DNA of 64,000 nucleotides from an uncultured Ignavibacteria bacterium (GCA_913061095.1 CAJXVM010000023.1:1-64000); one strand, 5' to 3'. Positions 1 to 64,000 are shown, counted from the stretch's first letter. Translations and numbers: made by a program. The notes: generated from the letters alone by a model not told the origin.

Positions 1-2288
1 CCTGCGAGCGTGGCATTGCGCCGGAACGTTTCGCGTTCGAGCAGCGAGGCCTGCAGGTCCTTGTCCTTGCGCAGCAGGCGCACCTCATGCTCCCGCCGTT
101 CGGTGACCGCCTCCTGCCGAGCGAGGTCCGCGTCGCGGCGGAGTAATTCGAGGGACTGGATTTCCCGATCCTTCTGCAGCAATCCTATCTGCTGTTTGCG
201 CTGCAGTGCTTCGAGCTTCCGGACGCGCAGTTCCTCCTGCTGCCGCTTGAGCTCGAGGCCCTTGATCTCGCGGTCCTTCTCCAGCAGCGCGATCTGTTTC
301 TCGCGCTGATCCGCTTCGTATTTCGCATTGAGTTCGTTGATCGTGCGGAGGTTGTCTTCATTGAGAAGGGAGTCCCGCAGTGCGACGAAGCGGCGGTGGT
401 AGGTGAGGGCACGGGAATAATCTCCATGACTGGCAAACTGCCGGCTTATCTGTTCGTACAACACCCATCTTCCCTCCCGATCGCCGTACTCTACCGATGT
501 GGCGACTGCAAGTTTCAGCGTATCCAACGCCGCGGGTATCTGTCCCATTTCATACAGACACTGCGCAATGAATCCAAGAGTACGCGCTTCATTGTACTCA
601 TTTACTCGCATGCTGAAGCTCTGGAAGACTGGCAGCCCATCCCGAAGGAGAGGGAGAGCCTCACTGTAGCGTCCAAGTCCCATCAGACAGACCCCGATAT
701 TCATTCTGGCGACAGCATGACTGTTCTCATCCTGGATCACCACAGCCAGTGAATCCATACGCTGATAATGTTCGAGCGCAAGAAGATATCTGCCTTTCGC
801 ATAAACGGAATCCGATGATGCAGCGATCGCCTGATTGAGATAGCAATTCCCCATGGCGTTTTCCGCCGAGCCGATATATGCGGTAACTCCGTTTTGCGCA
901 GCGATCCGGCGCATTTCACGGTAGTATTCCAGAGCCTTACCGTACTGCTTCATTGAAACATAAATCTGACCCAGAGAATAGTTCACGTTCACGTGCTCAA
1001 TGCTTTCGGTATCAGGATTCAGCAGGTCCGCGGCGGCGAGAAAATGTTTCAGCGCTTCGGGATAGCGACCGAGCACTCGATCAAGTTCACCGAGCCCGAT
1101 CAGAGCCGCACGTTCGTGGTCCGTCATGTTGCTGGTCCGGGTAAGATCAAGCGCCTCGAGATAGTAGCTACGTGCACTGTCGTAACGTCGCAGTCCGCGC
1201 TGATTGTAGGCAAGATTCCAGAGACCTTGAATCATTTCCACAGTGTCTTTCAGCGCACAGTACTCCTCATAGCTGCGCTGAAATTCCATCATGGCTTCTT
1301 CGCGCCGACCGAGCAGGCCGAGACACGGACCCATTGCCCCCCGAATACGTGCCTGGCGTGGCAGATCAGCTAATTTTTCATTTTCGGCAAGCGTCTGCCG
1401 ATAGTATGACAACGCTTTTTCGTATTTTCTCTGATTATAATTGTTCAAACCAAGGCTCCACAGGGCTTGAACCTTCATCTCCCTGTTTCCACAGGACACG
1501 GCAGCGCGCAGCCCGGAACGAAACCAATCGATCGCCTCCATTCTCCTTCCGCGTTGCCCGATGTCGGCTCCTCTCGCTATGCAGGCGATCGCGATTGCGC
1601 TGCTGTCACCGGAGGCATGTGCAAGCTTCACAGCCTGTTCAGCAGCCTTCCCACGCTCCTTCAGTGTTGTCATATCAGTTAATGACAGACCGAAAAACGC
1701 TAAGGCCGTTGCCATCCCGACGCTGTCTTCTGCGTGTTCGTACAGACGCTTGGCATTTGTGAACTCCAGCACTGCATCATCATAGCGTTTTTCGATAAAG
1801 AGCCGCATCTCTCCCCTGTGGAGCATTGCGTCCCCTTCTCCACTCAAATCTCCAATACTCCGTGAATACTCGATGGCATGATCGAAGAGACCGTTTGCTT
1901 CGGCCAGTTCGTTTTTCCTGTAGGCCAGAATGGCCAGTCCCCGCAATGCTGCTGCCATCGTGAGCGTGTCTCGATTCCTCGTGGCGTGCTTCAATGCCTG
2001 ATCGAGGTGCTCCCGCATTGTTTCTGCTTCTCCCTGAACGATCAGCGATGCCGCCGCCGCGGCATGTGCGCGTCCAATCCCTGTTTCCCATGCGTGCTTT
2101 CGCGCAAGGGTAAGGGCTTCGAGTGCCGTGTCGTAAGCCGCCGGAAGATCGGAGGCACGAAGCATTGCTGATTGCTTGAGCTTTGCTTCAATTTTCCCTC
2201 TGGGGCCTTCCCTTCCCTCTTGCGAAAACACGAGGAGAAACATTACGAGAAACAGCAATAGTGTCTGTGAGGCAAGGACCTGTTTCAT
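1..2288 (-). CDS. TPR sensor histidine kinase, C-terminal part cut by window edge
   Basis: The frame stays open from the ATG at 2288 to base 1 (762 codons visible), so the gene continues beyond the left edge. The protein begins with a hydrophobic signal (MKQVLASQTLLLFLVMFLLV) and then about 600 residues of degenerate TPR helices. A charged coiled-coil linker follows, with repeated EKDREI and KQQIGLLQKDREIQSLE stretches. The translation ends within ERETFRRNATLAG, exactly where the upstream paralogue enters its transmembrane helix. The kinase core itself is therefore not in the window; it is inferred from the paralogue at 2288-5116, whose linker is almost identical. The ATG overlaps the stop codon of that paralogue by one base (TGATG), so the two are translationally coupled. 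By family, TPR would be extracytoplasmic and sense an unknown signal. A recent tandem duplication is likely. The stimulus and the partner regulator are unknown. Confidence 0.8.
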   Translation of the reverse strand, partial: MKQVLASQTLLLFLVMFLLVFSQEGREGPRGKIEAKLKQSAMLRASDLPAAYDTALEALTLARKHAWETGIGRAHAAAAASLIVQGEAETMREHLDQALKHATRNRDTLTMAAALRGLAILAYRKNELAEANGLFDHAIEYSRSIGDLSGEGDAMLHRGEMRLFIEKRYDDAVLEFTNAKRLYEHAEDSVGMATALAFFGLSLTDMTTLKERGKAAEQAVKLAHASGDSSAIAIACIARGADIGQRGRRMEAIDWFRSGLRAAVSCGNREMKVQALWSLGLNNYNQRKYEKALSYYRQTLAENEKLADLPRQARIRGAMGPCLGLLGRREEAMMEFQRSYEEYCALKDTVEMIQGLWNLAYNQRGLRRYDSARSYYLEALDLTRTSNMTDHERAALIGLGELDRVLGRYPEALKHFLAAADLLNPDTESIEHVNVNYSLGQIYVSMKQYGKALEYYREMRRIAAQNGVTAYIGSAENAMGNCYLNQAIAASSDSVYAKGRYLLALEHYQRMDSLAVVIQDENSHAVARMNIGVCLMGLGRYSEALPLLRDGLPVFQSFSMRVNEYNEARTLGFIAQCLYEMGQIPAALDTLKLAVATSVEYGDREGRWVLYEQISRQFASHGDYSRALTYHRRFVALRDSLLNEDNLRTINELNAKYEADQREKQIALLEKDREIKGLELKRQQEELRVRKLEALQRKQQIGLLQKDREIQSLELLRRDADLARQEAVTERREHEVRLLRKDKDLQASLLERETFRRNATLA

Positions 2289-5116
2289 CACTGCTCCCCT
2301 CTACGAAGTTCGATGAAAAATGCAGTGAAGCGTCCCTCCTCCGATTCCACGCGAATCTCCCCGCCGTGCCCCTTCACGATGATGTCGTAGCTGAGCGACA
2401 GGCCCAGGCCCGTGCCCTCGCCCGTCGGTTTCGTGGTGAAAAACGGCTGGAAGATTTTATCCCTGATCGCCTCGGGGATGCCCGGACCGTTGTCACGGAT
2501 GCGCACCTCCACGCCCGTTGCCGTCGTGCGCGTGGATACGCGCACTGCCGGGATGTACGCTTCATCACTGCCATCCTGCATGCGTTTGCGCACCGCCTGG
2601 AACGCGTTACTCAGTACGTTGAGGAACACCCGACTGATCTCCTGCGGAATAACTTCGATCCGCGGCAGTGACGTGTCGTACTCCTCCTCGATCTCCACGG
2701 TGAAATCCGGCACCTGCGCACGCATCCCGTGCCAGGCCAGCTGTAACGCCTCGCGCAGCAGCGTGTTGATGTCCGCTTCCTGTCGCACTCCTTTCTGGCT
2801 CCGCGCATGCAGCAGCATGCTCGCCACGATGCCGTCCGCGCGCTGTCCGTGCTGATGAATGCGACCCATGTTCCCCTTCAGTTCATCGAGCAGTGTCAGC
2901 ACTTCCTGCCTGCGTTCATCCCCGTTGCCGAGTGAGCGAACCTGCGCTTCGAGTTCATCCACCATCTCGGTCGACACCGTCGAGAAGTTCGTCACGAAGT
3001 TGAGGGGATTCTTGATCTCATGCGCGATACCCGCGGTCAGCTCACCGAGCGTGGCCATTTTCTCGGTGTGGATCAGCTGATCCTGCGTGCGTCGCAGCTC
3101 GCCGAGCGTGCGTTCGAGCTTTTTGTTCGAGCGCTGCTTCTCGCGATAGCGCCAGAAAACGAGTCCTGTTACCAGCAGCAGGGCGGCGAGTCCGACGAGT
3201 GTCGCATTGCGCCGGAAGGTTTCACGCTCAAGGAGCGAGGCCTGCAGATCCTTGTCCTTGCGCAGCAGGCGCACCTCGTGCTCGCGCCGCTGAGTAACCG
3301 CCTGCTGGCGGGCGAAGTCCGCGTCCCGGCGGAGCAATTCGAGGGACTGGATTTCACGGTCCTTCTGCAGCAGACCGATCTGCTGCTTCCGCTGCAGCGC
3401 CTCGAGCGTGCGAACGCGCAGTTCCTCCTGCTGCCGGTCGAGCTCGAGCTGTGTGATCTCACGATCCTTCTCCAGCAGCACGATCTGCTTCTCCCGCTGG
3501 TCGGCTTCGTACTTCGCACTGAGTTCGTTGACAAGGACCGTGTTCCGTGCGCTCAGCAGTGAATCCTTCATCCGCGTATATGTGAGATGATATCGGTATG
3601 CTTCTTCCTCCATTCCCATGTCAGCGCAAAGACTGCTCAGCAAACCGGCGACATCACGATGAATTTCGGCTTCGACTCCCGCTGCGGATGCCAGCGCTTT
3701 TCGTCCCTCACGCAGCGCTGCCTGCGAGTTGCCCAGCTTTCGGTACAGACGCGCGGCTACGAACTGCGTCTCGGTAAGCAGTGTCGCATATTCCAGCGTA
3801 TCCAGCATTGCGAAACAGCGATTGAGATAATGCTCAGCGAGACTGTCCTCATCTCGCGCCATATGAATCTGGGCAAGGTTCACCAGGCAGGTTGCCTGCG
3901 TCGAGGTCGCGCCCTGCTGCTGACTCATTGCATACGCGTTGTTTGTGAAATACAGCGCGCTGTCCTGACGGCCCTGCTTATGATGCAGGAATCCCATGGT
4001 CATGTACAGATCGGCCAGATTGGACTGATCCGGCAGTCGTTCCGAAATTTCCAGCGCCCTGCGCAGGAATGGTATCCCCCGCTCATAGCGCTCCTGCTGA
4101 AAATGCATAACGGCAAGAGACTGCAAGGTGAATGCCTGGGCAGCCGAATCCTTGAGTTCCTCCGCCACATGGAGCCCTCTCTCAAACAGACGTGAAGCCC
4201 CGTATTGATCACCACGCCAGAGTCTGATTTTGGCCGCATTCAGCGAGGCTGCCAGAAGCATCTTTCTGAACCCGCTGCGCTCGGCAATATCGGCGGCCCG
4301 TCCATAATAGACGAGCGCGGAATCGAAATCCCCGCGCACGCCGTAGACATGGGCGAGGCTGTGATACCCGAAGCTGATGCCGGTGCTGTCATTGAGATGT
4401 TCCTTCAGAATGAGCGACTGCCGGTAGAGGGCCAGCGCGTCGTCATGCTCCCCCTTGACAAACAGCGCATTTCCAAGCGAGTTGTACAGCGAGGACAGCG
4501 ATACGGTGTCCGAAACCGCGCGGGCCATGCCGAGCCCCTTCTCGTACAGAGCCACAGCATCGTCGATGCTGCCGGACTGAAAACGAACATTTCCCATATT
4601 CAGCAGTGTGTTCGCTGCGTCCGGACAGGGATCCAGTGTTTTCCATATCACCTGTGCGCGTTCGAGTGAAATCCACGCACTGTCGAGCGTTCCCATCTGC
4701 TGCAGCGCGATACCCAGTCGATCGAAGCCACGCGCGATCCCATGACGATCATTGATCGATTCACTCAGGCGAATGCTCTGCTGCGCGCGTGAGCGGCCCC
4801 GTTCGAAGTTCCCGAGGATGCAATCGGCCCATGACAGCTCGGCCAGCGCCTTCGCCTGTCCGCGAACATCCCCGAGCCTCCGGGCCAGCGCCAGGGCCTC
4901 GGAACCGTATTCCGTCGCCCGCGCAGGATTCGCGTTGCGAAAATGTGTGCACAGGTCATTGAGGATATTGACGCGGGCGGTATCCTGACCGGCGCTGGCG
5001 AGCCGCGCGGTCAGCTGATCAACGCGATACTGCTGGGCGATGAGTATGGACGGGAGTCCGATGACGAATGGGATCGTCAGGATGAAAAGCAACCCGCACG
5101 TGATGATTACACGCAT
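2288..5116 (-). CDS. TPR-containing membrane sensor histidine kinase
   Basis: The 942-residue protein starts with a signal/anchor segment (MRVIITCGLLFILTIPFVIG). About twelve TPR-like helical repeats fill residues 20-520, followed by a coiled coil (about 530-635) and a transmembrane helix near 640-660 (LVGLAALLLVTGLVFW). The cytoplasmic kinase core has an H box AHEIKNPLNF near residue 700, an N box NVLSNAFQAV, G1 IRDNGPGIP, and a G2 region TTKPTGEGTGLGLSLSYD. All autophosphorylation motifs are intact. An in-frame start 32 codons upstream (5212) is possible, but it would place a basic, non-signal stretch before the signal peptide. The gene lies downstream of a strong promoter with tandem palindromes and is coupled to the second kinase at 2288. 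No receiver domain or adjacent response regulator is visible, so it is an orphan kinase. TPR number is approximate. Confidence 0.92.
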   Translation of the reverse strand: MRVIITCGLLFILTIPFVIGLPSILIAQQYRVDQLTARLASAGQDTARVNILNDLCTHFRNANPARATEYGSEALALARRLGDVRGQAKALAELSWADCILGNFERGRSRAQQSIRLSESINDRHGIARGFDRLGIALQQMGTLDSAWISLERAQVIWKTLDPCPDAANTLLNMGNVRFQSGSIDDAVALYEKGLGMARAVSDTVSLSSLYNSLGNALFVKGEHDDALALYRQSLILKEHLNDSTGISFGYHSLAHVYGVRGDFDSALVYYGRAADIAERSGFRKMLLAASLNAAKIRLWRGDQYGASRLFERGLHVAEELKDSAAQAFTLQSLAVMHFQQERYERGIPFLRRALEISERLPDQSNLADLYMTMGFLHHKQGRQDSALYFTNNAYAMSQQQGATSTQATCLVNLAQIHMARDEDSLAEHYLNRCFAMLDTLEYATLLTETQFVAARLYRKLGNSQAALREGRKALASAAGVEAEIHRDVAGLLSSLCADMGMEEEAYRYHLTYTRMKDSLLSARNTVLVNELSAKYEADQREKQIVLLEKDREITQLELDRQQEELRVRTLEALQRKQQIGLLQKDREIQSLELLRRDADFARQQAVTQRREHEVRLLRKDKDLQASLLERETFRRNATLVGLAALLLVTGLVFWRYREKQRSNKKLERTLGELRRTQDQLIHTEKMATLGELTAGIAHEIKNPLNFVTNFSTVSTEMVDELEAQVRSLGNGDERRQEVLTLLDELKGNMGRIHQHGQRADGIVASMLLHARSQKGVRQEADINTLLREALQLAWHGMRAQVPDFTVEIEEEYDTSLPRIEVIPQEISRVFLNVLSNAFQAVRKRMQDGSDEAYIPAVRVSTRTTATGVEVRIRDNGPGIPEAIRDKIFQPFFTTKPTGEGTGLGLSLSYDIIVKGHGGEIRVESEEGRFTAFFIELRRGEQ

Positions 5117-5357
5117 CAGCAATGGTCGACAGCTGCGACCGGGAATACCGTTCGTGCCTGCAATGCGGGGTGTTTTGCGTGCTGGATGGATATATGTGAT
5201 TCCGCCGGGCATACGCGGTCATCGTCCCGTATCTCAATCCATCGAACGGGAGCAGACGGAAACTGCGAGCGGCCACAGGAGCATACGGCAGCTCAATCCG
5301 TCAAGTGGACCAAGCGGTCCATAAGCAAACAACGCTTATTGGGGATTGTCAGGGGTG

Positions 5358-5386
5358 AATATACGATATCGAGAAAAATCTGTCAA
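5358..5386 (-). promoter_or_regulatory. Sigma-70-type promoter of the TPR kinase operon
   Basis: On the minus strand TTGACA (5386-5381) and TATATT (5363-5358) are separated by exactly 17 bases. This is a perfect -35 and a 5/6 -10 hexamer. Transcription would start near 5351 and read into the kinase gene at 5116. Two palindromes abut the -35 on its upstream side. Confidence 0.7.
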
Positions 5387-5388
5387 TC

Positions 5389-5421
5389 GGTGGTACCACC
5401 TATTTTTCCCCGTGGTACCAC
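5389..5421. promoter_or_regulatory. Two tandem palindromic operator candidates
   Basis: GGTGGTACCACC (5389-5400) and GTGGTACCAC (5412-5421) are each perfectly palindromic, with centres 22 bp apart (two helical turns). Relative to the predicted start near 5351 they sit at about -43 and -65, the usual place for an activator dimer next to RNA polymerase. Alternatively the two copies can pair with each other as an 11-bp hairpin with a loop of about 11-12 nt, which could act as a terminator for the ABC permease ending at 5428. The regulator is unknown. Confidence 0.6.
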
Positions 5422-5427
5422 CCATGA

Positions 5428-6744
5428 TCATCCACGCAAAGCCCAGCGCAGGATGTTCGCAAACTTCGGCGGCGTGCCCTGCATGAGGATGGCGACACGG
5501 AAAATGCGTCCCCCCGCCCAGACGAAAAGCAGCGTACAGAGCAGCACACCAAACAGCCCCACGACGGGCTGCCAGAGGGGAATGGATTCGGGAGTGGACA
5601 TGCGCAGCGTCATCAGAAGCGGCGTGAATGGCGGGATAAGTGATATCCAGGTGGAGAAATCACTCATCGGTTCCTTGACGACCGGGAGGTACACGAACAT
5701 CGGGAAAATGGCGGGAAGCATGGTCGGGAAACTCAGTGACTGCGCATCCTTCGCCTCGCTGCAGGTGGACCCCAGCGCCGCGCTCATCGCACCGAACATG
5801 ATCACCGCGAGCAGCATGTATACCAGGAACCATGGCAGCACATGGAATGGAATGTACTCTTCATATCCGAGATAGGTGACAGCAATGATACCGCCCAGAA
5901 TGTAGACCGCGGAGGTTGTCAACGAAACCGCAATACCACCGACGATCTTTCCTGCCATGAATTCAAACGGACGAATGGATCCGAGAAGCACTTCAGCGAT
6001 GCGCTGCGTCTTCTCCTCCATGACGGAATGCAGCATTCCCGGGGCACTCATCATGATCATCAGCAGCATGATCATCATGATGCCGATGGGAACAATGATC
6101 GCCTCGACGGGAGTCGCCTCCCGCCCGGCATCGATGTCGCCTGTCTTTGCATCGCGCGTGAGCAGTCCGCGCCCCTCGACACGCATCCAGACGAACAGAT
6201 CCTCCACGGCGGAACGATCGACGCCGGCATCCCGAAGTCGCAATTCGCGCAGATGCATGTTGACCTGGGAGGAAATCCAGTTCCGCAGGTCATCGAGCGC
6301 CGTGTTACGCGCGTAATACGTGACGTATGCGCGATCAAGATCGGCACCGGGATGGACGATATTTGAGTCGATGACCAGGAAGCCATACAGTGCTCCGCTG
6401 CGGACACTGTCGGAAAGTCGCAGGTACTGATCGGATGACCGCGCCGTGTCGGTCTCCACGACGTGGAACAGATAGCGGGGACGCACTTTCTCGCCCGTCG
6501 CGGTGTCGATGACACTATAAGTGTTATGCAGTTCCGCACGGCGCAGCAGTTCAGGAGCCATCCGCTCTGTTTGGTCAATGATGGCGATCCTGCGATCAGT
6601 TGTGTCGACACGATCCTTGAGCAGAATGATCGCGATGACGCTGCCGCTCATCAGCAATGGCGCAATCAACAGGCCGATGATGAAACCCTTGGTTTTCACC
6701 GCGGCGCGGTACTCGCGTCCGGCAAAACGGAGAATCTTACGCAT
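5428..6744 (-). CDS. ABC-2 type exporter permease (NatB-like)
   Basis: The 438-residue membrane subunit partners the ATPase encoded just upstream. A first transmembrane helix (GFIIGLLIAPLLMSGSVIAI) is followed by a large soluble domain of about 150 residues. A C-terminal bundle of five or six helices follows, including IIVPIGIMMIMLLMIMMSAP, and contains the EEKTQRIAEVLLGSIRP segment typical of the NatB/ABC-2 family. The start at 6744 is chosen because AGGAGGG lies 6 bases upstream; it overlaps the ATPase stop by 8 bases, so translation is coupled. A longer frame to 6795 would add a basic non-signal extension and is less likely. NatAB-type pairs export sodium or other small substrates; the substrate here is not determined. 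Confidence 0.88.
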   Translation of the reverse strand: MRKILRFAGREYRAAVKTKGFIIGLLIAPLLMSGSVIAIILLKDRVDTTDRRIAIIDQTERMAPELLRRAELHNTYSVIDTATGEKVRPRYLFHVVETDTARSSDQYLRLSDSVRSGALYGFLVIDSNIVHPGADLDRAYVTYYARNTALDDLRNWISSQVNMHLRELRLRDAGVDRSAVEDLFVWMRVEGRGLLTRDAKTGDIDAGREATPVEAIIVPIGIMMIMLLMIMMSAPGMLHSVMEEKTQRIAEVLLGSIRPFEFMAGKIVGGIAVSLTTSAVYILGGIIAVTYLGYEEYIPFHVLPWFLVYMLLAVIMFGAMSAALGSTCSEAKDAQSLSFPTMLPAIFPMFVYLPVVKEPMSDFSTWISLIPPFTPLLMTLRMSTPESIPLWQPVVGLFGVLLCTLLFVWAGGRIFRVAILMQGTPPKFANILRWALRG

Positions 6745-7675
6745 GCGCTCCCTCCTGCACTGCCTTCTTTGCCGCGGGACCGGCGATGCGTACAAAAATG
6801 TCGTGCAGGGACGGCTTGACGACCTCGAACTGCTCGACCGTCGTCTGCAGCATCACTGCACGAAGAATTTCCTGCGGATCCGCGGCGGCATCGATGCGCA
6901 GCTCCTGCATGCGACCATAGTCATTGACATGATCGACGCCGTGCAGTGATCCGAGGAATGCCCCGTCGCCGGCAATTCGCAGCCGCACCGTGTCAAGTGC
7001 ATATGTGTCGCGGATGTCGTTCAGCGTGCCGTCAAGAACCTTGCTTCCCCTGAAGATCATGCAGACGAAATCGCACATGCGCTCGGCCATCGACATGTCA
7101 TGCGTGCTGAACAGCACCGTCGTCCCGCGCCGCCGAAGTTCGAGGATCGCATCCTTCATCACTTCGGTATTCACCGGATCGAGCCCCGCGAAAGGCTCGT
7201 CAAGAATGACCAGGTCGGGCTGGAACACGACGGTGGCAATAAACTGCACCTTCTGACTCATCCCCTTGCTGAGGGTCTCGACCTTTTTGTCCGCCCAGTC
7301 CGAGAGATCCAACCGGGCGAGCCAGTCGTCGACACTGCGCCGGATGTCCGTTCCGTTTTTAAGTCCCGCGAGAAACACGAGCAGTTCACGCACCTTCATA
7401 CGTCGGTACAGTCCGCGTTCCTCGGGCATGTATCCGATGCGATCACAGGCCGCGGGCGACAGCGGGGCACCGAAGACGCGAATCGTCCCGCTGTCGGGGT
7501 ACAGAATATTCATGATCATGCGCAGCGTCGTCGTCTTACCGGAACCATTCGGTCCGATGAATCCATACACACTGCCGCGCGGGACCGACAGCACGAGATC
7601 GTCCACCGCAACGTGTTTGCCGAACGTCTTCGTGACACCGGTCAGCGAGACAGCGGCATCGGGTGTAGATGTCAT
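6737..7675 (-). CDS. ABC transporter ATP-binding protein (NatA-like)
   Basis: The 312-residue nucleotide-binding subunit has Walker A GPNGSGKTTT (residues 41-50), a Q-loop region PEERGLY, signature LSKGMSQ (135-141), Walker B VILDEPFAGLDP (from residue 156) and H-loop FSTHD. The C-terminal 80 residues after the ATPase core resemble the extension seen in ABC-2 exporters. The start is supported by GGGAG upstream. The gene overlaps the permease, and a 65-bp gap separates it from the upstream S41 gene on the same strand, so all three may be co-transcribed. It powers the exporter; the cargo is unknown. Confidence 0.93.
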   Translation of the reverse strand: MTSTPDAAVSLTGVTKTFGKHVAVDDLVLSVPRGSVYGFIGPNGSGKTTTLRMIMNILYPDSGTIRVFGAPLSPAACDRIGYMPEERGLYRRMKVRELLVFLAGLKNGTDIRRSVDDWLARLDLSDWADKKVETLSKGMSQKVQFIATVVFQPDLVILDEPFAGLDPVNTEVMKDAILELRRRGTTVLFSTHDMSMAERMCDFVCMIFRGSKVLDGTLNDIRDTYALDTVRLRIAGDGAFLGSLHGVDHVNDYGRMQELRIDAAADPQEILRAVMLQTTVEQFEVVKPSLHDIFVRIAGPAAKKAVQEGAHA

Positions 7676-7740
7676 TGGCAGCTCCCGGTTAAAACTCTCA
7701 TCGATTTACATCGCCTGGCATGAGCGACAATATCCGCAGA

Positions 7741-9399
7741 TCAGCGGTCCCGGACAAGCCGCATGGCATAATCCATGACCGTATCCCTGCCGTCGAGGAA
7801 TTCCTTGTACTGCTGCGACACCTGATGATCCGGTTCCACACCGCGTCTGCGATCGAGATTGTCGACTGCCGCCGCGAAGCTCTGGGTGGGAACGAAGAGC
7901 AACAGCCGCGTGTGATCCAGGTGCACTTCGTCGGTCGCGGCATTGCAGGTGAACGTCCCGCCCGTCTCGGTGCCGACGAGCGTCCCGATCCCGTGTGATT
8001 TCAACAGCGCACAGAAATGTGCGCTTGTGGAAAAATTGCTGCCGTCGATAAGGACAATCAATGTTCCGCGAAACGGACTCTCGGCCAGCGGCACCGGATC
8101 GGCAAGTTCCGCGTACTTGCCGTAGGGCCTGGCAAAATAAGGCACCGGCTCCTCTTCCAGGTACGCCAGCAGCGGGGCCGCACAGAACGGATCACCACCG
8201 TCGTTGCCGCGCAGATCGAGTACCAACGCACCAATGCCGCGCTCATCAATTATCTGGAAGCAGCTGTCAAGATAGCTCCGGAACATCGGCACGCGATCAT
8301 AAAACGAGAAAGACGAAATCCGCATCACCGCTGCTTCCGGCTGCTCATGAACGGTGAAGCGCAGTTCCGGCTTCGGAAACACCTTCGCCCGCACCGCGTC
8401 GATTCCCGCACCCTCCAGGACTGCCGCAGCGCTCGTTTTTCTGCCCGGCAGTGCATACGTGACATCCCACTTCGACGGGAATCCGTACGCACGGGCATAC
8501 AGCATCGGGAAGCGCCGTTCGACCTGCGCCATGCGGAAATTCCGATTGCGTGCATCAGCGGTATACAGTGACGCAAGTTCATCGATGATCTCATCCACCG
8601 CGCGGCCGTTGATCTCGAGCAGGATGCTGCCGACGGGGACTTCCCGCGCTTCACCGTAGTAATCCGTTACAACCGGATACCCGTCCATCATGGTAATCCT
8701 GAGGGGAAAGAGATGATCCTGTGCATGCGTCCAGAAGGCCTCCGACATCCAGAGGCTGGTATGGCCGCAGCCGACAGCGGCGGCTATCGGCGCCAGGACG
8801 TGATAGAACTCATGCGGCTGCATCGGACGATCGATCATCTTCTCCTGCTTCGCAAGCAGCTGTTCGAAGTCCTTGCGATCCGTCACGTCGTAGAGGCAGC
8901 AATGCTTCTCCTCGAGCACACGGCGCATCTCCGCAAAATCCGCGCGCAGTTCCTCGACCGAAAACATGACCGGCATGTCCACGGCAGCAAGATCATATCG
9001 ATCGATGATGAAATCCCCGATCGGTTCGTTCTGCGGATTCCCGGTCAGCGTGAGCCGACGGTTTCCGAAGGGAGGGTTGTCCGGATCGGGCTGCCACTCC
9101 CAGCAGACCTGTCCGCCGGACTTGCGTATGACGTACTTGTATTCGATCTCACTGCCCGGCTTCCCCGGCAGCGTGAACACACCCTTGTAAACGCCATCCC
9201 CGTCACCGTCCGTCAGCTCGAAGCGATCCCCCTCCCAGTTTTCAAAACTGCCGCGCAGAACCACGCGGTCACCGTCCGCGGGAACAAACAGCTCCCGGTC
9301 AAGCGCATCCTCCATGTTGACGCGAAAACAGATGTCCGACTGCGCCCGTCCCACCGCCGACACACTCAGGAGCAGAAGCGTAAAAGTGATCCACCGCAT
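7741..9399 (-). CDS. Exported S41-family peptidase-like protein with N-terminal carbohydrate-binding-like domain
   Basis: The 552-residue protein has a signal peptide (about 1-19, ending GRAQ). A beta-sandwich of about 110 residues follows that resembles starch/glycogen-binding modules: GSFENWEGDRFELTDGDGDG, then a YKYVIRKSGG strand. From about residue 150 it reads like a tail-specific (S41) protease. It has a PDZ-like segment (VPVGSILLEINGRAVDEI), the DLRGNDGGDPF loop, the presumed nucleophile region GSNFSTSAHF near residue 453, and GTETGGTF. No C-terminal type IX sorting domain is present, so it is probably periplasmic. Catalytic activity is inferred from the family. It has its own promoter (9475-9502) and precedes the ABC exporter genes. 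Confidence 0.82.
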   Translation of the reverse strand: MRWITFTLLLLSVSAVGRAQSDICFRVNMEDALDRELFVPADGDRVVLRGSFENWEGDRFELTDGDGDGVYKGVFTLPGKPGSEIEYKYVIRKSGGQVCWEWQPDPDNPPFGNRRLTLTGNPQNEPIGDFIIDRYDLAAVDMPVMFSVEELRADFAEMRRVLEEKHCCLYDVTDRKDFEQLLAKQEKMIDRPMQPHEFYHVLAPIAAAVGCGHTSLWMSEAFWTHAQDHLFPLRITMMDGYPVVTDYYGEAREVPVGSILLEINGRAVDEIIDELASLYTADARNRNFRMAQVERRFPMLYARAYGFPSKWDVTYALPGRKTSAAAVLEGAGIDAVRAKVFPKPELRFTVHEQPEAAVMRISSFSFYDRVPMFRSYLDSCFQIIDERGIGALVLDLRGNDGGDPFCAAPLLAYLEEEPVPYFARPYGKYAELADPVPLAESPFRGTLIVLIDGSNFSTSAHFCALLKSHGIGTLVGTETGGTFTCNAATDEVHLDHTRLLLFVPTQSFAAAVDNLDRRRGVEPDHQVSQQYKEFLDGRDTVMDYAMRLVRDR

Positions 9400-9474
9400 G
9401 GCCGTACCTCCGGTTGCTCAGTTCGCGCGGACAGCGTTGCTGATACCGCAGTAATCCTGGAATAGACAGGATAA

Positions 9475-9502
9475 AAGATAGCAGTATCCGGGAAGGAGTC
9501 AA
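9475..9502 (-). promoter_or_regulatory. Promoter of the S41 peptidase gene
   Basis: TTGACT (9502-9497) and TATCTT (9480-9475) are spaced by 16 bases. The -35 lies in the 10-mer GCGCTTGACT, which recurs at the promoters of two VWA genes (19982 and 31279). It starts only about 30 bases after the stop codon of the VWA protein at 9532. Confidence 0.55.
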
Positions 9503-9531
9503 GCGCTCACGGTGAGCATTCCGGAGATCGC

Positions 9532-12519
9532 TCACTTTCGCTGCAGCAGCAGCCGGCGCGTGATCTCCGTTCGCGGACCAATGCGCACGCGTAGCAGATA
9601 GACTCCGGGCGGCACTTCGGGGAAATCAAGTGTTTCCCGCACGGCATGTGTCGGCGGATATTCTCTCTGATGGACGTCACGGCCGAGCATGTCACTGACA
9701 TGCAGCCCGACCGCCATGGGACGGTCCAGCGTGAGCGCCAGCGTGAATCGTCCGTTCGAGGGATTGGGATACACGTCAAAGCCGCGCACGAACACGGGCA
9801 GCTCGTCGACGGGCAGGACGGTGACGTCGAAGGGATCCGACATCGCGGTGCAGCCGTTGCTGTCGCTCACTTGCACCGTGTACGTGCCCAGTCCGGGAAG
9901 CGCCAGCGCCTGCTGTGTCGCACTTGCAAGCTGCTGTCCGTCGCGGTACCACTGCCACGCCGCCGCGTCGTTCGCATACAGCGAGTCACTGCTGCGCCGA
10001 ATCGTCGCTGACGGAGCCGGCCATGTCGTGACCTGCACGGTATCGGAATATCCCACACAGCCATTGGTGTCGACCACTGACACATAGTAAATGCCCGGTG
10101 ATTTCGCCACCTCGATGCGGCTGGTCGAGCCGCGGTTCCAGGTGTAGGACACATAGCCGGTCGGCGCTTCAAGCAGCAGCGAATCATCCGGACACATCGG
10201 ATTGCTGCCCGTCACATTGAGCAGCGGCCGCGGCTCGGGGAGAACAGTCACGCGCAGCGTGTCGGACACCCCGGTCCGCCCCGCCGAGTCCGTGACGAGG
10301 CAGAAATACTCGCCGCTCCGCGTGACCTGCAGCAGCCGCGTCTGTTCGCCCGAATTCCAGCGATACCGCATCCAGCCCTCCCCTGCATCCAACGTTACCG
10401 AGTGTCCGGAGCAGAATCGCAGCGGACCGCGGGCGCTCAAATCGAAACTGAATGTCTTTGCGGCGGATGGAATATTAACTTCTCCGCTGCAGGAGAGGGT
10501 ATCGAATTCCTGGCTCTCAACGAGAACATCGACCTCGTACCGTCGGCCAGCGGTGTCCAGCGGATGCTGCAGCATCCAGGAAACTGTTGAGACTTCTCCC
10601 GGTGCGATACTGTTCGGTGAGAACCAGATGGACGGGACCGTTCCGGGTGCGAGCGAGAGGTCTGGAGCGATACGGATACTGCCCGTGTTCAGCTGCGTCT
10701 GCCGGCCGCCGATGTTCCGCACGTTGACCGTCACCGGGAAGGGCATGGGGGAATAGGTGTCACCAACGGGATCGTAGAAGATCTGCGGAGCGCTGACATC
10801 GCACTGCAGTACAGGACCAAACTCTACCTGCACGGCGCAGTCGATCGTATCGTGATTGTCGAACATGCCGACCACCGTGAAGCGCGCGACGCGATTCTGC
10901 TCCGCCCTGACCGCGGTAAACTGCCAGGTCACCGTGGTGAATTCATTCGGCGGCACGTCGACGGGATTCCCGGCCTGCGTCTCCAACTGCGGTGAGATCA
11001 GGCGCACGACCGAAGTGTCGTAGGTGATATGGAAACGGCTGTTGAGGGCAAACGCCGAGCCGACGTTGAAGCTCCGCATGGTAATGGTGAACGGATCAGG
11101 GAGGAAGGTGTCCGTCTCCGGCTGCCATGTGAGTTCGCTCGGGAAATCAAGGTCACATTGCATGATGGGACTCTCATTCACGGGATAGACGCACAGCTCA
11201 CCGTCCTCGATCTGCGGGAGGAAACACCCGGCCTCGAACTGCACGTCCTCGGCGGACAGCGTGCAGCAGGTGGTATCCTGTACGTCCGGGATACGGAATT
11301 TCAGGTCGAGCAGATGCCCGGGGCCCTGTACAACCGCCCGACCGGATGTCTGCACTCGAAATCCTCCCGGCACGGGGATGATGTCCGCAGTGACGCCGGC
11401 GCTGTCGAGAAGCGAACCCTGCGGCACGCGCACATACTGAAGCACGCCGCATGCGCTGTCCGACGGGATCGTGAACGAAAGCGAATGGAAGACGGCAGCG
11501 GGATTGACCGGCGTGACAAGATGCAGCGGCACCCAGGCATCCTCCTGTTCCCGCGTGGTGACCTTGCCGAGGCGCATCACCAGCGGGGAATATGGCATGC
11601 TGTCCAGCGGCGCACGGTATGCTTTTGTCTTCACGTCCGTCCCACCGCAGAAATCATCGACCTGCAGTTCGACGGTGCGGAGGCCACCGTCCGCACAGTC
11701 ACGCTCATAGGTGATCACACACTCCTGGAATGACTGGAAAATGATTGTTGCTATGTCCTTGTAAATCGCTGGCAGCTGTCCCGCGTTCGGGGTCTGGTAA
11801 TACCGGCCGCCGGTCAGCAGCGCGATCATTTCCAGTTCCGTCGCGTTGATCGATGATCCGAGCCCGATGGTAAACACGCGAATGCGGTTGCGGTTCGCAA
11901 GCGAAATGATTTCCGCCGGTGTCCGCGTCGAGGAGGCGTCACCACCGTCCGTCAGCACGATGACCATCCGGCACTGATTGATCCCGTTGTTGATCAGCTC
12001 GATGATACCCGCATAGATACCATCCCAGACCGCGGTACCTCCGCTTGCAGGCAGTGCGTCCACGGCACTGTAAAGCAGCGGTTTGAGCGATGTCATCTGC
12101 TGTTTGATGGTGACGCCGGAAGAAAACCAGATGACAGCCGCCTCGTCGTACACGCCATCCATCTGATCGACGAACGCCCGCCCCGCGGCCTTGGCGCCGG
12201 CATTGCCGCTGCCGCCCATCGATCCCGAAGCATCGAAGACCAGCGCGGTGGAAATCGCGCAGCGCACAGTCGGATCCGGACACCACAGCGTGAAATCCGT
12301 GACCTCGATTCCGTTCTCATAAATCCTGAAATACTTTTTCGTCATGTTGTAGGCGGGATTGCCGTTGCAGCCGACCACGAAGTACAGCTCGACCGTCGGC
12401 CAGTTGACCGTGACGCGCTTGAAATTCAGGTTCGGCTGGGCATTCGCGACAGACGCCATGACAGACAATCCGATGACGACCCACATCACCGCAAACCACT
12501 GTGTCCTTCCCGTACGCAT
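9532..12519 (-). CDS. Secreted VWA-domain protein with type IX sorting domain (paralogue 1)
   Basis: The 995-residue cell-surface or secreted protein has a signal peptide at 1-27 (ends ANAQ). A conserved 55-residue module (NLNFKRVTVNWP, GCNGNPAYNMT) comes next, then a VWA domain (about 92-270) with MIDAS DASGSM at 96-101 and VLTDGGD. A cysteine-containing segment (DFCGGTDVKTK) and a cohesin-like beta domain follow. Two CARDB-like domains and two or three Ig/PKD-like repeats ending in DTNGCVGYSDT and DSNGCTAMSDP come next. A C-terminal sorting domain (DVYPNPSNGRF, VSDMLGRDV, PPGVYLLRV) closes the protein. The ATG at 12519 is preceded by GTGGAGG; an in-frame GTG at 12534 lies upstream of it. 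It is the last of three tandem paralogues; the 78-bp gap may allow read-through. Ligand or partner is unknown. Confidence 0.88.
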   Translation of the reverse strand: MRTGRTQWFAVMWVVIGLSVMASVANAQPNLNFKRVTVNWPTVELYFVVGCNGNPAYNMTKKYFRIYENGIEVTDFTLWCPDPTVRCAISTALVFDASGSMGGSGNAGAKAAGRAFVDQMDGVYDEAAVIWFSSGVTIKQQMTSLKPLLYSAVDALPASGGTAVWDGIYAGIIELINNGINQCRMVIVLTDGGDASSTRTPAEIISLANRNRIRVFTIGLGSSINATELEMIALLTGGRYYQTPNAGQLPAIYKDIATIIFQSFQECVITYERDCADGGLRTVELQVDDFCGGTDVKTKAYRAPLDSMPYSPLVMRLGKVTTREQEDAWVPLHLVTPVNPAAVFHSLSFTIPSDSACGVLQYVRVPQGSLLDSAGVTADIIPVPGGFRVQTSGRAVVQGPGHLLDLKFRIPDVQDTTCCTLSAEDVQFEAGCFLPQIEDGELCVYPVNESPIMQCDLDFPSELTWQPETDTFLPDPFTITMRSFNVGSAFALNSRFHITYDTSVVRLISPQLETQAGNPVDVPPNEFTTVTWQFTAVRAEQNRVARFTVVGMFDNHDTIDCAVQVEFGPVLQCDVSAPQIFYDPVGDTYSPMPFPVTVNVRNIGGRQTQLNTGSIRIAPDLSLAPGTVPSIWFSPNSIAPGEVSTVSWMLQHPLDTAGRRYEVDVLVESQEFDTLSCSGEVNIPSAAKTFSFDLSARGPLRFCSGHSVTLDAGEGWMRYRWNSGEQTRLLQVTRSGEYFCLVTDSAGRTGVSDTLRVTVLPEPRPLLNVTGSNPMCPDDSLLLEAPTGYVSYTWNRGSTSRIEVAKSPGIYYVSVVDTNGCVGYSDTVQVTTWPAPSATIRRSSDSLYANDAAAWQWYRDGQQLASATQQALALPGLGTYTVQVSDSNGCTAMSDPFDVTVLPVDELPVFVRGFDVYPNPSNGRFTLALTLDRPMAVGLHVSDMLGRDVHQREYPPTHAVRETLDFPEVPPGVYLLRVRIGPRTEITRRLLLQRK

Positions 12520-12597
12520 GGATGTATCCTCCACAGACGAAATATGATCATTCTATTTTATTGGCTCCTTCATGGTTCACCCGTCACTCTCCATTCT

Positions 12598-15500
12598 TCA
12601 CTGCGTAGTCCTCACGGGAATCCCCCGCGTCATCACCCCGCCGCTGCTCAGCGCGATGTGCAGCAGATAGTATCCCGATGCGCCGCGCGGGAGGTGTACA
12701 TCCCTGCGCACATGCGCAGACGCCTGGAAATCCTCCCGGAACACGGTGCGACCCAGTACATCGAACACACGGATGCGTCCCGCCGAGGAACGACGCAGAC
12801 GAAGATCAATGCGGAACATGCCGTCGCTGGGATTCGGGTACACGAAAAGCGACTGCACGGATGCGGGCAGATCCGCGGCATGGAGCACTGCGGCATCAAA
12901 TGGATCCGAAAATGTCGTGCAGCCATTGCTGTCGGTGACGAGCACGGTGTACGTGCCGGTTTCCGCAAGCGTGAGAAACGTCTTCGTCTCATCCGTCAGC
13001 GGCTGTCCGTTTCGATACCACTGCAGCGTGCCTTCCGCCTGCGCATGCAGCACATCCCCGCTGCGCGTAATCACGGGCTTCGCGGGCGGAGGCAGAACCT
13101 GCACCGCAAGGGTATCAGACCTGCCCTCACATCCCCCGGCATCCGTCACATCCACCCAGTACTGCCCCGCCGTCGTCACCGCGATGCGAGGGGACCGCGC
13201 CCCGGTACTCCAGCGATAGCCGGCAAACCCCGTGCCGGCTTCCAGCGTGACCGTATCACCCGCACACATCGGCAGCGCTCCCTCGGCGCGGAGCCGTGGA
13301 TGCGGGTGGGGAGTCACTGTCACATGCACGGTGTCGGAATAGCCGGTACGGACACCGAGCTGCACGACGCAAAAATACGATCCCTCCTCCCGCACGACGA
13401 TGCGGCGCGTCGTGTCGCCCGTGTTCCAGTGGTAGGAACGACGTCCGCTGCTCGCATCGAGTACGAGGGAATCTCCCGCACACAGAGCGGCGTCGCCGTG
13501 CAGGATTAGGGAAAAGTTGAATGAAGATGTATCCACGCCGGGAAACGTGGCATCAGCGGAACAGGAGGATGCCGCGGTGCTCGAGGACTGCGTAATCACC
13601 TGCACCGTCCGTGTGACCGTCCGCTGCATGAGTGGATGTACGACGAGCCATTCGACGTTCGCGGACTGCCCGGGTTTCAGCGTGGGAGGAATCAGCGATT
13701 TCTGATAACGGTCGGGCGCATCCACGCCCGCGAGCGTGAGACTGTCGTCCAGCACAATACCGGCAACGACGTTCACCGCGTCACGCGCCCCGACGTTCCG
13801 AACCACGGCACGCACCGGGAACGGCATCGGTGAGAGCCGGCCGTGCGACGGATCCACGCGGAGCTGCGGGATGGAGAGATCGCACTCGAGGATGGCATCC
13901 GCGCGCGGGATGATGATGGACGTACTGCACGTCACCGGAGGATGGTTGTCGAACAGCGCCGTGACCGATACCACCGTGCTGTCATCCGTGTACCGGCGCG
14001 GTGTCGTGAGATCCCATGCCACCGCCGCGTGACTGCCCGGGATGATATCGGCATAGGAGTACACGATTGTATCCGACGGCGGACGCACGCGCTGCAGCTT
14101 TGTATCGTCGTATGTCAGTACGAAGTGCGCGTTTCTCGCCATGACATTTCCGAAGTTCGGAAAGCGGGCCATCACGGAAAACGGATTGAGTGCGTAGTCC
14201 CTGCTGTTGCTGTCCCACTCCAGGCGTCCCGGACCGTACATCTCGCAGCTCACCAGCGGGATGGGACCGGGAGGATAGATGCCGACCTCCCCCGGTGCGA
14301 CCTCGGGCGCGAGACAGCCCGTTGTGAATTCCCAGTCGGTGATGTGCACGGGCAGGAAAAGCGTATCCTGAATCTGCGCCGCTTCGATGGTCAGATCCAG
14401 CAGGGGACCGACACCGCCGAACAGCTTCTTCCCACTCACCCAGACACGGTCATTCCATATGTTCACGGTCATTCCGTCCAGCAGGGAGCCCGCGGAATGC
14501 TCGACGCGCTTGAGTTGAAGGTATGTACTGTCGCACTGCACACGGAACGAGAAACCGGTGAGCAGCAGACTGTCAACCAGCCCGTCGAGATACAGCGGCA
14601 GCGTCACTTCGTTCCCGCCGAAAGCCAGTGCACTGCCGAGCTGCATCGAGGCGGCGATCGGCTCGCCCGGCACCGAAGACTGGAACGACTGATTGATATC
14701 GGCACAGGCCTGCGCAAGTTCAAGATGGACCCTGTGCGTTTGCCCGTCGTTACATGTGTACCGTCTCCACGAAAGAATGTAGTCGCCGTATCCGCTTCGC
14801 ATCGCGCGGAATAATTCCACCGCGGCATCCACGAGTTCGGAAGGATCAGCGGCCGTGCGTGCGAGTCCGCCCGTCGCCTCTGCGAGCGCGGAAAGCGCAC
14901 TGTCGCCTGAGGACAGCCGCAGGACATTCACGTGAACACCCCGCTGGCGCGCGGAATCGATGATATCCTGCATGCCAAGCGACGAAGCTGCGTCGGGACG
15001 GCTTGAAAGCACGACAAGGGAACGATAGCGGGAAACCATCGTATCCGTGAACAGCTGCAGTGCTTCCGCGCAGGCGTCCCACGGCTCCGCGCCGGAGCGC
15101 GTTGGCATGAGGTCAACGGCGTTGCGCAGCAGGTCCGTTTCCGTGGTCCACTCCTGCGCGAGATCCATCCTGCTGCCGAACCACCCCACTGCAGCCCGGT
15201 CCGAAATGCCGTCCATCAATCCCACAAACGCCTTTCCCGCATCGATGCATGCCGTCCGCTCTTCCGGTGTGATTGTACCGTTTGCGTCCAGAAGCAGCAC
15301 CGCCGACACCGCCTCCGCCCCGCTGTCAGGCGCGTGGAGGTTGAACGCCGTAATGGGATACCCGTCCTCGGTCAGCGTGATGTCCCGCGGGAGCACCCGC
15401 GGAATGCGGCGCCAGTCATCGGACATCCGGAAGGCGGCCTTCGCGATGGTCGAATCCGTGGTGAGATGCGTAAGCCGCAACGACGAAGAAGCGCGGGTAT

Positions 15501-16815
15501 GAACGATGGGAGTGAAACAGCCGGTGGCGAACGAGGCACTCTCCACATGGACTGGACAGCAGATCGCTCCCGGCGATGCGGCCGTGTGAAAGGTGAATTT
15601 CAGCAGCGGGCCGCTGTCCCGAAGCTGACTCCGCGCCGACGTAGAAATGGCCATGCGCCCCTGCCCGTGGGAAGTGATCTGCATCGGTGTTCCCGCGAGG
15701 GCGCTGCCCGGCTGAACGCCCCTGAACTCCGCACAGGCTGGATTGTAGCGCAGGACGAGACTGAGCGGCGGAAGCATGGTGCCGGTATCGAGCGGTGTCA
15801 CGAGGCGCAGCTCCACATCGATGTCACTGTTGCCCATTCCTTCCACATTGCTGATTTCCATGTGGAGGTCAACGAATGTGCTGGAATCGAGTGGTGCGTA
15901 GTACTGCTGCATCCCTTCGATAGAACTGCCGCAGAAATTCGACAGCCGCAGCTGAACGGTCCGGCGGTTTCCGTCGGGACATTCCAGCGGATACGTGATA
16001 CTGCATTCACGGAAATCATCAGTAATGAACGACGTGATGTCCCGGTACAACGCCGGCAGATCGAGCGGATCAGCGACGTTGTGCGCCTGTCCGCCCGTGC
16101 GTCGAACGAGGCCTCCGAGCGACCCATGATATCCCTGCGATCCAAGACCGACACCGATGATGTGAATCCGGTGCAGGCGCGCCAGCTGCTCGATCTCGAA
16201 GATAGACGCGTTGGAACCCGTATCCCCGCCGTCCGTGAGCACGACGACGGCGCGTGTGTCGTTCGAGCCTGACTGTATCAGCGTCGTGACAGCCTGATAA
16301 ATACCTTCATAAAGATGCCGTGTGCTCGCGACCGAGGTCGGCAGTCCGTTCATCGCGTTCATGAGATCCGCTTTCGACGTGGTCATCGGCTGCAGCAGCG
16401 TGACACCCTGCGCGAACCACAGCACGGCTGCCTCGTCCGTGACGCCGTCCATCTCCTCGACGAACGCCCGGCCGGCATTCTTTGCATTCGTGAGCCTGCT
16501 CGCCGTCATCGTCGAGGATGCGTCGAAGACCAGGGCCACCGACATCGGATACCGGACACTGCTGTCGGGACAGCTGAGCGTGAAGTCCGGCACATCGACA
16601 TCATTTTCCTCGATGCGAATATCCTGCTCCGTCAGTCCGTACACCGGGGTGCTGTCGCAGCCGGCCGAGAAAAACAGCTCGATCTCGGAGCCGACTACAT
16701 CGATGCGACTGAAATCAAGTGTCGGCTGTGCCGCCGCCGGCATTGCTCCCGCGAGCAGGAAGACCGGCAACAGCAGTATGGCGAAACGGTTCGTGCGTCC
16801 ACGTCGCGCGGACAT
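12598..16815 (-). CDS. Secreted double-VWA protein with type IX sorting domain (paralogue 2)
   Basis: The 1405-residue protein has a signal peptide at 1-30 (AMPAAAQ), the same N-terminal module as its neighbours (TLDFSRIDVVGSEIELFF), and a first VWA domain with MIDAS-like DASSTM (98-103) and VLTDGGD. A cohesin-like domain is followed by a second VWA-like domain (about 500-690). In this one the motif has degenerated to DANGT and the DG motif reads LSSRPDA, so metal binding is doubtful. Another cohesin-like domain, two CARDB-like domains, Ig/PKD-like repeats and the C-terminal sorting domain (FVYPNPSDGMF, VFDVLGRTV) follow. The ATG at 16815 has GAGG 8 bases upstream; the frame also has a GTG at 16824. 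Ten bases separate it from the stop of the upstream paralogue, so it is co-transcribed. Confidence 0.87.
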   Translation of the reverse strand: MSARRGRTNRFAILLLPVFLLAGAMPAAAQPTLDFSRIDVVGSEIELFFSAGCDSTPVYGLTEQDIRIEENDVDVPDFTLSCPDSSVRYPMSVALVFDASSTMTASRLTNAKNAGRAFVEEMDGVTDEAAVLWFAQGVTLLQPMTTSKADLMNAMNGLPTSVASTRHLYEGIYQAVTTLIQSGSNDTRAVVVLTDGGDTGSNASIFEIEQLARLHRIHIIGVGLGSQGYHGSLGGLVRRTGGQAHNVADPLDLPALYRDITSFITDDFRECSITYPLECPDGNRRTVQLRLSNFCGSSIEGMQQYYAPLDSSTFVDLHMEISNVEGMGNSDIDVELRLVTPLDTGTMLPPLSLVLRYNPACAEFRGVQPGSALAGTPMQITSHGQGRMAISTSARSQLRDSGPLLKFTFHTAASPGAICCPVHVESASFATGCFTPIVHTRASSSLRLTHLTTDSTIAKAAFRMSDDWRRIPRVLPRDITLTEDGYPITAFNLHAPDSGAEAVSAVLLLDANGTITPEERTACIDAGKAFVGLMDGISDRAAVGWFGSRMDLAQEWTTETDLLRNAVDLMPTRSGAEPWDACAEALQLFTDTMVSRYRSLVVLSSRPDAASSLGMQDIIDSARQRGVHVNVLRLSSGDSALSALAEATGGLARTAADPSELVDAAVELFRAMRSGYGDYILSWRRYTCNDGQTHRVHLELAQACADINQSFQSSVPGEPIAASMQLGSALAFGGNEVTLPLYLDGLVDSLLLTGFSFRVQCDSTYLQLKRVEHSAGSLLDGMTVNIWNDRVWVSGKKLFGGVGPLLDLTIEAAQIQDTLFLPVHITDWEFTTGCLAPEVAPGEVGIYPPGPIPLVSCEMYGPGRLEWDSNSRDYALNPFSVMARFPNFGNVMARNAHFVLTYDDTKLQRVRPPSDTIVYSYADIIPGSHAAVAWDLTTPRRYTDDSTVVSVTALFDNHPPVTCSTSIIIPRADAILECDLSIPQLRVDPSHGRLSPMPFPVRAVVRNVGARDAVNVVAGIVLDDSLTLAGVDAPDRYQKSLIPPTLKPGQSANVEWLVVHPLMQRTVTRTVQVITQSSSTAASSCSADATFPGVDTSSFNFSLILHGDAALCAGDSLVLDASSGRRSYHWNTGDTTRRIVVREEGSYFCVVQLGVRTGYSDTVHVTVTPHPHPRLRAEGALPMCAGDTVTLEAGTGFAGYRWSTGARSPRIAVTTAGQYWVDVTDAGGCEGRSDTLAVQVLPPPAKPVITRSGDVLHAQAEGTLQWYRNGQPLTDETKTFLTLAETGTYTVLVTDSNGCTTFSDPFDAAVLHAADLPASVQSLFVYPNPSDGMFRIDLRLRRSSAGRIRVFDVLGRTVFREDFQASAHVRRDVHLPRGASGYYLLHIALSSGGVMTRGIPVRTTQ

Positions 16816-16825
16816 GACGGACACC

Positions 16826-19800
16826 TCAATCCATGTTTACAGTTACGATCCGCGTCAGTGCGTCGCCGCTGCCCAGCGCGATGCGCAGCAGATAATGCCC
16901 TGAAGCGGCATCCGGCAGATCCACCCACTCCCGCAGCGACGACACCTGCGTCCGGCGGATACGGCGAATCTCTCGTCCGAGCATATCGGTGATTGTCATC
17001 GTCACTGCCGTCGATTCTGCAAATGTCATGGCAACGGTGAACTGACCCTTCGATGGATTGGGATACAGGTCGAAGCTCCGCACCGCCGCCGGAAGGTCAT
17101 CCGTACCGAGGACGGTAATGTCAATCGGATCCGACATCGCCGTGCAGCCGTTGCTGTCCGTCACGAGCACGGCGTACGTTCCCGTCTGCGTCATTGCGAG
17201 GAACTGGTTCGTTTCTCCCGCAAGCGGGGCTCCATCGCGGTACCACTGCCATCGGGGAGCCATGCTCGCCAGCAGCAGGTCGCCGCTGCGCGTCACCGTC
17301 GGCTTCTTCGGAGCGGGATACGTCGTTACCGTGATCGTATCGGATATTCCGGCACAGCCATTGCTGTCCACCACAGTGCACCAGTATTCTCCGGCAGATG
17401 TCGCCGTCTCGATGCGCGTCGAACCGCCGCTGTTCCAGACATAACTGACATAGCCGATCGGTGCCTCGAGCACCACGGTATCCCCTTCGCACATCGGGAT
17501 GCTGCCGACCGCAGTCAGCACGGGCTGCGGCAGTGGCGACACCGTGACGGTCACCGTGTCGGAAACACCCTGCGCGCCTGTGGAATCCGTGACGAGACAG
17601 TAATAATCACCGGAAGTCCCGACGGTAATCCGCCGCGTACGCTCGCCGGTGTTCCACCAGTACGTGTCATAACCCGCTCCCGCATCGAGTATCACATCCG
17701 CGCCGGCACAGATGCGAAGCGGACCGCTGGCCACGATCGGAAAGCTGAATTCCGGTTTCGCGGCCGGAATGCGCAGCTCCGCCTCACAGAGGATGCTGTC
17801 TGCAGAGGGGGATTTCACCCGGACGCTGACCGTATATGTCCGTGCGGAGTCGATCATTGCATGTTCCATGTTCCAGTTCACCGCGGCTGTCTCCTGCGGA
17901 TCGAGCTGATCCGGGCGCACGGGAATGGAAAGCGGGTATCCCGGCGTCAGCCGGAGATCAGGATCGAAGGATATCGTCGCCACCGGACGCTCCGCCCCGA
18001 GACCTCCCGTATTCCTCACCGCAACCTCGACTGGGAACGGCATCGGCGTGTACTGTCCGCTGCCGACATCGTAGCGGATTGTCGGGATTGTCAGATTGCA
18101 TGCGAGAATCGGTCCGAACACAATGGAGGTCATGCAGCGGATGGTTTCATGATTGTCGAAATACGCCTCGATGGCGATCGCCGTCTCGAGGTTGATATCC
18201 TTTTTCTTCGCACGCAGGCTCCAGGTGACAGAGGACTCCTGTCCGGGCTGAAGATCGGCCGGACTGCCGGCCTGTGTGTCCGTGGCGGGGTTCACCAGTG
18301 CGACCATGGCAGTATCGTAAAACACGCGGAAGCGTGTGTTGACCGCGCTGACATTCCCGTTGTTCGTGATGCGCATGGTCACATCGAACGGATCGGGTAG
18401 GAAACTCTGCGAGTGTTCATCCCACTCGAGAACAGAAGGCGCCTCCATCCTGCACGAAACCAGCGGAGTGGATGTGCCCGGAATCACGCAGATCTCCCCA
18501 ACCTGTACTTCGGAAAGGAAACAGCCTGCCTCAAACTGGAAATCCTCGAGCAAGATATCACAGCAGGTGGTATCCTGCACCGGCGCCGTGAGGAAAGTCA
18601 GCTCCATCATGCGCCCACTGCCGCTGATCTGTTTTTCCGCCTGCGTCTGCACACGCATTCCTCCGGAGACGGGGGTAACCGTCACCGGGACGCCATCGAG
18701 CAACGAACCGGGCGGGACGGCAATTCCCTGCAGCAGCGCACAGCTCGAATCAGCCGGAACCAGGAAGGAAAACCGCGGCAGCGTCTCCCCGGAGAGTGCG
18801 GATGTCAGGTACAGTGACAGCGTGACCTGCTGTCCCGGCAGCGATACCGTCTTCTCGAGCCCCATCCCGAGCGTGGTGAACGTCGTGGAATCGAGCGGTG
18901 CGCGGTATGTTTTCGTCTTGATCTCCGTTCCCCCGCAGAAATTCTCGAGTGCCAGCTCCACGCTGCGCATGCTTCCGTCGGCACACTCACGCTCGTATGT
19001 AATGCGGCATTCCTGGTTGCACTGTGAAATGATCGTGTAAATGTCCTGGTAGATCGCTGCCAGCTGTCCCGCATTGGGCGTCTGATAATACCTCCCGCCG
19101 GTCAGCAGCGCAATCATCTCGAGTTCGGTGGCGTTGATGGAAGATCCGAGCGCGACCGTGAACACCTTGATTTGGTTGCGATTCGCCAGCGAGATGATTT
19201 CGGCCGGTGTGTGCGTCGACGAGTTGTCATTCCCGTCGGTCATCACGATCACCGCGCGACAGGGATTGAGTCCGTTGTTGATCAGTTCGATGACACCGGC
19301 ATACGTCCCGTCCCACACCGCCGTTCCACCCGATGCCGGCAGTGCGTCGATGGCGCTGTACAGCAGCGGCTTGAGCGACGTCATCTGCTGCATGGTGACC
19401 ACCTGCGTATTGAACCAGATAACGGCCGCCTCGTCGGTCTGGCCGTCCATCCTGTCGACGAATGCGCGTCCACCCGCCTTCGCCCCGGCGTTGCCTGATC
19501 CCATCATCGAACCGGATGCATCGAACACCAGCGCGGCGGAAATGGGGTACGTCGTGTTGGGACCCGGACACCACAGCGTGAAATCATTCACCGCTACGCC
19601 GTCCTCTTCGATGCGGAAATCGCTCTTTGTCATATTGTACGCCGGCGACCCGTTGCAGCCGACCGCGAAGTACAGCTCGATCGTCGGCCAGTTGACCACG
19701 ACGCGCTTGAAGTTCATATTGGGCTGGGCCTGCGCGGGCATGACGGCGAGCAGCAGAAGCAGCGCCGTCGCAAACGGCAGTGCGTGATACAGCATACGGC

Positions 19801-19834
19801 GAACGCACCCGCTGCGAGAGACGGAATAATTCAT
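16826..19834 (-). CDS. Secreted VWA-domain protein with type IX sorting domain (paralogue 3)
   Basis: The 1002-residue protein is the first gene of the three-gene VWA operon. The signal peptide ends near residue 36 (VMPAQAQ). The module NMNFKRVVVNWPTIELYF is close to identical with paralogue 1. VWA spans about 100-280, with MIDAS DASGSM at 105-110 and VMTDGND. The order afterwards matches paralogue 1: cohesin-like, CARDB-like, Ig/PKD-like repeats (DSTGAQGVSDT, DSNGCAGISDT, DSNGCTAMSDP), and a sorting domain DLYPNPSKGQF with ITDMLGREI. The start at 19834 follows a GGGGG tract; the leader just before the ATG (CCGGGGGTAT) is shared with the distant paralogue at 31132. Expressed from the promoter at 19954-19982. 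By family, VWA domains mediate protein-protein or matrix adhesion; the target is unknown. Confidence 0.88.
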   Translation of the reverse strand: MNYSVSRSGCVRRMLYHALPFATALLLLLAVMPAQAQPNMNFKRVVVNWPTIELYFAVGCNGSPAYNMTKSDFRIEEDGVAVNDFTLWCPGPNTTYPISAALVFDASGSMMGSGNAGAKAGGRAFVDRMDGQTDEAAVIWFNTQVVTMQQMTSLKPLLYSAIDALPASGGTAVWDGTYAGVIELINNGLNPCRAVIVMTDGNDNSSTHTPAEIISLANRNQIKVFTVALGSSINATELEMIALLTGGRYYQTPNAGQLAAIYQDIYTIISQCNQECRITYERECADGSMRSVELALENFCGGTEIKTKTYRAPLDSTTFTTLGMGLEKTVSLPGQQVTLSLYLTSALSGETLPRFSFLVPADSSCALLQGIAVPPGSLLDGVPVTVTPVSGGMRVQTQAEKQISGSGRMMELTFLTAPVQDTTCCDILLEDFQFEAGCFLSEVQVGEICVIPGTSTPLVSCRMEAPSVLEWDEHSQSFLPDPFDVTMRITNNGNVSAVNTRFRVFYDTAMVALVNPATDTQAGSPADLQPGQESSVTWSLRAKKKDINLETAIAIEAYFDNHETIRCMTSIVFGPILACNLTIPTIRYDVGSGQYTPMPFPVEVAVRNTGGLGAERPVATISFDPDLRLTPGYPLSIPVRPDQLDPQETAAVNWNMEHAMIDSARTYTVSVRVKSPSADSILCEAELRIPAAKPEFSFPIVASGPLRICAGADVILDAGAGYDTYWWNTGERTRRITVGTSGDYYCLVTDSTGAQGVSDTVTVTVSPLPQPVLTAVGSIPMCEGDTVVLEAPIGYVSYVWNSGGSTRIETATSAGEYWCTVVDSNGCAGISDTITVTTYPAPKKPTVTRSGDLLLASMAPRWQWYRDGAPLAGETNQFLAMTQTGTYAVLVTDSNGCTAMSDPIDITVLGTDDLPAAVRSFDLYPNPSKGQFTVAMTFAESTAVTMTITDMLGREIRRIRRTQVSSLREWVDLPDAASGHYLLRIALGSGDALTRIVTVNMD

Positions 19835-19953
19835 GGAATACCCCCGGAACTTGCGTGAAAAGAAGAAATCAGCGATCTATTACGTCAAGCGTCACGTGCG
19901 AATCGAACAGCGGATGGTTGGGCTGCGCATAATAAAACACATCAATGTGCCGA

Positions 19954-19982
19954 ATGTTACATTCTTCCATACCGGAAGTCAA
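19954..19982 (-). promoter_or_regulatory. Promoter of the three-gene VWA operon
   Basis: TTGACT (19982-19977) and TAACAT (19959-19954) are separated by 17 bases on the minus strand. The -35 is embedded in AGCGCTTGACT, the same sequence as at 9502, and nearly the same as at 31279. The predicted transcript reads into the VWA gene at 19834. Confidence 0.65.
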
Positions 19983-20024
19983 GCGCTTCCAACAGCTTAG
20001 GCAAACAGTGCAAAAGAATGCCCC

Positions 20025-21512
20025 ATGAGTGAAAAAATCTGTCCTCCCGGGCTTCGCTGCGGCCTTCGAATGCCCTCGATCCTGCTCCTGATCGGGCTTC
20101 TGCTCCTGATCGGTCTTCCCCGCGCGCACTCCCGCACCCTGAATGTCGGACCGGATCGCCAGTACACCCTCCCCAGCCAGGCGGCGTCCGCGGCGATGGA
20201 CGGTGACACCATCCTGATCGACGCCGGGGAGTATGCCGACGCCACCCGGTGGCAGGCGAACAACCTGCTCATACGCGGTGTGGGGGGATACGCGCACGTG
20301 CGTGACCGCACGTACGGACGCAAGGCCATCTGGGTGATCCAGGGAAACAATACGACGGTGGAGTGGATCGAATTCTCCGGGGCTCGCGTGCCGGACAATA
20401 ACGGCGCCGGCATCCGGCAGGAAGGTACGAATCTCACCCTGCGTCACTGCCATTTCCATCACAATGAAATGGGCATCCTCACGAACAATGATCCCGCCAG
20501 CCATATCGTCATCGAGTACTGCCATTTCGCCAGCAACGGCTACGGTGACGGTTATTCCCACAATATGTACATCAATCACGTGGGGAGATTCACGCTGCGG
20601 TACAGTTACAGCCATGATGCGGTGATCGGACACAATGTGAAAAGCCGGGCGCATGAGAATTTCATTCTGTACAATCGCCTCGACCAGGCAGAGGGAGGCA
20701 ACACCAGCCGGGAGATCGATCTGCCCAATGGCGGACTCGCCGTCATCATCGGCAACATCCTCGATCACGGACTGAACACCGACAATTCCAATCTCATCGG
20801 GTTCGGGATGGAGGGATTCAGCAATCCCCGGGCAACGATCGTCGTCGCGAACAATACCTTTCTGACCGCGCGCGGCGCGGGAGGATTCGTGACGCTGCCG
20901 CAGTCCGGCACCGACACCGTGCGCATCATCAACAATATCTTCGCCGGACGCGCGACCATGCTCACCGGATCCGCCGCCGTCATCGACACCGCCGCCAATC
21001 TCGCTGTGCGGGATATCGCCGAAGCAGGTTTCCGCGACCGCGCGGACCGCGACTATCATCCTACGCCCTCCTCCCCGGCCATTGACGCCGGCACGGATCC
21101 CGGCACCATCGACGGCTTCAGCCTCCGGCCGACGCACGAATACATGCATCCCACCGGCAGCCGTCCCCGCGCCGATGCGCCGCCGCTCGATTGCGGTGCA
21201 TATGAATATGAATCCGCGACCGGCACACACAGCCCGCCGTCCGTCCCTTCCGCACTGACGATAGAGCACATCTATCCTCTGCCCGCACGGAAGAACATAT
21301 TCATCCAGTTTGCGCTCAGACAGTCTACGGAGCTTCGCATCAGCCTTCATTCCCTTGACGGCCGGCGGCTGCTCACGCTTCCTCCGACCCGCTACGCAGC
21401 GGGACGCCACACACGACAGATCACTCTGCCCGCCATTCCGACCGGCATCTACCTCTTCTTCCTTCATGCAGACGGCGTGATCCACACGCATCGCATGCTG
21501 TACATGCGATGA
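20025..21512 (+). CDS. Secreted right-handed parallel beta-helix protein with type IX sorting domain
   Basis: The 495-residue protein has a long hydrophobic signal (SILLLIGLLLLIGLPRAHS) and then a pectate-lyase/NosD-like right-handed beta-helix over about residues 40-370. Short Asn-ending turns recur: IQGNNTTVEWIEFSG, LTLRHCHFHHNEMGI, IVIEYCHFASNGYGDG. The SPAIDAGTDPGTIDG and DCGAYEYE segments are typical of the end of such helices in secreted proteins. The C-terminus is a sorting domain (IYPLPARKNIFIQF, SLDGRRLL, IPTGIYLFFL). A polysaccharide-lyase or carbohydrate-binding role is possible, but no catalytic residues could be assigned. It diverges from the VWA operon. A 540-codon frame on the opposite strand is considered a shadow. 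Confidence 0.85.
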   Translation: MSEKICPPGLRCGLRMPSILLLIGLLLLIGLPRAHSRTLNVGPDRQYTLPSQAASAAMDGDTILIDAGEYADATRWQANNLLIRGVGGYAHVRDRTYGRKAIWVIQGNNTTVEWIEFSGARVPDNNGAGIRQEGTNLTLRHCHFHHNEMGILTNNDPASHIVIEYCHFASNGYGDGYSHNMYINHVGRFTLRYSYSHDAVIGHNVKSRAHENFILYNRLDQAEGGNTSREIDLPNGGLAVIIGNILDHGLNTDNSNLIGFGMEGFSNPRATIVVANNTFLTARGAGGFVTLPQSGTDTVRIINNIFAGRATMLTGSAAVIDTAANLAVRDIAEAGFRDRADRDYHPTPSSPAIDAGTDPGTIDGFSLRPTHEYMHPTGSRPRADAPPLDCGAYEYESATGTHSPPSVPSALTIEHIYPLPARKNIFIQFALRQSTELRISLHSLDGRRLLTLPPTRYAAGRHTRQITLPAIPTGIYLFFLHADGVIHTHRMLYMR

Positions 21513-21530
21513 TATAGGGGAACCTGCCTA

Positions 21531-21559
21531 TTGCGTTTCCGATCCCGTTCTCTTATACT
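21531..21559 (+). promoter_or_regulatory. Promoter of the LamG/FN3 protein gene
   Basis: TTGCGT (21531-21536) and TATACT (21554-21559) are separated by 17 bases, about 125 bases upstream of the ATG at 21685. It lies directly after the stop codon of the beta-helix gene. Confidence 0.6.
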
Positions 21560-21684
21560 CCCACTGTAGTCATATCCTGCTGTACGTTTGCTGTTCTCGC
21601 CCGGGGCTCATCTGCCCCCGGGGCGTGATCGTTGGTATCCGGACGAGTCATCAATTCATCTTCCAGATACAAACGGAGTCCGCC

Positions 21685-24600
21685 ATGCAGTTCTGCCGTC
21701 TGATATATCCCGTTTTCATTTTTGTTCTGATGTATTCCCCCTTGATCGCACAGTCAAACTATGCAATCGAGTTCGATGGAATCGACGACCGCATCGAAAT
21801 GTCCGTCAACAATGAGTATTACAGTGCACAGGGATACACCTGGGAAGTCTGGGTGGCGAAACTCGGCGGCCCCGCTCTCGGAGATCAGATGGTGATGGGC
21901 TACATGGATAATGTATGGGGAGAAGACTTCCTGCTGTTCTTCTACGGCGACTCACTCTATTTCCGGGTTGATGGACTGGGAGGACCGCCTGCCCACGACT
22001 ATTACCCGCTTTCATGCTGTCCTCCCGGCGGATTCAAGGACGGTGAGTGGCACCATTTCGCAGGTGTTCAGGACTATGCGAACGATACAACCACCATCTA
22101 CCTGGATGGGATACCGGTTGCGGGCAGAAAATGGTCACGCACTCCCATCACCCGTGATCTCTGCACACGCACCGGTTTCGGACACCTCAATTACGATTGC
22201 TATACCAATAACCGGTTTTTCAAAGGACGCATCGATGATTTTCGCATCTGGAACGTCGTCCGAACCCGGCAGCAGATTCAGAATACGATGTACGATCAGC
22301 TATCAGGTGCTGAACCCGGTCTGATCGGATACTGGCCGCTCGAAGAGGGAACAGGACTGCAGACGTCGGATCAAACGTCCGGCGCAAATCACGGCACGTT
22401 GATGGATGGTGCGAAGTGGGTGACAAGTGGCATAATTCAACCGACGCCCCCAGCGGCCCCAAGCATGCTGACCGCTTCCCCGCTGTCTCCGACGAGGATG
22501 ATTCTGAACTGGCACGACAATGCAACGAATGAATCCCGGTATGTCATCGAACAATTGGAAGGGACCTCCTGGATCAGAGTCGACTCCTCCTTCGCAAACA
22601 CGACGAGCACCGTCATTGAAAACCTCCAGCCCGAAACAACATATGAATTCCGCGTCCGCGCCGTGAACCCGTACTTCGCATCGGACTACTCCAACACCGC
22701 CTCCGCGACGACGCCGGAGTTCGTGGGACCGAGCGACCTTGTCGCCAGCGCGTTCTCCCACGCCGCTGTGATACTGGAATGGAAGGACAATTCCCCCTAC
22801 GAAACGGCGCAGATCGTCGAGAAAAAGGGCAGCACGCAGGCGTGGCAGGTCTGCGATACCGTGGGACGCGACCAGACACAGCACTATGTCGCCGGACTTG
22901 AATCCTCAACGACATATACCTTCCGCATCCGTGCGCTCGAGGGCACTGTCGCCTCGCCGCCGTCCAATGAAGCGTCCGCAACAACGCTGCTCTTCCTCGA
23001 CGCGCCCGACAACCTGGCCGCGACCGTGCTGAGCTGCACCGAGGTGCGGCTGCAGTGGACCGACCACAGCGCGGAGGAATCCGGCTTCGAAATCGAACAG
23101 CGCATCGATAAGGAGGACTGGTCCCTCGTGCACACGACCGGTCGCGACGAAACCGTCATCACGCTCGATCAGCTCACGCCGCGCAGCACTTACCGCTTTC
23201 GCGTCCGCGCCGTCGGCGACAACGCCGCCTCCACCTGGTCCAACGAAGCGGAAGCATTTACACTCGTGCCACCCGCCACGCCCGGGGACTTCGCCGCGGA
23301 TGCCATCTCGCATCATACGGTGCGGCTGACATGGTCACGCGCGTCCGAGGATGAAGAGCGCTTCGACATCGAGCGCCATGAGACGGGCACGGACTGGATG
23401 CTGGCGCACACCGTCGCGGCCGGAAAGGAAACGATCGACGATGAGGAACGCAGCGCTTCGACCACGTACTGGTACCGCATCCGGGCGGTGAATGCAGCGG
23501 GACCGTCGGACTGGTCCGACGCCGTCGAGGTCACCACCCCCGCCCTGCCCGTCCCCGACACGCCCTTCGGCGTCATGGCCCGGGCCACGGGGCCGACCAG
23601 CATCGTCGTCACATGGATCATGCCCTATCCCTCCTGTGAGCAGGCGTTCGAACTCGAGGAGTCACTGACGGGCGATGAAAACGATTTCACTGCCGTCACG
23701 CCGGCACCGGAGGGCGGCGACCGTTCATACACGCGCGGGGGACTGCAGCCGTCGACGACGTATTACTATCGTCTCCGCGCGATCAACAGCTCGGGCACCT
23801 CCGCTTACTCCGACACTGCCAGCGCCACAACGCTGAAAAAAGACGCACGCCTGCCCGCACCGCCGTTCGACGTGCGCGCCTCCGCCCTGAGCGACAGCAG
23901 AATCCGCATCAGCTGGGCCATGCCCGATCCGACACTGGCGGAGGGATTCACGCTCGAGCGCTCACTCAGCGGACGCGAGGATGATTTCACCGAACTCGCC
24001 GGTGGCCTCGCGAAGGAACTCCGCACATACGTCGACAGCATGCTCCTTGCGGAAACCACGTACTACTACCGCCTCCAGGCATTCAACGTCCACGGCACAT
24101 CCGAGTATTCCGCCATCGTGCAGGCCACCACCGCAAAGGAGCCCCTCTCGCCGGAACTGGTTGCCGCCATGGATGCCAAGGAAACGCTCATTCCCGCTCT
24201 CGAACGCATATTCCCGGTTCGTGACGCCACGCTCGACACGCTGCGCTCCATGCTGGGCTCCTATACGATGGGATATGACGAATCCGCCGCCCGGAACCTC
24301 CTTGCCGACTGGCGCGACGATCAGCCGACCGGCGTCGCCTCGTCGGTGGATGCCATGCAGCGCTTCACGCTCGTCGAACAGCTGATGGCCGATGCGCTCG
24401 GGAACTCGGACGTCGATCCCCCCATCCCCGGCGCGATGGCCGTCGCGCAGCAGACCATGCTGTCTTCCGCCCTGAGCGTCAAGAATTTCCTCGCCATGGG
24501 GATCGCGTGGGAAAACGAGCGCGTCCTCCTCGACGAGGATGAACAGCGGCTGCTCGACATGACCATGGGCGATCTTAGCACGGCGATGTTCGACGCATCC

Positions 24601-26268
24601 GCCACGCTGCTCTCGCTGCTCTGGCAGCGCAGACCGGGTCTCTCCTCCTGCCTTGCCTCCATGCACCGTTCGGGCGGCGCCGTGGAAGCCAGTGCGCCGG
24701 AGCTGCTCAACACCCTGTCCGATTACTACGGGGAGCGCTTCCTCGCGGACCATTACTTGCCGATCACACAGCTGCTCATCGAGGAATTCGCGGGTGAAGC
24801 GCGCAATCGCAGACACAGCGGGACATCCGCAGCCGCACAGGACGTCTACCTGGCCATGCTGGATTCACTGCGAGAGTCCAGCACGAACATGCAAAACGAC
24901 TTCACGTCGTATCAGCCCATCTGCCAGGCGCTCGACCGCGCGTACTCCATCCATACGACCGAGACTCCGCAGCTCTCCGCGTTCATGCGAAAAATGACGG
25001 TCCTGAAACCGGATATCTTTGAGGCCACCTGGAGTGCCGTCCGCGACATGCTGATCCCGATCCATTCGGCAGTATACCTTGCCTTCCAGAGCGGCGTCGG
25101 AACGGTGCGACCCCTGCAGCCGCTGCTCCTCACCGGGGCACGGGCGGTCTTCGATCCGTCGCTGTCGCTCGCGCGCGCAGAACAGTCACCGCTGTTCAAA
25201 TCCCCCCGCAGGATGGTGAAGGCCGCTGTCCCCGACGAGGAATTCGAGGATGACTGGGACATGCTGTATGCCATGCGGGAAAAAATCCTCGCGCAGGATG
25301 TCGACTATGTGCGCACGGAATTCGAAAACCTGCGCCGTCAGGGCAAGGAGACCATCACGCTTCTCGACTTCTGGCAGCGCCGCATCCACGGCGTTCCGGT
25401 CTGGATCATCGCGATGGATGAGCCGACCGGAAATGATTATTACCGCGTGATCGCCGGCCTGCATCGCGCCAAGGCGCGCCGCGGCGTGCTGTCGGTCTCA
25501 CTGGCCGACTACATGCTCGATCCGCAGGAATACAAGATCGAGCCCCTCGTCGCGGAAATCGACTCCATCATCGGCTGGATGTTCAAGGCGAAAGATGACG
25601 CGGAACTGAAATTCTACGAGATTTTCATGGAGGGATGGATTCAGCTTCCCCTGCTCATCGTCAACAATCCCGCGCTGGAGGGACGACCCGCGGAGGGACC
25701 GAAACGCTACGAACTGAGCCTGCGCCTGCGCAATTACGGTCCCATGATGGCTCCCCCGACTTCCGTGCACGTCGACATCATCGAAGGCGATGCATCCTTC
25801 ACCGCTCCTGCGGATGAGAGCATCGACCAGCTCCCCAGCGAGGACGTCCATGTCTTCCTCTTCGATGTCGACATCGAACCCGGTGAGGAATACCTGACCA
25901 TCGCAACCACGGTGAACGCGGAGAACAATGAATGCTTCACCCGCTTCCACACCATCCCCGTCCCCGATATCACCACGCGGACCGAACCCGTGGCAGCGCC
26001 GGATGAGATCACGCTCCTCGGCAATCATCCGAATCCCTTCCACGCCGACACGGACATCCGCTTCGCGCTCGATCGTCCGGCCGCGGTGACGCTGACCGTC
26101 ACCGACATGCTCGGACGCGAAGTACGGCGGCTGCGGAATGACGCGATGCTCGGGGCCGGACGCCACAGTGTGCACTTCGATGCGGGCGCGCTCCCGCCGG
26201 GCGTGTACCTCTGCCGCCTCCGTGCAAACGGCATCACACGCACGCACCGTATGCTGCTTCTGCGGTAA
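21685..26268 (+). CDS. Large secreted LamG / FN3-repeat protein with type IX sorting domain
   Basis: The 1527-residue protein has a signal peptide (LIYPVFIFVLMYSPLIAQ). A concanavalin/LamG-type domain (about 25-230) contains EFDGIDDRIEMS and GRIDDFRIWNVVRT. Six fibronectin type III repeats (about 255-815) follow, each with a TTYEFRVRA- or TTYYYRLRA-type strand. A helical region of roughly 450 residues (about 820-1290) of unrecognised fold comes next, then a CARDB-like domain. The closing sorting domain reads NHPNPFHADTDIRF, VTDMLGREVRRL, PPGVYLCRL. The ATG at 21685 is chosen because GGAG precedes it and the signal peptide starts there; the longer frame to 21625 has no signal. The domains suggest binding to extracellular polysaccharide or protein. 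The function of the central helical region is unknown. Confidence 0.87.
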   Translation: MQFCRLIYPVFIFVLMYSPLIAQSNYAIEFDGIDDRIEMSVNNEYYSAQGYTWEVWVAKLGGPALGDQMVMGYMDNVWGEDFLLFFYGDSLYFRVDGLGGPPAHDYYPLSCCPPGGFKDGEWHHFAGVQDYANDTTTIYLDGIPVAGRKWSRTPITRDLCTRTGFGHLNYDCYTNNRFFKGRIDDFRIWNVVRTRQQIQNTMYDQLSGAEPGLIGYWPLEEGTGLQTSDQTSGANHGTLMDGAKWVTSGIIQPTPPAAPSMLTASPLSPTRMILNWHDNATNESRYVIEQLEGTSWIRVDSSFANTTSTVIENLQPETTYEFRVRAVNPYFASDYSNTASATTPEFVGPSDLVASAFSHAAVILEWKDNSPYETAQIVEKKGSTQAWQVCDTVGRDQTQHYVAGLESSTTYTFRIRALEGTVASPPSNEASATTLLFLDAPDNLAATVLSCTEVRLQWTDHSAEESGFEIEQRIDKEDWSLVHTTGRDETVITLDQLTPRSTYRFRVRAVGDNAASTWSNEAEAFTLVPPATPGDFAADAISHHTVRLTWSRASEDEERFDIERHETGTDWMLAHTVAAGKETIDDEERSASTTYWYRIRAVNAAGPSDWSDAVEVTTPALPVPDTPFGVMARATGPTSIVVTWIMPYPSCEQAFELEESLTGDENDFTAVTPAPEGGDRSYTRGGLQPSTTYYYRLRAINSSGTSAYSDTASATTLKKDARLPAPPFDVRASALSDSRIRISWAMPDPTLAEGFTLERSLSGREDDFTELAGGLAKELRTYVDSMLLAETTYYYRLQAFNVHGTSEYSAIVQATTAKEPLSPELVAAMDAKETLIPALERIFPVRDATLDTLRSMLGSYTMGYDESAARNLLADWRDDQPTGVASSVDAMQRFTLVEQLMADALGNSDVDPPIPGAMAVAQQTMLSSALSVKNFLAMGIAWENERVLLDEDEQRLLDMTMGDLSTAMFDASATLLSLLWQRRPGLSSCLASMHRSGGAVEASAPELLNTLSDYYGERFLADHYLPITQLLIEEFAGEARNRRHSGTSAAAQDVYLAMLDSLRESSTNMQNDFTSYQPICQALDRAYSIHTTETPQLSAFMRKMTVLKPDIFEATWSAVRDMLIPIHSAVYLAFQSGVGTVRPLQPLLLTGARAVFDPSLSLARAEQSPLFKSPRRMVKAAVPDEEFEDDWDMLYAMREKILAQDVDYVRTEFENLRRQGKETITLLDFWQRRIHGVPVWIIAMDEPTGNDYYRVIAGLHRAKARRGVLSVSLADYMLDPQEYKIEPLVAEIDSIIGWMFKAKDDAELKFYEIFMEGWIQLPLLIVNNPALEGRPAEGPKRYELSLRLRNYGPMMAPPTSVHVDIIEGDASFTAPADESIDQLPSEDVHVFLFDVDIEPGEEYLTIATTVNAENNECFTRFHTIPVPDITTRTEPVAAPDEITLLGNHPNPFHADTDIRFALDRPAAVTLTVTDMLGREVRRLRNDAMLGAGRHSVHFDAGALPPGVYLCRLRANGITRTHRMLLLR

Positions 26269-26312
26269 GGCTCCGGGAGGAGAGAGGGCTCGTTTCGCAG
26301 GGAGAATGATTC

Positions 26313-26341
26313 TGGACAATCCGGGATGAATTGTGTATTAT
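26313..26341 (+). promoter_or_regulatory. Promoter of the propeller protein gene
   Basis: TGGACA (26313-26318) and TATTAT (26336-26341) are spaced by 17 bases. The predicted start lies about 70 bases before the ATG at 26420. Confidence 0.55.
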
Positions 26342-26419
26342 CCGGTCGCGATGTGTGTCCGTCGCAGACACGGATATCTTTCGCCATACAATCACCCAGC
26401 AAGTATTTCGGAGGACGGG

Positions 26420-28564
26420 ATGGAACACGTCCGCACTGCTTTCAGCGCCGCACTGCTGCTGCTTGTTTTCACATGCTCGCAGCTTATGGGGCAGGATTGG
26501 GAGCAGCTGCCGGGTCCGACCGGCGGCGAGATCACGGCACTGCTGAAGACGCCCGCAGGGGCCCTGCTCGCCTGGCAGATCGGCGGCGGCATCTACCGGT
26601 CGCAGGACAGCACGCGCAGCTGGACGCGCGTGCTCAACCATACGAATCACCGGCCGACCGACCCGTTGACTATCGATCCGCAGGGGCGCATTTACTGCAG
26701 TTCGACCGACGGCCTCGTGCGCTCCGATGACGACGGCCGCACCTGGATCTCACTGACCAATCCGGGCACCCATGTGCTCGGCATCACACCGCGCGGTACG
26801 CTGCTCGCCGCCGGCTACCGCAGCATCCTGCGCTCCACCGACGGCGGGATGCGGTGGGATTCCTCCGCCTACGCACCGACGCGCTATGGCTCCTATGCCG
26901 TCGGCATCGGCGTAACCGACGACAGCACCTGCTTCGCCGCCTTCGAGCGCGACAGTCTCGTCCGCTCCATCGACGACGGAGCCACCTGGGAACTCGCATA
27001 CCTGCCGCCGGGCTGCGGTGAACTCGTATACATGACCATCATCGACGGGAGCGACATCCTCGTCAGCGCGGATTCGGGATGCTGGATATCACGTGACGGT
27101 GCCGTGAGCTGGGAAAAAGCAGACATTCCGGATGGCGGAACCGTGCTGCAGGCGCGGCACTCCGGCAGAAACATCATCCTCGCACGCACTGCCGATGCAC
27201 TGCTCAAAAGCAGCGACGGGGTCGAATGGATACCGATCGACATCCCGGCAACCGCGGCCGTGACATCCGCGCTGGCGCTCGACGACCATGTCATGCTCTA
27301 CGGAGACGGGTACGGCCTGTTCTACAGCACCGACGTCGGCAGGAGCTGGGAGCGGCGCACGACGAACATGTTCATCCCGCGGTGGTATCTGTCGCTGGAT
27401 GAGCGTCCCGACGCACGCCTGGTGAGTCTGCCGTGGATTTCGTACGATCACGGGGAGCAGTGGGAACCGGCCCGGTGGGACAGCGGCCGCTTCAAGAATG
27501 GCAGTATCTGCCAGCGGAGCGACAGATCGATGGATTTTGTGGGGACCGATGAATTCGGACGCAGCGGACTCTGGCATGCAGACGGTCACAACGCCGTCTG
27601 GTCCTGGATCGACACCATCCCCTTCCCGTTCTACAACATGACCATGACGGATATCCCTGGCGGCATAATCGCGATGAACAGCTCCGGGGATATCTGGGTG
27701 ACAACCGATGCGGGTGCACGATGGGAATCACGAGGCACGCTCCCGCAGGATTCCACCGGGCTCCGCCTTCTGGACCTCCATGCCATGCATCCCCCGTATG
27801 ACGACATCGTGCTCGCCGCCGTCGGCATCAAGGGTATCCTTCGAAGTTCGAACCAGGGAATGGACTGGGAGACCGTGCCGATCGAAGGCAGCGGTCCCGT
27901 CTGGGTAAAACGCATCATCGAGCTGCCGGACGGCTCGCTCATCGCAGCCTCCTGGTTCGATATCTTTCGATCGACCGATCAGGGACAGACATGGAAACTG
28001 GTACAAACCGCCGCGCTCCCGGCAAACATCGGGACTGTCCTTACCGATCGTCTGAGCAATCTCTACGAATACCGCCCCGAAGCCGGCGCCCCGGATGAGC
28101 TATGGATGTACACGTCCACCGACCGCGGGGATCACTGGCTGCCGGTTGACCTTCCGCCACCGCCCGTCCCCAAACAGGATATCACCGGCATCACCTTCGA
28201 CGACATGTTCCGGCTCTGCATATCCACCGAGCTCGACGGCATCTACCGCCTCCGCACGCCCCTGCTCGACAGGCATCTCGCACCGGCTGCCGTCACCACC
28301 CTGCGCATCGACGCCATGTACCCGCAGCCGCTGCGCACATCGCAGCACCTGGTCGTGCGCTGCGACATTCCCGAAGCGGCAGCGCTGCACGTGTCCGTAT
28401 TCGACATGACCGGCCGGGAGCGCTATTCCGCCGAACACGCAGCAACGACACCCGGCAGCCGGCACCTGCAAATCCCGCCACTGCAGCTTCCCGCGGGCGT
28501 CTATCAGCTTCGCCTGCAGACGGCAAACGCCGTCACCGCACGCGTGTTCAGCATCCTGCGGTGA
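26420..28564 (+). CDS. Secreted BNR/YCF48-like beta-propeller protein with type IX sorting domain
   Basis: The 714-residue protein has a signal peptide (FSAALLLLVFTCSQLMGQ). A sialidase/YCF48-like repeat region covers most of the length. About ten Asp-box-like turns are seen: SQDSTRSWTR, SDDDGRTWIS, STDGGMRWDS, STDVGRSWERR, STDQGQTWKL, STDRGDHWLP. The C-terminal sorting domain reads MYPQPLRTSQHLVV, VFDMTGRERY, LPAGVYQLRL. The ATG at 26420 has GGAGG 5 bases upstream. Such propellers are common in secreted glycan-binding or sensor-like proteins; no sialidase active-site arginine triad was identified, so enzyme activity is not claimed. Convergent with the VWA gene ending at 28685. Confidence 0.83.
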   Translation: MEHVRTAFSAALLLLVFTCSQLMGQDWEQLPGPTGGEITALLKTPAGALLAWQIGGGIYRSQDSTRSWTRVLNHTNHRPTDPLTIDPQGRIYCSSTDGLVRSDDDGRTWISLTNPGTHVLGITPRGTLLAAGYRSILRSTDGGMRWDSSAYAPTRYGSYAVGIGVTDDSTCFAAFERDSLVRSIDDGATWELAYLPPGCGELVYMTIIDGSDILVSADSGCWISRDGAVSWEKADIPDGGTVLQARHSGRNIILARTADALLKSSDGVEWIPIDIPATAAVTSALALDDHVMLYGDGYGLFYSTDVGRSWERRTTNMFIPRWYLSLDERPDARLVSLPWISYDHGEQWEPARWDSGRFKNGSICQRSDRSMDFVGTDEFGRSGLWHADGHNAVWSWIDTIPFPFYNMTMTDIPGGIIAMNSSGDIWVTTDAGARWESRGTLPQDSTGLRLLDLHAMHPPYDDIVLAAVGIKGILRSSNQGMDWETVPIEGSGPVWVKRIIELPDGSLIAASWFDIFRSTDQGQTWKLVQTAALPANIGTVLTDRLSNLYEYRPEAGAPDELWMYTSTDRGDHWLPVDLPPPPVPKQDITGITFDDMFRLCISTELDGIYRLRTPLLDRHLAPAAVTTLRIDAMYPQPLRTSQHLVVRCDIPEAAALHVSVFDMTGRERYSAEHAATTPGSRHLQIPPLQLPAGVYQLRLQTANAVTARVFSILR

Positions 28565-28684
28565 GCGCAATGTCAAACATCACCCTGAACCTTTCGAATG
28601 GTGACGGCTCCCGCTTCGGTCATGCGTCGATAGGCTCAGTATACGCACAATCCAGTGACGGTCTCTGAAAAGAAGACCCATCCC

Positions 28685-31132
28685 CTATCGGTCGATGACA
28701 AGCAGCTTTGATGCGCCTTCACCCGCCGTGTGTATCTGCACCACATACACACCCGGTCGAATACCGTGCAGATCGAAGTTGACGAAATGGTCCGTGCCCG
28801 ACAGCGTCTCCTGCCTGCGCACTTCCCTGCCAAGCAGATCGCGGAGCAGCAGCAGCGCAGCATGCGAACCCTGCAGCCGCAGATGCACGGTGACCCTGTC
28901 ATCGGCGGGATAGGGATACAGCTCGAACATGCGGACAGTCGCGGGAAGGACCTTCACGTCGAGCACATCGACGGTGAACGGATCCGACAGGGCCGTGCAG
29001 CCGTTGCTGTCGGTGATCTGCACGGCGTATGTGCCGGGCTGCGTGCAGAGATGCTTCCGCCACGTCGCGCTCGTGATCGGCTCTCCGTCGCGGTACCATT
29101 GCCAGCCGGCCGCCTCCGTGGTCACCAGCGAATCACCGCGCCGCTCGATCGGCGGTGTCGCGGGCGACGGCCAGACGGTCACCGTCACGGTATCACTGTA
29201 TACGGTGCCGCCACCGGGATAATCCATCTCGCAGAAGTACCTGCCGCTGCTGCCGACGACAATGCCGGGTGTTCCTTCTCCGTTGGACCAGCGGTACGCG
29301 TTGAAGCCGGGACCTGCATACAGCGTCACCTCCCCTCCCTCGCAAAATGCGAGATCGCCGCCGGCGGCAATGCGCGGCGCGGCCAACGCGGGGACGCTCA
29401 GAACCGTCCCGCACATGACGGAATCCACATTTCTGCCGTATGTCCATACCTGCACCGAGTAATCCTCGGCAGTCGGGGCGGGTGGATACGCCAGCGTCCA
29501 CTGCGCGAGCGCCTGCTGCAGTCCGGGGATCCTGGCGGGATACAGCGCCTTCGTGAAACGGTCCGCGTCGTTCCCCGCCAGCGAGAGTCCGGCGGGCAGC
29601 ACGATGGTCGCGAACACGGAGTCCGACGGCATGGTGCCCTCATTGTTCACCTGCAGCGACGCGGGCAGCGGCAGCGGACCCAGGCGCATCGTCGCGCTGT
29701 CGAGCACGACGTCCGGCATGGTCACCGTGCATCGCAGCGACGGCGGAATCCGCGGTGCATGAATGCGCACCTGCGCGCCGTCGAAGCGCGGGATGCGGCA
29801 TCCCGCTTCGAACAGGCCGTCCACCGCCTCGACCATGCATGTGACAGCGGTGTCGGGATCGGCAAGCACGCGGAAGCGGAAATTCATCAGCGTTCCGCCA
29901 CCGGATATGACCTTGCGGTCCGCGGTCGCGATTCGGACACCGCCCGGAACGGGAGCACTGGAAACCGGCACACCGTCGAGTGGCGAGCCCGCAGGGATTG
30001 ACACATCGAGGAATTCCAGGCACTGCGCGTCATACTGCAGCGTGAATTCCAGCGGATGCATCAGCTGTTCGGGACCGAGAAGCGGAATCATCAGCGGCAT
30101 GGTGAACACCGAATCCGACAGTACATCTCCCCCGAGAAGATCAAAGAACATGTCGGTGAACGTCGTTGAGTCGAGCGGCGCACGGTAGGTCTTTGTCTTG
30201 ACGTCCGATCCGCCGCAGAAATCATCCAGCCGCAACTCCACGGTACGGAGCGCGCCATCCGCGCAGTCGCGCCAGGAGGTGATCACGCATTCGTTGCCGA
30301 ACGGGTTCGCTGTGATTTCAGCATAAATGTCATGATACACACTCTGCTGCGGCTGTTGATAGTAGCGTCCGCCGGTCTGCTCCGCAATATTCGTGAGTAC
30401 GACCGGATTGATGCTCGATCCGATGCCGATCGTGTAAATGGGGATGTGGTTGCGGTTCGCACGCGAGATGATCTCCTCTGGCGTGCGCGTCGACGAGCCG
30501 TCCTGTCCGTCGGTCATCACGATCACCGCGCGGCACTGGTTGATCCCGTTGCTGATCACTTCGAGCATTCCGGTATATATCGCATCGTACAGCGCCGTGC
30601 CGCCGGCGGTGGGCAGGGAATCAACCGCCGCGTACAGGAGTGGTTTATGCGTCGTCGCCTGCTGCCTGATGGTGATTGTATTATTGAACCAGATGACCGC
30701 GGCCTCGTCGACCTGCCCGTCCATCTGGTCAATCCAGGTGCGCGCCGAAGCCTTGGCGTATGCATTTCCGGGCCCGATCATCGAACCCGATGCGTCGAGC
30801 ACGAGTGCGACCGAACCGGTGCAGCGCAGGGAGGTATCGGGACAGAAGAGTTGAAAATCCTCCACCTCCATCCCGTTTTCAAACAGACGGAAATCCTGTC
30901 GCGCCATGTGAAATGCCTGCTGGCCGTCGCAGCCCACAGTGAAAAACAGCGCAACCTGCGGCCATTCAATCTCGATGCTCCTGAAATTCAGATTGGGCTG
31001 CGCCTGCAGCGGCGGCGGAGCGTGCAGAAGCAGAAGCAGAATGAACAATGGCAGAAACTTCCGCACAACAGACGGCGGATCGGACGGTAGAAAAACGACA
31101 TGCGGATTTCCCTCAGGCGAAGCGGTTCTCAT
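28685..31132 (-). CDS. Secreted VWA-domain protein with type IX sorting domain (paralogue 4)
   Basis: The 815-residue paralogue of the three VWA proteins at 9.5-19.8 kb is shorter because it lacks one CARDB/Ig block. The signal segment (FLPLFILLLLLHAPPPLQAQ) lies at about 26-45. The shared module NLNFRSIEIEWP precedes a VWA domain with MIDAS DASGSM at 113-118 and VMTDGQD. A DFCGGSDVKTKTYRAPLDS segment matches the other paralogues, followed by cohesin-like, one CARDB-like and Ig/PKD-like (DSNGCTALSDP) domains and a sorting domain (LYPYPADDRV, LRDLLGREV). The CCGGGGGTAT leader just before its ATG is shared with the paralogue at 19834. It has its own GCGCTTGACT-type promoter (31251-31279). Confidence 0.87.
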   Translation of the reverse strand: MRTASPEGNPHVVFLPSDPPSVVRKFLPLFILLLLLHAPPPLQAQPNLNFRSIEIEWPQVALFFTVGCDGQQAFHMARQDFRLFENGMEVEDFQLFCPDTSLRCTGSVALVLDASGSMIGPGNAYAKASARTWIDQMDGQVDEAAVIWFNNTITIRQQATTHKPLLYAAVDSLPTAGGTALYDAIYTGMLEVISNGINQCRAVIVMTDGQDGSSTRTPEEIISRANRNHIPIYTIGIGSSINPVVLTNIAEQTGGRYYQQPQQSVYHDIYAEITANPFGNECVITSWRDCADGALRTVELRLDDFCGGSDVKTKTYRAPLDSTTFTDMFFDLLGGDVLSDSVFTMPLMIPLLGPEQLMHPLEFTLQYDAQCLEFLDVSIPAGSPLDGVPVSSAPVPGGVRIATADRKVISGGGTLMNFRFRVLADPDTAVTCMVEAVDGLFEAGCRIPRFDGAQVRIHAPRIPPSLRCTVTMPDVVLDSATMRLGPLPLPASLQVNNEGTMPSDSVFATIVLPAGLSLAGNDADRFTKALYPARIPGLQQALAQWTLAYPPAPTAEDYSVQVWTYGRNVDSVMCGTVLSVPALAAPRIAAGGDLAFCEGGEVTLYAGPGFNAYRWSNGEGTPGIVVGSSGRYFCEMDYPGGGTVYSDTVTVTVWPSPATPPIERRGDSLVTTEAAGWQWYRDGEPITSATWRKHLCTQPGTYAVQITDSNGCTALSDPFTVDVLDVKVLPATVRMFELYPYPADDRVTVHLRLQGSHAALLLLRDLLGREVRRQETLSGTDHFVNFDLHGIRPGVYVVQIHTAGEGASKLLVIDR

Positions 31133-31250
31133 GGCATACCCCCGGAACGGTCCTTGATGAAACAGACATTGATCGGTACGAATCGTCGCTGCGAGGCGAG
31201 GCGGTCAGGATGCTCGTCTTGTATGCGTCAATACAGTAGCAATATATCTC

Positions 31251-31279
31251 ATATTACTGTGTCCGCCCGACGAAGTCAA
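31251..31279 (-). promoter_or_regulatory. Promoter of VWA paralogue 4
   Basis: TTGACT (31279-31274) and TAATAT (31256-31251) are separated by 17 bases. The -35 lies in GCGCTTGACT, shared with the VWA operon promoter at 19982 and the S41 gene promoter at 9502. Confidence 0.68.
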
Positions 31280-31337
31280 GCGCGGGACGCCGCTCGGGCG
31301 AATCGTTGAAAGAAATGCGCGCCCTCTGAAAAACACA

Positions 31338-31366
31338 TTGCGCTTCACACCGTAATTGGATATGTT
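31338..31366 (+). promoter_or_regulatory. Possible promoter of the radical SAM gene
   Basis: TTGCGC (31338-31343) and TATGTT (31361-31366) are spaced by 17 bases, about 115 bases upstream of the ATG at 31482. Match to consensus is moderate. Confidence 0.42.
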
Positions 31367-31481
31367 GATCCCATACGCAACATCCATGTATCGTCGGCGT
31401 CAGCATCGCGCACTGGTACGAAGGATTCACCTGTGCGGCCGGTGAGGTGCATACGTTCCGGTACGATTTCGAGGACTCCTC

Positions 31482-32960
31482 ATGCACATTCTCCTCGTCT
31501 ACCCGACCTATCCGGATACCTTCTGGAGCTTCCGCCACGCGCTGAAATTCGTATCCAAAAAAGCCAGCTTCCCTCCCCTCGGTCTCCTCACGGTCGCCTC
31601 GCTGCTGCCCCCGGCCTGGAAGCGCGAACTCGTGGACATGAATGTTGAGGCCTTGACGGACCAGGCGATCCGTCGTGCCGACTACGTGTTCGTCAGCGCG
31701 ATGTCCGTCCAGAGCGCGTCGGCCGACGATGTCATCCGGCGCTGCAGGGAGCTGCATGTTCCCGTCGTGGCCGGAGGACCGCACTTCACCAGCAGTCCGG
31801 AGCTGTATCCGCAGGTCGACCATCTCGTGCTCGACGAGGCGGAAATGACGCTGCCGGAGTTCTGCCGCGACGTCGAAAACGGGAATCCGAAACCGGGCTA
31901 CCGTGCCGAAGGCTGGGCCGACATCGCGTCGACGCCCGTGCCGCAGTGGGATCTCATTTCCCATCGGCACTACTCGTCGATGAACATTCAATATTCGCGC
32001 GGCTGTCCATTCGACTGCGAATTCTGCGATATCACCGTGCTGTACGGACGCAAACCCCGTACGAAGACACGCGCACAGATCATTGAAGAGCTCGATGCGG
32101 TGTACGCCACGGGCTGGCGCGGGCCGCTCTTCTTCGTCGACGACAACTTCATCGGCAACAAGGCAAAGCTCAAGCGCGACATCCTCCCCGCCGTGGCCGA
32201 CTGGATGGCCGAACACAACCATCCGTTTTACCTCAACACCGAGGCGTCCATCAATCTCGCCGACGATCCCGAACTCATGACGATGATGGTGCGGGCCGGC
32301 TTCGAGGCCGTATTCGTCGGCATCGAGACACTGCATGAAGACAGCCTCGTCTCCTGCGGGAAAAAAGTAAACGAGGGACGCGATCTCATCGCCAGCGTGC
32401 GGCAGTTGCAGCGGGCCGGACTCGAGGTACAGGGTGGGTTCATCGTCGGCTTCGACGAGGATCCACCATCTATTTTCGAGCGCCTGACCGATTTCATCCA
32501 GGAAAGCGGCATCGTCACGGCCATGGTGGGACTGCTCAACGCCCCGAAAGGAACCCGCCTGCACCGGCGCCTGCAGGAAGAAGGGCGCCTGCTGAATGAT
32601 TTCAACGGAAACAACACCGACTTCGCGACAAATTTCATCCCGCGCATGGATGAAGACTCCCTGCTCGAGGGATATCGCAGCGTGCTCGACGCCATCTATG
32701 CCCCGCCGAATTACTATGACCGTGTGCGTCGTTTTCTGAAGACCTTCGATCCGCCGAAGAAAGTATTCCACTTCAACCCGGGATACCTCGCCGCATTGCT
32801 GCGATCGATGGTTGTCATTGGCATCGCGGGGAAGGAGCGGCTGCATTACTGGCGCCTGTTCTTCTGGTCGCTGTTCCGTAAACCACAGCTGTTTTCACTC
32901 GCCATCCTTTTCAGTATTTACGGCTTCCATTTCCGCAAGGTCTCCGACGCGGCGGCATAG
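31482..32960 (+). CDS. B12-binding-domain radical SAM protein
   Basis: The 492-residue enzyme has an N-terminal cobalamin-binding-like Rossmann domain (about 1-150; VSAMSVQSASADDVI, VVAGGPHFTS) and a radical SAM core. Its [4Fe-4S] cysteines are Cys175, Cys179 and Cys182 in YSRGCPFDCEFCD. Later core motifs include FFVDDNF and GGFIVGFDED. The C-terminal 130 residues resemble the DUF4070 tail found in BchE/HpnR-like members. No DxHxxG cobalamin-binding motif was seen in the N-terminal domain, so B12 binding is uncertain. By family it may methylate or rearrange a lipid or tetrapyrrole-like substrate; the neighbours do not reveal which. It ends on a frame that abuts the leader of the transglutaminase gene. 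The opposite-strand 530-codon frame is treated as a shadow. Confidence 0.85.
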   Translation: MHILLVYPTYPDTFWSFRHALKFVSKKASFPPLGLLTVASLLPPAWKRELVDMNVEALTDQAIRRADYVFVSAMSVQSASADDVIRRCRELHVPVVAGGPHFTSSPELYPQVDHLVLDEAEMTLPEFCRDVENGNPKPGYRAEGWADIASTPVPQWDLISHRHYSSMNIQYSRGCPFDCEFCDITVLYGRKPRTKTRAQIIEELDAVYATGWRGPLFFVDDNFIGNKAKLKRDILPAVADWMAEHNHPFYLNTEASINLADDPELMTMMVRAGFEAVFVGIETLHEDSLVSCGKKVNEGRDLIASVRQLQRAGLEVQGGFIVGFDEDPPSIFERLTDFIQESGIVTAMVGLLNAPKGTRLHRRLQEEGRLLNDFNGNNTDFATNFIPRMDEDSLLEGYRSVLDAIYAPPNYYDRVRRFLKTFDPPKKVFHFNPGYLAALLRSMVVIGIAGKERLHYWRLFFWSLFRKPQLFSLAILFSIYGFHFRKVSDAAA

Positions 32961-33079
32961 TGCCGCACGCAACAATTCTGCGGTATTTCCGTATCATGGA
33001 GTATTCAATCTCCATATCCGAATCATTTTCCGCGCCGCCACGCCCGATCCGGATCCGTATGCGACGCAAGGAGGCACGC

Positions 33080-35128
33080 ATGACACCGTATTCCCGCCGC
33101 TCCCTCACTGTCGTCCTTCCGCTGTTTCTTCTGCTCATCTTCGCCACTTCGCTTCCGACCTGCGCCCAGCAGCCTGGCAGCGGCGATGTCTACTATTATG
33201 GCATCGAGATCAGCGATCAGCTCTGCGGCTACGCCGAAATCCGCCTCAGCGAGGGTGAGCATGACGGACGGCCGGTCATCCTTCTCGACGAAGAGGTCTT
33301 CGCCATGATGACGGCACTCGGCAGCACGTTCAATTCACGACAGACCATCCGCTACCGTATCGACCCGGAGACCGGCAATTTCATCTGGCACACAAACGAC
33401 GTCGAACAGGGCGACACGCAACTGGGCGCGGAGTATGCCGTGCACGACGGCGCCGCCTTTTTCCACGACATCGACACGAAAAAGGAAACCCGCATCGATC
33501 TGCCCGAGGGCGCCGTGCTCCCCAATACCATTCTGTATCCACACCTCCTGCGCGCATTTGCGGATCCCGCGACAGAGGAATGCAGCATGCAGGTGCTCAA
33601 CGTCCGCGACGGGGAAGTGCAGAAACATACCTACACCCGCCTCCCCGATGAGGAAATCGACGTGAACGGGAATCCACGCACGGCCATGGTCATCGAGGAA
33701 ATGAACCGCAAGACGGGATTGAAAGTCCGTATGTGGATCGATCCCGAAACAGGATATTTTCTGCAGGGACATGTACTCAACCGCCGCATCTTCCGCACGG
33801 ATCCCTCCGTGGTCAAGCGCGTCAAGGTCGCCGACATGAACTCCTCCATCCTGGTGAAAACCAATGAGAACATCGGCGACATCCAGGGCATCACGAAGAT
33901 GAAAGTCCGCGCGCGACTCGAACCCGTCGGAATATGGGTGACCGAGGACGGACTCAACGGACCCGGACAGTCCTTCAGCGGCACCATCGATGAAAACGCC
34001 ATCGACGGTGTCTTCGAAATCAGCCACGCCCGCTATGACGGCACGGATGCGCCACCCTTCCCGCCCGACTTCTCCGGCAGCGAGGAATTGCGAACCTATA
34101 TCGAGCCATCCACATTCTGCGAATCCGATGATCCGGTGCTCGTCGCAAAAGCGAAAGAGATCACTGCCGGCGCGACCGACGCATGGGACGCGGCGCGGAG
34201 ACTCAGCGCATGGGTGGCGGAGAACATCAATTACGCCATTCCCGGAGGCGGTACCGCGCGGAAAACATATGACGTCCGCGCCGGGGAATGCGGCGCGCAC
34301 TCGATGCTGCTCACCGCCTTCTGCCGCGCCGTGGGGATTCCCGCCCGCGTGGTGTGGGGATGCATGTACACGCCAAACCTCGGCGGATCATTCGGACAGC
34401 ACGGCTGGAATGAAATATACATGGGGGATGCCGGTTGGATTCCCGTCGACGCCACCGCCCATGAAATCGACTTCGCTGATTCAGGACACCTGCGCATCGG
34501 CGAGATGGAGTCCACCGTCATCGCACTCAATGCCGAGGAATTCGAAATCCTCGACTATCAGCTCGGCACCGGAGAAGTCGATGTCGCTGCCGTCAAACGT
34601 CTGCAGCCCTATCTCGGCACGTACAGCAGCGCCGTCGTAAACAACAAACCCTTCGAAGTGCTGGAGCAGAACGGCAAACTGGGTGTCAGTATCCCCGACA
34701 AGATGGTGCTCGTTTTCAACGATCCCGGCGAAAACGGACTCTGGCCCTGCCAGCTCGCCCCGAAGCTGAACCTGTCCTTCGAGAAGGACGACGACGGTGC
34801 CATCATCGCCCTGAAGCTCATGGAAGACAACCGCATGCCGCGAAAGGACACCGATACGGAAATCCCCGACGACGTGCCCGAACGGCTTCGTCCTCTGCTG
34901 GGCGTTTTCGTACTCACCGCGCTGAAAGCGGACTTCAGCATCATCTATGAAACCGAACGCCTCTGCCTGCAGGAACCGCGCGGGAAAATCTATCCGCTGC
35001 AATTCGTGAAGGATGAAGGATACTGGGAAGCCGAGGACGGCAGCCGTCGTGTGCGATTCGAGACGGAGAACGGCAAGGCGGCCACGGCCATCATGGCGAC
35101 GCATATCACGCGACTCGAACGGCAGTAG
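33080..35128 (+). CDS. Exported transglutaminase-like protein
   Basis: The 682-residue protein starts at 33080, preceded by AAGGAGG 6 bases upstream, with a signal peptide (VVLPLFLLLIFATSLPTCAQ). The central part (about 350-500) is a transglutaminase-like fold with the Cys-His-Asp triad visible in GECGAHSMLLTAF, GQHGWNEIYM and WIPVDATAHE. The first 300 residues form an unrecognised beta-rich domain, also seen upstream of transglutaminase domains in other Bacteroidota-type proteins. No sorting domain is present, so a periplasmic location is likely. An earlier in-frame start at 32960 lacks a ribosome-binding site. Peptidase or cross-linking activity is possible; the substrate is unknown. Confidence 0.82.
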   Translation: MTPYSRRSLTVVLPLFLLLIFATSLPTCAQQPGSGDVYYYGIEISDQLCGYAEIRLSEGEHDGRPVILLDEEVFAMMTALGSTFNSRQTIRYRIDPETGNFIWHTNDVEQGDTQLGAEYAVHDGAAFFHDIDTKKETRIDLPEGAVLPNTILYPHLLRAFADPATEECSMQVLNVRDGEVQKHTYTRLPDEEIDVNGNPRTAMVIEEMNRKTGLKVRMWIDPETGYFLQGHVLNRRIFRTDPSVVKRVKVADMNSSILVKTNENIGDIQGITKMKVRARLEPVGIWVTEDGLNGPGQSFSGTIDENAIDGVFEISHARYDGTDAPPFPPDFSGSEELRTYIEPSTFCESDDPVLVAKAKEITAGATDAWDAARRLSAWVAENINYAIPGGGTARKTYDVRAGECGAHSMLLTAFCRAVGIPARVVWGCMYTPNLGGSFGQHGWNEIYMGDAGWIPVDATAHEIDFADSGHLRIGEMESTVIALNAEEFEILDYQLGTGEVDVAAVKRLQPYLGTYSSAVVNNKPFEVLEQNGKLGVSIPDKMVLVFNDPGENGLWPCQLAPKLNLSFEKDDDGAIIALKLMEDNRMPRKDTDTEIPDDVPERLRPLLGVFVLTALKADFSIIYETERLCLQEPRGKIYPLQFVKDEGYWEAEDGSRRVRFETENGKAATAIMATHITRLERQ

Positions 35129-35145
35129 AACACGGCACAGACGGA

Positions 35146-35176
35146 TGCGCAGTGCGATCCCCGCTCGCACTGCGCA
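35146..35176. terminator. Perfect 12-bp stem-loop after the transglutaminase gene
   Basis: TGCGCAGTGCGA (35146-35157) and its exact reverse complement (35165-35176) are separated by 7 bases, 17 bases past the stop at 35128. There is no T-run, so it is a weak intrinsic terminator candidate; it could instead be an operator or a processing site upstream of nikR. Confidence 0.45.
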
Positions 35177-35206
35177 GCGCCGCTGCGCCGGAGGCAGGGG
35201 CGGCGT

Positions 35207-35235
35207 TTCCGCAACTCGTCCGGTGATTGTACTTT
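35207..35235 (+). promoter_or_regulatory. Weak promoter candidate for the nickel operon
   Basis: TTCCGC (35207-35212) and TACTTT (35230-35235) are spaced by 17 bases just upstream of nikR. Each hexamer matches only about half of the consensus. The dyad at 35238-35262 would cover the transcription start and the ribosome-binding site. Confidence 0.3.
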
Positions 35236-35237
35236 AG

Positions 35238-35262
35238 GGGGAACATTCGTCCGAGGTTCCCC
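35238..35262. promoter_or_regulatory. Dyad over the nikR ribosome-binding site
   Basis: GGGGAAC (35238-35244) and GTTCCCC (35256-35262) form a perfect inverted repeat with an 11-base spacer that ends immediately before the nikR ATG and includes its GAGG. It could be an autoregulatory operator or an RNA hairpin hiding the ribosome-binding site. Confidence 0.42.
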
Positions 35263-35673
35263 ATGAAGCTTCTCCGTTTCGGTGTATCCCTTCCTGAAGA
35301 CCTGATGAAAAAATTCGACCGGCTGGTCAAGCGCCGACGCTGGCCCAACCGGTCGGAGGCCATCCGTGACCTGATCCGCCGCGAGCTCGTGCAGGAGGAT
35401 ATCGCCAGCGACCGCATCGTCGCCGGTGTGCTCAGCCTGCTGTACGACCATCACAAATCGGCGATATCCGAGAAGCTCACCGCCCTGCAGCACGACCATC
35501 ACAAATCCATCATCAGCACCACGCACGTGCATCTCGATCATGACAACTGTCTGGAGGTGATCCTGCTGCATGGACGCGCGAAGGACATCAAACAGTTCGC
35601 CGACGGCATCATTTCCATCAAGGGCGTCAAGCACGGTGGACTGCATCTCACTTCCAAAGGCGCGGGGCTGGAC
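35263..35673 (+). CDS. nikR: NikR-type nickel-responsive transcriptional regulator
   Basis: The 137-residue protein has an N-terminal ribbon-helix-helix DNA-binding domain (KLLRFGVSLPEDLMKKFD, RSEAIRDLIRREL) and a C-terminal ACT-like nickel-binding domain. The four nickel ligands of NikR are conserved in position: His77, then His88 and His90 in THVHLDHDNC, and Cys96 (equivalent to E. coli His76, His87, His89 and Cys95). Length matches the family. The ATG at 35263 has GAGG upstream. Its TGA is directly followed by the GTG of the ECF T-component gene. By family it represses nickel uptake genes when nickel is abundant. A dyad overlies its own start, and another lies near the TonB receptor promoter. 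Confidence 0.93.
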
Positions 35674-35676
35674 TGA

Positions 35677-36477
35677 GTGACACCCGCCTTCGGCATACCG
35701 CACACGTCTCCCGCCGGCCCGTCGACGGCTCTCCCCTCCTCCATATCTGCGGATGCACGTTACGGCGATCCCCGCGCGCTGCTGCTGCTGCTCACGGGTG
35801 CCACGGTCAGCGCCGTCCTCCTGCCCGCCGATCTGCGCCTCGGCCTGCTCGCCGCGCTGCTCATGCTCTCCGCCGCCGTCACAGGCACGCCCGGAGCGCT
35901 GCTCCGCAAACTCCGCATCGTCGTTCCGATGACGCTCGCCATCGGCATCGCCGTCGCGCTGCAGTCCCCGGGCGAGCAACTGCTCTGGCGGATCATCGGT
36001 ATCGAAATCACGCGTGAGGGAGTTACGGCTGGAGGCGTCGTCGCATTGCGCCTGCTGCTCGTCGCCGCCTCCTCCCTGCTCTTCACCCTGCTCGTGCCGA
36101 TCTCCGATGCGGTGGCCGCACTGCGACAGCTCCTCGTGCCGTCGACCGTCGTCGCTGTCGCCTGGCTCACCGACCGCTTCCTCACGCTGCTCGCCGCCGA
36201 TGCGCGCCGCATGATGGAAAGCGTGCAGGCACGTTCCGCCGCGCTCTCCCTGCCCCGACGCATCAGCCTCAGCACGCGCGTGTCGGGTACCTTTCTCGTC
36301 CGTGCCGTCGGACGAAGTGACACGCTCGCCGACGCCATGACCGCCCGCGGTTTCGACGGACGCATCCCTGCCCTGCGCATTCTCCGGTGGCGGCGTCGCG
36401 ACACCGTGATCTCCGCGGCGGGACTCGCGCTGCTGTTTCTCATCTGGCTCCTGCCTCACGCATGGATGCAGCCATGA
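35677..36477 (+). CDS. ECF transporter transmembrane (T) component, CbiQ/NikQ-like
   Basis: The 266-residue membrane protein starts at a GTG touching the nikR stop codon. Four or five hydrophobic helices are visible (ALLLLLTGATVSAVLLP, LGLLAALLMLSAAVTG, and one at the C-terminus, VISAAGLALLFLIWLLP). The cytoplasmic coupling part carries VQARSAALS and TARGFDGR, equivalents of the two Ala-Arg-Gly motifs; the first has drifted to ARS. Overlaps the ATPase start by 4 bases (ATGA). It couples ATP hydrolysis to the substrate-binding S component. In this locus the substrate is inferred to be nickel or a nickel chelate, from the nikR linkage only. Confidence 0.85.
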   Translation: MTPAFGIPHTSPAGPSTALPSSISADARYGDPRALLLLLTGATVSAVLLPADLRLGLLAALLMLSAAVTGTPGALLRKLRIVVPMTLAIGIAVALQSPGEQLLWRIIGIEITREGVTAGGVVALRLLLVAASSLLFTLLVPISDAVAALRQLLVPSTVVAVAWLTDRFLTLLAADARRMMESVQARSAALSLPRRISLSTRVSGTFLVRAVGRSDTLADAMTARGFDGRIPALRILRWRRRDTVISAAGLALLFLIWLLPHAWMQP

Positions 36478-37217
36478 GTGACACTGCAGTCATTCTCGAG
36501 TGCCGCGAGGTGCGCAGCAGTTATCCCGACGGAACACAGGCGCTCACGGACGTGTCGTTCAGCATGCGGGAAGGGGAACGCGTCGCGCTGATCGGCCCCA
36601 ACGGCGCGGGCAAATCCACCCTGCTGCGCGCACTGATCGGCGTGCAGCCCTCGGAGGGAGACATCCACGTTGACGGTATCAGGCTGACAACAAAAACGCT
36701 GCGGGATATCCGCACGCGCGTGGGGCTCATTTTCCAGAATCCCGACGACCAGCTGTTTTCTCCTACTATAGAAGAGGATGTCGGCTTCGGTCCTGCCGCG
36801 ATGGGACTGTCGCGTGAGGAGGTTCGCGAGCGGGTGCGTGCCGCGCTTGAGGATGTCGGTCTCAGTGCTGCCGGCCGCAATCCCCTGCATCTGAGTTTCG
36901 GCGAACGGCGCCTGGCTGCCATCGCCGCGGTGCTCTCGATGCGTCCCGCACTGCTCGCCATGGACGAGCCCACGAGCAACCTCGATCCCGCGCATCGCCG
37001 CCGTCTGATCCGCTGGCTGCGAAAGCGCGAGAGCGAAACCATCCTGCTTGCCACGCATGACCTCGACATGGTCGCGGAGACCTGCGACCGTGTCATCCTT
37101 CTTTCCCGCCGCGTCGCCGCCGACGGTTCCGCCCGCGACATCCTCACCGACACCGACCTGCTTGCCGAACACGGCCTCGAACCGCCGCTGGGAATGCAGG
37201 GGATTGAGTTTCGATGA
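36474..37217 (+). CDS. ECF transporter ATP-binding (A) component, CbiO/NikO-like
   Basis: The 247-residue ATPase has Walker A GPNGAGKSTL, a Q-loop FQNPDDQLF typical of ECF A components, signature LSFGERRLAAIAAVL, Walker B LLAMDEPTSNLDP and H-loop LATHD. The QNPDDQ and LSFGE combination is that of CbiO/NikO rather than of importers with periplasmic binding proteins. The ATG at 36474 overlaps the T-component stop (ATGA). It is a single A subunit, as in group I ECF transporters for nickel or cobalt. A GC-rich hairpin follows the stop (37228-37247). Confidence 0.92.
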   Translation: MSDTAVILECREVRSSYPDGTQALTDVSFSMREGERVALIGPNGAGKSTLLRALIGVQPSEGDIHVDGIRLTTKTLRDIRTRVGLIFQNPDDQLFSPTIEEDVGFGPAAMGLSREEVRERVRAALEDVGLSAAGRNPLHLSFGERRLAAIAAVLSMRPALLAMDEPTSNLDPAHRRRLIRWLRKRESETILLATHDLDMVAETCDRVILLSRRVAADGSARDILTDTDLLAEHGLEPPLGMQGIEFR

Positions 37218-37227
37218 CCCCGCCAAA

Positions 37228-37247
37228 CCCCACCCTCACGGGTGGGG
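37228..37247. terminator. GC-rich hairpin after the ECF ATPase gene
   Basis: CCCCACCC (37228-37235) pairs perfectly with GGGTGGGG (37240-37247) around a 4-base loop, 10 bases after the ATPase stop. No T-run follows, so it may attenuate transcription or stabilise the 3' end of the upstream transcript rather than terminate it fully. Confidence 0.45.
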
Positions 37248-37267
37248 CTACCACCTCCCAATCACAT

Positions 37268-37347
37268 GGACAACGGTATCCACACGCGTACGCGGCCGGC
37301 AGCTCACGATCCCACGGACAACGGTATCCACACGCGTAAGCGTGTGG
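37268..37347. repeat. Two copies of a 23-bp direct repeat with a hairpin
   Basis: The 23-base sequence starting GGACAACGGTATCC and ending ACACGCGTA occurs at 37268-37290 and again at 37316-37338, a 48-bp period. The second copy runs into a perfect hairpin, CCACACGC (37328-37335) with GCGTGTGG (37340-37347) and loop GTAA. It lies between the ECF ATPase and the TonB receptor promoter. It may be a REP-like element; no other copy was noticed in this window. Confidence 0.6.
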
Positions 37348-37381
37348 TCGCGCGTATCCCGACAAAACAGACATCTCCCCC

Positions 37382-37410
37382 TTGTATCCCCCTGATCGCC
37401 ACCGTATATT
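37382..37410 (+). promoter_or_regulatory. Promoter of the TonB-dependent receptor gene
   Basis: TTGTAT (37382-37387) and TATATT (37405-37410) are separated by 17 bases. The inverted repeat at 37411-37439 starts at the next base, covering the expected transcription start, an arrangement typical of repression. Confidence 0.6.
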
Positions 37411-37439
37411 GGTAGCACGAATTTGAGTTTCGTGTTACC
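37411..37439. promoter_or_regulatory. Candidate NikR operator upstream of the TonB receptor
   Basis: GGTAGCACGAA (37411-37421) and TTCGTGTTACC (37429-37439) form an 11-bp dyad (one mismatch as DNA, G-U as RNA) around 7 bases. Read as half sites it is GTAGCA, 15 bases, TGTTAC, close in layout to the E. coli NikR site GTATGA-16 bases-TCATAC. It directly follows the -10 and ends 15 bases before the ATG. An RNA hairpin role cannot be excluded. Confidence 0.5.
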
Positions 37440-37454
37440 GAAATATTCAGACGG

Positions 37455-39329
37455 ATGAAACAGATTACAGATTATTTTCCCGCCTTCGCCGTCGCGCCTC
37501 CGGCGTTTCGGCTTCGGCGCGGCCTGCGGCTGCTCCTTCTCCTGCTCGTGCTCGTGCTCCCTGCGCAGGCGCAGCAGGATGACATCCCCTTCTATTCGAT
37601 AAAGGATTCCGCGGTGATCGTGGCGGGACGCTACACCACCACGCTCGCGCGCGAAACGAATTCCATTGCGGTGATCCCGGGCGAGGAGATCACCCGCCTG
37701 GCCGACCACTCCGCCCTCGAGGCGCTGCAATGGGAAGTGCCCTCCGCCTTTCTCGCGGAGACGCGCGTCGGTGGCTTCGGCGTCGGCACGCAGGGCACCG
37801 GCATGATCACCCTGCGCGGCATGGGCGGCAAACCCAATACGGGCGTCGCCGTCATGGTCGACGGACACCCGGATTTCATGGGGATATTCGGCCATCCGCT
37901 GCCGGATGTCTATGGCATGGACGACGTGGAGCGTGTGGACGTGCTGCTCGGTCCGGCATCGACGGTGTTCGGCGGACACGCGCTCGGCGGCGTGATCAAC
38001 ATCGTCAGCGCACCGGTGCGCCGCAATACGCTGCGCGCCTCGGTGGAGGCCGGCACGTGGAATACATACAGTGCCTCTGCCGGTATCTCGCGTGCGCTCG
38101 GCGATCATGGCTTCCGTCTCGCTCTGCGGCACAGCAGCTCCGACGGACACGTGCCACAGAGCGACTTCCGCTCCACCCGCGTGCAGGCCGCCTGGGAGTG
38201 GCACATGTCAGACGCCTGGCAGCTGTCCCTGCGCGGACGCTACGCTCCCTCACAATACGACGATCCCACGCGCACGAGCGATCCGGCCGGACTCGGCACC
38301 TACGCCGACATCCGCCGCGGAATGGGGCAGCTCCGCCTCGAGAATGACCTCGGTTCGATCACTGGCTCCACGCAGGCGCATTTCAACACCGGGCACCATG
38401 AATTCTTCGATGGTTTCGTCTCCGACGACCGCACCGTGGGCGTCTCCACCTATCAGCAGTGGCGCGCCTCGAGCACGTTCAGCATCGCCGCCGGCGGTGA
38501 ATTCCTGCAGTACGGCGGCGAGGCCAATCTCGACAACGTCGAGCACCTCATGAACACGACCGGCGTGTATGCGCTCGCCATGTACAGTCCCGCCGATATC
38601 GTGCATCTGCGCGGCGGCATCCGGTATCAGCATCACAGCCTCGGCTTTTCCAGCGTCGCGCCCACGCTCGGCGTGAGCGTGACGCCGCTCGCCGGACTCC
38701 GCGTTTACGCCAGCATGCAGAGTGGCTTCCGCCATCCCACGCTGCGCGAACTGTACCTCTTTCCGCCCTCCAATCCCGACCTCACCGAGGAGTTCAGCCG
38801 CGGCTACGAGATCGGCACCGAGTACGTCTTCGCACAGGGATCGGTACGCATCGCGGCGTTCCGCAACGACGTGCGCGACATGATCGCCCTCGTCGGCAAT
38901 CCCTCGCCCCCGCCGCCCGTGCGCTTCCGCAACGCCGTGGACGCAGACCAGCTCGGCGCGGAGGCGTCGCTGCGCTACCGTCTGACGTCGTTCCTCATCG
39001 GGCAGGCTTCGTGGAGCACGCTCGATCCCGACGGACGCACTGCCTTTTCGCCCGCACAGCAGTTCAAGTACATGCTGCACGCGCTTCTGGGGGATGTACG
39101 TGTGACGCTTTCGGGACAGTATTTCGAGGATCTCTTCGCCGGGGATGACAGCACGCTGCCCATGCCCGACGCGCATGTGCTCGACATGACGGTGAGCTGG
39201 CGCTCGCCCTGGCCGGTGGAGCTGTATCTCAAGGGACGCAACATCCTCGACCGGCAGTATTCCATTCTGCCCGGCTACGCCGCGCCGGGCGCCCACGTGC
39301 TCGCGGGAGTGCGCTATGCGATGGACTGA
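37455..39329 (+). CDS. TonB-dependent outer-membrane receptor in the nikR-ECF locus
   Basis: The 624-residue receptor has a signal peptide (LRLLLLLLVLVLPAQAQ). A plug domain (about 50-190) contains NTGVAVMVDGHPDF, VERVDVLLGPASTVFG and GGVINIVS, and is followed by a 22-strand-type barrel ending GRNILDRQYSI and VLAGVRYAMD. The first part (DSAVIVAGRYTTTLARETNS) is a short TonB-box-like region. There is no carboxypeptidase-regulatory-like extension, unlike the receptor at 56330. The gene has its own promoter and dyad. Its last 14 bases overlap the start of the ECF S-component gene, so receptor and inner-membrane substrate binder are translationally linked. It probably imports the ligand handled by the ECF transporter, inferred to be nickel or a nickel complex. 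A cobalamin-like ligand is an alternative. Confidence 0.88.
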   Translation: MKQITDYFPAFAVAPPAFRLRRGLRLLLLLLVLVLPAQAQQDDIPFYSIKDSAVIVAGRYTTTLARETNSIAVIPGEEITRLADHSALEALQWEVPSAFLAETRVGGFGVGTQGTGMITLRGMGGKPNTGVAVMVDGHPDFMGIFGHPLPDVYGMDDVERVDVLLGPASTVFGGHALGGVINIVSAPVRRNTLRASVEAGTWNTYSASAGISRALGDHGFRLALRHSSSDGHVPQSDFRSTRVQAAWEWHMSDAWQLSLRGRYAPSQYDDPTRTSDPAGLGTYADIRRGMGQLRLENDLGSITGSTQAHFNTGHHEFFDGFVSDDRTVGVSTYQQWRASSTFSIAAGGEFLQYGGEANLDNVEHLMNTTGVYALAMYSPADIVHLRGGIRYQHHSLGFSSVAPTLGVSVTPLAGLRVYASMQSGFRHPTLRELYLFPPSNPDLTEEFSRGYEIGTEYVFAQGSVRIAAFRNDVRDMIALVGNPSPPPPVRFRNAVDADQLGAEASLRYRLTSFLIGQASWSTLDPDGRTAFSPAQQFKYMLHALLGDVRVTLSGQYFEDLFAGDDSTLPMPDAHVLDMTVSWRSPWPVELYLKGRNILDRQYSILPGYAAPGAHVLAGVRYAMD

Positions 39330-39927
39330 CAGGAAACGCGCATTACAAAAGGCGCGGCGCGACGACACACCGGTCTCCGGCGCCCTGCTTCCCGAAGACG
39401 ACGTGCGCCGCATCCCGCTCGCGGCCATGTTCACCGCGCTCGGTGTGCTCTTCCCGCAGCTGTTCCACATGATGGGACTCGGCGCCACCTTCCTCCCGAT
39501 GTTCCTCCCGGTGCTGACCGCGGCCATGCTGCTGCGCATGCGCCTCGCGCTGACGGTGGCAGCCCTCACCCCGGTGCTTTCCTGGCTGCTCACCGGCATG
39601 CCGCCGCTCTCTCCGCCCGTGCTCCCGCTGCTCATCGCGGAGCTGACCGTTTCTGCGGCCGTCATCTCACATCTGCGCCTGCAGCGCGGATGGCGCGTGC
39701 TTCCGGCACTCGCTGTCGGACTTCTCGTCGATCGTGCCCTGCTCTACATAATCATCGAAACGGTGACCGCGCTCGCGGGGATACGGCACCCGATGTTCGG
39801 TCCTGCCGCCGTGCTCGTCGGTCTCCCCGGCATCGCGTTACAGCTCATCGTCATCCCACCCGCCGTCACGCTGATCGTGCGCCGCTTCCCGCGCTTCATC
39901 CCCTCCTCCGTCGCGGAGCGCGGCTGA
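39316..39927 (+). CDS. ECF transporter substrate-binding (S) component of unassigned specificity
   Basis: The 203-residue membrane protein has about six hydrophobic segments. IPLAAMFTALGVLFPQLFHM, FLPMFLPVLTAAMLL and LSWLLTGMPPLSPPVLPLL together match the S-component pattern known from Gram-positive ECF systems. The amino terminus (MRWTDRKRALQKARRDD) lacks the His-containing MH start that forms the metal site of NikM/CbiM, and no NikN-like partner is present. GGGAG lies 6 bases before the ATG, which overlaps the receptor gene by 14 bases. The last base of its TGA is the first base of the methyltransferase ATG (TGATG). It should give the ECF module its specificity; this may be a metal chelate rather than free nickel. 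Confidence 0.72.
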   Translation: MRWTDRKRALQKARRDDTPVSGALLPEDDVRRIPLAAMFTALGVLFPQLFHMMGLGATFLPMFLPVLTAAMLLRMRLALTVAALTPVLSWLLTGMPPLSPPVLPLLIAELTVSAAVISHLRLQRGWRVLPALAVGLLVDRALLYIIIETVTALAGIRHPMFGPAAVLVGLPGIALQLIVIPPAVTLIVRRFPRFIPSSVAERG

Positions 39928-40622
39928 TGAACGCACTGCTCCGCAAGCAGGCCTTTTTTGACGGCGTCGTGCCCGACTGGATTCGCGACACCGATGAACG
40001 CAGCGCCCGTCTCGCCGAACTCTTCGCCGCATACGACCTCCCCGTCGACGCCCCCGTGCTCGACGTCGGCGCCGGCGCGGGCATCATGCTGCCGTTCCTG
40101 CTGAAGCAGCTGCAAATGAAACAGCAGCACACGCCCGAAACCACTGCGGCCGATCCCTCCGAGTTCATTCGCGAACAACAAGAAGCAATCGATACTCCCC
40201 CCGCCGGTCCTGCCGTCATCGAACTCGAAATCTCCCCGGAAATGCTGCGCATGGCGCGCGCCACGCACGGTACGGATAACGGCATCGCCTACCTGCGGGC
40301 CGACGCGCATCACCTGCCCTTCCCCGACTCGTTCTTCAGGTGCGTGCACTGCTTCAGCGTATACCCGCACTTCGACCATCCCCGGCGCGCGCTCGCCGAG
40401 TTCCGGCGCTGCCTGCGTCCGGACGGCGCACTGTGCATCCTGCATCTCATGGGTCACGAGGAATTGAACGCCATCCACCGCGATGCTGGACGCGTCGTCG
40501 CCGAAGACCGCCTCCCGCCCGTGGATCGCGTGGCGGAGATTATTGAGGAATCCGGGTTTGTGGTGCGTTACGCCGAAGAACGCAGCGATCTGTACCTGGT
40601 GGTGGCGGGCAGGAACGGATAG
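39927..40622 (+). CDS. Class I SAM-dependent methyltransferase in the nikR-ECF locus
   Basis: The 231-residue protein has motif I VLDVGAGAGIMLPFL, an acidic motif II VIELEISPEMLRMA, LRADAHHLPFPDSF, and CVHCFSVYPHFDHPRRAL followed by FRRCLRPDGALCILHL. Between motifs I and II about 45 polar, Gln- and Thr-rich residues are inserted (KQQHTPETTAADPSEF), much longer than usual for the family. The ATG overlaps the S-component stop by one base, so it belongs to the same operon. The substrate is unknown. One inference is modification or breakdown of an imported metal chelator. Confidence 0.8.
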   Translation: MNALLRKQAFFDGVVPDWIRDTDERSARLAELFAAYDLPVDAPVLDVGAGAGIMLPFLLKQLQMKQQHTPETTAADPSEFIREQQEAIDTPPAGPAVIELEISPEMLRMARATHGTDNGIAYLRADAHHLPFPDSFFRCVHCFSVYPHFDHPRRALAEFRRCLRPDGALCILHLMGHEELNAIHRDAGRVVAEDRLPPVDRVAEIIEESGFVVRYAEERSDLYLVVAGRNG

Positions 40623-40626
40623 GATC

Positions 40627-40792
40627 GCGAGGATCGGTGTCCTGTATCGACCAACGTCACAGAATGCTGGACGGTAGGGCCGAGCCAACGGCTCTGCCTG
40701 GGGGATACGGGAAACGCGAGGATCGGTATCGTGTATCGACCAACGTCACAGAATGCTGGACGGTAGGGCCGAGCCAACGGCTCGGCCTGGGG
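40627..40792. repeat. 89-bp tandem duplication with GC-rich hairpin (REP-like)
   Basis: A unit beginning GCGAGGATCGGT occurs at 40627-40715 and 40716-40792 with only a few differences. Each copy contains a hairpin; in the second it is perfect, GGCCGAGCC (40767-40775), loop AAC, GGCTCGGCC (40779-40787). It lies between the convergent methyltransferase and FN3 protein genes and may serve as a bidirectional terminator or be a REP-type repeat. A partial extra copy of the hairpin sequence (CCAACGGCACGGCTCGGCC) follows. Confidence 0.7.
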
Positions 40793-40817
40793 CCAACGGC
40801 ACGGCTCGGCCAGGAAC

Positions 40818-43202
40818 CTACCGCACAACCACCATCCTGTCCATCACCACCCCATCCCCCGCGCGCAGCACCGCGAGGTACATCCCCGGCCGCAATCCGC
40901 GCGCGTCAAAACGCACACTGTGTATTCCCGCCGAACGGTATCCTTCAGCAATCACGGCCGCCTCCCGTCCGAGCATGTCGTACACACGAAGCGACACCAC
41001 CGCTGCGCGGGGAAGCGAGATTGTCATCACACCCTCCGTGCGAAGCGGACTGGGCGCGTGTGACAGCGTCATCATCACGGGACGGGCCGCCACGTCACGG
41101 ACTTCCACCGGTGCTTCATCGACGCGATACACGTGCATCACCAGCATCCCCTCGGCCTCGCGCACGAACTCCGTCACATACAGCAGCCGGCTTCCTTCGT
41201 CCCAGGTGGTGGAAAAAATTTCACGCGCGGTACCGAAGAATATCGCCGTATCCAGACGCACAGCACCATATGGCTGCGGCGTATGCGATTCCATCTGGCC
41301 AGCGGCGACCGCTGCCAGGTCATCCACATCGTAGAGCATGACCGTGGGACATAATCCGTGCGCCCGCCATCCCTTGCCGTCGGGATCGGTTTCGTCGAAC
41401 GTCGGCATGGGCACGTCGGCGATCACCCAGTCGAGCGGCATGTGCTCGCCGTGATATCCGTACCAGTTGTCGCCGTGTGCCTTGACACCGATCACCGCCG
41501 CGGCCGATTGTGACCCAACCGTGAGCCACTGAGCCCCGCGCCAGTCATCCGCGTGATTGTAGTCATACACGGCATCGGGGAAATGATAGTTGTCACTACC
41601 CGCAACCGATCCGTACTCGAGCAGGGTTGTGAAATCCAGCTGCGCGTTCGCGGCGGGAGGAGACGTGCCGACCGGCTCCCAGGCATACATGGTCGGCCCC
41701 AGTCCGCTGAGTCCGCCGTCGCGGAAACGCCCGACAGCAAGCCGGCGGTCATCCGTATGCTGCGCCGCCCAGTCCGCTGGCAGCGTGCACAGCCAGGATC
41801 CGAACTGCGCCTCGATCGGCGGCGTACCGGGAGCGCCGAGATACCAGGGACCGAGGTAGGGTCCGGCGGAAAGGTCACCCGCCGAACAGGCGCTCAGGGT
41901 CGCATGCTTTTCGCCGCTGACCGTGTAGTGAATGCTCCATGAACTGTAAAGGCGCTGCTCGTCCTGCAGATACGCGAGTCCAGTGCGCCATATGTCGACA
42001 TACTCCCAGGCGTTGACCCCGGCCGGACGGATGTTCACCGGGGTTTGCAGGATGGACGCTTCTGGAAGTGCCTCCACGCTGCCCGCGTTCGGCACGGGCG
42101 CGGGGATACTCACCTCGCCGACCAGTCCGTTTTCCGGCTGATTCAGGTTCGTCACGAACAACGATCCAGGGCAGCCGTCGAATCCGCCGCCGGGATCGCC
42201 ATCCACGCGATACGCACTCGCCTCCCCGCCCCAGGCAAAATCCTCCGGCATGCGGAAGGCACCGAGATACACGAACTCGCTCGGATCGATCCGTGTGCCG
42301 TCTGTCTGAAACGAAGCGGTACGTACGGTGAGCGGAGCGGAGTGCTGACTTTCATTCCCCATTACGTCCCGCGCGACGACAGTGAAGCGGTATTCATGCC
42401 CGGGCTCCAGGTAGCACGCGGTATGGGAATCCTCACGGCTGTATCCCTCGACCGCTCCGTCCATGAACACCAGGTAATCTGCGACCCCCACATCATCGTC
42501 CGGTTCGTTCCAGGCGAGCGCAATTCTTGAATCCATCACCGATGTCGCCCGCAGTCCCGTCGGCGCATCGGGCGGCGTATGGTCCGCGGCATCGAGTTCG
42601 ATGCGGTCGCAGACCAGGTGCTGCTTCATGTCACTCGATCCCCACTCGATGGCGAGGTTGACATTCACAAGCGCGAAGCTCTCGTCGGTTTTATGCACGC
42701 CGGCGTCACAGATCGCGAACACCGTGCGCACCGTTTCTCCGGGTTCCGCCTCCGACCAGGTCTCCCGGTAATCGGCATGCGAGCGCATCGTGTACCAAGG
42801 ACCGGATGATGATCCGCCGTCCGGCTGGTCGGCATCGGTGAAACTCACGCGCGCCGTGAAGCGGATGGTTTCCTGCGAGCGGTTATACCAGGTCACGATC
42901 AGACGATCAGCCGTGGTGAACAATCTCGAGGTCCCCCGCACGCCCTGGTAATCGGAGAATTCATCGGCGGAAGCGTCCGCGACGAGTCCGCCCGGACCGT
43001 CGGCGGTATACGACACGCCGACACTTTTGATGAGCGTGCTCCACCCGGCCATTCCGAAGGTATTGGCACCAGCATCGGAGCCGAAATCCACCAGCAGCGT
43101 CTGCGCCGACAGGGTAGGAACATACAGGCAAAGCAACAGGATGATGACCGGAAAAACGGGCTGCATTCCATGCGTCCGCACATCCGTGAATGATGATTTC
43201 AT
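40818..43202 (-). CDS. Secreted FN3-containing protein with type IX sorting domain
   Basis: The 794-residue protein has a signal peptide (FPVIILLLCLYVPTLSAQ). A beta-sandwich domain of about 170 residues (LLVDFGSDAGANTFG start) is followed by one fibronectin type III domain (about 205-295; DAPTGLRATSV, EYRFTVVARDV). A long domain of about 400 residues (VYLGAFRMPEDFAWGG to FVREAEGMLVM) may be a DUF4185-like propeller but is not recognised with certainty. The sorting domain reads HAPSPLRTEGVMTI, VYDMLGREA, LRPGMYLAVL. GAGG lies upstream of the ATG at 43202. Function is unknown; surface glycan or protein binding is likely from the architecture. Confidence 0.83.
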   Translation of the reverse strand: MKSSFTDVRTHGMQPVFPVIILLLCLYVPTLSAQTLLVDFGSDAGANTFGMAGWSTLIKSVGVSYTADGPGGLVADASADEFSDYQGVRGTSRLFTTADRLIVTWYNRSQETIRFTARVSFTDADQPDGGSSSGPWYTMRSHADYRETWSEAEPGETVRTVFAICDAGVHKTDESFALVNVNLAIEWGSSDMKQHLVCDRIELDAADHTPPDAPTGLRATSVMDSRIALAWNEPDDDVGVADYLVFMDGAVEGYSREDSHTACYLEPGHEYRFTVVARDVMGNESQHSAPLTVRTASFQTDGTRIDPSEFVYLGAFRMPEDFAWGGEASAYRVDGDPGGGFDGCPGSLFVTNLNQPENGLVGEVSIPAPVPNAGSVEALPEASILQTPVNIRPAGVNAWEYVDIWRTGLAYLQDEQRLYSSWSIHYTVSGEKHATLSACSAGDLSAGPYLGPWYLGAPGTPPIEAQFGSWLCTLPADWAAQHTDDRRLAVGRFRDGGLSGLGPTMYAWEPVGTSPPAANAQLDFTTLLEYGSVAGSDNYHFPDAVYDYNHADDWRGAQWLTVGSQSAAAVIGVKAHGDNWYGYHGEHMPLDWVIADVPMPTFDETDPDGKGWRAHGLCPTVMLYDVDDLAAVAAGQMESHTPQPYGAVRLDTAIFFGTAREIFSTTWDEGSRLLYVTEFVREAEGMLVMHVYRVDEAPVEVRDVAARPVMMTLSHAPSPLRTEGVMTISLPRAAVVSLRVYDMLGREAAVIAEGYRSAGIHSVRFDARGLRPGMYLAVLRAGDGVVMDRMVVVR

Positions 43203-43241
43203 GACGGGAATCCTCGCGAATTACGACTGCAGATGATGGGC

Positions 43242-43270
43242 AATATCATCTCCCCCCGGACCAAAATCAA
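43242..43270 (-). promoter_or_regulatory. Promoter candidate of the FN3 protein gene
   Basis: TTGATT (43270-43265) and GATATT (43247-43242) are separated by 17 bases on the minus strand, about 40 bases before the ATG at 43202. A small inverted repeat GATGAT/ATCATC (43232-43250) overlaps the -10. Confidence 0.42.
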
Positions 43271-43347
43271 GATTTCAAACGAGAATATCGGATGCTCGCC
43301 CCGCACCCGGCTTTCAGCGCAAAATGCATCCCTCTCTCCGACATGAT

Positions 43348-43407
43348 TTTTACCCGGGTAAAATAGCCTTTTTACCCGGGTAAAATGGGGGTTTTACCCG
43401 GGTAATA
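43348..43407. promoter_or_regulatory. Three 16-bp palindromes at a 22-bp period upstream of the sulfur operon
   Basis: TTTTACCCGGGTAAAA occurs perfectly at 43348-43363 and 43370-43385, and with one changed base at 43392-43407. Centres are exactly 22 bp apart, so three dimers would line up on one DNA face. Such spaced dyads are typical of operator arrays. They lie about 150 bases upstream of the SQR-like gene and 145 bases upstream of the divergent gene. The binding protein is not encoded in the window as far as can be seen. Confidence 0.75.
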
Positions 43408-43489
43408 TTCCGCATCATGTGTCTGCGCAACAATGCGAATGGAAAAAAAGCAAAAAAATCACGATTAACAGGTCATGTCCGTGAATCTT

Positions 43490-43516
43490 TTGAACTTACT
43501 GCACATCAAATACAAT
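43490..43516 (+). promoter_or_regulatory. Weak promoter candidate of the sulfur operon
   Basis: TTGAAC (43490-43495) and TACAAT (43511-43516) are good hexamers but are spaced by only 15 bases, about 40 bases upstream of the ATG at 43555. The short spacer suggests that an activator may be needed. Confidence 0.38.
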
Positions 43517-43554
43517 GACAAATCTTTCAGCTCTTACACCACACGGAGCACCTC

Positions 43555-44784
43555 ATGAAAAACCTCGTCATTCTCGGTGCCGGAACAGCGGGCACCATGA
43601 TGCTGAACAAGATGCATGCCATGCTCGACAGCAGTCAGTGGCAGCTCACCATCGTCGATCAGTATGAGACGCACTACTACCAGCCGGGATTTCTCTTCAT
43701 TCCCTTTGGCATATATTCGCGCAAGGACGTCATCAAACCGAAACGGGATTTTTTTCCCGCGGGCACCAATGTCATCGTCTCCGGTATCGACCGCATCGAA
43801 GCGAATGAAAACCGGGTACTGCTCGCCAACGGACAGGTTCTCCCCTACGACCTGCTCATCGTCGCCACGGGCGCGAAGATCGTGCCGGAGGAAATCGAAG
43901 GATTGAAGGACAGTCTCTGGCAGAAGGACATTTTTGACTATTACACCATCGAGGGCGCGTGCGGTCTCGCCGAGAGATTCCGTCACTGGGAAGGCGGCAA
44001 GCTCGTGCTCAACGTCGCGGAGATGCCGATCAAATGTCCCGTCGCCCCGCTGGAATTCGTCTTCCTCGCCGACTGGTGGTTCACCGAGCAGGGCATCCGT
44101 GACAAGGTCGACATCCACTACGTCACGCCGCTGCCCGGCGCCTTCACCAAGCCGCGCGCATCGAGCATTCTCGGGGATTTCCTCGACAAGAAGAACATTC
44201 ACCTGACCGCGGAATTCAACATCGCGCGCGTGGACAACGAGGAGAAGAAGATCGTCTCGTGGGATGAAACCGAAATCCCCTTCGACATCCTCGTCTCCAT
44301 CCCCACGAACATGGGCGACGAAATGGTCGAGCGCAGCGGTCTCGGCGACGAGTTGCGCTTCATTCCCACCGACAAACACACGCTGCAGTCCGACGCGCAC
44401 GAAAACATCTTTGTCATCGGTGACGCCACGAACCTGCCGAGTTCGAAGGCCGGTTCGGTGGCGCATTTCCAGGCCGACATCCTCACCGAAAACATTCTCT
44501 CGTACATCGAGGGGCGTCCCCTGCGGTCGACCTTCGACGGACACGCGAACTGCTTCATCGAATCCGGTTTCGGCAAGGGCATACTCATCGACTTCAACTA
44601 TGACACCGAACCCCTGCCGGGCAAATTCCCGCTGCCGGGCGTCGGTCCCTTCTCGCTGCTCGAGGAGACGGAGATGAATCACTACGGCAAGATCATGTTC
44701 CGCTGGATGTACTGGAATTTCCTGCTCCGCGGCAAGGAACTGCCGATCGAATCGCACATGTCGATGGCCGGAAAGAGGATGTGA
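43555..44784 (+). CDS. Sulfide:quinone oxidoreductase-like flavoprotein
   Basis: The 409-residue protein has an N-terminal FAD-binding GAGTAG (8-13), a second dinucleotide segment DLLIVATGAK and the FAD-closing VIGDAT. Cysteines at 136, 161 (IKCPVAPLEF) and 333 (ANCFIESGFGKG) fit the SQR cysteine pattern; 161 and 333 would be the redox-active pair. The C-terminus lacks an obvious amphipathic membrane helix longer than usual. The ATG follows CACGGAGCACCTC. By family it oxidises sulfide to a polysulfide or persulfide and passes electrons to quinone. The three downstream genes encode sulfur-carrier-type proteins, supporting a sulfide oxidation or detoxification role. Confidence 0.85.
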   Translation: MKNLVILGAGTAGTMMLNKMHAMLDSSQWQLTIVDQYETHYYQPGFLFIPFGIYSRKDVIKPKRDFFPAGTNVIVSGIDRIEANENRVLLANGQVLPYDLLIVATGAKIVPEEIEGLKDSLWQKDIFDYYTIEGACGLAERFRHWEGGKLVLNVAEMPIKCPVAPLEFVFLADWWFTEQGIRDKVDIHYVTPLPGAFTKPRASSILGDFLDKKNIHLTAEFNIARVDNEEKKIVSWDETEIPFDILVSIPTNMGDEMVERSGLGDELRFIPTDKHTLQSDAHENIFVIGDATNLPSSKAGSVAHFQADILTENILSYIEGRPLRSTFDGHANCFIESGFGKGILIDFNYDTEPLPGKFPLPGVGPFSLLEETEMNHYGKIMFRWMYWNFLLRGKELPIESHMSMAGKRM

Positions 44785-44786
44785 CC

Positions 44787-45491
44787 ATGGACAACGCGAA
44801 TCTTCAGACTCAGATCGACGCGCTCAACGGAAAGCTCGACATCATCCTCGAGGAGATCGAGCATCAGCGCCGCCACCGGCGCGAGATGGAGGACCTCAAG
44901 GATGACCTGATGCGCGTCGCACATGATCTGTATCACACCGCCGTCGAGGAGCTCGAGGAAATCCACGACGAGGTCAGCACCGGCGACATCGCCTATCTCG
45001 GCAAGAAGCTGCTGCGCAACGTGAACAATCTCACCAGCGCTTTCGAGCAGCTCGAGAACGTGCGCGATTTCGTCGAAGACTTCGCGCCCATCTCCCGCCA
45101 GCTCTCGCTCGACCTGATGCGTCAGCTGCACGAGATGGACCGCAAGGGCTACTTCGAATTCATGCGCGAATTCATGCGCATGACCGACAACATCGTCACC
45201 TCGTTCACGGTCGAGGATGTCAAAAACCTCGGCGACAACGTGGTCACGATTCTCAACACGGTGAAAAACCTGACACAGCCCGACATGCTGCAGGCCATCA
45301 ACAACGCGCTGCATGTCTACAAGAAACTCGACATCACCGTCGAAGGCGACGTCTCGATGATGAAGCTGCTGCGGGAGGTGAACTCCCCCGAAGTGCGCCG
45401 CGGCCTCGCCTTCATGACACAGTTTCTCAAGAATCTCGCTGAGACCCAGGAGACCCGACCCAACGTTCCCACCACCATCCAACAGAATTAA
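44787..45491 (+). CDS. DUF1641-family protein linked to the SQR-like gene
   Basis: The 234-residue protein is almost wholly alpha-helical and highly charged, with heptad-like stretches (LDIILEEIEHQRRHRREME). The C-terminal part GDNVVTILNTVKNLTQPDM and SPEVRRGLAFMTQFLKN corresponds to the DUF1641 domain seen beside SQR, Hdr-like and formate dehydrogenase genes. There is no signal peptide or cysteine. The ATG at 44787 lies 2 bases after the SQR stop (a GTG two codons earlier overlaps it). It is probably a partner or scaffold of the flavoprotein. The biochemical role of the family is not established. Confidence 0.78.
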   Translation: MDNANLQTQIDALNGKLDIILEEIEHQRRHRREMEDLKDDLMRVAHDLYHTAVEELEEIHDEVSTGDIAYLGKKLLRNVNNLTSAFEQLENVRDFVEDFAPISRQLSLDLMRQLHEMDRKGYFEFMREFMRMTDNIVTSFTVEDVKNLGDNVVTILNTVKNLTQPDMLQAINNALHVYKKLDITVEGDVSMMKLLREVNSPEVRRGLAFMTQFLKNLAETQETRPNVPTTIQQN

Positions 45492-45502
45492 GGAGCACAT
45501 TC

Positions 45503-45820
45503 ATGGAGACACGCGACATCGCCGGCACCAGCCTCGCATTCGATGCGGACGGCAACCTGGCCAATCTCTCGGACTGGAACGAGGAGATCGCCGCGGCACT
45601 CGCACAGGAGGAAGGAATCGATGCGCTGACCGACCGGCACTGGATCGTGCTGAATTTCATGCGCAAGGAATACCAGGAGAACGGTGACGCGCCTTCGATC
45701 CGCAAGCTCACCAAGCAGAGCGGCGTCGACACCAAGGAGCTGTACGCGCTCTTCCCGAAGGGACCCGCGAAGAAGGCGGCGAGAATCGCCGGCCTGCCGA
45801 AACCCAAGGGCTGCATTTAA
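45503..45820 (+). CDS. TusE/DsrC-like sulfur carrier protein
   Basis: The 105-residue protein is of typical family length, with DRHWIVLNFMRKEYQENG, PSIRKLTKQSG and the C-terminal arm FPKGPAKKAARIAGLPKPKGCI (positions 84-105). The penultimate Cys104 is the persulfide-carrying cysteine. The second cysteine of true DsrC, eleven residues earlier, is Ala93 here, while the neighbouring Arg94 is kept. It therefore resembles TusE-type or DsrC-like carriers and should not form the intramolecular disulfide of dissimilatory DsrC. Start preceded by AAGGAG. It likely exchanges sulfur with the DsrE2-like protein encoded next. Confidence 0.9.
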   Translation: METRDIAGTSLAFDADGNLANLSDWNEEIAAALAQEEGIDALTDRHWIVLNFMRKEYQENGDAPSIRKLTKQSGVDTKELYALFPKGPAKKAARIAGLPKPKGCI

Positions 45821-45838
45821 GCAGGAGGAGCAACAGAC

Positions 45839-46306
45839 ATGGCAGAACCCATTGAAAAAGTATCGATCGTCGTCTCGCGCGGATCGCTCGAAGGTGTGTA
45901 CCCCGGACTGATCATGGCCAACGGCGCGCGCATGGAGGGTATCGAGGCAACACTGTTCTTCACCTTCTTCGGCCTCGACGCCATCATTAAAAAGCGCATG
46001 GACAACCTGAAAGTCGCCACGGTGGGAAATCCCGCCATGCACATTCCGACGGTGCTCGGCGCGATTCCGGGCATGTCTTCCTTCGCCACGTCGAAGATGA
46101 AAAAGGAAATGGAAGAGCTTGACATTCCCCCCGTGGGCGAATTCATCGAGATGATTCACGACGCAGGCGGTGAACTCTATGCCTGCAAGGCGACGGTGGA
46201 CATGTTCCACCTCACGAAAAACGACTTCTGTCCCCAGGTGGACGACATCATCTCCGTCGGCCAGTTCTACGAAATGTCCGCCGGCGCGCAGATCATTTTT
46301 ACCTGA
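45839..46306 (+). CDS. DsrE2-like sulfurtransferase subunit
   Basis: The 155-residue protein of the DsrE/F/H-like superfamily starts with KVSIVVSRGSLEGVYPGLIM and has the central strand ATLFFTFFGLD. The conserved active cysteine is Cys116 in GGELYACKATVDMF. It contains one hydrophobic stretch (HIPTVLGAIPGM) as expected for DsrE2-type members. GGAGGAG lies upstream. Fourth gene of the operon; the family accepts and transfers persulfide sulfur, matching the TusE-like carrier next door. A terminator follows at 46325-46373. Confidence 0.88.
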   Translation: MAEPIEKVSIVVSRGSLEGVYPGLIMANGARMEGIEATLFFTFFGLDAIIKKRMDNLKVATVGNPAMHIPTVLGAIPGMSSFATSKMKKEMEELDIPPVGEFIEMIHDAGGELYACKATVDMFHLTKNDFCPQVDDIISVGQFYEMSAGAQIIFT

Positions 46307-46324
46307 CGCGGCTGAACAGAAACG

Positions 46325-46373
46325 ACCTGTGGCGTTGGATCGATCGGACTGATCGATCCGACGCCAGACAGGT
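46325..46373. terminator. Long stem-loop between convergent transcripts
   Basis: GGCGTTGGATCGATC (46331-46345) pairs with GATCGATCCGACGCC (46351-46365) around a 5-base loop, with one G-T pair. Six further outer pairs (46325-46330 with 46368-46373) follow a 2-base bulge. It sits between the convergent sulfur operon and the TPR protein gene, so it likely ends both transcripts. There is no T-run. Confidence 0.62.
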
Positions 46374-46426
46374 TCCGGGGCTCAGCATTCACGACCCCGG
46401 CGTATACGGCAGCTCATCCTTTCCCG

Positions 46427-47089
46427 CTATTCCTTTGCATCCGCTTTCGCCAGGCGCTCATCGACCGTTTCACAGCAGGCCTTGATGACCTCATTCGCTT
46501 CCGCGCATCCTTCCGGCGCGCCGTCCGTGCAAAGCTCCTGCAGGTCATGCTGGATCGCTTTCCAGGTCTCCATGTCCTGCACATTTTCCGCCGCCATTTC
46601 ATAGGCGCTGCGCATGCCATCAATATCGCCATTCGCCAGGCGGTACAGCCCCAGGTTTCCCCAGGCGAACGCGAGCGTGGCATCGACGTCGAGCGCCTGC
46701 TCCGTCGCGACGATCGCACTGTCGACGTCTCCTTCCAGGTAATATGCCCAGCCGAGGTTGCCCCATACGATCGGATGTCGCGGCACGATGGCGAGCATGT
46801 CATGCCAGGCTTCGATGCTTTCGCGATATTCCTCAAGTTCGATCAGGGAAAACCCGAGTTGAAACAGCAGGGTCGCCTTGATGTTGCGCGGCAGCGCCGT
46901 GTCGGTGGCGAGCGTCTCCTCGATCAGTTCGCGTGCCGCGGCATACTGTTCCTCCTGGAACAGTTTCGCGACCTCATTCGGGATCTCTTTCTTCGCAGGA
47001 GCATCCTCCTGCGCCCGCAGACTCGTCAGCGGGATAACGGTGATACAGAGCGCGGCGATCAGCGCCGCATGGATCCATCGGATGTTCAT
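46427..47089 (-). CDS. Small exported TPR protein, last gene of the second kinase operon
   Basis: The 220-residue protein has a signal peptide (AALIAALCITVIPLTSLRAQ) and three TPR motifs (ATLLFQLGFSLIELEEYRES, PIVWGNLGWAYYLEGDVDSA, AFAWGNLGLYRLANGDIDGM). A C-terminal helix contains four cysteines (ELCTDGAPEGC and KACCET). Its ATG overlaps the stop of the kinase gene (ATGA), so it is made together with it. Being periplasmic, it could bind the TPR domains of the kinases; this is inference from context. Confidence 0.82.
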   Translation of the reverse strand: MNIRWIHAALIAALCITVIPLTSLRAQEDAPAKKEIPNEVAKLFQEEQYAAARELIEETLATDTALPRNIKATLLFQLGFSLIELEEYRESIEAWHDMLAIVPRHPIVWGNLGWAYYLEGDVDSAIVATEQALDVDATLAFAWGNLGLYRLANGDIDGMRSAYEMAAENVQDMETWKAIQHDLQELCTDGAPEGCAEANEVIKACCETVDERLAKADAKE

Positions 47090-50000
47090 GACGGTTTCCT
47101 CCTCAAATCGGAAATGGATGTGTCTGATTTCGGCAATCGAATCACAAACGTCGTTCCCTCCCCGGGTGCGCTGTCGAAGTCGATACTGCCGTTATGTCCC
47201 TTGACCACGATGTCATACGCCATCGACAGGCCGAGTCCCGTGCCTTCGCCCGTGGTCTTGGTTGTAAAAAAGGGCTGATAGATTTTATTCCTGAGTTCCT
47301 CCGGGATGCCGATGCCGTTGTCGCGGATGCGGATCTCCACGCCGTCGGCGCTGCTGCGAGTGGCAATACGCACCGAGGGCGCGTAGTCGTCCGTCGCATC
47401 CCGCTGACGCGCTTCGACCGCCTGCAGGGCATTCTGCGCGACGTTGATGATGACGCGCGCAATTTCCTGCGGCACGATTTCGAGCTTCCCTGCGTGTGGA
47501 TCCGTGTCGACGGTCAGTGTGACTGCGGTTCCGGGATGGCGGGCGCGATATCCATTCCAGGCCAGATCGACATAGTCCTCGACGATGTCGTTAATCGCGG
47601 TCATCTCACGAACACCGGGCCTGTTGCGTGCATGCATGAGCATGCCCGAAACGATGTCTTCCGCGCGTCTGCTGTGCTCGGCGATTTTCGCCGTCGCTTC
47701 ATCCAGCTGATCGAGCACAGCCGAAAGCTCCGCTGCATCCTTCGCCGTGAGCGCTTCCTCCGCCAGCTCGTGCGTGACCTCGGCGAAGTTGGAAATGAAA
47801 TTCATGGGATTGCGGATCTCATGCGCGATGCCGGCGGTCATCTCGCCCAGCGTGGCCATCTTCTCGGTGTGGATCAGCTGATCCTGTGTGCGCCGCAGCT
47901 CGGTGAGCGTATTCCGCATGCGCTCTGCCGTCCGCCTGCGTTCCCGCGCGCGGCGGATGATGATGCCGGCGATAAGCAGCAGAAATACCAGACCGCCGAT
48001 CAGCGCATTCCGGTTCGTCTGCTCCCTGTCCAGCAGGGAGGCCTGCAGACGGTTCCGCGTGGTGAGCAGTTCGGCCTGCTGTTTCCGGCGCGCGGATGCG
48101 CTGCGCTGCCGTTCGAGCTCGGCGTTCGTGCGCGAGAGCTCGAGCCGCCGGATTTCACGGTCCTTCTCCAGAAGCGCGATGTGCTGTGCGCGTTCGCGTG
48201 CCTGATACTCCTGCCGCGAGAGTTCTTCCTGCTGACGGGCGAGCGCGAGATCCTTGAGCGCCAGCTCCTCCTTCTGCTCGGCGATATCCCTCTCCCGTTG
48301 CTCGGCTTCGTATTTCGCGGACAGCGCAGCGACGGTTTCCCGGTTTTCCTCCGAGAGAAGGGAGTCCTGCAGCGCCACCGCGCGCCTGTGATACGCCAGC
48401 GCCTCAGGATAGTCGCCGCCTTCCGCAAATGCCGCACTCATATCTCTGAAATGGTAGTACAGTCCGGAGCGATCATTAAGACTCTCACTCCATTCCACTG
48501 CTAAATCAAGGGTGTCTCGTGCGCGGTCGAGACCATGGAGTTCGTACAGTGTCTGACCGATCATGCCGCATACGCGCGCTGCGTCTGGATTATCCAGCCC
48601 ACCCTGCTCGAGGTACATCGCGAGTGCCCGACGAAAATTTCCCAGCGATTCGTTTTTCCGTGACAGATTGGTGAGACATACCCCGATATTGTGTTCAGCG
48701 ACGGCGATGCTCCATGGATCCGTCATGGATCTCCCGTCTGCACGGTTGTCCTGAAAGATGTGGAGCGCTTCGCGAAACAGAGTCGTATCCATGGTCTCAC
48801 TGGCGATATGCACTGTGGCGACTCCAAGGTCGTTCCGGACATTGAGCACCGTCGCTGGTACAACGCGCTCATCTAGAAGCTCAAGGGCCGCAAGACAGTA
48901 TTTCCGCGCCTGATTCCAGTTCTGCATCGCACGATGCACGCTACCGATATGCGCAAGGCACCACGCATGCTGATATGCATATCTCTCTCCACGCATGAGT
49001 GCTTCTGCAGCCAGGTAATGCTCAAGCGCCGTCCCCGGTTCCCCGATCCACTCCTCGAGCGCACCGAGACGCATCAGAATGGTGCATTCAGTGATCAACT
49101 GATTGCTGCGGTGCGCGACGGATAATGCTTCGTTCAGATACACGCGGGCACTGTCAACGTTCTGCCTCCGCTGTTGATTCATCCCGAGTGCCATCAAGGC
49201 CGTTGCGATATTGCTGCTGTCACGCAATTCGCGCGCGAGATTGAGGCTTCTCTGGAAATAGCCGGCTGTAATATCCGGTCTGCCTTCCTGGGCATATGTG
49301 CTGCCGATCCGCATGAGAATGAATGCCGAGCGGTCGCGCTCTCCCAGGCGGTGGTGCAGGGACAGCGCCTCCTCATAACAGGAACGCGCCTTCACGGGCA
49401 TGCCGCGACGCGCATGGTTCACAGCGATGTCGCGCAGTGCATGTGCGGCAATACTGTTGTCTCCGCACGCACGGGCGCGCTGAAGTCCATCCTGAAAGTT
49501 TTCAAGCGCCTTCAGGCGCTTTCCGTACTGGCCGGCGATTTCGCCTTCAAGCACGCGTATCTGTGCACGCATGCGGTGATCCCCGATGCTGTCCGCTGCT
49601 CTGGCCGCCTGACTGTAGAGCGAATCCGCCTGTATCGTCTTCCCCAGTCCATACGCCGCGCGGCCCTGCTGCACCCGGGCGGCGATGATCCCCGGCGCAT
49701 TTCCGCTTTCCACAAAGCATCGGAGTGCACTGTCAGCGCAGTGTCGTGCCTCCTCCTCGCGACTGTGTTGATTGAACCAGCGTCCGAGGAACAGCCATGC
49801 ACGTCCTTCACCGACCCGATCATCCAGCTTCGAAGAAAGCTCACGCGCTTCATGAAGCGTCTTCAATCCCTGCCGGGTATTGGATGTCTGCAGATCAACC
49901 ATCCCGAGACCCAGCAGTGCCGATGCGATGGTCACCCCGTCGTGGCGCTCCTCGGCGAACTTGAGCGCGAGCTCGAAATGGTTGCGCACCGTATCCATTC

Positions 50001-50334
50001 CCCCCTGCGGCAGCATCGCCCGGCCGGCGGCGGCGTGCGCCCGCGCCATGCCGCGCTGGAAAGAGATCCGGTCAGCAAGCGCCAGCGCTTCGGTGGCCAG
50101 CGCGTATGCCCTGCGCAGATCGCGCTTCATTGCTTCATCCGCCTCACGCAGCAGTGCGTTGACGCGTACGCTGTCGGATTTCCCGGACGGGAGCGGCCGT
50201 GGCGTGGCTGAAGCCCGCACCTGCGTTTCCGTGACGGCTTCTGACTCGAACGCACCGGACAACGATACCCGCACACCCAGTGTGAGGACGGCCATACCCG
50301 CGGCGACAGCGAACAGCAGATGCGACAGTCTCAT
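47086..50334 (-). CDS. Large TPR sensor histidine kinase
   Basis: The 1082-residue protein has a signal/anchor at 1-25 (LLFAVAAGMAVLTLGV), many TPR motifs to about residue 650, and a coiled coil with EKDREIRRLELS-type repeats. A transmembrane helix near 775-790 (NALIGGLVFLLLIAGIII) precedes the kinase core. The core has AHEIRNPMNFISNF with the phosphoacceptor His near 837, NVAQNALQAV, IRDNGIGIPEEL, and TTKTTGEGTGLGLSMAYD. Its ATG overlaps the stop of the upstream kinase (ATGA), and its own stop overlaps the TPR gene start. Same domain plan as the kinases at the left end, but more distantly related. No response regulator in the operon. Confidence 0.92.
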   Translation of the reverse strand: MRLSHLLFAVAAGMAVLTLGVRVSLSGAFESEAVTETQVRASATPRPLPSGKSDSVRVNALLREADEAMKRDLRRAYALATEALALADRISFQRGMARAHAAAGRAMLPQGGMDTVRNHFELALKFAEERHDGVTIASALLGLGMVDLQTSNTRQGLKTLHEARELSSKLDDRVGEGRAWLFLGRWFNQHSREEEARHCADSALRCFVESGNAPGIIAARVQQGRAAYGLGKTIQADSLYSQAARAADSIGDHRMRAQIRVLEGEIAGQYGKRLKALENFQDGLQRARACGDNSIAAHALRDIAVNHARRGMPVKARSCYEEALSLHHRLGERDRSAFILMRIGSTYAQEGRPDITAGYFQRSLNLARELRDSSNIATALMALGMNQQRRQNVDSARVYLNEALSVAHRSNQLITECTILMRLGALEEWIGEPGTALEHYLAAEALMRGERYAYQHAWCLAHIGSVHRAMQNWNQARKYCLAALELLDERVVPATVLNVRNDLGVATVHIASETMDTTLFREALHIFQDNRADGRSMTDPWSIAVAEHNIGVCLTNLSRKNESLGNFRRALAMYLEQGGLDNPDAARVCGMIGQTLYELHGLDRARDTLDLAVEWSESLNDRSGLYYHFRDMSAAFAEGGDYPEALAYHRRAVALQDSLLSEENRETVAALSAKYEAEQRERDIAEQKEELALKDLALARQQEELSRQEYQARERAQHIALLEKDREIRRLELSRTNAELERQRSASARRKQQAELLTTRNRLQASLLDREQTNRNALIGGLVFLLLIAGIIIRRARERRRTAERMRNTLTELRRTQDQLIHTEKMATLGEMTAGIAHEIRNPMNFISNFAEVTHELAEEALTAKDAAELSAVLDQLDEATAKIAEHSRRAEDIVSGMLMHARNRPGVREMTAINDIVEDYVDLAWNGYRARHPGTAVTLTVDTDPHAGKLEIVPQEIARVIINVAQNALQAVEARQRDATDDYAPSVRIATRSSADGVEIRIRDNGIGIPEELRNKIYQPFFTTKTTGEGTGLGLSMAYDIVVKGHNGSIDFDSAPGEGTTFVIRLPKSDTSISDLRRKPS

Positions 50335-52220
50335 GCTCCCCCCTCCCGCGGCAGACGGATGATGAATGTCGTGTCCTGTCCCGGTCGACTCGTAAAATCA
50401 ATACTGCCGCCGTGCCCCTTCACCACGATGTCATAGGCCATCGACAGTCCGAGCCCACTGCCCTCGCCGGTGGTCTTCGTCGTGAAGAAGGGCTGGAAGA
50501 TTTTGTTCCGCAGGTCCGGCGGGATGCCCGGACCATTGTCGAAAATGCGAATTTCCGCCCCTGTCGGGATGCCGTACGTGGAGACATGCACCCGCGGCGC
50601 ATAGTCCTCCCCGGCCGTGCGCTGCTTCTGCTCAACGGCCTGCAGGGCGTTCTGCAGAACATTCATGATCACGCGTGCGATTTCCTGCGGGATCATCTCG
50701 ATGGCGCCGAGGCTGTGATCGGGCACGAACTCCAGTTCCACGGCTGTGCCGGGATGCTGTGCGCGATATCCCTGCCACACCAGCTGCACGTATTCCTCGA
50801 TGACCGGGTTCAGATCGCGTGCCTCACGCACGCCGGCCTGGCTGCGGGCATGCATGAGCATCCCGGCAACGATATTCTCCGCCCGGCGGCTGTGGCTGGT
50901 TATCTTGTCCGCTGCCTCCTCCAGCTGTTCAAGGACGCCCGACAGTTCTCCGTCCCCGTGTTTCATCGCCTCGCGTGCCTCCGCAGAAAGTTCGCGTGCG
51001 ACATGCGAGAAATTGGACACAAAGTTCATCGGATTGCGGATCTCGTGTGCGATGCCCGCCGTCATCTCCCCGAGGGTTCCCATCTTCTCCGCATGGATGA
51101 GCTGATCCTGTGTGCGACGGAGTTTCTCGAGCGTGCGTTCGATTTCCTCACCGCTGCGCTTCCGCTCCCGATAGCGGCGGAAGAGCAGGACGATGATGAC
51201 CGCCAGAATCGCAAGTCCACCGAACAGGATGTTCCGGTTCACCGCCGCCTCATCGAGCATGACCCCCTGCAGCCGATTGCGCGCCAGCAGAAGATCAGCC
51301 TGTTCCCTTTGCCGCTCCGCCTCGCTCCGCTGCCGGGCGAGCTCGGCTTCCATGTGTTCCTGCGTGAGGCGGTCGATGGCGCCCTGTTTTTCGAGAAGCG
51401 CGATGGACTGCGCACGCCGGCGCGCATCGATCCTGCGGCGCAGCAGCTCTTCCTGCTGTCGTGCGAGATCGAGATCCCTGAGCGCAAGATCCCGCCGCTG
51501 CAGGGCGATTTCTTTTTCCCGCTGTTCGGCCTCGTAGCGGGCAGACAGCGCCCTGACCATAGTACGGTCATCCTCGTTCCGTATCGAATCCCGCACCTTC
51601 GCATAGAGGACATGCATTTCGTATGCGCGATGCGCGTCCAGCTGTCCGAGCACACTGTCAATCACAGAGTATTCACCATTCGGGTGAGCGATTTTCCCGA
51701 GATCATACAGGGCCTGAGTACGCCCGTACAGCTGACCGGATTTCGCCCACAGACGGTCCGCGGTGCGCAGATGCAGCACTGCACTGTCGAGATTTCCCAG
51801 AATGAACGCGTTATGCCCGATCCGAAAATGGATCGCGGCGGTCACCGAATCCGCGTGTCGGCTCTGCTCCCGTACGAGTGCCGCCCGCAGCTGCGACAGG
51901 GCCTCCTCATGGTGCCCATCACGTGCCGTCCGCATCCCTCGCAGCAGCGCCACGACCGCCTGCCCCCGGGCATAGCCGCTCCCTTCGGCAAGATCGAATG
52001 CCCGGCGGATCGCCAGATCCGCCTGTTTGGGATCAAGGAACATTTGTGTGATCGCACGTGACAGCAGCTGGTTGCAGCGCGCGGTATCATCCACTGCCGC
52101 GCGCATATGCTGCGTTCGGGCGGTGAACGACGCGGAAACGACGTGCACGTTCATCACACAGAACAGTGCGCAGAGTAGGAGAGGCGCGGAACAGGTCAGA
52201 CGGCGCAGTGGTACTGACAT
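50331..52220 (-). CDS. TPR sensor histidine kinase (short form)
   Basis: The 629-residue protein has a signal peptide (SAPLLLCALFCVMNVHVVSA). Its TPR region (about 40-200) is much shorter than in its neighbours. A coiled coil with QREKEIALQRRDLALRDLDL and a transmembrane helix near 330-345 (LFGGLAILAVIIVLLF) follow. The kinase core has AHEIRNPMNFVSNF (His near 392), NVLQNALQAV, IFDNGPGIPPDL and TTKTTGEGSGLGLSMAYD. First gene of the three-gene operon. No clear promoter or strong ribosome-binding site was found before 52220. With its longer partner it may form a heterodimeric sensor, which is inference. Confidence 0.9.
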   Translation of the reverse strand: MSVPLRRLTCSAPLLLCALFCVMNVHVVSASFTARTQHMRAAVDDTARCNQLLSRAITQMFLDPKQADLAIRRAFDLAEGSGYARGQAVVALLRGMRTARDGHHEEALSQLRAALVREQSRHADSVTAAIHFRIGHNAFILGNLDSAVLHLRTADRLWAKSGQLYGRTQALYDLGKIAHPNGEYSVIDSVLGQLDAHRAYEMHVLYAKVRDSIRNEDDRTMVRALSARYEAEQREKEIALQRRDLALRDLDLARQQEELLRRRIDARRRAQSIALLEKQGAIDRLTQEHMEAELARQRSEAERQREQADLLLARNRLQGVMLDEAAVNRNILFGGLAILAVIIVLLFRRYRERKRSGEEIERTLEKLRRTQDQLIHAEKMGTLGEMTAGIAHEIRNPMNFVSNFSHVARELSAEAREAMKHGDGELSGVLEQLEEAADKITSHSRRAENIVAGMLMHARSQAGVREARDLNPVIEEYVQLVWQGYRAQHPGTAVELEFVPDHSLGAIEMIPQEIARVIMNVLQNALQAVEQKQRTAGEDYAPRVHVSTYGIPTGAEIRIFDNGPGIPPDLRNKIFQPFFTTKTTGEGSGLGLSMAYDIVVKGHGGSIDFTSRPGQDTTFIIRLPREGGA

Positions 52221-52647
52221 ACCAGTTGACGGATGGCTATTGAAACAGCGCCAGGAAATCTATTTATGCCTGCAGCACCGAAGAAAACAGCGTTCGGCGG
52301 TTTGATAGCTGATGATCGTTGATAGGCGAGAATAGCAATTGCGACGTTGAGATGCAACCGGACAACAGATACCGCAGACGGAACGGATGCGACACGGGAT
52401 GCTGCGGCATGCTGCATGCGCGCAGGCTGCGAATCGACGCCGGGTCTTGCGTTTGATACCGGCCATCACTATAATCCGGATAAGTCGATCCATTCGTCTT
52501 GTTTTTTCAGCATCACAGCACACACTCTGTACGCAGCAGAGCGAGTTGCTGTCGTTGGCGCTGACACGGGATCCGCCATCCCGCGGCATACCGTGCGCAT
52601 TCTCCGCGCACATGCCGCAATTCTTCATACACAGAGGAGAGTCAGTC
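52221..52647. other. Divergent intergenic region between the kinase operon and the amidohydrolase gene
   Basis: These 427 bases contain no supported gene. A strong plus-strand promoter lies at 52447-52475, leaving a leader of about 165 bases before the ATG at 52648 whose function is not evident. No promoter could be recognised for the minus-strand kinase operon. A few TGATAG/TGATCG repeats occur around 52302-52325. Confidence 0.5.
52447..52475 (+). promoter_or_regulatory. Promoter of the OB-fold/amidohydrolase gene
   Basis: TTGCGT (52447-52452) and a perfect TATAAT (52470-52475) are separated by 17 bases. The transcript would have an untranslated leader of about 165 bases. Confidence 0.65.
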
Positions 52648-54951
52648 ATGTTTGTGCACTCGGAGAACCGGAACAGCCTGGGGCGCTTCGGTCTCATCAC
52701 TGTATTCACCCTGCTGCTGTCTGCCGTCTGCAGCGCACCGGCAGCAGCACAGAACGGATCCGTCAATGCATCCTCGGTCACACGGATTCACGACATCCAG
52801 TACACCGCGAACCCGAACGGGGTATCTCCGTACGTCGGACAGACCGTGACTGTCCGAGGCGTGGTCACCGCAATCGATTATTACGGCTTCGTCATCGCCG
52901 AGGAGGAAGGGCCCTGGCATGCCATCTATGTCTTCACGCAGACGTATGGTCCATCGATCGGACACAAGGTACAGCTGACGGGAGAGGTTCAGGAATATTT
53001 CGGAATGACGGAGATCACCGACCCGACAGACTATCATCTGCTTTCCGTCAAGAAATTCGATCACATCAAGGCCTGGCCCGCGTTGGCGCAGGACCTCAAC
53101 CAGGAAGCCTTCGAATCCGTCCTTGTGAAATGTCAGCAGGTCCAGGTAAGCAGTTTCAACTATTACGGTGAATGGCTCATCAGCGATAACAGCGGCAGCG
53201 TGCAGTGCGCGTACAAGATGGATTACAATTATTTCCCCGAAGTGGGCGATATGCATGAATCCGTTACGGGCATCATCATCTACACATACGGAGAGTATTT
53301 CCTCATGCCGCGCCGCACCAATGACATGGTGGGACCGGAAATCCCGCATTACGCGCTCCATGGAACTGTCGTCACGATGAACGACAGCCGCGATGTCATT
53401 GCGGATGCCTACGTTGAAATCCTGGGCGACCAGATTGTCGGCATCACGAAGAACAGGCCGAATCAGTGCAGCCAGGTGTACACCGTCGAAGGGTATATCT
53501 TCCCGGGACTGGTTGACGCGCACAATCATCCGTTCTATAACGCCTTCGGTCACATCCCCTTCCCCGCGTCGTCCCTCCCCTACAACAACCGCTATGAATG
53601 GCAGGCATCCCCGACCTATGCCGGATTCAAAACACAGCGTTCCAACCTCATCAGCTTCGCGACATCCGGCTCGGATAACACCCTCAACGTCATCAAGCTG
53701 GGAGAATTGCGCGCGCTGTGCGCGGGCACAACCACCTGGCAGGGCGCGAACTGCAACGGATGGGGTAGCCAGGATTATGCACTGCAGGGTATCGGCATCA
53801 ATAACGCTGAACGCTCTCCCGCACGCATCCGTCATTTGGTGTCCCCACTCAATGCCAATATGCCCACGCTCCTGTCGCAGTACTGGGATCGTTTCGTCAT
53901 GCACCTCTGTGAGGGAACCGATGCAAGCTCGCTGGCTGAGTTCTATCAGCTGAAAAACGCCGGAGCCCTGAGTGGCCGCGTATCCATCATCCACGGCGTG
54001 CCCCTGACATCCGCGGAATTCGCCGACATGGCCGCCGTGAACGCACATCTGATCTGGTCACCGAAGAGCAATGTGCTTCTCTACAGCGCCACGGCGGACG
54101 TACCCGCGGCTCTGGCGAAAGGCGTAAACGTCGCACTGGCACCGGACTGGACCGAATCCGGAGAGTTCAATATCCTCGAAGAAATGCGCTTTGCGGAATC
54201 GTGGAGCAATGCGAACTGGAACGGCAGTATTTCCGCCCGGCAGTTCGCGGAATTCGTCACGGTAAACGCGGCGGACGCACTCGGCCTGAAGCATCGCATC
54301 GGATCGATCGCAGCGGGAAAGCAGGCGGATATCACCGTCATCCCGAAGCAGTCGTCCGATCCGTATGAGGACCTGCTCGATACGTACGCACAGGATATCA
54401 TGCTCACCATCGTCGGCGGCAGACCGATGTATGGAACTCCCACTGTGATGCAGGCCTTCCCGTTCCTCTCCGGACAGGAAAGCATCGCGATCTGCGGCGT
54501 GCCGAAGACCGTTGCGTGGGCAGTGGATTCGAAACATGCCTGGTATTCCTACGAGCCGGTCTCCCTCTTCGTCAATAAACTGATCACTGCCTACAACGCA
54601 GTGACACCAAAAGTCGCGCCGTTCCTGCATTATGATGCGTGCACCTCGATTCCGAAGTATGCTGCTTCTGACGATGCGCGCCTTCCCGGTGAACTCGCAC
54701 TGCGTCAGAATTATCCCAATCCCTTCAATCCGTCGACAACAATCGAGTACAGCCTTCCCGTCGATGGCGATGTAACGATCGCCGTATACGACGCGCTCGG
54801 TCGCTGTGTGGAAACGCTGAGAAATGAATATCAGTCCGCGGGCGTCTACACGCTGCAGTTCAGCGGGAGTGATCTTCCCAGCGGCACCTACCTCTGTACG
54901 ATGATCGCCGCCGGAACGAAACTCACGCGATGGATGATGCTGGCGAAATGA
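52648..54951 (+). CDS. Secreted OB-fold / metal-dependent amidohydrolase fusion with type IX sorting domain
   Basis: The 767-residue protein has a signal peptide (LITVFTLLLSAVCSAPAAAQ). An OB-like domain (about 50-220; GQTVTVRGVVTAIDYYGFVI, VQLTGEVQEYF) precedes an amidohydrolase barrel (about 235-610). The metal-site motif GLVDAHNHP is present, as are further His/Asp positions in VMHLCEGTDASS, SIIHGVPLT and ALAPDWTESGEFN. The closing composite sheet reads GSIAAGKQADITVI. A classical sorting domain follows (LRQNYPNPFNPSTTIEYSLP, VYDALGRCV, LPSGTYLCTM). GAGGAG precedes the ATG. Amidohydrolases of the imidazolonepropionase/triazine-hydrolase type are usually cytoplasmic; here it is exported and probably surface-attached. 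The substrate is unknown. A strong terminator follows. Confidence 0.86.
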   Translation: MFVHSENRNSLGRFGLITVFTLLLSAVCSAPAAAQNGSVNASSVTRIHDIQYTANPNGVSPYVGQTVTVRGVVTAIDYYGFVIAEEEGPWHAIYVFTQTYGPSIGHKVQLTGEVQEYFGMTEITDPTDYHLLSVKKFDHIKAWPALAQDLNQEAFESVLVKCQQVQVSSFNYYGEWLISDNSGSVQCAYKMDYNYFPEVGDMHESVTGIIIYTYGEYFLMPRRTNDMVGPEIPHYALHGTVVTMNDSRDVIADAYVEILGDQIVGITKNRPNQCSQVYTVEGYIFPGLVDAHNHPFYNAFGHIPFPASSLPYNNRYEWQASPTYAGFKTQRSNLISFATSGSDNTLNVIKLGELRALCAGTTTWQGANCNGWGSQDYALQGIGINNAERSPARIRHLVSPLNANMPTLLSQYWDRFVMHLCEGTDASSLAEFYQLKNAGALSGRVSIIHGVPLTSAEFADMAAVNAHLIWSPKSNVLLYSATADVPAALAKGVNVALAPDWTESGEFNILEEMRFAESWSNANWNGSISARQFAEFVTVNAADALGLKHRIGSIAAGKQADITVIPKQSSDPYEDLLDTYAQDIMLTIVGGRPMYGTPTVMQAFPFLSGQESIAICGVPKTVAWAVDSKHAWYSYEPVSLFVNKLITAYNAVTPKVAPFLHYDACTSIPKYAASDDARLPGELALRQNYPNPFNPSTTIEYSLPVDGDVTIAVYDALGRCVETLRNEYQSAGVYTLQFSGSDLPSGTYLCTMIAAGTKLTRWMMLAK

Positions 54952-54976
54952 CCAACCGTCATCATGTGAACCTGAG

Positions 54977-55000
54977 CCCCGCGATTGCGCGGGGTTTTTT
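54977..55000 (+). terminator. Rho-independent terminator
   Basis: CCCCGCG (54977-54983) and CGCGGGG (54988-54994) form a perfect 7-bp stem with loop ATTG, followed at once by six T residues and ATTT. It lies 25 bases after the stop of the amidohydrolase gene. Confidence 0.9.
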
Positions 55001-55185
55001 ATTTGCCCTCGATCCCGCCTGCGGCGTGTCTTCGGCCCGCGGCATCCGAGCTCCCGATCATCCTGACAATTCTTTGACATCTCTCCCATACCCTTGTGAC
55101 ACCGCGCGCCCCGCCGTCTCCCATATTCCATGCGGACGATCGAAACAAACGTCACACTCGGACGCAGGAAGGCAACGGAGGCTGC

Positions 55186-56280
55186 ATGTACGAAATCACA
55201 TTGGTGAAGAGCAGAAAGGAGTGGAGGCAGTTTCTGGATGTGCAGCGCAGAATCCAGAAAGCGCATTCCCACGCCGTGCCGCTGCCGGAATTCGAGGTGC
55301 AGCGGCTGCTCGATACCGATGCGAATCCGGCGCTGCGCGGCCGGCAGCTGTTTCTGCTCGTCGTCCGCCGCGGAGATACACCGGTCGGACGCTGTTCTCT
55401 GCTCCTGCCCCGCAACCGCGAAAAGCGAACCGCAATTCTCGGATTCTTCGAATGTATCGATGACGCACGCGCGGCACAGCTGCTGTTCAATGAGGCCGAA
55501 TTCCTCGCCACGACGGCGGGCACGACCTGTATTCACGGACCGTTCAGTCCTACGACCTCCGGCGTCACCGGCGTGCAGCTTGACCGCTTTGATGATCCGA
55601 ATGTCCTCTCCGAGGCCTGCTCTCCGCCATGGTATGCCGCGCAGTTCAAAGCGGCCGGATTCGAAATCGAACGATACGGGCGCACCTGGCTGAATCCTTC
55701 TCTTCAGGGCACGCTCGAATCTCTCGCGGCCCGTCTCCCGGACCGCACAGGGCGATTCCGTATCCGCACTGTCGGAATGCGTGACCTCGCAGCGGGCATC
55801 AGCGACCTCGCCGCGATTTTCGAATCCGCATTCTCGGCGAACTGGGGTCGCGACAGCATGAGCGTGGACGACTATCTCTTCACCGCGCGCTTTCTTCTGC
55901 CGGCCTGGCAGCCGGGAAGTTTCGCTCTCGTGTATGACGACACGCGTCCTGCCGGTGCACTCATCAGCTTCCCGGACATCAACCCCGCATTCCGGGGTAT
56001 CAGAAGCCGGGTCCGTCCGCTGGCACTGTGGAACGCGCGCCGCAGGGCACGCCGATCGCGCTCGCTGGTCACGTTTGCCATGGGACTGCATCCCGACTAC
56101 CAGAACACGGCCGCGGGATTGATGCTTGCCCGTCACATGACCGAATACGGTCGGCGGTTTGACCGCATGTACTCCTCATGGATCACCGAAGGCAATGCGG
56201 CATCGGAACGCATCGCGACACGCTTCGGGCTGCGTCCGTGGCGGCGATTCGCCGTATACCGGAAGGATATACCTCAGTAA
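55186..56280 (+). CDS. GNAT-like N-acyltransferase
   Basis: The 364-residue cytoplasmic protein begins MYEITLVKSRKEWRQFLDVQ, the opening seen in a family of double-GNAT-like proteins in Bacteroidota-type genomes. The C-terminal half has a GNAT-like segment (LVTFAMGLHPDYQNTAAGL, then SWITEGNAASERIATRFGLRP). The acetyl-CoA-binding R/Q-x-x-G-x-G/A motif is not well conserved, so catalysis is not certain. The ATG at 55186 is chosen because GGAGG lies 5 bases before it. The next gene, a TonB receptor, follows after 49 bases and may be co-transcribed. The substrate is unknown. Confidence 0.75.
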   Translation: MYEITLVKSRKEWRQFLDVQRRIQKAHSHAVPLPEFEVQRLLDTDANPALRGRQLFLLVVRRGDTPVGRCSLLLPRNREKRTAILGFFECIDDARAAQLLFNEAEFLATTAGTTCIHGPFSPTTSGVTGVQLDRFDDPNVLSEACSPPWYAAQFKAAGFEIERYGRTWLNPSLQGTLESLAARLPDRTGRFRIRTVGMRDLAAGISDLAAIFESAFSANWGRDSMSVDDYLFTARFLLPAWQPGSFALVYDDTRPAGALISFPDINPAFRGIRSRVRPLALWNARRRARRSRSLVTFAMGLHPDYQNTAAGLMLARHMTEYGRRFDRMYSSWITEGNAASERIATRFGLRPWRRFAVYRKDIPQ

Positions 56281-56329
56281 CGCATAGAAATCCCGATCCC
56301 TTCAATCACCACTGTCAGAGGAGAGAATC

Positions 56330-58972
56330 ATGAAACGACAACATGCAGCATGGACCGCGATACTGCTCGTGGCGATGCTCTGGACGGCAACGGCACAGAA
56401 CGGCGCGGTCACGGGCACTGTCACAGACGCTCTCACGGGTGAGTCGCTGCCGGGTGTGCACATCCGTGTGCTGGAACCCGAGAACGGCCGATTCATCGGG
56501 GGAGCATACACGGACGCCGCCGGAACGTTCCGCATGGACGGAATTTCCGCCGGAACGTGGCGCATCGTCACCTCCTGCCTCGGCTATGAGACAGACAGTC
56601 GGGAAATTCGTGTGGGAGCATCCGCTCCTGTCACGCTCGATATCGCACTCAAAGAGAACATCATCGACCTCGAGGAAGTGGTCGTCACCGCCTCCCGCCG
56701 CAAAGAGAAGGTGCTCGACGCCCCGGCATCGGTATCCGTGATCACCGCGCGCGATATCGCCGCGCGCAACGCTCTGACCCCGATCGATCATCTCCAGGGG
56801 GTACAGGGCGTGGACGTGGCGCAGAAGGGCGTACTGCAGCGGGAATACGCGGCGCGGGGACTGAACAACATCTTCAACGGCACCATCCGCACGCTGGTCG
56901 ACAATCGCATGACCAATCTGCCTTCGCTGCGTGCGAACGTGTCCTACCTCCAGAGTATCACCGACGCCGACATCGACCGGGTCGAAGTCGTGCTCGGACC
57001 GGGTTCCGCGCTGTACGGACCAAACGTCACTAACGGTGTGATGAATATCATTACCAAGTCGCCCTTCGCCTCCCGCGGCACAGACGTGTCGATCATGGGA
57101 GGAAACCAGGCGCTGATGTCCGCCACGGCGCGCCATGCCGGCACGCTCGGCGGGAGTTTCGGGTACCGCCTCTCGGCGGGATATATGAGCGCGGAAGACT
57201 GGACGTACACCGATCCCCGCGAGCCGTACCCTGACGACAGCGATCCGGAGCGGTACATGGTCGATGCGCGGCTGGACTATATGCTGGGGCAGAACAGCAG
57301 CGTGATCCTCAACGCAGGACAGAGCACCGCGGTGCGCGGTCTGGACCTGACCGACAACGGCGCGGTGCTGGCGGATAACTTCAGGTACTCGCATGTGCAG
57401 AGCCGATTCATAAGCGGTGATTTCTTCGCCCAGGTCTATCTCAATGTCAACGATGCCGGCGACACCTACCTGCTGCGTGAAAACCAGAAAATCGTGGACA
57501 ACTCGAAAAAGATCGTCGCCGAGGTGCAACATTCCAGCGCGCCGGCGGACTGGGAACGTCTGACCTACGGTATCGACATGTATCTGACACGGCCCGAAAC
57601 CGACGGGACCATCATGGGACGCAACGAAGACAACGACGACGTCAATGAATTCGGCGCCTACCTGCAGTCCGACACACGCCTCGTCGGCGACATGCTCGGT
57701 CTGATTCTCGCCGGACGCGTGGACTATCACAGCGTGCTGGAGGACCCCGTCTTCTCGCCCCGTGCGGGAGTGCGTTTTTCTCCCTCGCACAATCACAGCT
57801 TCCGCGCGACGTACAACCGCGCCTATCAGACGCCGGTGATCAGCGATCTCTTTCTCGACCTGCCGATCACTGACGACGTCTTCGGCATCGGCATCCCGCA
57901 GCTCACCTACGGACTGCGCAACGTCGGCGTGCCGAAATCCGGCTACACCTTCGAGCGCCCGGGAGGCGACCTGCTGTTCCATTCCAATTTCAATCCCGAT
58001 CCCGCGATGGGACTTGGTGTCGGACAGGCTGCGGCCTACTGGGATGCCGTCGTCCAGGTCGTATCCGCATCACCTGATCTTCCGGAGGACGCGCGTCAGC
58101 TGCTCGCGATGATCCCCGCCCCGGATGCCGCACAGGTCGGCGGCACACTCGCCGCGCTGAATATCGAAACCGAGGATTTCGATCCCATCGATCCATCCGC
58201 CGTGCAGGATATCGAAGCACTGACGCCGACGAGACTGCAGTCCATGGAAATCGGCTACAAGGGTATGCTCAGCGATCGCATCCAGCTCGGTCTGGATGTT
58301 TATCACTCTGAGTACGAGAACTTCACCACGCCCGCCCGCGTGATCACTCCGAATGTCTTTCTCAACGGCGAGCAGACGACTGCCTACCTGTATGCCAACG
58401 CTTCGCCGGTCATCGGTGAGGAAGCGGCGCAGCAGTTCGCGGCACTCGTGGCCGGGGGCATGGCACAGGTGCCGGTCGGCACGGTCACGCCCGCGCAGGC
58501 GGCATCGCGCACCGAATTGCTCATGGCGCCGATCAATTACGGCACAATCGACTACTGGGGGGCGGATGTGTCGCTGCGCGCCGGTCTGCTGTCCAACCTC
58601 AACATCAGCGGCAGCTACAGCTGGATCAGCACCGTGTACTTCGACGACGTCGAAGGCAAGGGACCACTTTCGCTCAATGTGCCGAAGCACAAGGCCTCCC
58701 TTGCGCTGCAATACACCGAACCTGCCAGCGGAATCCAGGGCACGGTGCGCTATCGCTTCAATAACGGATTCCGGCTCAAGTCCGGCGTCTACGAGGGGCG
58801 GATCGATGCACACAGCCTCGTCGACCTTGCTGTGCGCGCCCCCCTGCCGCTTCCCCTGCGACCGGATTTCGTGCTCTCGGTGCAGAACATTCTCGACCAC
58901 CGGCACGTGCAGTACATTGGCGGCGCGGAGATCGGCCGGCTCATTACCGGGCGGCTGCAGCTGCACTTCTAG
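56330..58972 (+). CDS. TonB-dependent receptor with carboxypeptidase-regulatory-like domain
   Basis: The 880-residue outer-membrane receptor has a signal peptide (TAILLVAMLWTATAQ). An Ig-like CarboxypepD_reg domain (about 22-110; GTVTDALTGESLPGVHI, AGTFRMDGI) is followed by a plug domain (about 115-260; LEEVVVTASRRKEKVLDAP, VEVVLGPGSALYG, GVMNIITKSPF). A barrel ends with the usual VLSVQNILDHRHVQY and a C-terminal aromatic residue (QLHF). Ala-rich inserts in extracellular loops are unusual (AAQQFAALVAGGMAQ). AGAGGAGAG precedes the ATG. It lacks a SusD partner. The ligand is unknown. Confidence 0.92.
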   Translation: MKRQHAAWTAILLVAMLWTATAQNGAVTGTVTDALTGESLPGVHIRVLEPENGRFIGGAYTDAAGTFRMDGISAGTWRIVTSCLGYETDSREIRVGASAPVTLDIALKENIIDLEEVVVTASRRKEKVLDAPASVSVITARDIAARNALTPIDHLQGVQGVDVAQKGVLQREYAARGLNNIFNGTIRTLVDNRMTNLPSLRANVSYLQSITDADIDRVEVVLGPGSALYGPNVTNGVMNIITKSPFASRGTDVSIMGGNQALMSATARHAGTLGGSFGYRLSAGYMSAEDWTYTDPREPYPDDSDPERYMVDARLDYMLGQNSSVILNAGQSTAVRGLDLTDNGAVLADNFRYSHVQSRFISGDFFAQVYLNVNDAGDTYLLRENQKIVDNSKKIVAEVQHSSAPADWERLTYGIDMYLTRPETDGTIMGRNEDNDDVNEFGAYLQSDTRLVGDMLGLILAGRVDYHSVLEDPVFSPRAGVRFSPSHNHSFRATYNRAYQTPVISDLFLDLPITDDVFGIGIPQLTYGLRNVGVPKSGYTFERPGGDLLFHSNFNPDPAMGLGVGQAAAYWDAVVQVVSASPDLPEDARQLLAMIPAPDAAQVGGTLAALNIETEDFDPIDPSAVQDIEALTPTRLQSMEIGYKGMLSDRIQLGLDVYHSEYENFTTPARVITPNVFLNGEQTTAYLYANASPVIGEEAAQQFAALVAGGMAQVPVGTVTPAQAASRTELLMAPINYGTIDYWGADVSLRAGLLSNLNISGSYSWISTVYFDDVEGKGPLSLNVPKHKASLALQYTEPASGIQGTVRYRFNNGFRLKSGVYEGRIDAHSLVDLAVRAPLPLPLRPDFVLSVQNILDHRHVQYIGGAEIGRLITGRLQLHF

Positions 58973-59021
58973 AATGGAACGATGACAGGATGGCACGATC
59001 GAAAAATATCGGAGCAGGGCA

Positions 59022-60386
59022 ATGAACGAGAGTGCTGATACGCGAGGAGCAGGGATACGCGGCCTGGAACGTGAGGTCGTTGGATGGAGTTTCTACGATT
59101 TCGGCGCGGCGTCGTTCTCGACATCCGTCATCACCGTGTTCTTCGGACCGTTCATTACCACTCTCGCCGCGGCGGCGGCGGATGACAGCGGGATGGTTCA
59201 TCCCTTCGGGATCACCGTCCATCCCGGCGCCATCTACCCCTATCTCATTTCCATCTCCGTCCTCCTGCAGATCTGCCTGCTTCCCCTCATCGGCGCCCTG
59301 GCGGATTACACGCGCATGAAAAAGCTGCTGCTCGCATGCAGCATGATCGGGGGAAGCGGCAGCGTCATTGCCATGCTCTTTCTCGGCGGGGAGGAATATC
59401 TCCTCGCCGGGATCCTGTTCCTTTTCGGCAATATCTTTTTCGGTGCTTCGGACGTCCTCTACAACGCGTTCCTTCCGGAGATCTGCGCACCGGAACATCG
59501 CAACCGCGTCTCGGCGGCCGGGTGGGGGCTCGGCTACCTCGGCGGCGGTATCCTCCTGGTTCTGCAGTACCTTTTCGTCGCTTCCGCCGAAGCGTTCGGA
59601 CTGCAGGAACTGGACGCGGCACGCATATCGCTCGCCAGCTGCGGTGTCTGGTGGCTCCTGTTCGGGACCTTCGCGCTTTCGTACCTCAGGCAGCGGCGGA
59701 CCGTGCGCACGGGCAACGGACCGCTGATCACCGCGGGTTTCCGCGAGCTGAAGCAGACCCTGCGCAGCATCCGGAAATATCCGCAGACCCTGCTGTTCCT
59801 CATCGCCTTCCTGCTCTACAGTGACGGTATTCAGACCGTTACGACGATCTCGACGCAGTTCGGCCAGGAGGAAATTGGACTCGCCATGCGCGACCTGGCC
59901 GAGGTGATCCTCATCGTGCAGTTCGTCGGCGTGTTCGGTGCCTGGCTGTTCGAACGTATCGCGCGCCTCCTGGGGACGAAGCGTACCATCCTCCTCACCC
60001 TGAGTATCTACATCCTTATTACTCTCTATGTCTTCGCGCTACTGCAGGGCAAGACCGACTTCTATATCATGGCCGCCGTGACCGCCATGGTGCTCGTCGG
60101 CAGCCAGTCTCTCAGCCGCGCGGCCTTTTCACGGATGATCCCATCCGGACGAGAAGCGGAGTATTTCGGGATTTACGAGATAAGCGAACGCGGCACCAGC
60201 TGGCTCAGTCCCCTGCTCTTCGGGCTCGCCCTGCAGTTCACCGGCAGCTATCGCCTCGCCGTCCTCTCCCTCTCCGCATATTTCATCGCCGGCTTCCTGC
60301 TTCTTCTGCGGGTCCGTTTCACGCGGGCGGAACAGGGGGCGGAGGAATTCGATCCCGATCCCGCAGCAGCACCCCACCCTTCGTGA
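59022..60386 (+). CDS. UMF1-type MFS transporter
   Basis: The 454-residue inner-membrane protein has about twelve hydrophobic helices. The N-terminal VVGWSFYDFGAASFSTSV is the signature of the UMF1 (Atg22-like) branch of the major facilitator superfamily. An MFS loop ALADYTRMKKLLL lies between helices 2 and 3, and LLGTKRTILLTL marks the second half. GGAG lies upstream. It follows the TonB receptor by 49 bases and may be in the same operon. By family it is an amino-acid or metabolite exporter; the substrate is unknown. Its 3' end overlaps a small ORF on the other strand. Confidence 0.88.
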   Translation: MNESADTRGAGIRGLEREVVGWSFYDFGAASFSTSVITVFFGPFITTLAAAAADDSGMVHPFGITVHPGAIYPYLISISVLLQICLLPLIGALADYTRMKKLLLACSMIGGSGSVIAMLFLGGEEYLLAGILFLFGNIFFGASDVLYNAFLPEICAPEHRNRVSAAGWGLGYLGGGILLVLQYLFVASAEAFGLQELDAARISLASCGVWWLLFGTFALSYLRQRRTVRTGNGPLITAGFRELKQTLRSIRKYPQTLLFLIAFLLYSDGIQTVTTISTQFGQEEIGLAMRDLAEVILIVQFVGVFGAWLFERIARLLGTKRTILLTLSIYILITLYVFALLQGKTDFYIMAAVTAMVLVGSQSLSRAAFSRMIPSGREAEYFGIYEISERGTSWLSPLLFGLALQFTGSYRLAVLSLSAYFIAGFLLLLRVRFTRAEQGAEEFDPDPAAAPHPS

Positions 60387-60495
60387 GCCATGAACAACCG
60401 AGTGCGATGATGGCGATGGCGAGCACGCCCACGGCACATTGAAGATGCTTCGGGGGAATGGAGCGGGGGCGGGAATGTGCGGATGGCGGATTCAT
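60319..60495 (-). CDS. Possible small membrane or lipoprotein-like protein downstream of the CFA synthase gene
   Basis: A 58-codon frame starts at an ATG (60495) with AAGGGAGA 3-4 bases upstream, 34 bases after the stop of the cyclopropane synthase gene on the same strand. It encodes a basic N-terminus (HSRPRSIPPKHLQ), one hydrophobic segment (VGVLAIAIIALGC) that could end in a lipobox-like ALGC, and a Pro-rich tail. The last 68 bases are antisense to the end of the MFS gene. It is not recognised as a known family, and could be an accidental frame. Confidence 0.35.
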   Translation of the reverse strand: MNPPSAHSRPRSIPPKHLQCAVGVLAIAIIALGCSWLTKGGVLLRDRDRIPPPPVPPA

Positions 60496-60529
60496 GATTC
60501 TCCCTTCTTGAATGTTCATGATGCAGTGC

Positions 60530-61645
60530 TCACCGCACTGAGATATATCCTCCCGGCACTCCGCGCTTCGAAAACACGATCTGCCAGAGCTGATTGCGGC
60601 GGGCACGGAATGAACCCGAACAGCTCTGCAGAAAATATTTCCACATGCGGAAGAAGCGGTGATCGTAATGCTCCGAAAGCTGCCCGTCCCAGTTCCGAAC
60701 GAACTTTTCGTGCCATGCATCCAGCGTCCTGGCGTAATCGACACCAAAATTGTGCCAGTCCTCCATGATGAACAGACCCTTCGCGGTCTCGATGATCTGC
60801 TCGGCGACGGGGAGGCGCCCGCCGGGAAAGATGTATTTGTCCGTCCATGGATCCGTTGCGTTTTTTCGCGTGTTTGATCCGATCGTGTGCAGAAGGAGAA
60901 GACCGTCATTCTCGAGACAGCGTTCCGCAATCTGCATGAACGTCCGGTAATTCGACGGTCCCACATGCTCGAACATGCCGATGGACACGACGTGGTCGAA
61001 TCGCTCGTCGAGGTCGCGATAGTCCTGCAGGCGAATTTCTACCGGGAGTCCAGCACAGAGTTCCCGGCCCAGTTCGGTCTGCTCTTCCGACAGCGTCACA
61101 CCGACGGCGGATACACCGTAGCGCTCGGCCGCGAATTTCATGAAACTGCCCCATCCGCAGCCGATGTCGAGCACGCGCTGGCCGCGACGCAGTCCGAGCT
61201 TGCGGCAGACCAGGTCGAGCTTGGCCTCCTGTGCGGCATCGAGGTCATCGGCCTCCTTCCAGTACCCGCAGGAATACGTCATCCGCGTATCGAGCATGGC
61301 GCGGAAGAGCACATTGCCGCGGTCGTAGTGCGAGGGAACGTCCTTCGCGGCGCGGCCCCGGCTCTGCAGGTTGGTCAACTGCGCAAGCAGCACCGGCAGG
61401 AGCAGGCGCCATGGACGCACGACATGTTCGAGATCGGCGCACAGGATGCGCCGGATACACTCGGCGAGATCGTCGCAGTCCCACCATTCGTCCACGTACG
61501 ACTCCCCCATGCCGAGCACTCCTTCGCGCAGAAGCCGTTCGAACAGCCGGCGGTCATGCACGCGGACATCCCACGCCCGCGCTCCGTCGATCATGACATC
61601 CGCATGCGAGAGAAGATCACGTACGACCGTTTCTGCGTTGTTCAT
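60530..61645 (-). CDS. Cyclopropane-fatty-acyl-phospholipid synthase-like methyltransferase
   Basis: The 371-residue protein is close to E. coli Cfa (382) in length and order. SHYDRGNVLFRAML precedes the catalytic MTYSCGYW, the SAM-binding VLDIGCGWGSFMKF, the acidic MFEHVGPSNY and the C-terminal WTDKYIFPGGRLP. The final FSKRGVPGGY is also characteristic. It methylenates double bonds of membrane phospholipid acyl chains using S-adenosylmethionine, typically in stationary phase or stress. The ATG at 61645 has AGGAG upstream; a longer frame to 61705 starts before the promoter leader and lacks support. A strong promoter overlapped by an inverted repeat precedes it. Confidence 0.9.
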   Translation of the reverse strand: MNNAETVVRDLLSHADVMIDGARAWDVRVHDRRLFERLLREGVLGMGESYVDEWWDCDDLAECIRRILCADLEHVVRPWRLLLPVLLAQLTNLQSRGRAAKDVPSHYDRGNVLFRAMLDTRMTYSCGYWKEADDLDAAQEAKLDLVCRKLGLRRGQRVLDIGCGWGSFMKFAAERYGVSAVGVTLSEEQTELGRELCAGLPVEIRLQDYRDLDERFDHVVSIGMFEHVGPSNYRTFMQIAERCLENDGLLLLHTIGSNTRKNATDPWTDKYIFPGGRLPVAEQIIETAKGLFIMEDWHNFGVDYARTLDAWHEKFVRNWDGQLSEHYDHRFFRMWKYFLQSCSGSFRARRNQLWQIVFSKRGVPGGYISVR

Positions 61646-61715
61646 CGCATTGCTCCTGGGGGCCGCCGCGGAATCGGATTCCAGACGCACTCCGCGGCTG
61701 CACACATAATGATGG

Positions 61716-61736
61716 ATAGTATTATCCGAATACTAT
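61716..61736. promoter_or_regulatory. Inverted repeat over the CFA synthase promoter
   Basis: ATAGTATT (61716-61723) and AATACTAT (61729-61736) form a perfect 8-bp dyad with a 5-base spacer. It covers the -10 and start region of the minus-strand promoter, the classical position for a repressor. It is also in the divergent region shared with the SDR gene at 61875. Confidence 0.6.
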
Positions 61737-61758
61737 GCGATTCCGGCGAGGATGTCAA
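61730..61758 (-). promoter_or_regulatory. Promoter of the CFA synthase gene
   Basis: TTGACA (61758-61753) and TAGTAT (61735-61730) are separated by 17 bases on the minus strand, about 78 bases upstream of the ATG at 61645. The -35 is perfect. Confidence 0.68.
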
Positions 61759-61874
61759 GTCCCCTCCGCACCGGATGTCGATCTTCACGCCCGCTGTCCC
61801 CGGGCTGCTCAGGTACTGGATTTCCGACTCCTTCTTTACTACATTGCTGCGAGGGATCACAGGCAAGGAGCAGC

Positions 61875-63518
61875 ATGAATCACGCATTGCCAGGTATCGT
61901 CGTCACCGGCGCCTCGGGTTTCGTGGGAAGGCATTTTCTGGAAGCCGTTGCCGGACGCTTCCGCCTGTTCTGCATCGCGCGGCGCTCGCAGTTCGAGGCC
62001 GGCATTCCGCGCAATCCCAACCAGCGATGGACGCAGGTGGATATCGCGCATCGTGACGCCCTGCTCGAGGTGTCGCGCTGCATCGAATCCAACGGCGGCG
62101 CGGATTACGTCCTGCATCTGGCCGGATATTACGATTTCACCTACAACGACAATCCCGAGTACACCCGAACGAACGTCGAAGGCACACGGAACGTGCTGGA
62201 ACTGGCTGACACGCTCGGGATTCGTCATTTCATGTACGCCAGCTCCCTTGCGGCCTGCCGGTTTCCGGAGGACGGAGATGCCATTACGGAAGATACCCCG
62301 CCCGACGCCGATTTCCCCTATGCGCGCAGCAAGCGCGAGGCGGAGACGCTGATCCGCGCGCATGACGCGCCATACGCGCGCAGCATCATTCGCTTTGCGG
62401 CGCTGTACAGTGACTGGTGCGAATATCCGCCGGTGTACGCCTTCCTGAAAACATGGTTTTCGGGAGCATGGAATGCGCATATGCTCGGGGGACGCGGGAA
62501 AAGCGCGGTGCCCTATCTGCATATCAGGGATCTGATCGCTCTGCTTCTGAAAATCATTGACCGCACGAATGCGCTGCCGGCCTGCGCCGTGTACAACGCA
62601 AGTCCGCCCGACACCACCTCGCATCAGCAGCTCTATGATGCCGCGAACATGTGCTATGTCGGACACACGCCGCGGGCGTGGCACATCCCGCGTCTGCTGG
62701 CGCTGCCCGGCGTACTGCTGCGGAAGTTCGTGCTCGGGCTGTTCGGGCGCGAGCCCTTCGAGCAGCCATGGATGATACGCTACATCGACCGCGTCCTGCG
62801 CGTCGATCCCTCCCGCACCGAAGATCTGCTCGACTGGAAATCCACCCCGCGCTACGACCTCGAGCGGCGCCTGCTTATTCTCGTGGAAAACATGAAAAGT
62901 CATCCCGAGATCTGGCGGCAGCGCAACGAGGCGGCACTGCTCCACCCGGCAAGCCGGCCCAATCTCGTGCTGTACAACCGCCTGCTGCGGCTGCGTGACG
63001 AGCTGGTGGAGCGCATCTACCAGGACATCCGCCTCGCCCAGATTGCCGAGGAACAGAACGACTACCGGGCCATGAACCGCGAGACACTCACCTCTTATGT
63101 CTCCCTGTTCTACGAAGTGCTGATCACGACCATCCGTACGCGCGACCGAGCGACACTGCGCACATACGCACGCATCCTGGCCTATCACCGCTATCATCAG
63201 CGCTTCCACCGCAGTCAGGTCTGCGAAGCCCTCGCGACGTTCAGTCGCCAGATCCGCGCCGCGCTCGAACAGGAGACCGATCTCGCACTCACAACCGCCC
63301 AGCTGCACGACAACATCGATCTCAGTGTTCAGCTCGCCTGCGATGAAGTCGAGGAAGTCTATGAGCAGCTGCGCGAGCGCGGCGCCGATACCGCCTCAGT
63401 CACGCGATCCGCCGAACTGCTTTCCAACAGCGCAGAAATGCAGCGCCTCGTCGACGAGTTGCACGACATCTGCCGTGACGGCTGGGACCACCTCGACTTC
63501 ATGTCCGCAAAACTCTGA
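61875..63518 (+). CDS. NAD(P)-dependent SDR epimerase fused to an unknown helical domain
   Basis: The 547-residue protein has an N-terminal extended SDR (about 1-320): VVTGASGFVGRHF binds NAD(P), VLHLAGYYDF follows, and the catalytic YxxxK is YARSK, with SSLA upstream of it. After about residue 330 come 210 residues of charged helices (LVENMKSHPEIWRQ, LLRLRDELVERIYQDI, AALEQETDLALT, AELLSNSAEMQRLVDELHD) not recognised as any named domain. AAGGAG precedes the ATG. No signal peptide. The substrate is unknown; divergently placed from the membrane-lipid CFA gene. The opposite-strand 483-codon frame is a shadow. Confidence 0.85.
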   Translation: MNHALPGIVVTGASGFVGRHFLEAVAGRFRLFCIARRSQFEAGIPRNPNQRWTQVDIAHRDALLEVSRCIESNGGADYVLHLAGYYDFTYNDNPEYTRTNVEGTRNVLELADTLGIRHFMYASSLAACRFPEDGDAITEDTPPDADFPYARSKREAETLIRAHDAPYARSIIRFAALYSDWCEYPPVYAFLKTWFSGAWNAHMLGGRGKSAVPYLHIRDLIALLLKIIDRTNALPACAVYNASPPDTTSHQQLYDAANMCYVGHTPRAWHIPRLLALPGVLLRKFVLGLFGREPFEQPWMIRYIDRVLRVDPSRTEDLLDWKSTPRYDLERRLLILVENMKSHPEIWRQRNEAALLHPASRPNLVLYNRLLRLRDELVERIYQDIRLAQIAEEQNDYRAMNRETLTSYVSLFYEVLITTIRTRDRATLRTYARILAYHRYHQRFHRSQVCEALATFSRQIRAALEQETDLALTTAQLHDNIDLSVQLACDEVEEVYEQLRERGADTASVTRSAELLSNSAEMQRLVDELHDICRDGWDHLDFMSAKL

Positions 63519-63536
63519 CCGCCCGCAAGACAACCC

Positions 63537-63566
63537 AAATCCCGCATGGAAAAATCCCGCATGGAA
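63537..63566. repeat. Short perfect tandem repeat, 2 x 15 bp
   Basis: AAATCCCGCATGGAA occurs twice back to back (63537-63551 and 63552-63566) just downstream of the SDR gene. It is probably a slippage duplication; no function is suggested. An AT-rich, promoter-like stretch follows around 63611-63650. Confidence 0.7.
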
Positions 63567-63759
63567 ATCGCGCCGTCTGTTCACAGGTCACTTTTCCGAC
63601 CAGGGACTGCTTTGTACATTGTTTTCCGTTTATTATTATATTTCATATAGGATGACTCGAATTCGGCCAGGGGGCTGTGGAGGAAGCGGCATGCTCGATA
63701 GTAGATAGATGGATTCCAATACATCCACTGTGTCACTCTTCACATCCACGAGGCTCAGT

Positions 63760-64000
63760 ATGAGACTATCTGCCACAACGTGCCGTGTATTCACGGCTGC
63801 ACTGTTCACGCTCATGATCCTGACCTGTCTGGACATCCCCGCTGTCCAGGCGCAGACCATGATGCCGCTTCCCTCGCATTCGAGTACCTACACCGGGTGG
63901 TCACGAGGCTTCTGGTTCACATCGCCGACGGATTTCGCAATCTATGGTGTCCGTGTCCCTACAGATGCGAGCACAACGGGCAACCAGTGCGTTCTCATCG
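63760..64000 (+). CDS. Exported protein, 5' part only (cut by right edge)
   Basis: The ATG at 63760 is preceded by GAGG and opens a frame that runs without a stop to the window end (80 codons). It starts with a signal peptide (VFTAALFTLMILTCLDIPAVQAQ). The mature start has YTGWSRGFWFTSPTDFAIYG, a beta-rich opening seen in secreted proteins of this type of organism. Whether it ends in a type IX sorting domain cannot be seen. Confidence 0.72.
   Translation, partial: MRLSATTCRVFTAALFTLMILTCLDIPAVQAQTMMPLPSHSSTYTGWSRGFWFTSPTDFAIYGVRVPTDASTTGNQCVLI

Follow-up and report, generated by a model that had tools for sequence, protein, structure and literature searches.

A six-gene cluster in the genome of an uncultured Ignavibacteria bacterium probably encodes (we put the probability at roughly 70%) a complete nickel-uptake system, reaching from an outer-membrane receptor to an ATP-driven inner-membrane pump, in which an undescribed subunit, seen next to nickel genes in several bacterial lineages, stands in for the usual nickel-binding one. 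The six genes, nikR, ecfT, ecfA, a TonB receptor gene and the genes for an S component and a methyltransferase (MT), follow one another on the + strand of the 64 kb stretch of DNA analyzed here, hereafter the window (Table 1). By computation we determined gene content, order and conservation, the operator sequence, links to nickel enzymes and the fold of the S component.

Table 1. Features of the cluster, in window coordinates
Feature	Position	Strand	Description
nikR	35263-35676	+	137 aa; NikR_C 113 bits; two NikR equivalog models above curated cut-off
ecfT (CbiQ family)	35677-36477	+	PF02361, 87.8 bits (cut-off 25)
ecfA, ECF-type ATPase	36474-37217	+	ABC_tran (PF00005), 107.8 bits
Predicted NikR operator	37412-37438	.	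GTAGCAC-N13-GTGTTAC; 13/14 against the published reversed NikR signal
TonB-dependent outer-membrane receptor	37455-39329	+	PF00593 and PF07715
S component, non-NikM, undescribed subfamily	39316-39927	+	203 aa; PF12822 below cut-off; AF2 model
Class I SAM methyltransferase	39927-40622	+	PF08241, 68.7 bits

Reading frames and family matches bear out the gene order and overlaps given in the first-pass annotation, which began the cluster at 35146, about 117 bases upstream of the nikR ATG. nikR and ecfT abut, ecfT and ecfA overlap by ATGA, the receptor and S genes overlap by 14 bases, and the S and MT genes have one base in common (TGATG). The top NCBIfam models for ecfA are ECF ATPases, with scores under their cut-offs. 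Two direct repeats lie in or beside the cluster, each in two copies: one of 43 bases (86% identical, 37252-37342) between ecfA and the predicted operator, and one of 85 bases (93% identical, 40626-40799) just 3' of the MT gene. Upstream of the cluster (31482-32960) is a gene for a B12-binding radical SAM protein with DUF4070, a homologue of which stands directly 5' of nikR in a locus of the same genus (L062).

When genome contigs were scanned with the S protein, six relatives came up (43–68% identity). S has TonB and MT genes as neighbours in all of them, except that only MT remains where a contig starts within S; nikR, ecfT and ecfA are also present in the three relatives with enough upstream flank. 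A profile of seven S proteins (A1) matched in 24 of 245 genomes of the bacterium's own class and in 15 of 40 Calditrichota genomes. Fifteen loci from two lineages keep nikR-T-A-TonB-S-MT complete and in order, namely six genomes of the same family (the window, L002/L044, L045, L046, L047, and L048) and nine Calditrichota loci (L006, L007, L106, L107, L108, L109, L110, L114, and L115). Because the same genes recur in the same order in all 15, the arrangement is not a chance one, and this genome-context search removes an objection raised in the first-pass annotation itself, that the order might not be kept in relatives.

Partial and rearranged versions are also found. TonB-S-MT stands without adjacent nikR-T-A in L113, L116, and L117, and similarly in L105 and L112, which are cut by contig ends. 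Distant S homologues within the class occur as nikR-TonB-S-MT (L049 and L054), nikR-TonB-S-MT-T-A (L050), nikR-TonB-S-cupin (L056 and L059), nikR-S-cupin (L080), and TonB-S with nikR on the opposite strand (L058); elsewhere nikR and S are adjacent with no TonB detected (L052), and TonB-S-MT-T-A is present without nikR (L051). Across the 245 genomes of the class, S occurs in 24, NikR in 47 and both in 18 (Fisher p = 3e-10, a statistic that ignores kinship and is confounded by shared ancestry). Some S-bearing genomes (G518, G457, G419, G531, and G523) have no EcfT match at all, and S may therefore work there alone or with another partner. Other distant S homologues, whose neighbours were named by first residues only, lie near cobK/cbiG-like genes with a phosphoribosyltransferase-like neighbour (L085, 5976-11966) or near a metH-like gene (L060 and L088). 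The EcfT-free genomes and these neighbourhoods count against the nickel reading.

The NikR of the window has identical residues at the positions aligned with the metal ligands of E. coli NikR, which we take to be H76, H87, H89, and C95; as to membership of a NikR regulon, the alignment thus places a repressor with an intact metal site in the genome. The predicted operator ends sixteen bases 5' of the tonB ATG. It resembles the reversed form (GTAACAC-N13-GTGTTAC) of the published NikR signal GTGTTAC-N13/14-GTAACAC (Rodionov et al. 2004, PMC545781). With up to one mismatch allowed, such a site occurs at a single place in the window (0.04 expected by chance per 64 kb), and its exact degenerate pattern occurs once in the whole 4.6 Mb genome, at this site. 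Six relatives from the same family carry the reversed site at the tonB start as well, matching 11–14 of 14 positions (L046 and L048, 14/14; L047, 13/14; L002 and L063, 12/14; L045, 11/14); since it overlaps the longest-frame start in several of them, translation of tonB in those genomes probably begins downstream of that position. In Calditrichota, the forward form (12–14 of 14) precedes nikR in L106, L108, L109, L110, and L115, and tonB in L115 and L117. No NikR site of operator type was found before nikR in the window, and a sigma-70 scan, which is uninformative in this lineage, returned no promoter-like site. Judged by sequence, the predicted operator would regulate tonB, S and MT. In genomes lacking S (loci L069, L071, L072, L077, and L079), nikR has another recurrent partner: the adjoining gene encodes a protein of ~245 aa that looks secreted and carries a CFDTYLFL motif.

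The only EcfT match in the bacterium's own genome is the cluster's ecfT, and its only PF12822 protein is the cluster's S. A search of the genome that covered, among importers, the CbiM/NikM (PF01891), NicO and HupE_UreJ families gave no match, and several [NiFe]-hydrogenase large subunits are encoded. Among the S-bearing genomes examined, [NiFe]-hydrogenase-family matches were present in 18 of 18 and CbiM was absent from 17. Nickel enzymes are also direct neighbours of S homologues: in L057, the [NiFe]-hydrogenase small and large subunit genes flank S and a cupin, with hypA and hypB downstream; in L089, the small and large subunit genes are followed by S and a cupin; and in L054, the nikR-TonB-S-MT set faces a hydrogenase operon. 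In L053, L055, and L061, S belongs to a cluster of sugar-acid genes that includes one for a LarA-type enzyme (UxaC was checked in L055), and the L055 enzyme scores 660 bits with the NCBIfam model (cut-off 500) for a nickel-pincer-dependent putative hexonate epimerase. These settings recall Lar(MN)QO and the hydrogenase- or urease-linked nickel ECF systems, in which the importer is encoded beside the nickel enzyme that it serves; those systems use NikM-type S components. Genomic context gives good support to the view that the cluster would encode a nickel importer of the ECF type whose S component is not a NikM.

As the first-pass annotation had it, the S protein is not a NikM: it has no CbiM/NikM domain (PF01891) and lacks the N-terminal MHIPDG metal site, beginning instead with MRWTDRKR. 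The window copy falls short of the PF12822 gathering score (21.1 vs 30.7 bits), which is exceeded by the orthologues in L048 (37.9 bits) and L110 (31.3 bits) and by the homologue in L089 (36.1 bits). In a Foldseek search with an AF2 model built from A1 (pLDDT 84, pTM 0.77), the best 14 PDB matches were all ECF S components (probability 0.85–1.00, weak E-values of 0.02 to 1.3, TM up to 0.74 by target length). RibU, ThiT, BioY, FolT, and related S components make up these matches, and NikM is absent among those listed. By sequence, phmmer gave one chance match in the PDB and a profile search none. The protein thus shares the fold of vitamin S components (probability up to 1.00) but stands outside every vitamin-specific sequence family and in a nickel gene context. 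An NCBIfam scan of the S homologues put no such family above its curated cut-off; the nearest, FolT, scored 12.5 bits for the window copy (E 0.09) and 12–20 bits among homologues (best E 0.0004, in L089) against a cut-off of 60. Kinship with a vitamin-specific family, which the first-pass annotation had named as the outcome that would count against its reading, was therefore not seen in the profile comparisons.

Conserved residues of S point to where a metal could bind. His51 is invariant across 43 homologues, while Met62 and Arg140 are kept in 36/37 and 37/37 nickel-linked rows, respectively, vs 1/6 each in homologues without a nickel link, a small and uneven comparison group of six. From a helix map and the known topology of S components, His51, Met62, and Gly94-Met95-Pro96 would lie at the outer end, on the substrate-binding side, and His51, Met62, and Met95 are candidate metal ligands; His51 may be structural, as it is also conserved in S homologues without a nickel link. 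The nickel-linked rows were not recovered as one clade in the S tree, whose deep forks are weak and whose long branches meet, and we therefore do not claim a single nickel clade.

The strongest evidence for nickel as the cargo of S is that NikM takes the same slot in L067. The order there is nikR-TonB-cupin-NikM-T-A, and the NikM is canonical (CbiM/NikM, 207.9 bits, MHIPDG start), so that one position next to this receptor family is held by S in some loci and by NikM in L067. A locus with an NikR motif, a TonB receptor and nik genes is also reported, as a second one, for Caldithrix abyssi (PMC5317091). We infer Ni2+ as the cargo of S, and the slot exchange, a comparison of gene neighbourhoods, would mildly favour Ni2+ over an organic chelate. 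The first-pass annotation had proposed a NikR-linked ECF importer that has its own receptor and an S component other than NikM; conserved order, operator and nickel-enzyme links uphold this. Its further suggestion, that S may take up a chelate and that the MT could act on the ligand, is the less likely part.

In that alternative, an organic nickel complex, such as a nickelophore or another chelate, would pass through receptor and S component, and the MT would modify or release the ligand in the cell. TonB receptors usually carry large complexes, a conserved MT gene lies directly 3' of S in nearly all core loci, and the S model resembles the vitamin-type structures RibU, ThiT, and BioY rather than any NikM among the PDB matches listed. 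Even so, we regard this as unlikely: L067 pairs the same receptor family with canonical NikM, which is known to bind bare Ni2+, and no ligand-synthesis genes were seen in the cluster. The MT itself argues in the same direction. It follows nikR and TonB without any S gene in L063 (5612-8712) and L073 (5193-8287), and therefore goes with the receptor rather than with S; the L073 set adjoins a [NiFe]-hydrogenase operon. In other loci (e.g. L056, L059, and L080) a cupin takes its place. A version in which the MT, or the cupin replacing it, acts on the ligand or receives the metal, with S dedicated to a metal complex, seems to us just as doubtful.

Profile and fold searches with the MT returned generic small-molecule class I enzymes and indicated no substrate. 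Its nearest NCBIfam model is the DVU_1556 family (NF045667), at 66.4 bits against a cut-off of 155. His148, His173, and His184 are invariant in 29 homologues, and some 30 residues are inserted into the window copy, within a stretch of low confidence.

The receptor raises another alternative, that the cluster is a cobalamin or cobalt uptake system and only by chance a neighbour of nikR. Its nearest solved structure is BtuB (E 1e-12), its best NCBIfam match is the BtuB model TIGR01779 (TonB-B12), and some distant S homologues lie near B12-like genes. We consider this very unlikely, as the receptor scores only 95.3 bits with that model against a cut-off of 599.7, a riboswitch search at 30000-45000 found none, the cobalamin type included, the predicted NikR operator is directly 5' of the receptor gene, and the links are to hydrogenases and a nickel epimerase. 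Still less credible is an ECF transporter for folate, riboflavin or another vitamin, of a family already known, placed under NikR by coincidence, for which the sub-threshold likeness of S to FolT could be cited, against the size of the shortfall from the FolT cut-off, the lack of any PDB sequence match for the S profile, and a nickel context repeated in separate lineages.

Nickel uptake through the cluster would proceed as follows. When nickel is scarce, NikR would leave the operator before the tonB gene, and receptor, S component and MT would be made. Nickel, either free or in a loose complex, would cross the outer membrane through the receptor, and S would bind it at the outer face, at the predicted His51/Met62/Met95 site, and pass it inward with the dedicated EcfT/EcfA pair. 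The imported nickel would feed the [NiFe] hydrogenases.

The cluster resembles NikMNQO and NikKMLQO (PMC545781, PMC2667541) in predicted NikR regulation, a CbiQ-type T component, an ECF ATPase, a single dedicated S component and links to nickel enzymes. It differs from them in an S component without PF01891 or the MHIPDG site, in the absence of NikN, and in the addition of a receptor and a methyltransferase. For C. abyssi, a locus with NikR, cbiQO-like genes, a TonB receptor and a NikR-like motif (Cabys_1316-1319) was proposed in 2017 to serve nickel uptake, its genes being named nikMNQO by homology (PMC5317091). The passages of that paper on the locus describe neither an S gene nor a methyltransferase 3' of the receptor; the Calditrichota locus L110 shows the same arrangement and may be that locus. 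In the literature covered, mainly open-access papers, we came across no account of a nickel S component outside the NikM family. The nickel-uptake idea for C. abyssi is thus already published, and the new elements here are the S family and how widely it occurs, its recurrent nickel contexts and the exchange of S with NikM.

At present, CbiM/NikM is the mark by which nickel ECF importers are recognized. Should another S family fill this role in this class and in Calditrichota, nickel uptake is going unnoticed in genomes that encode nickel enzymes without a NikM, and a fold of the vitamin S type would have been turned to metal transport. The NikR-controlled receptor, methyltransferase and cupin are candidate partners in that uptake.
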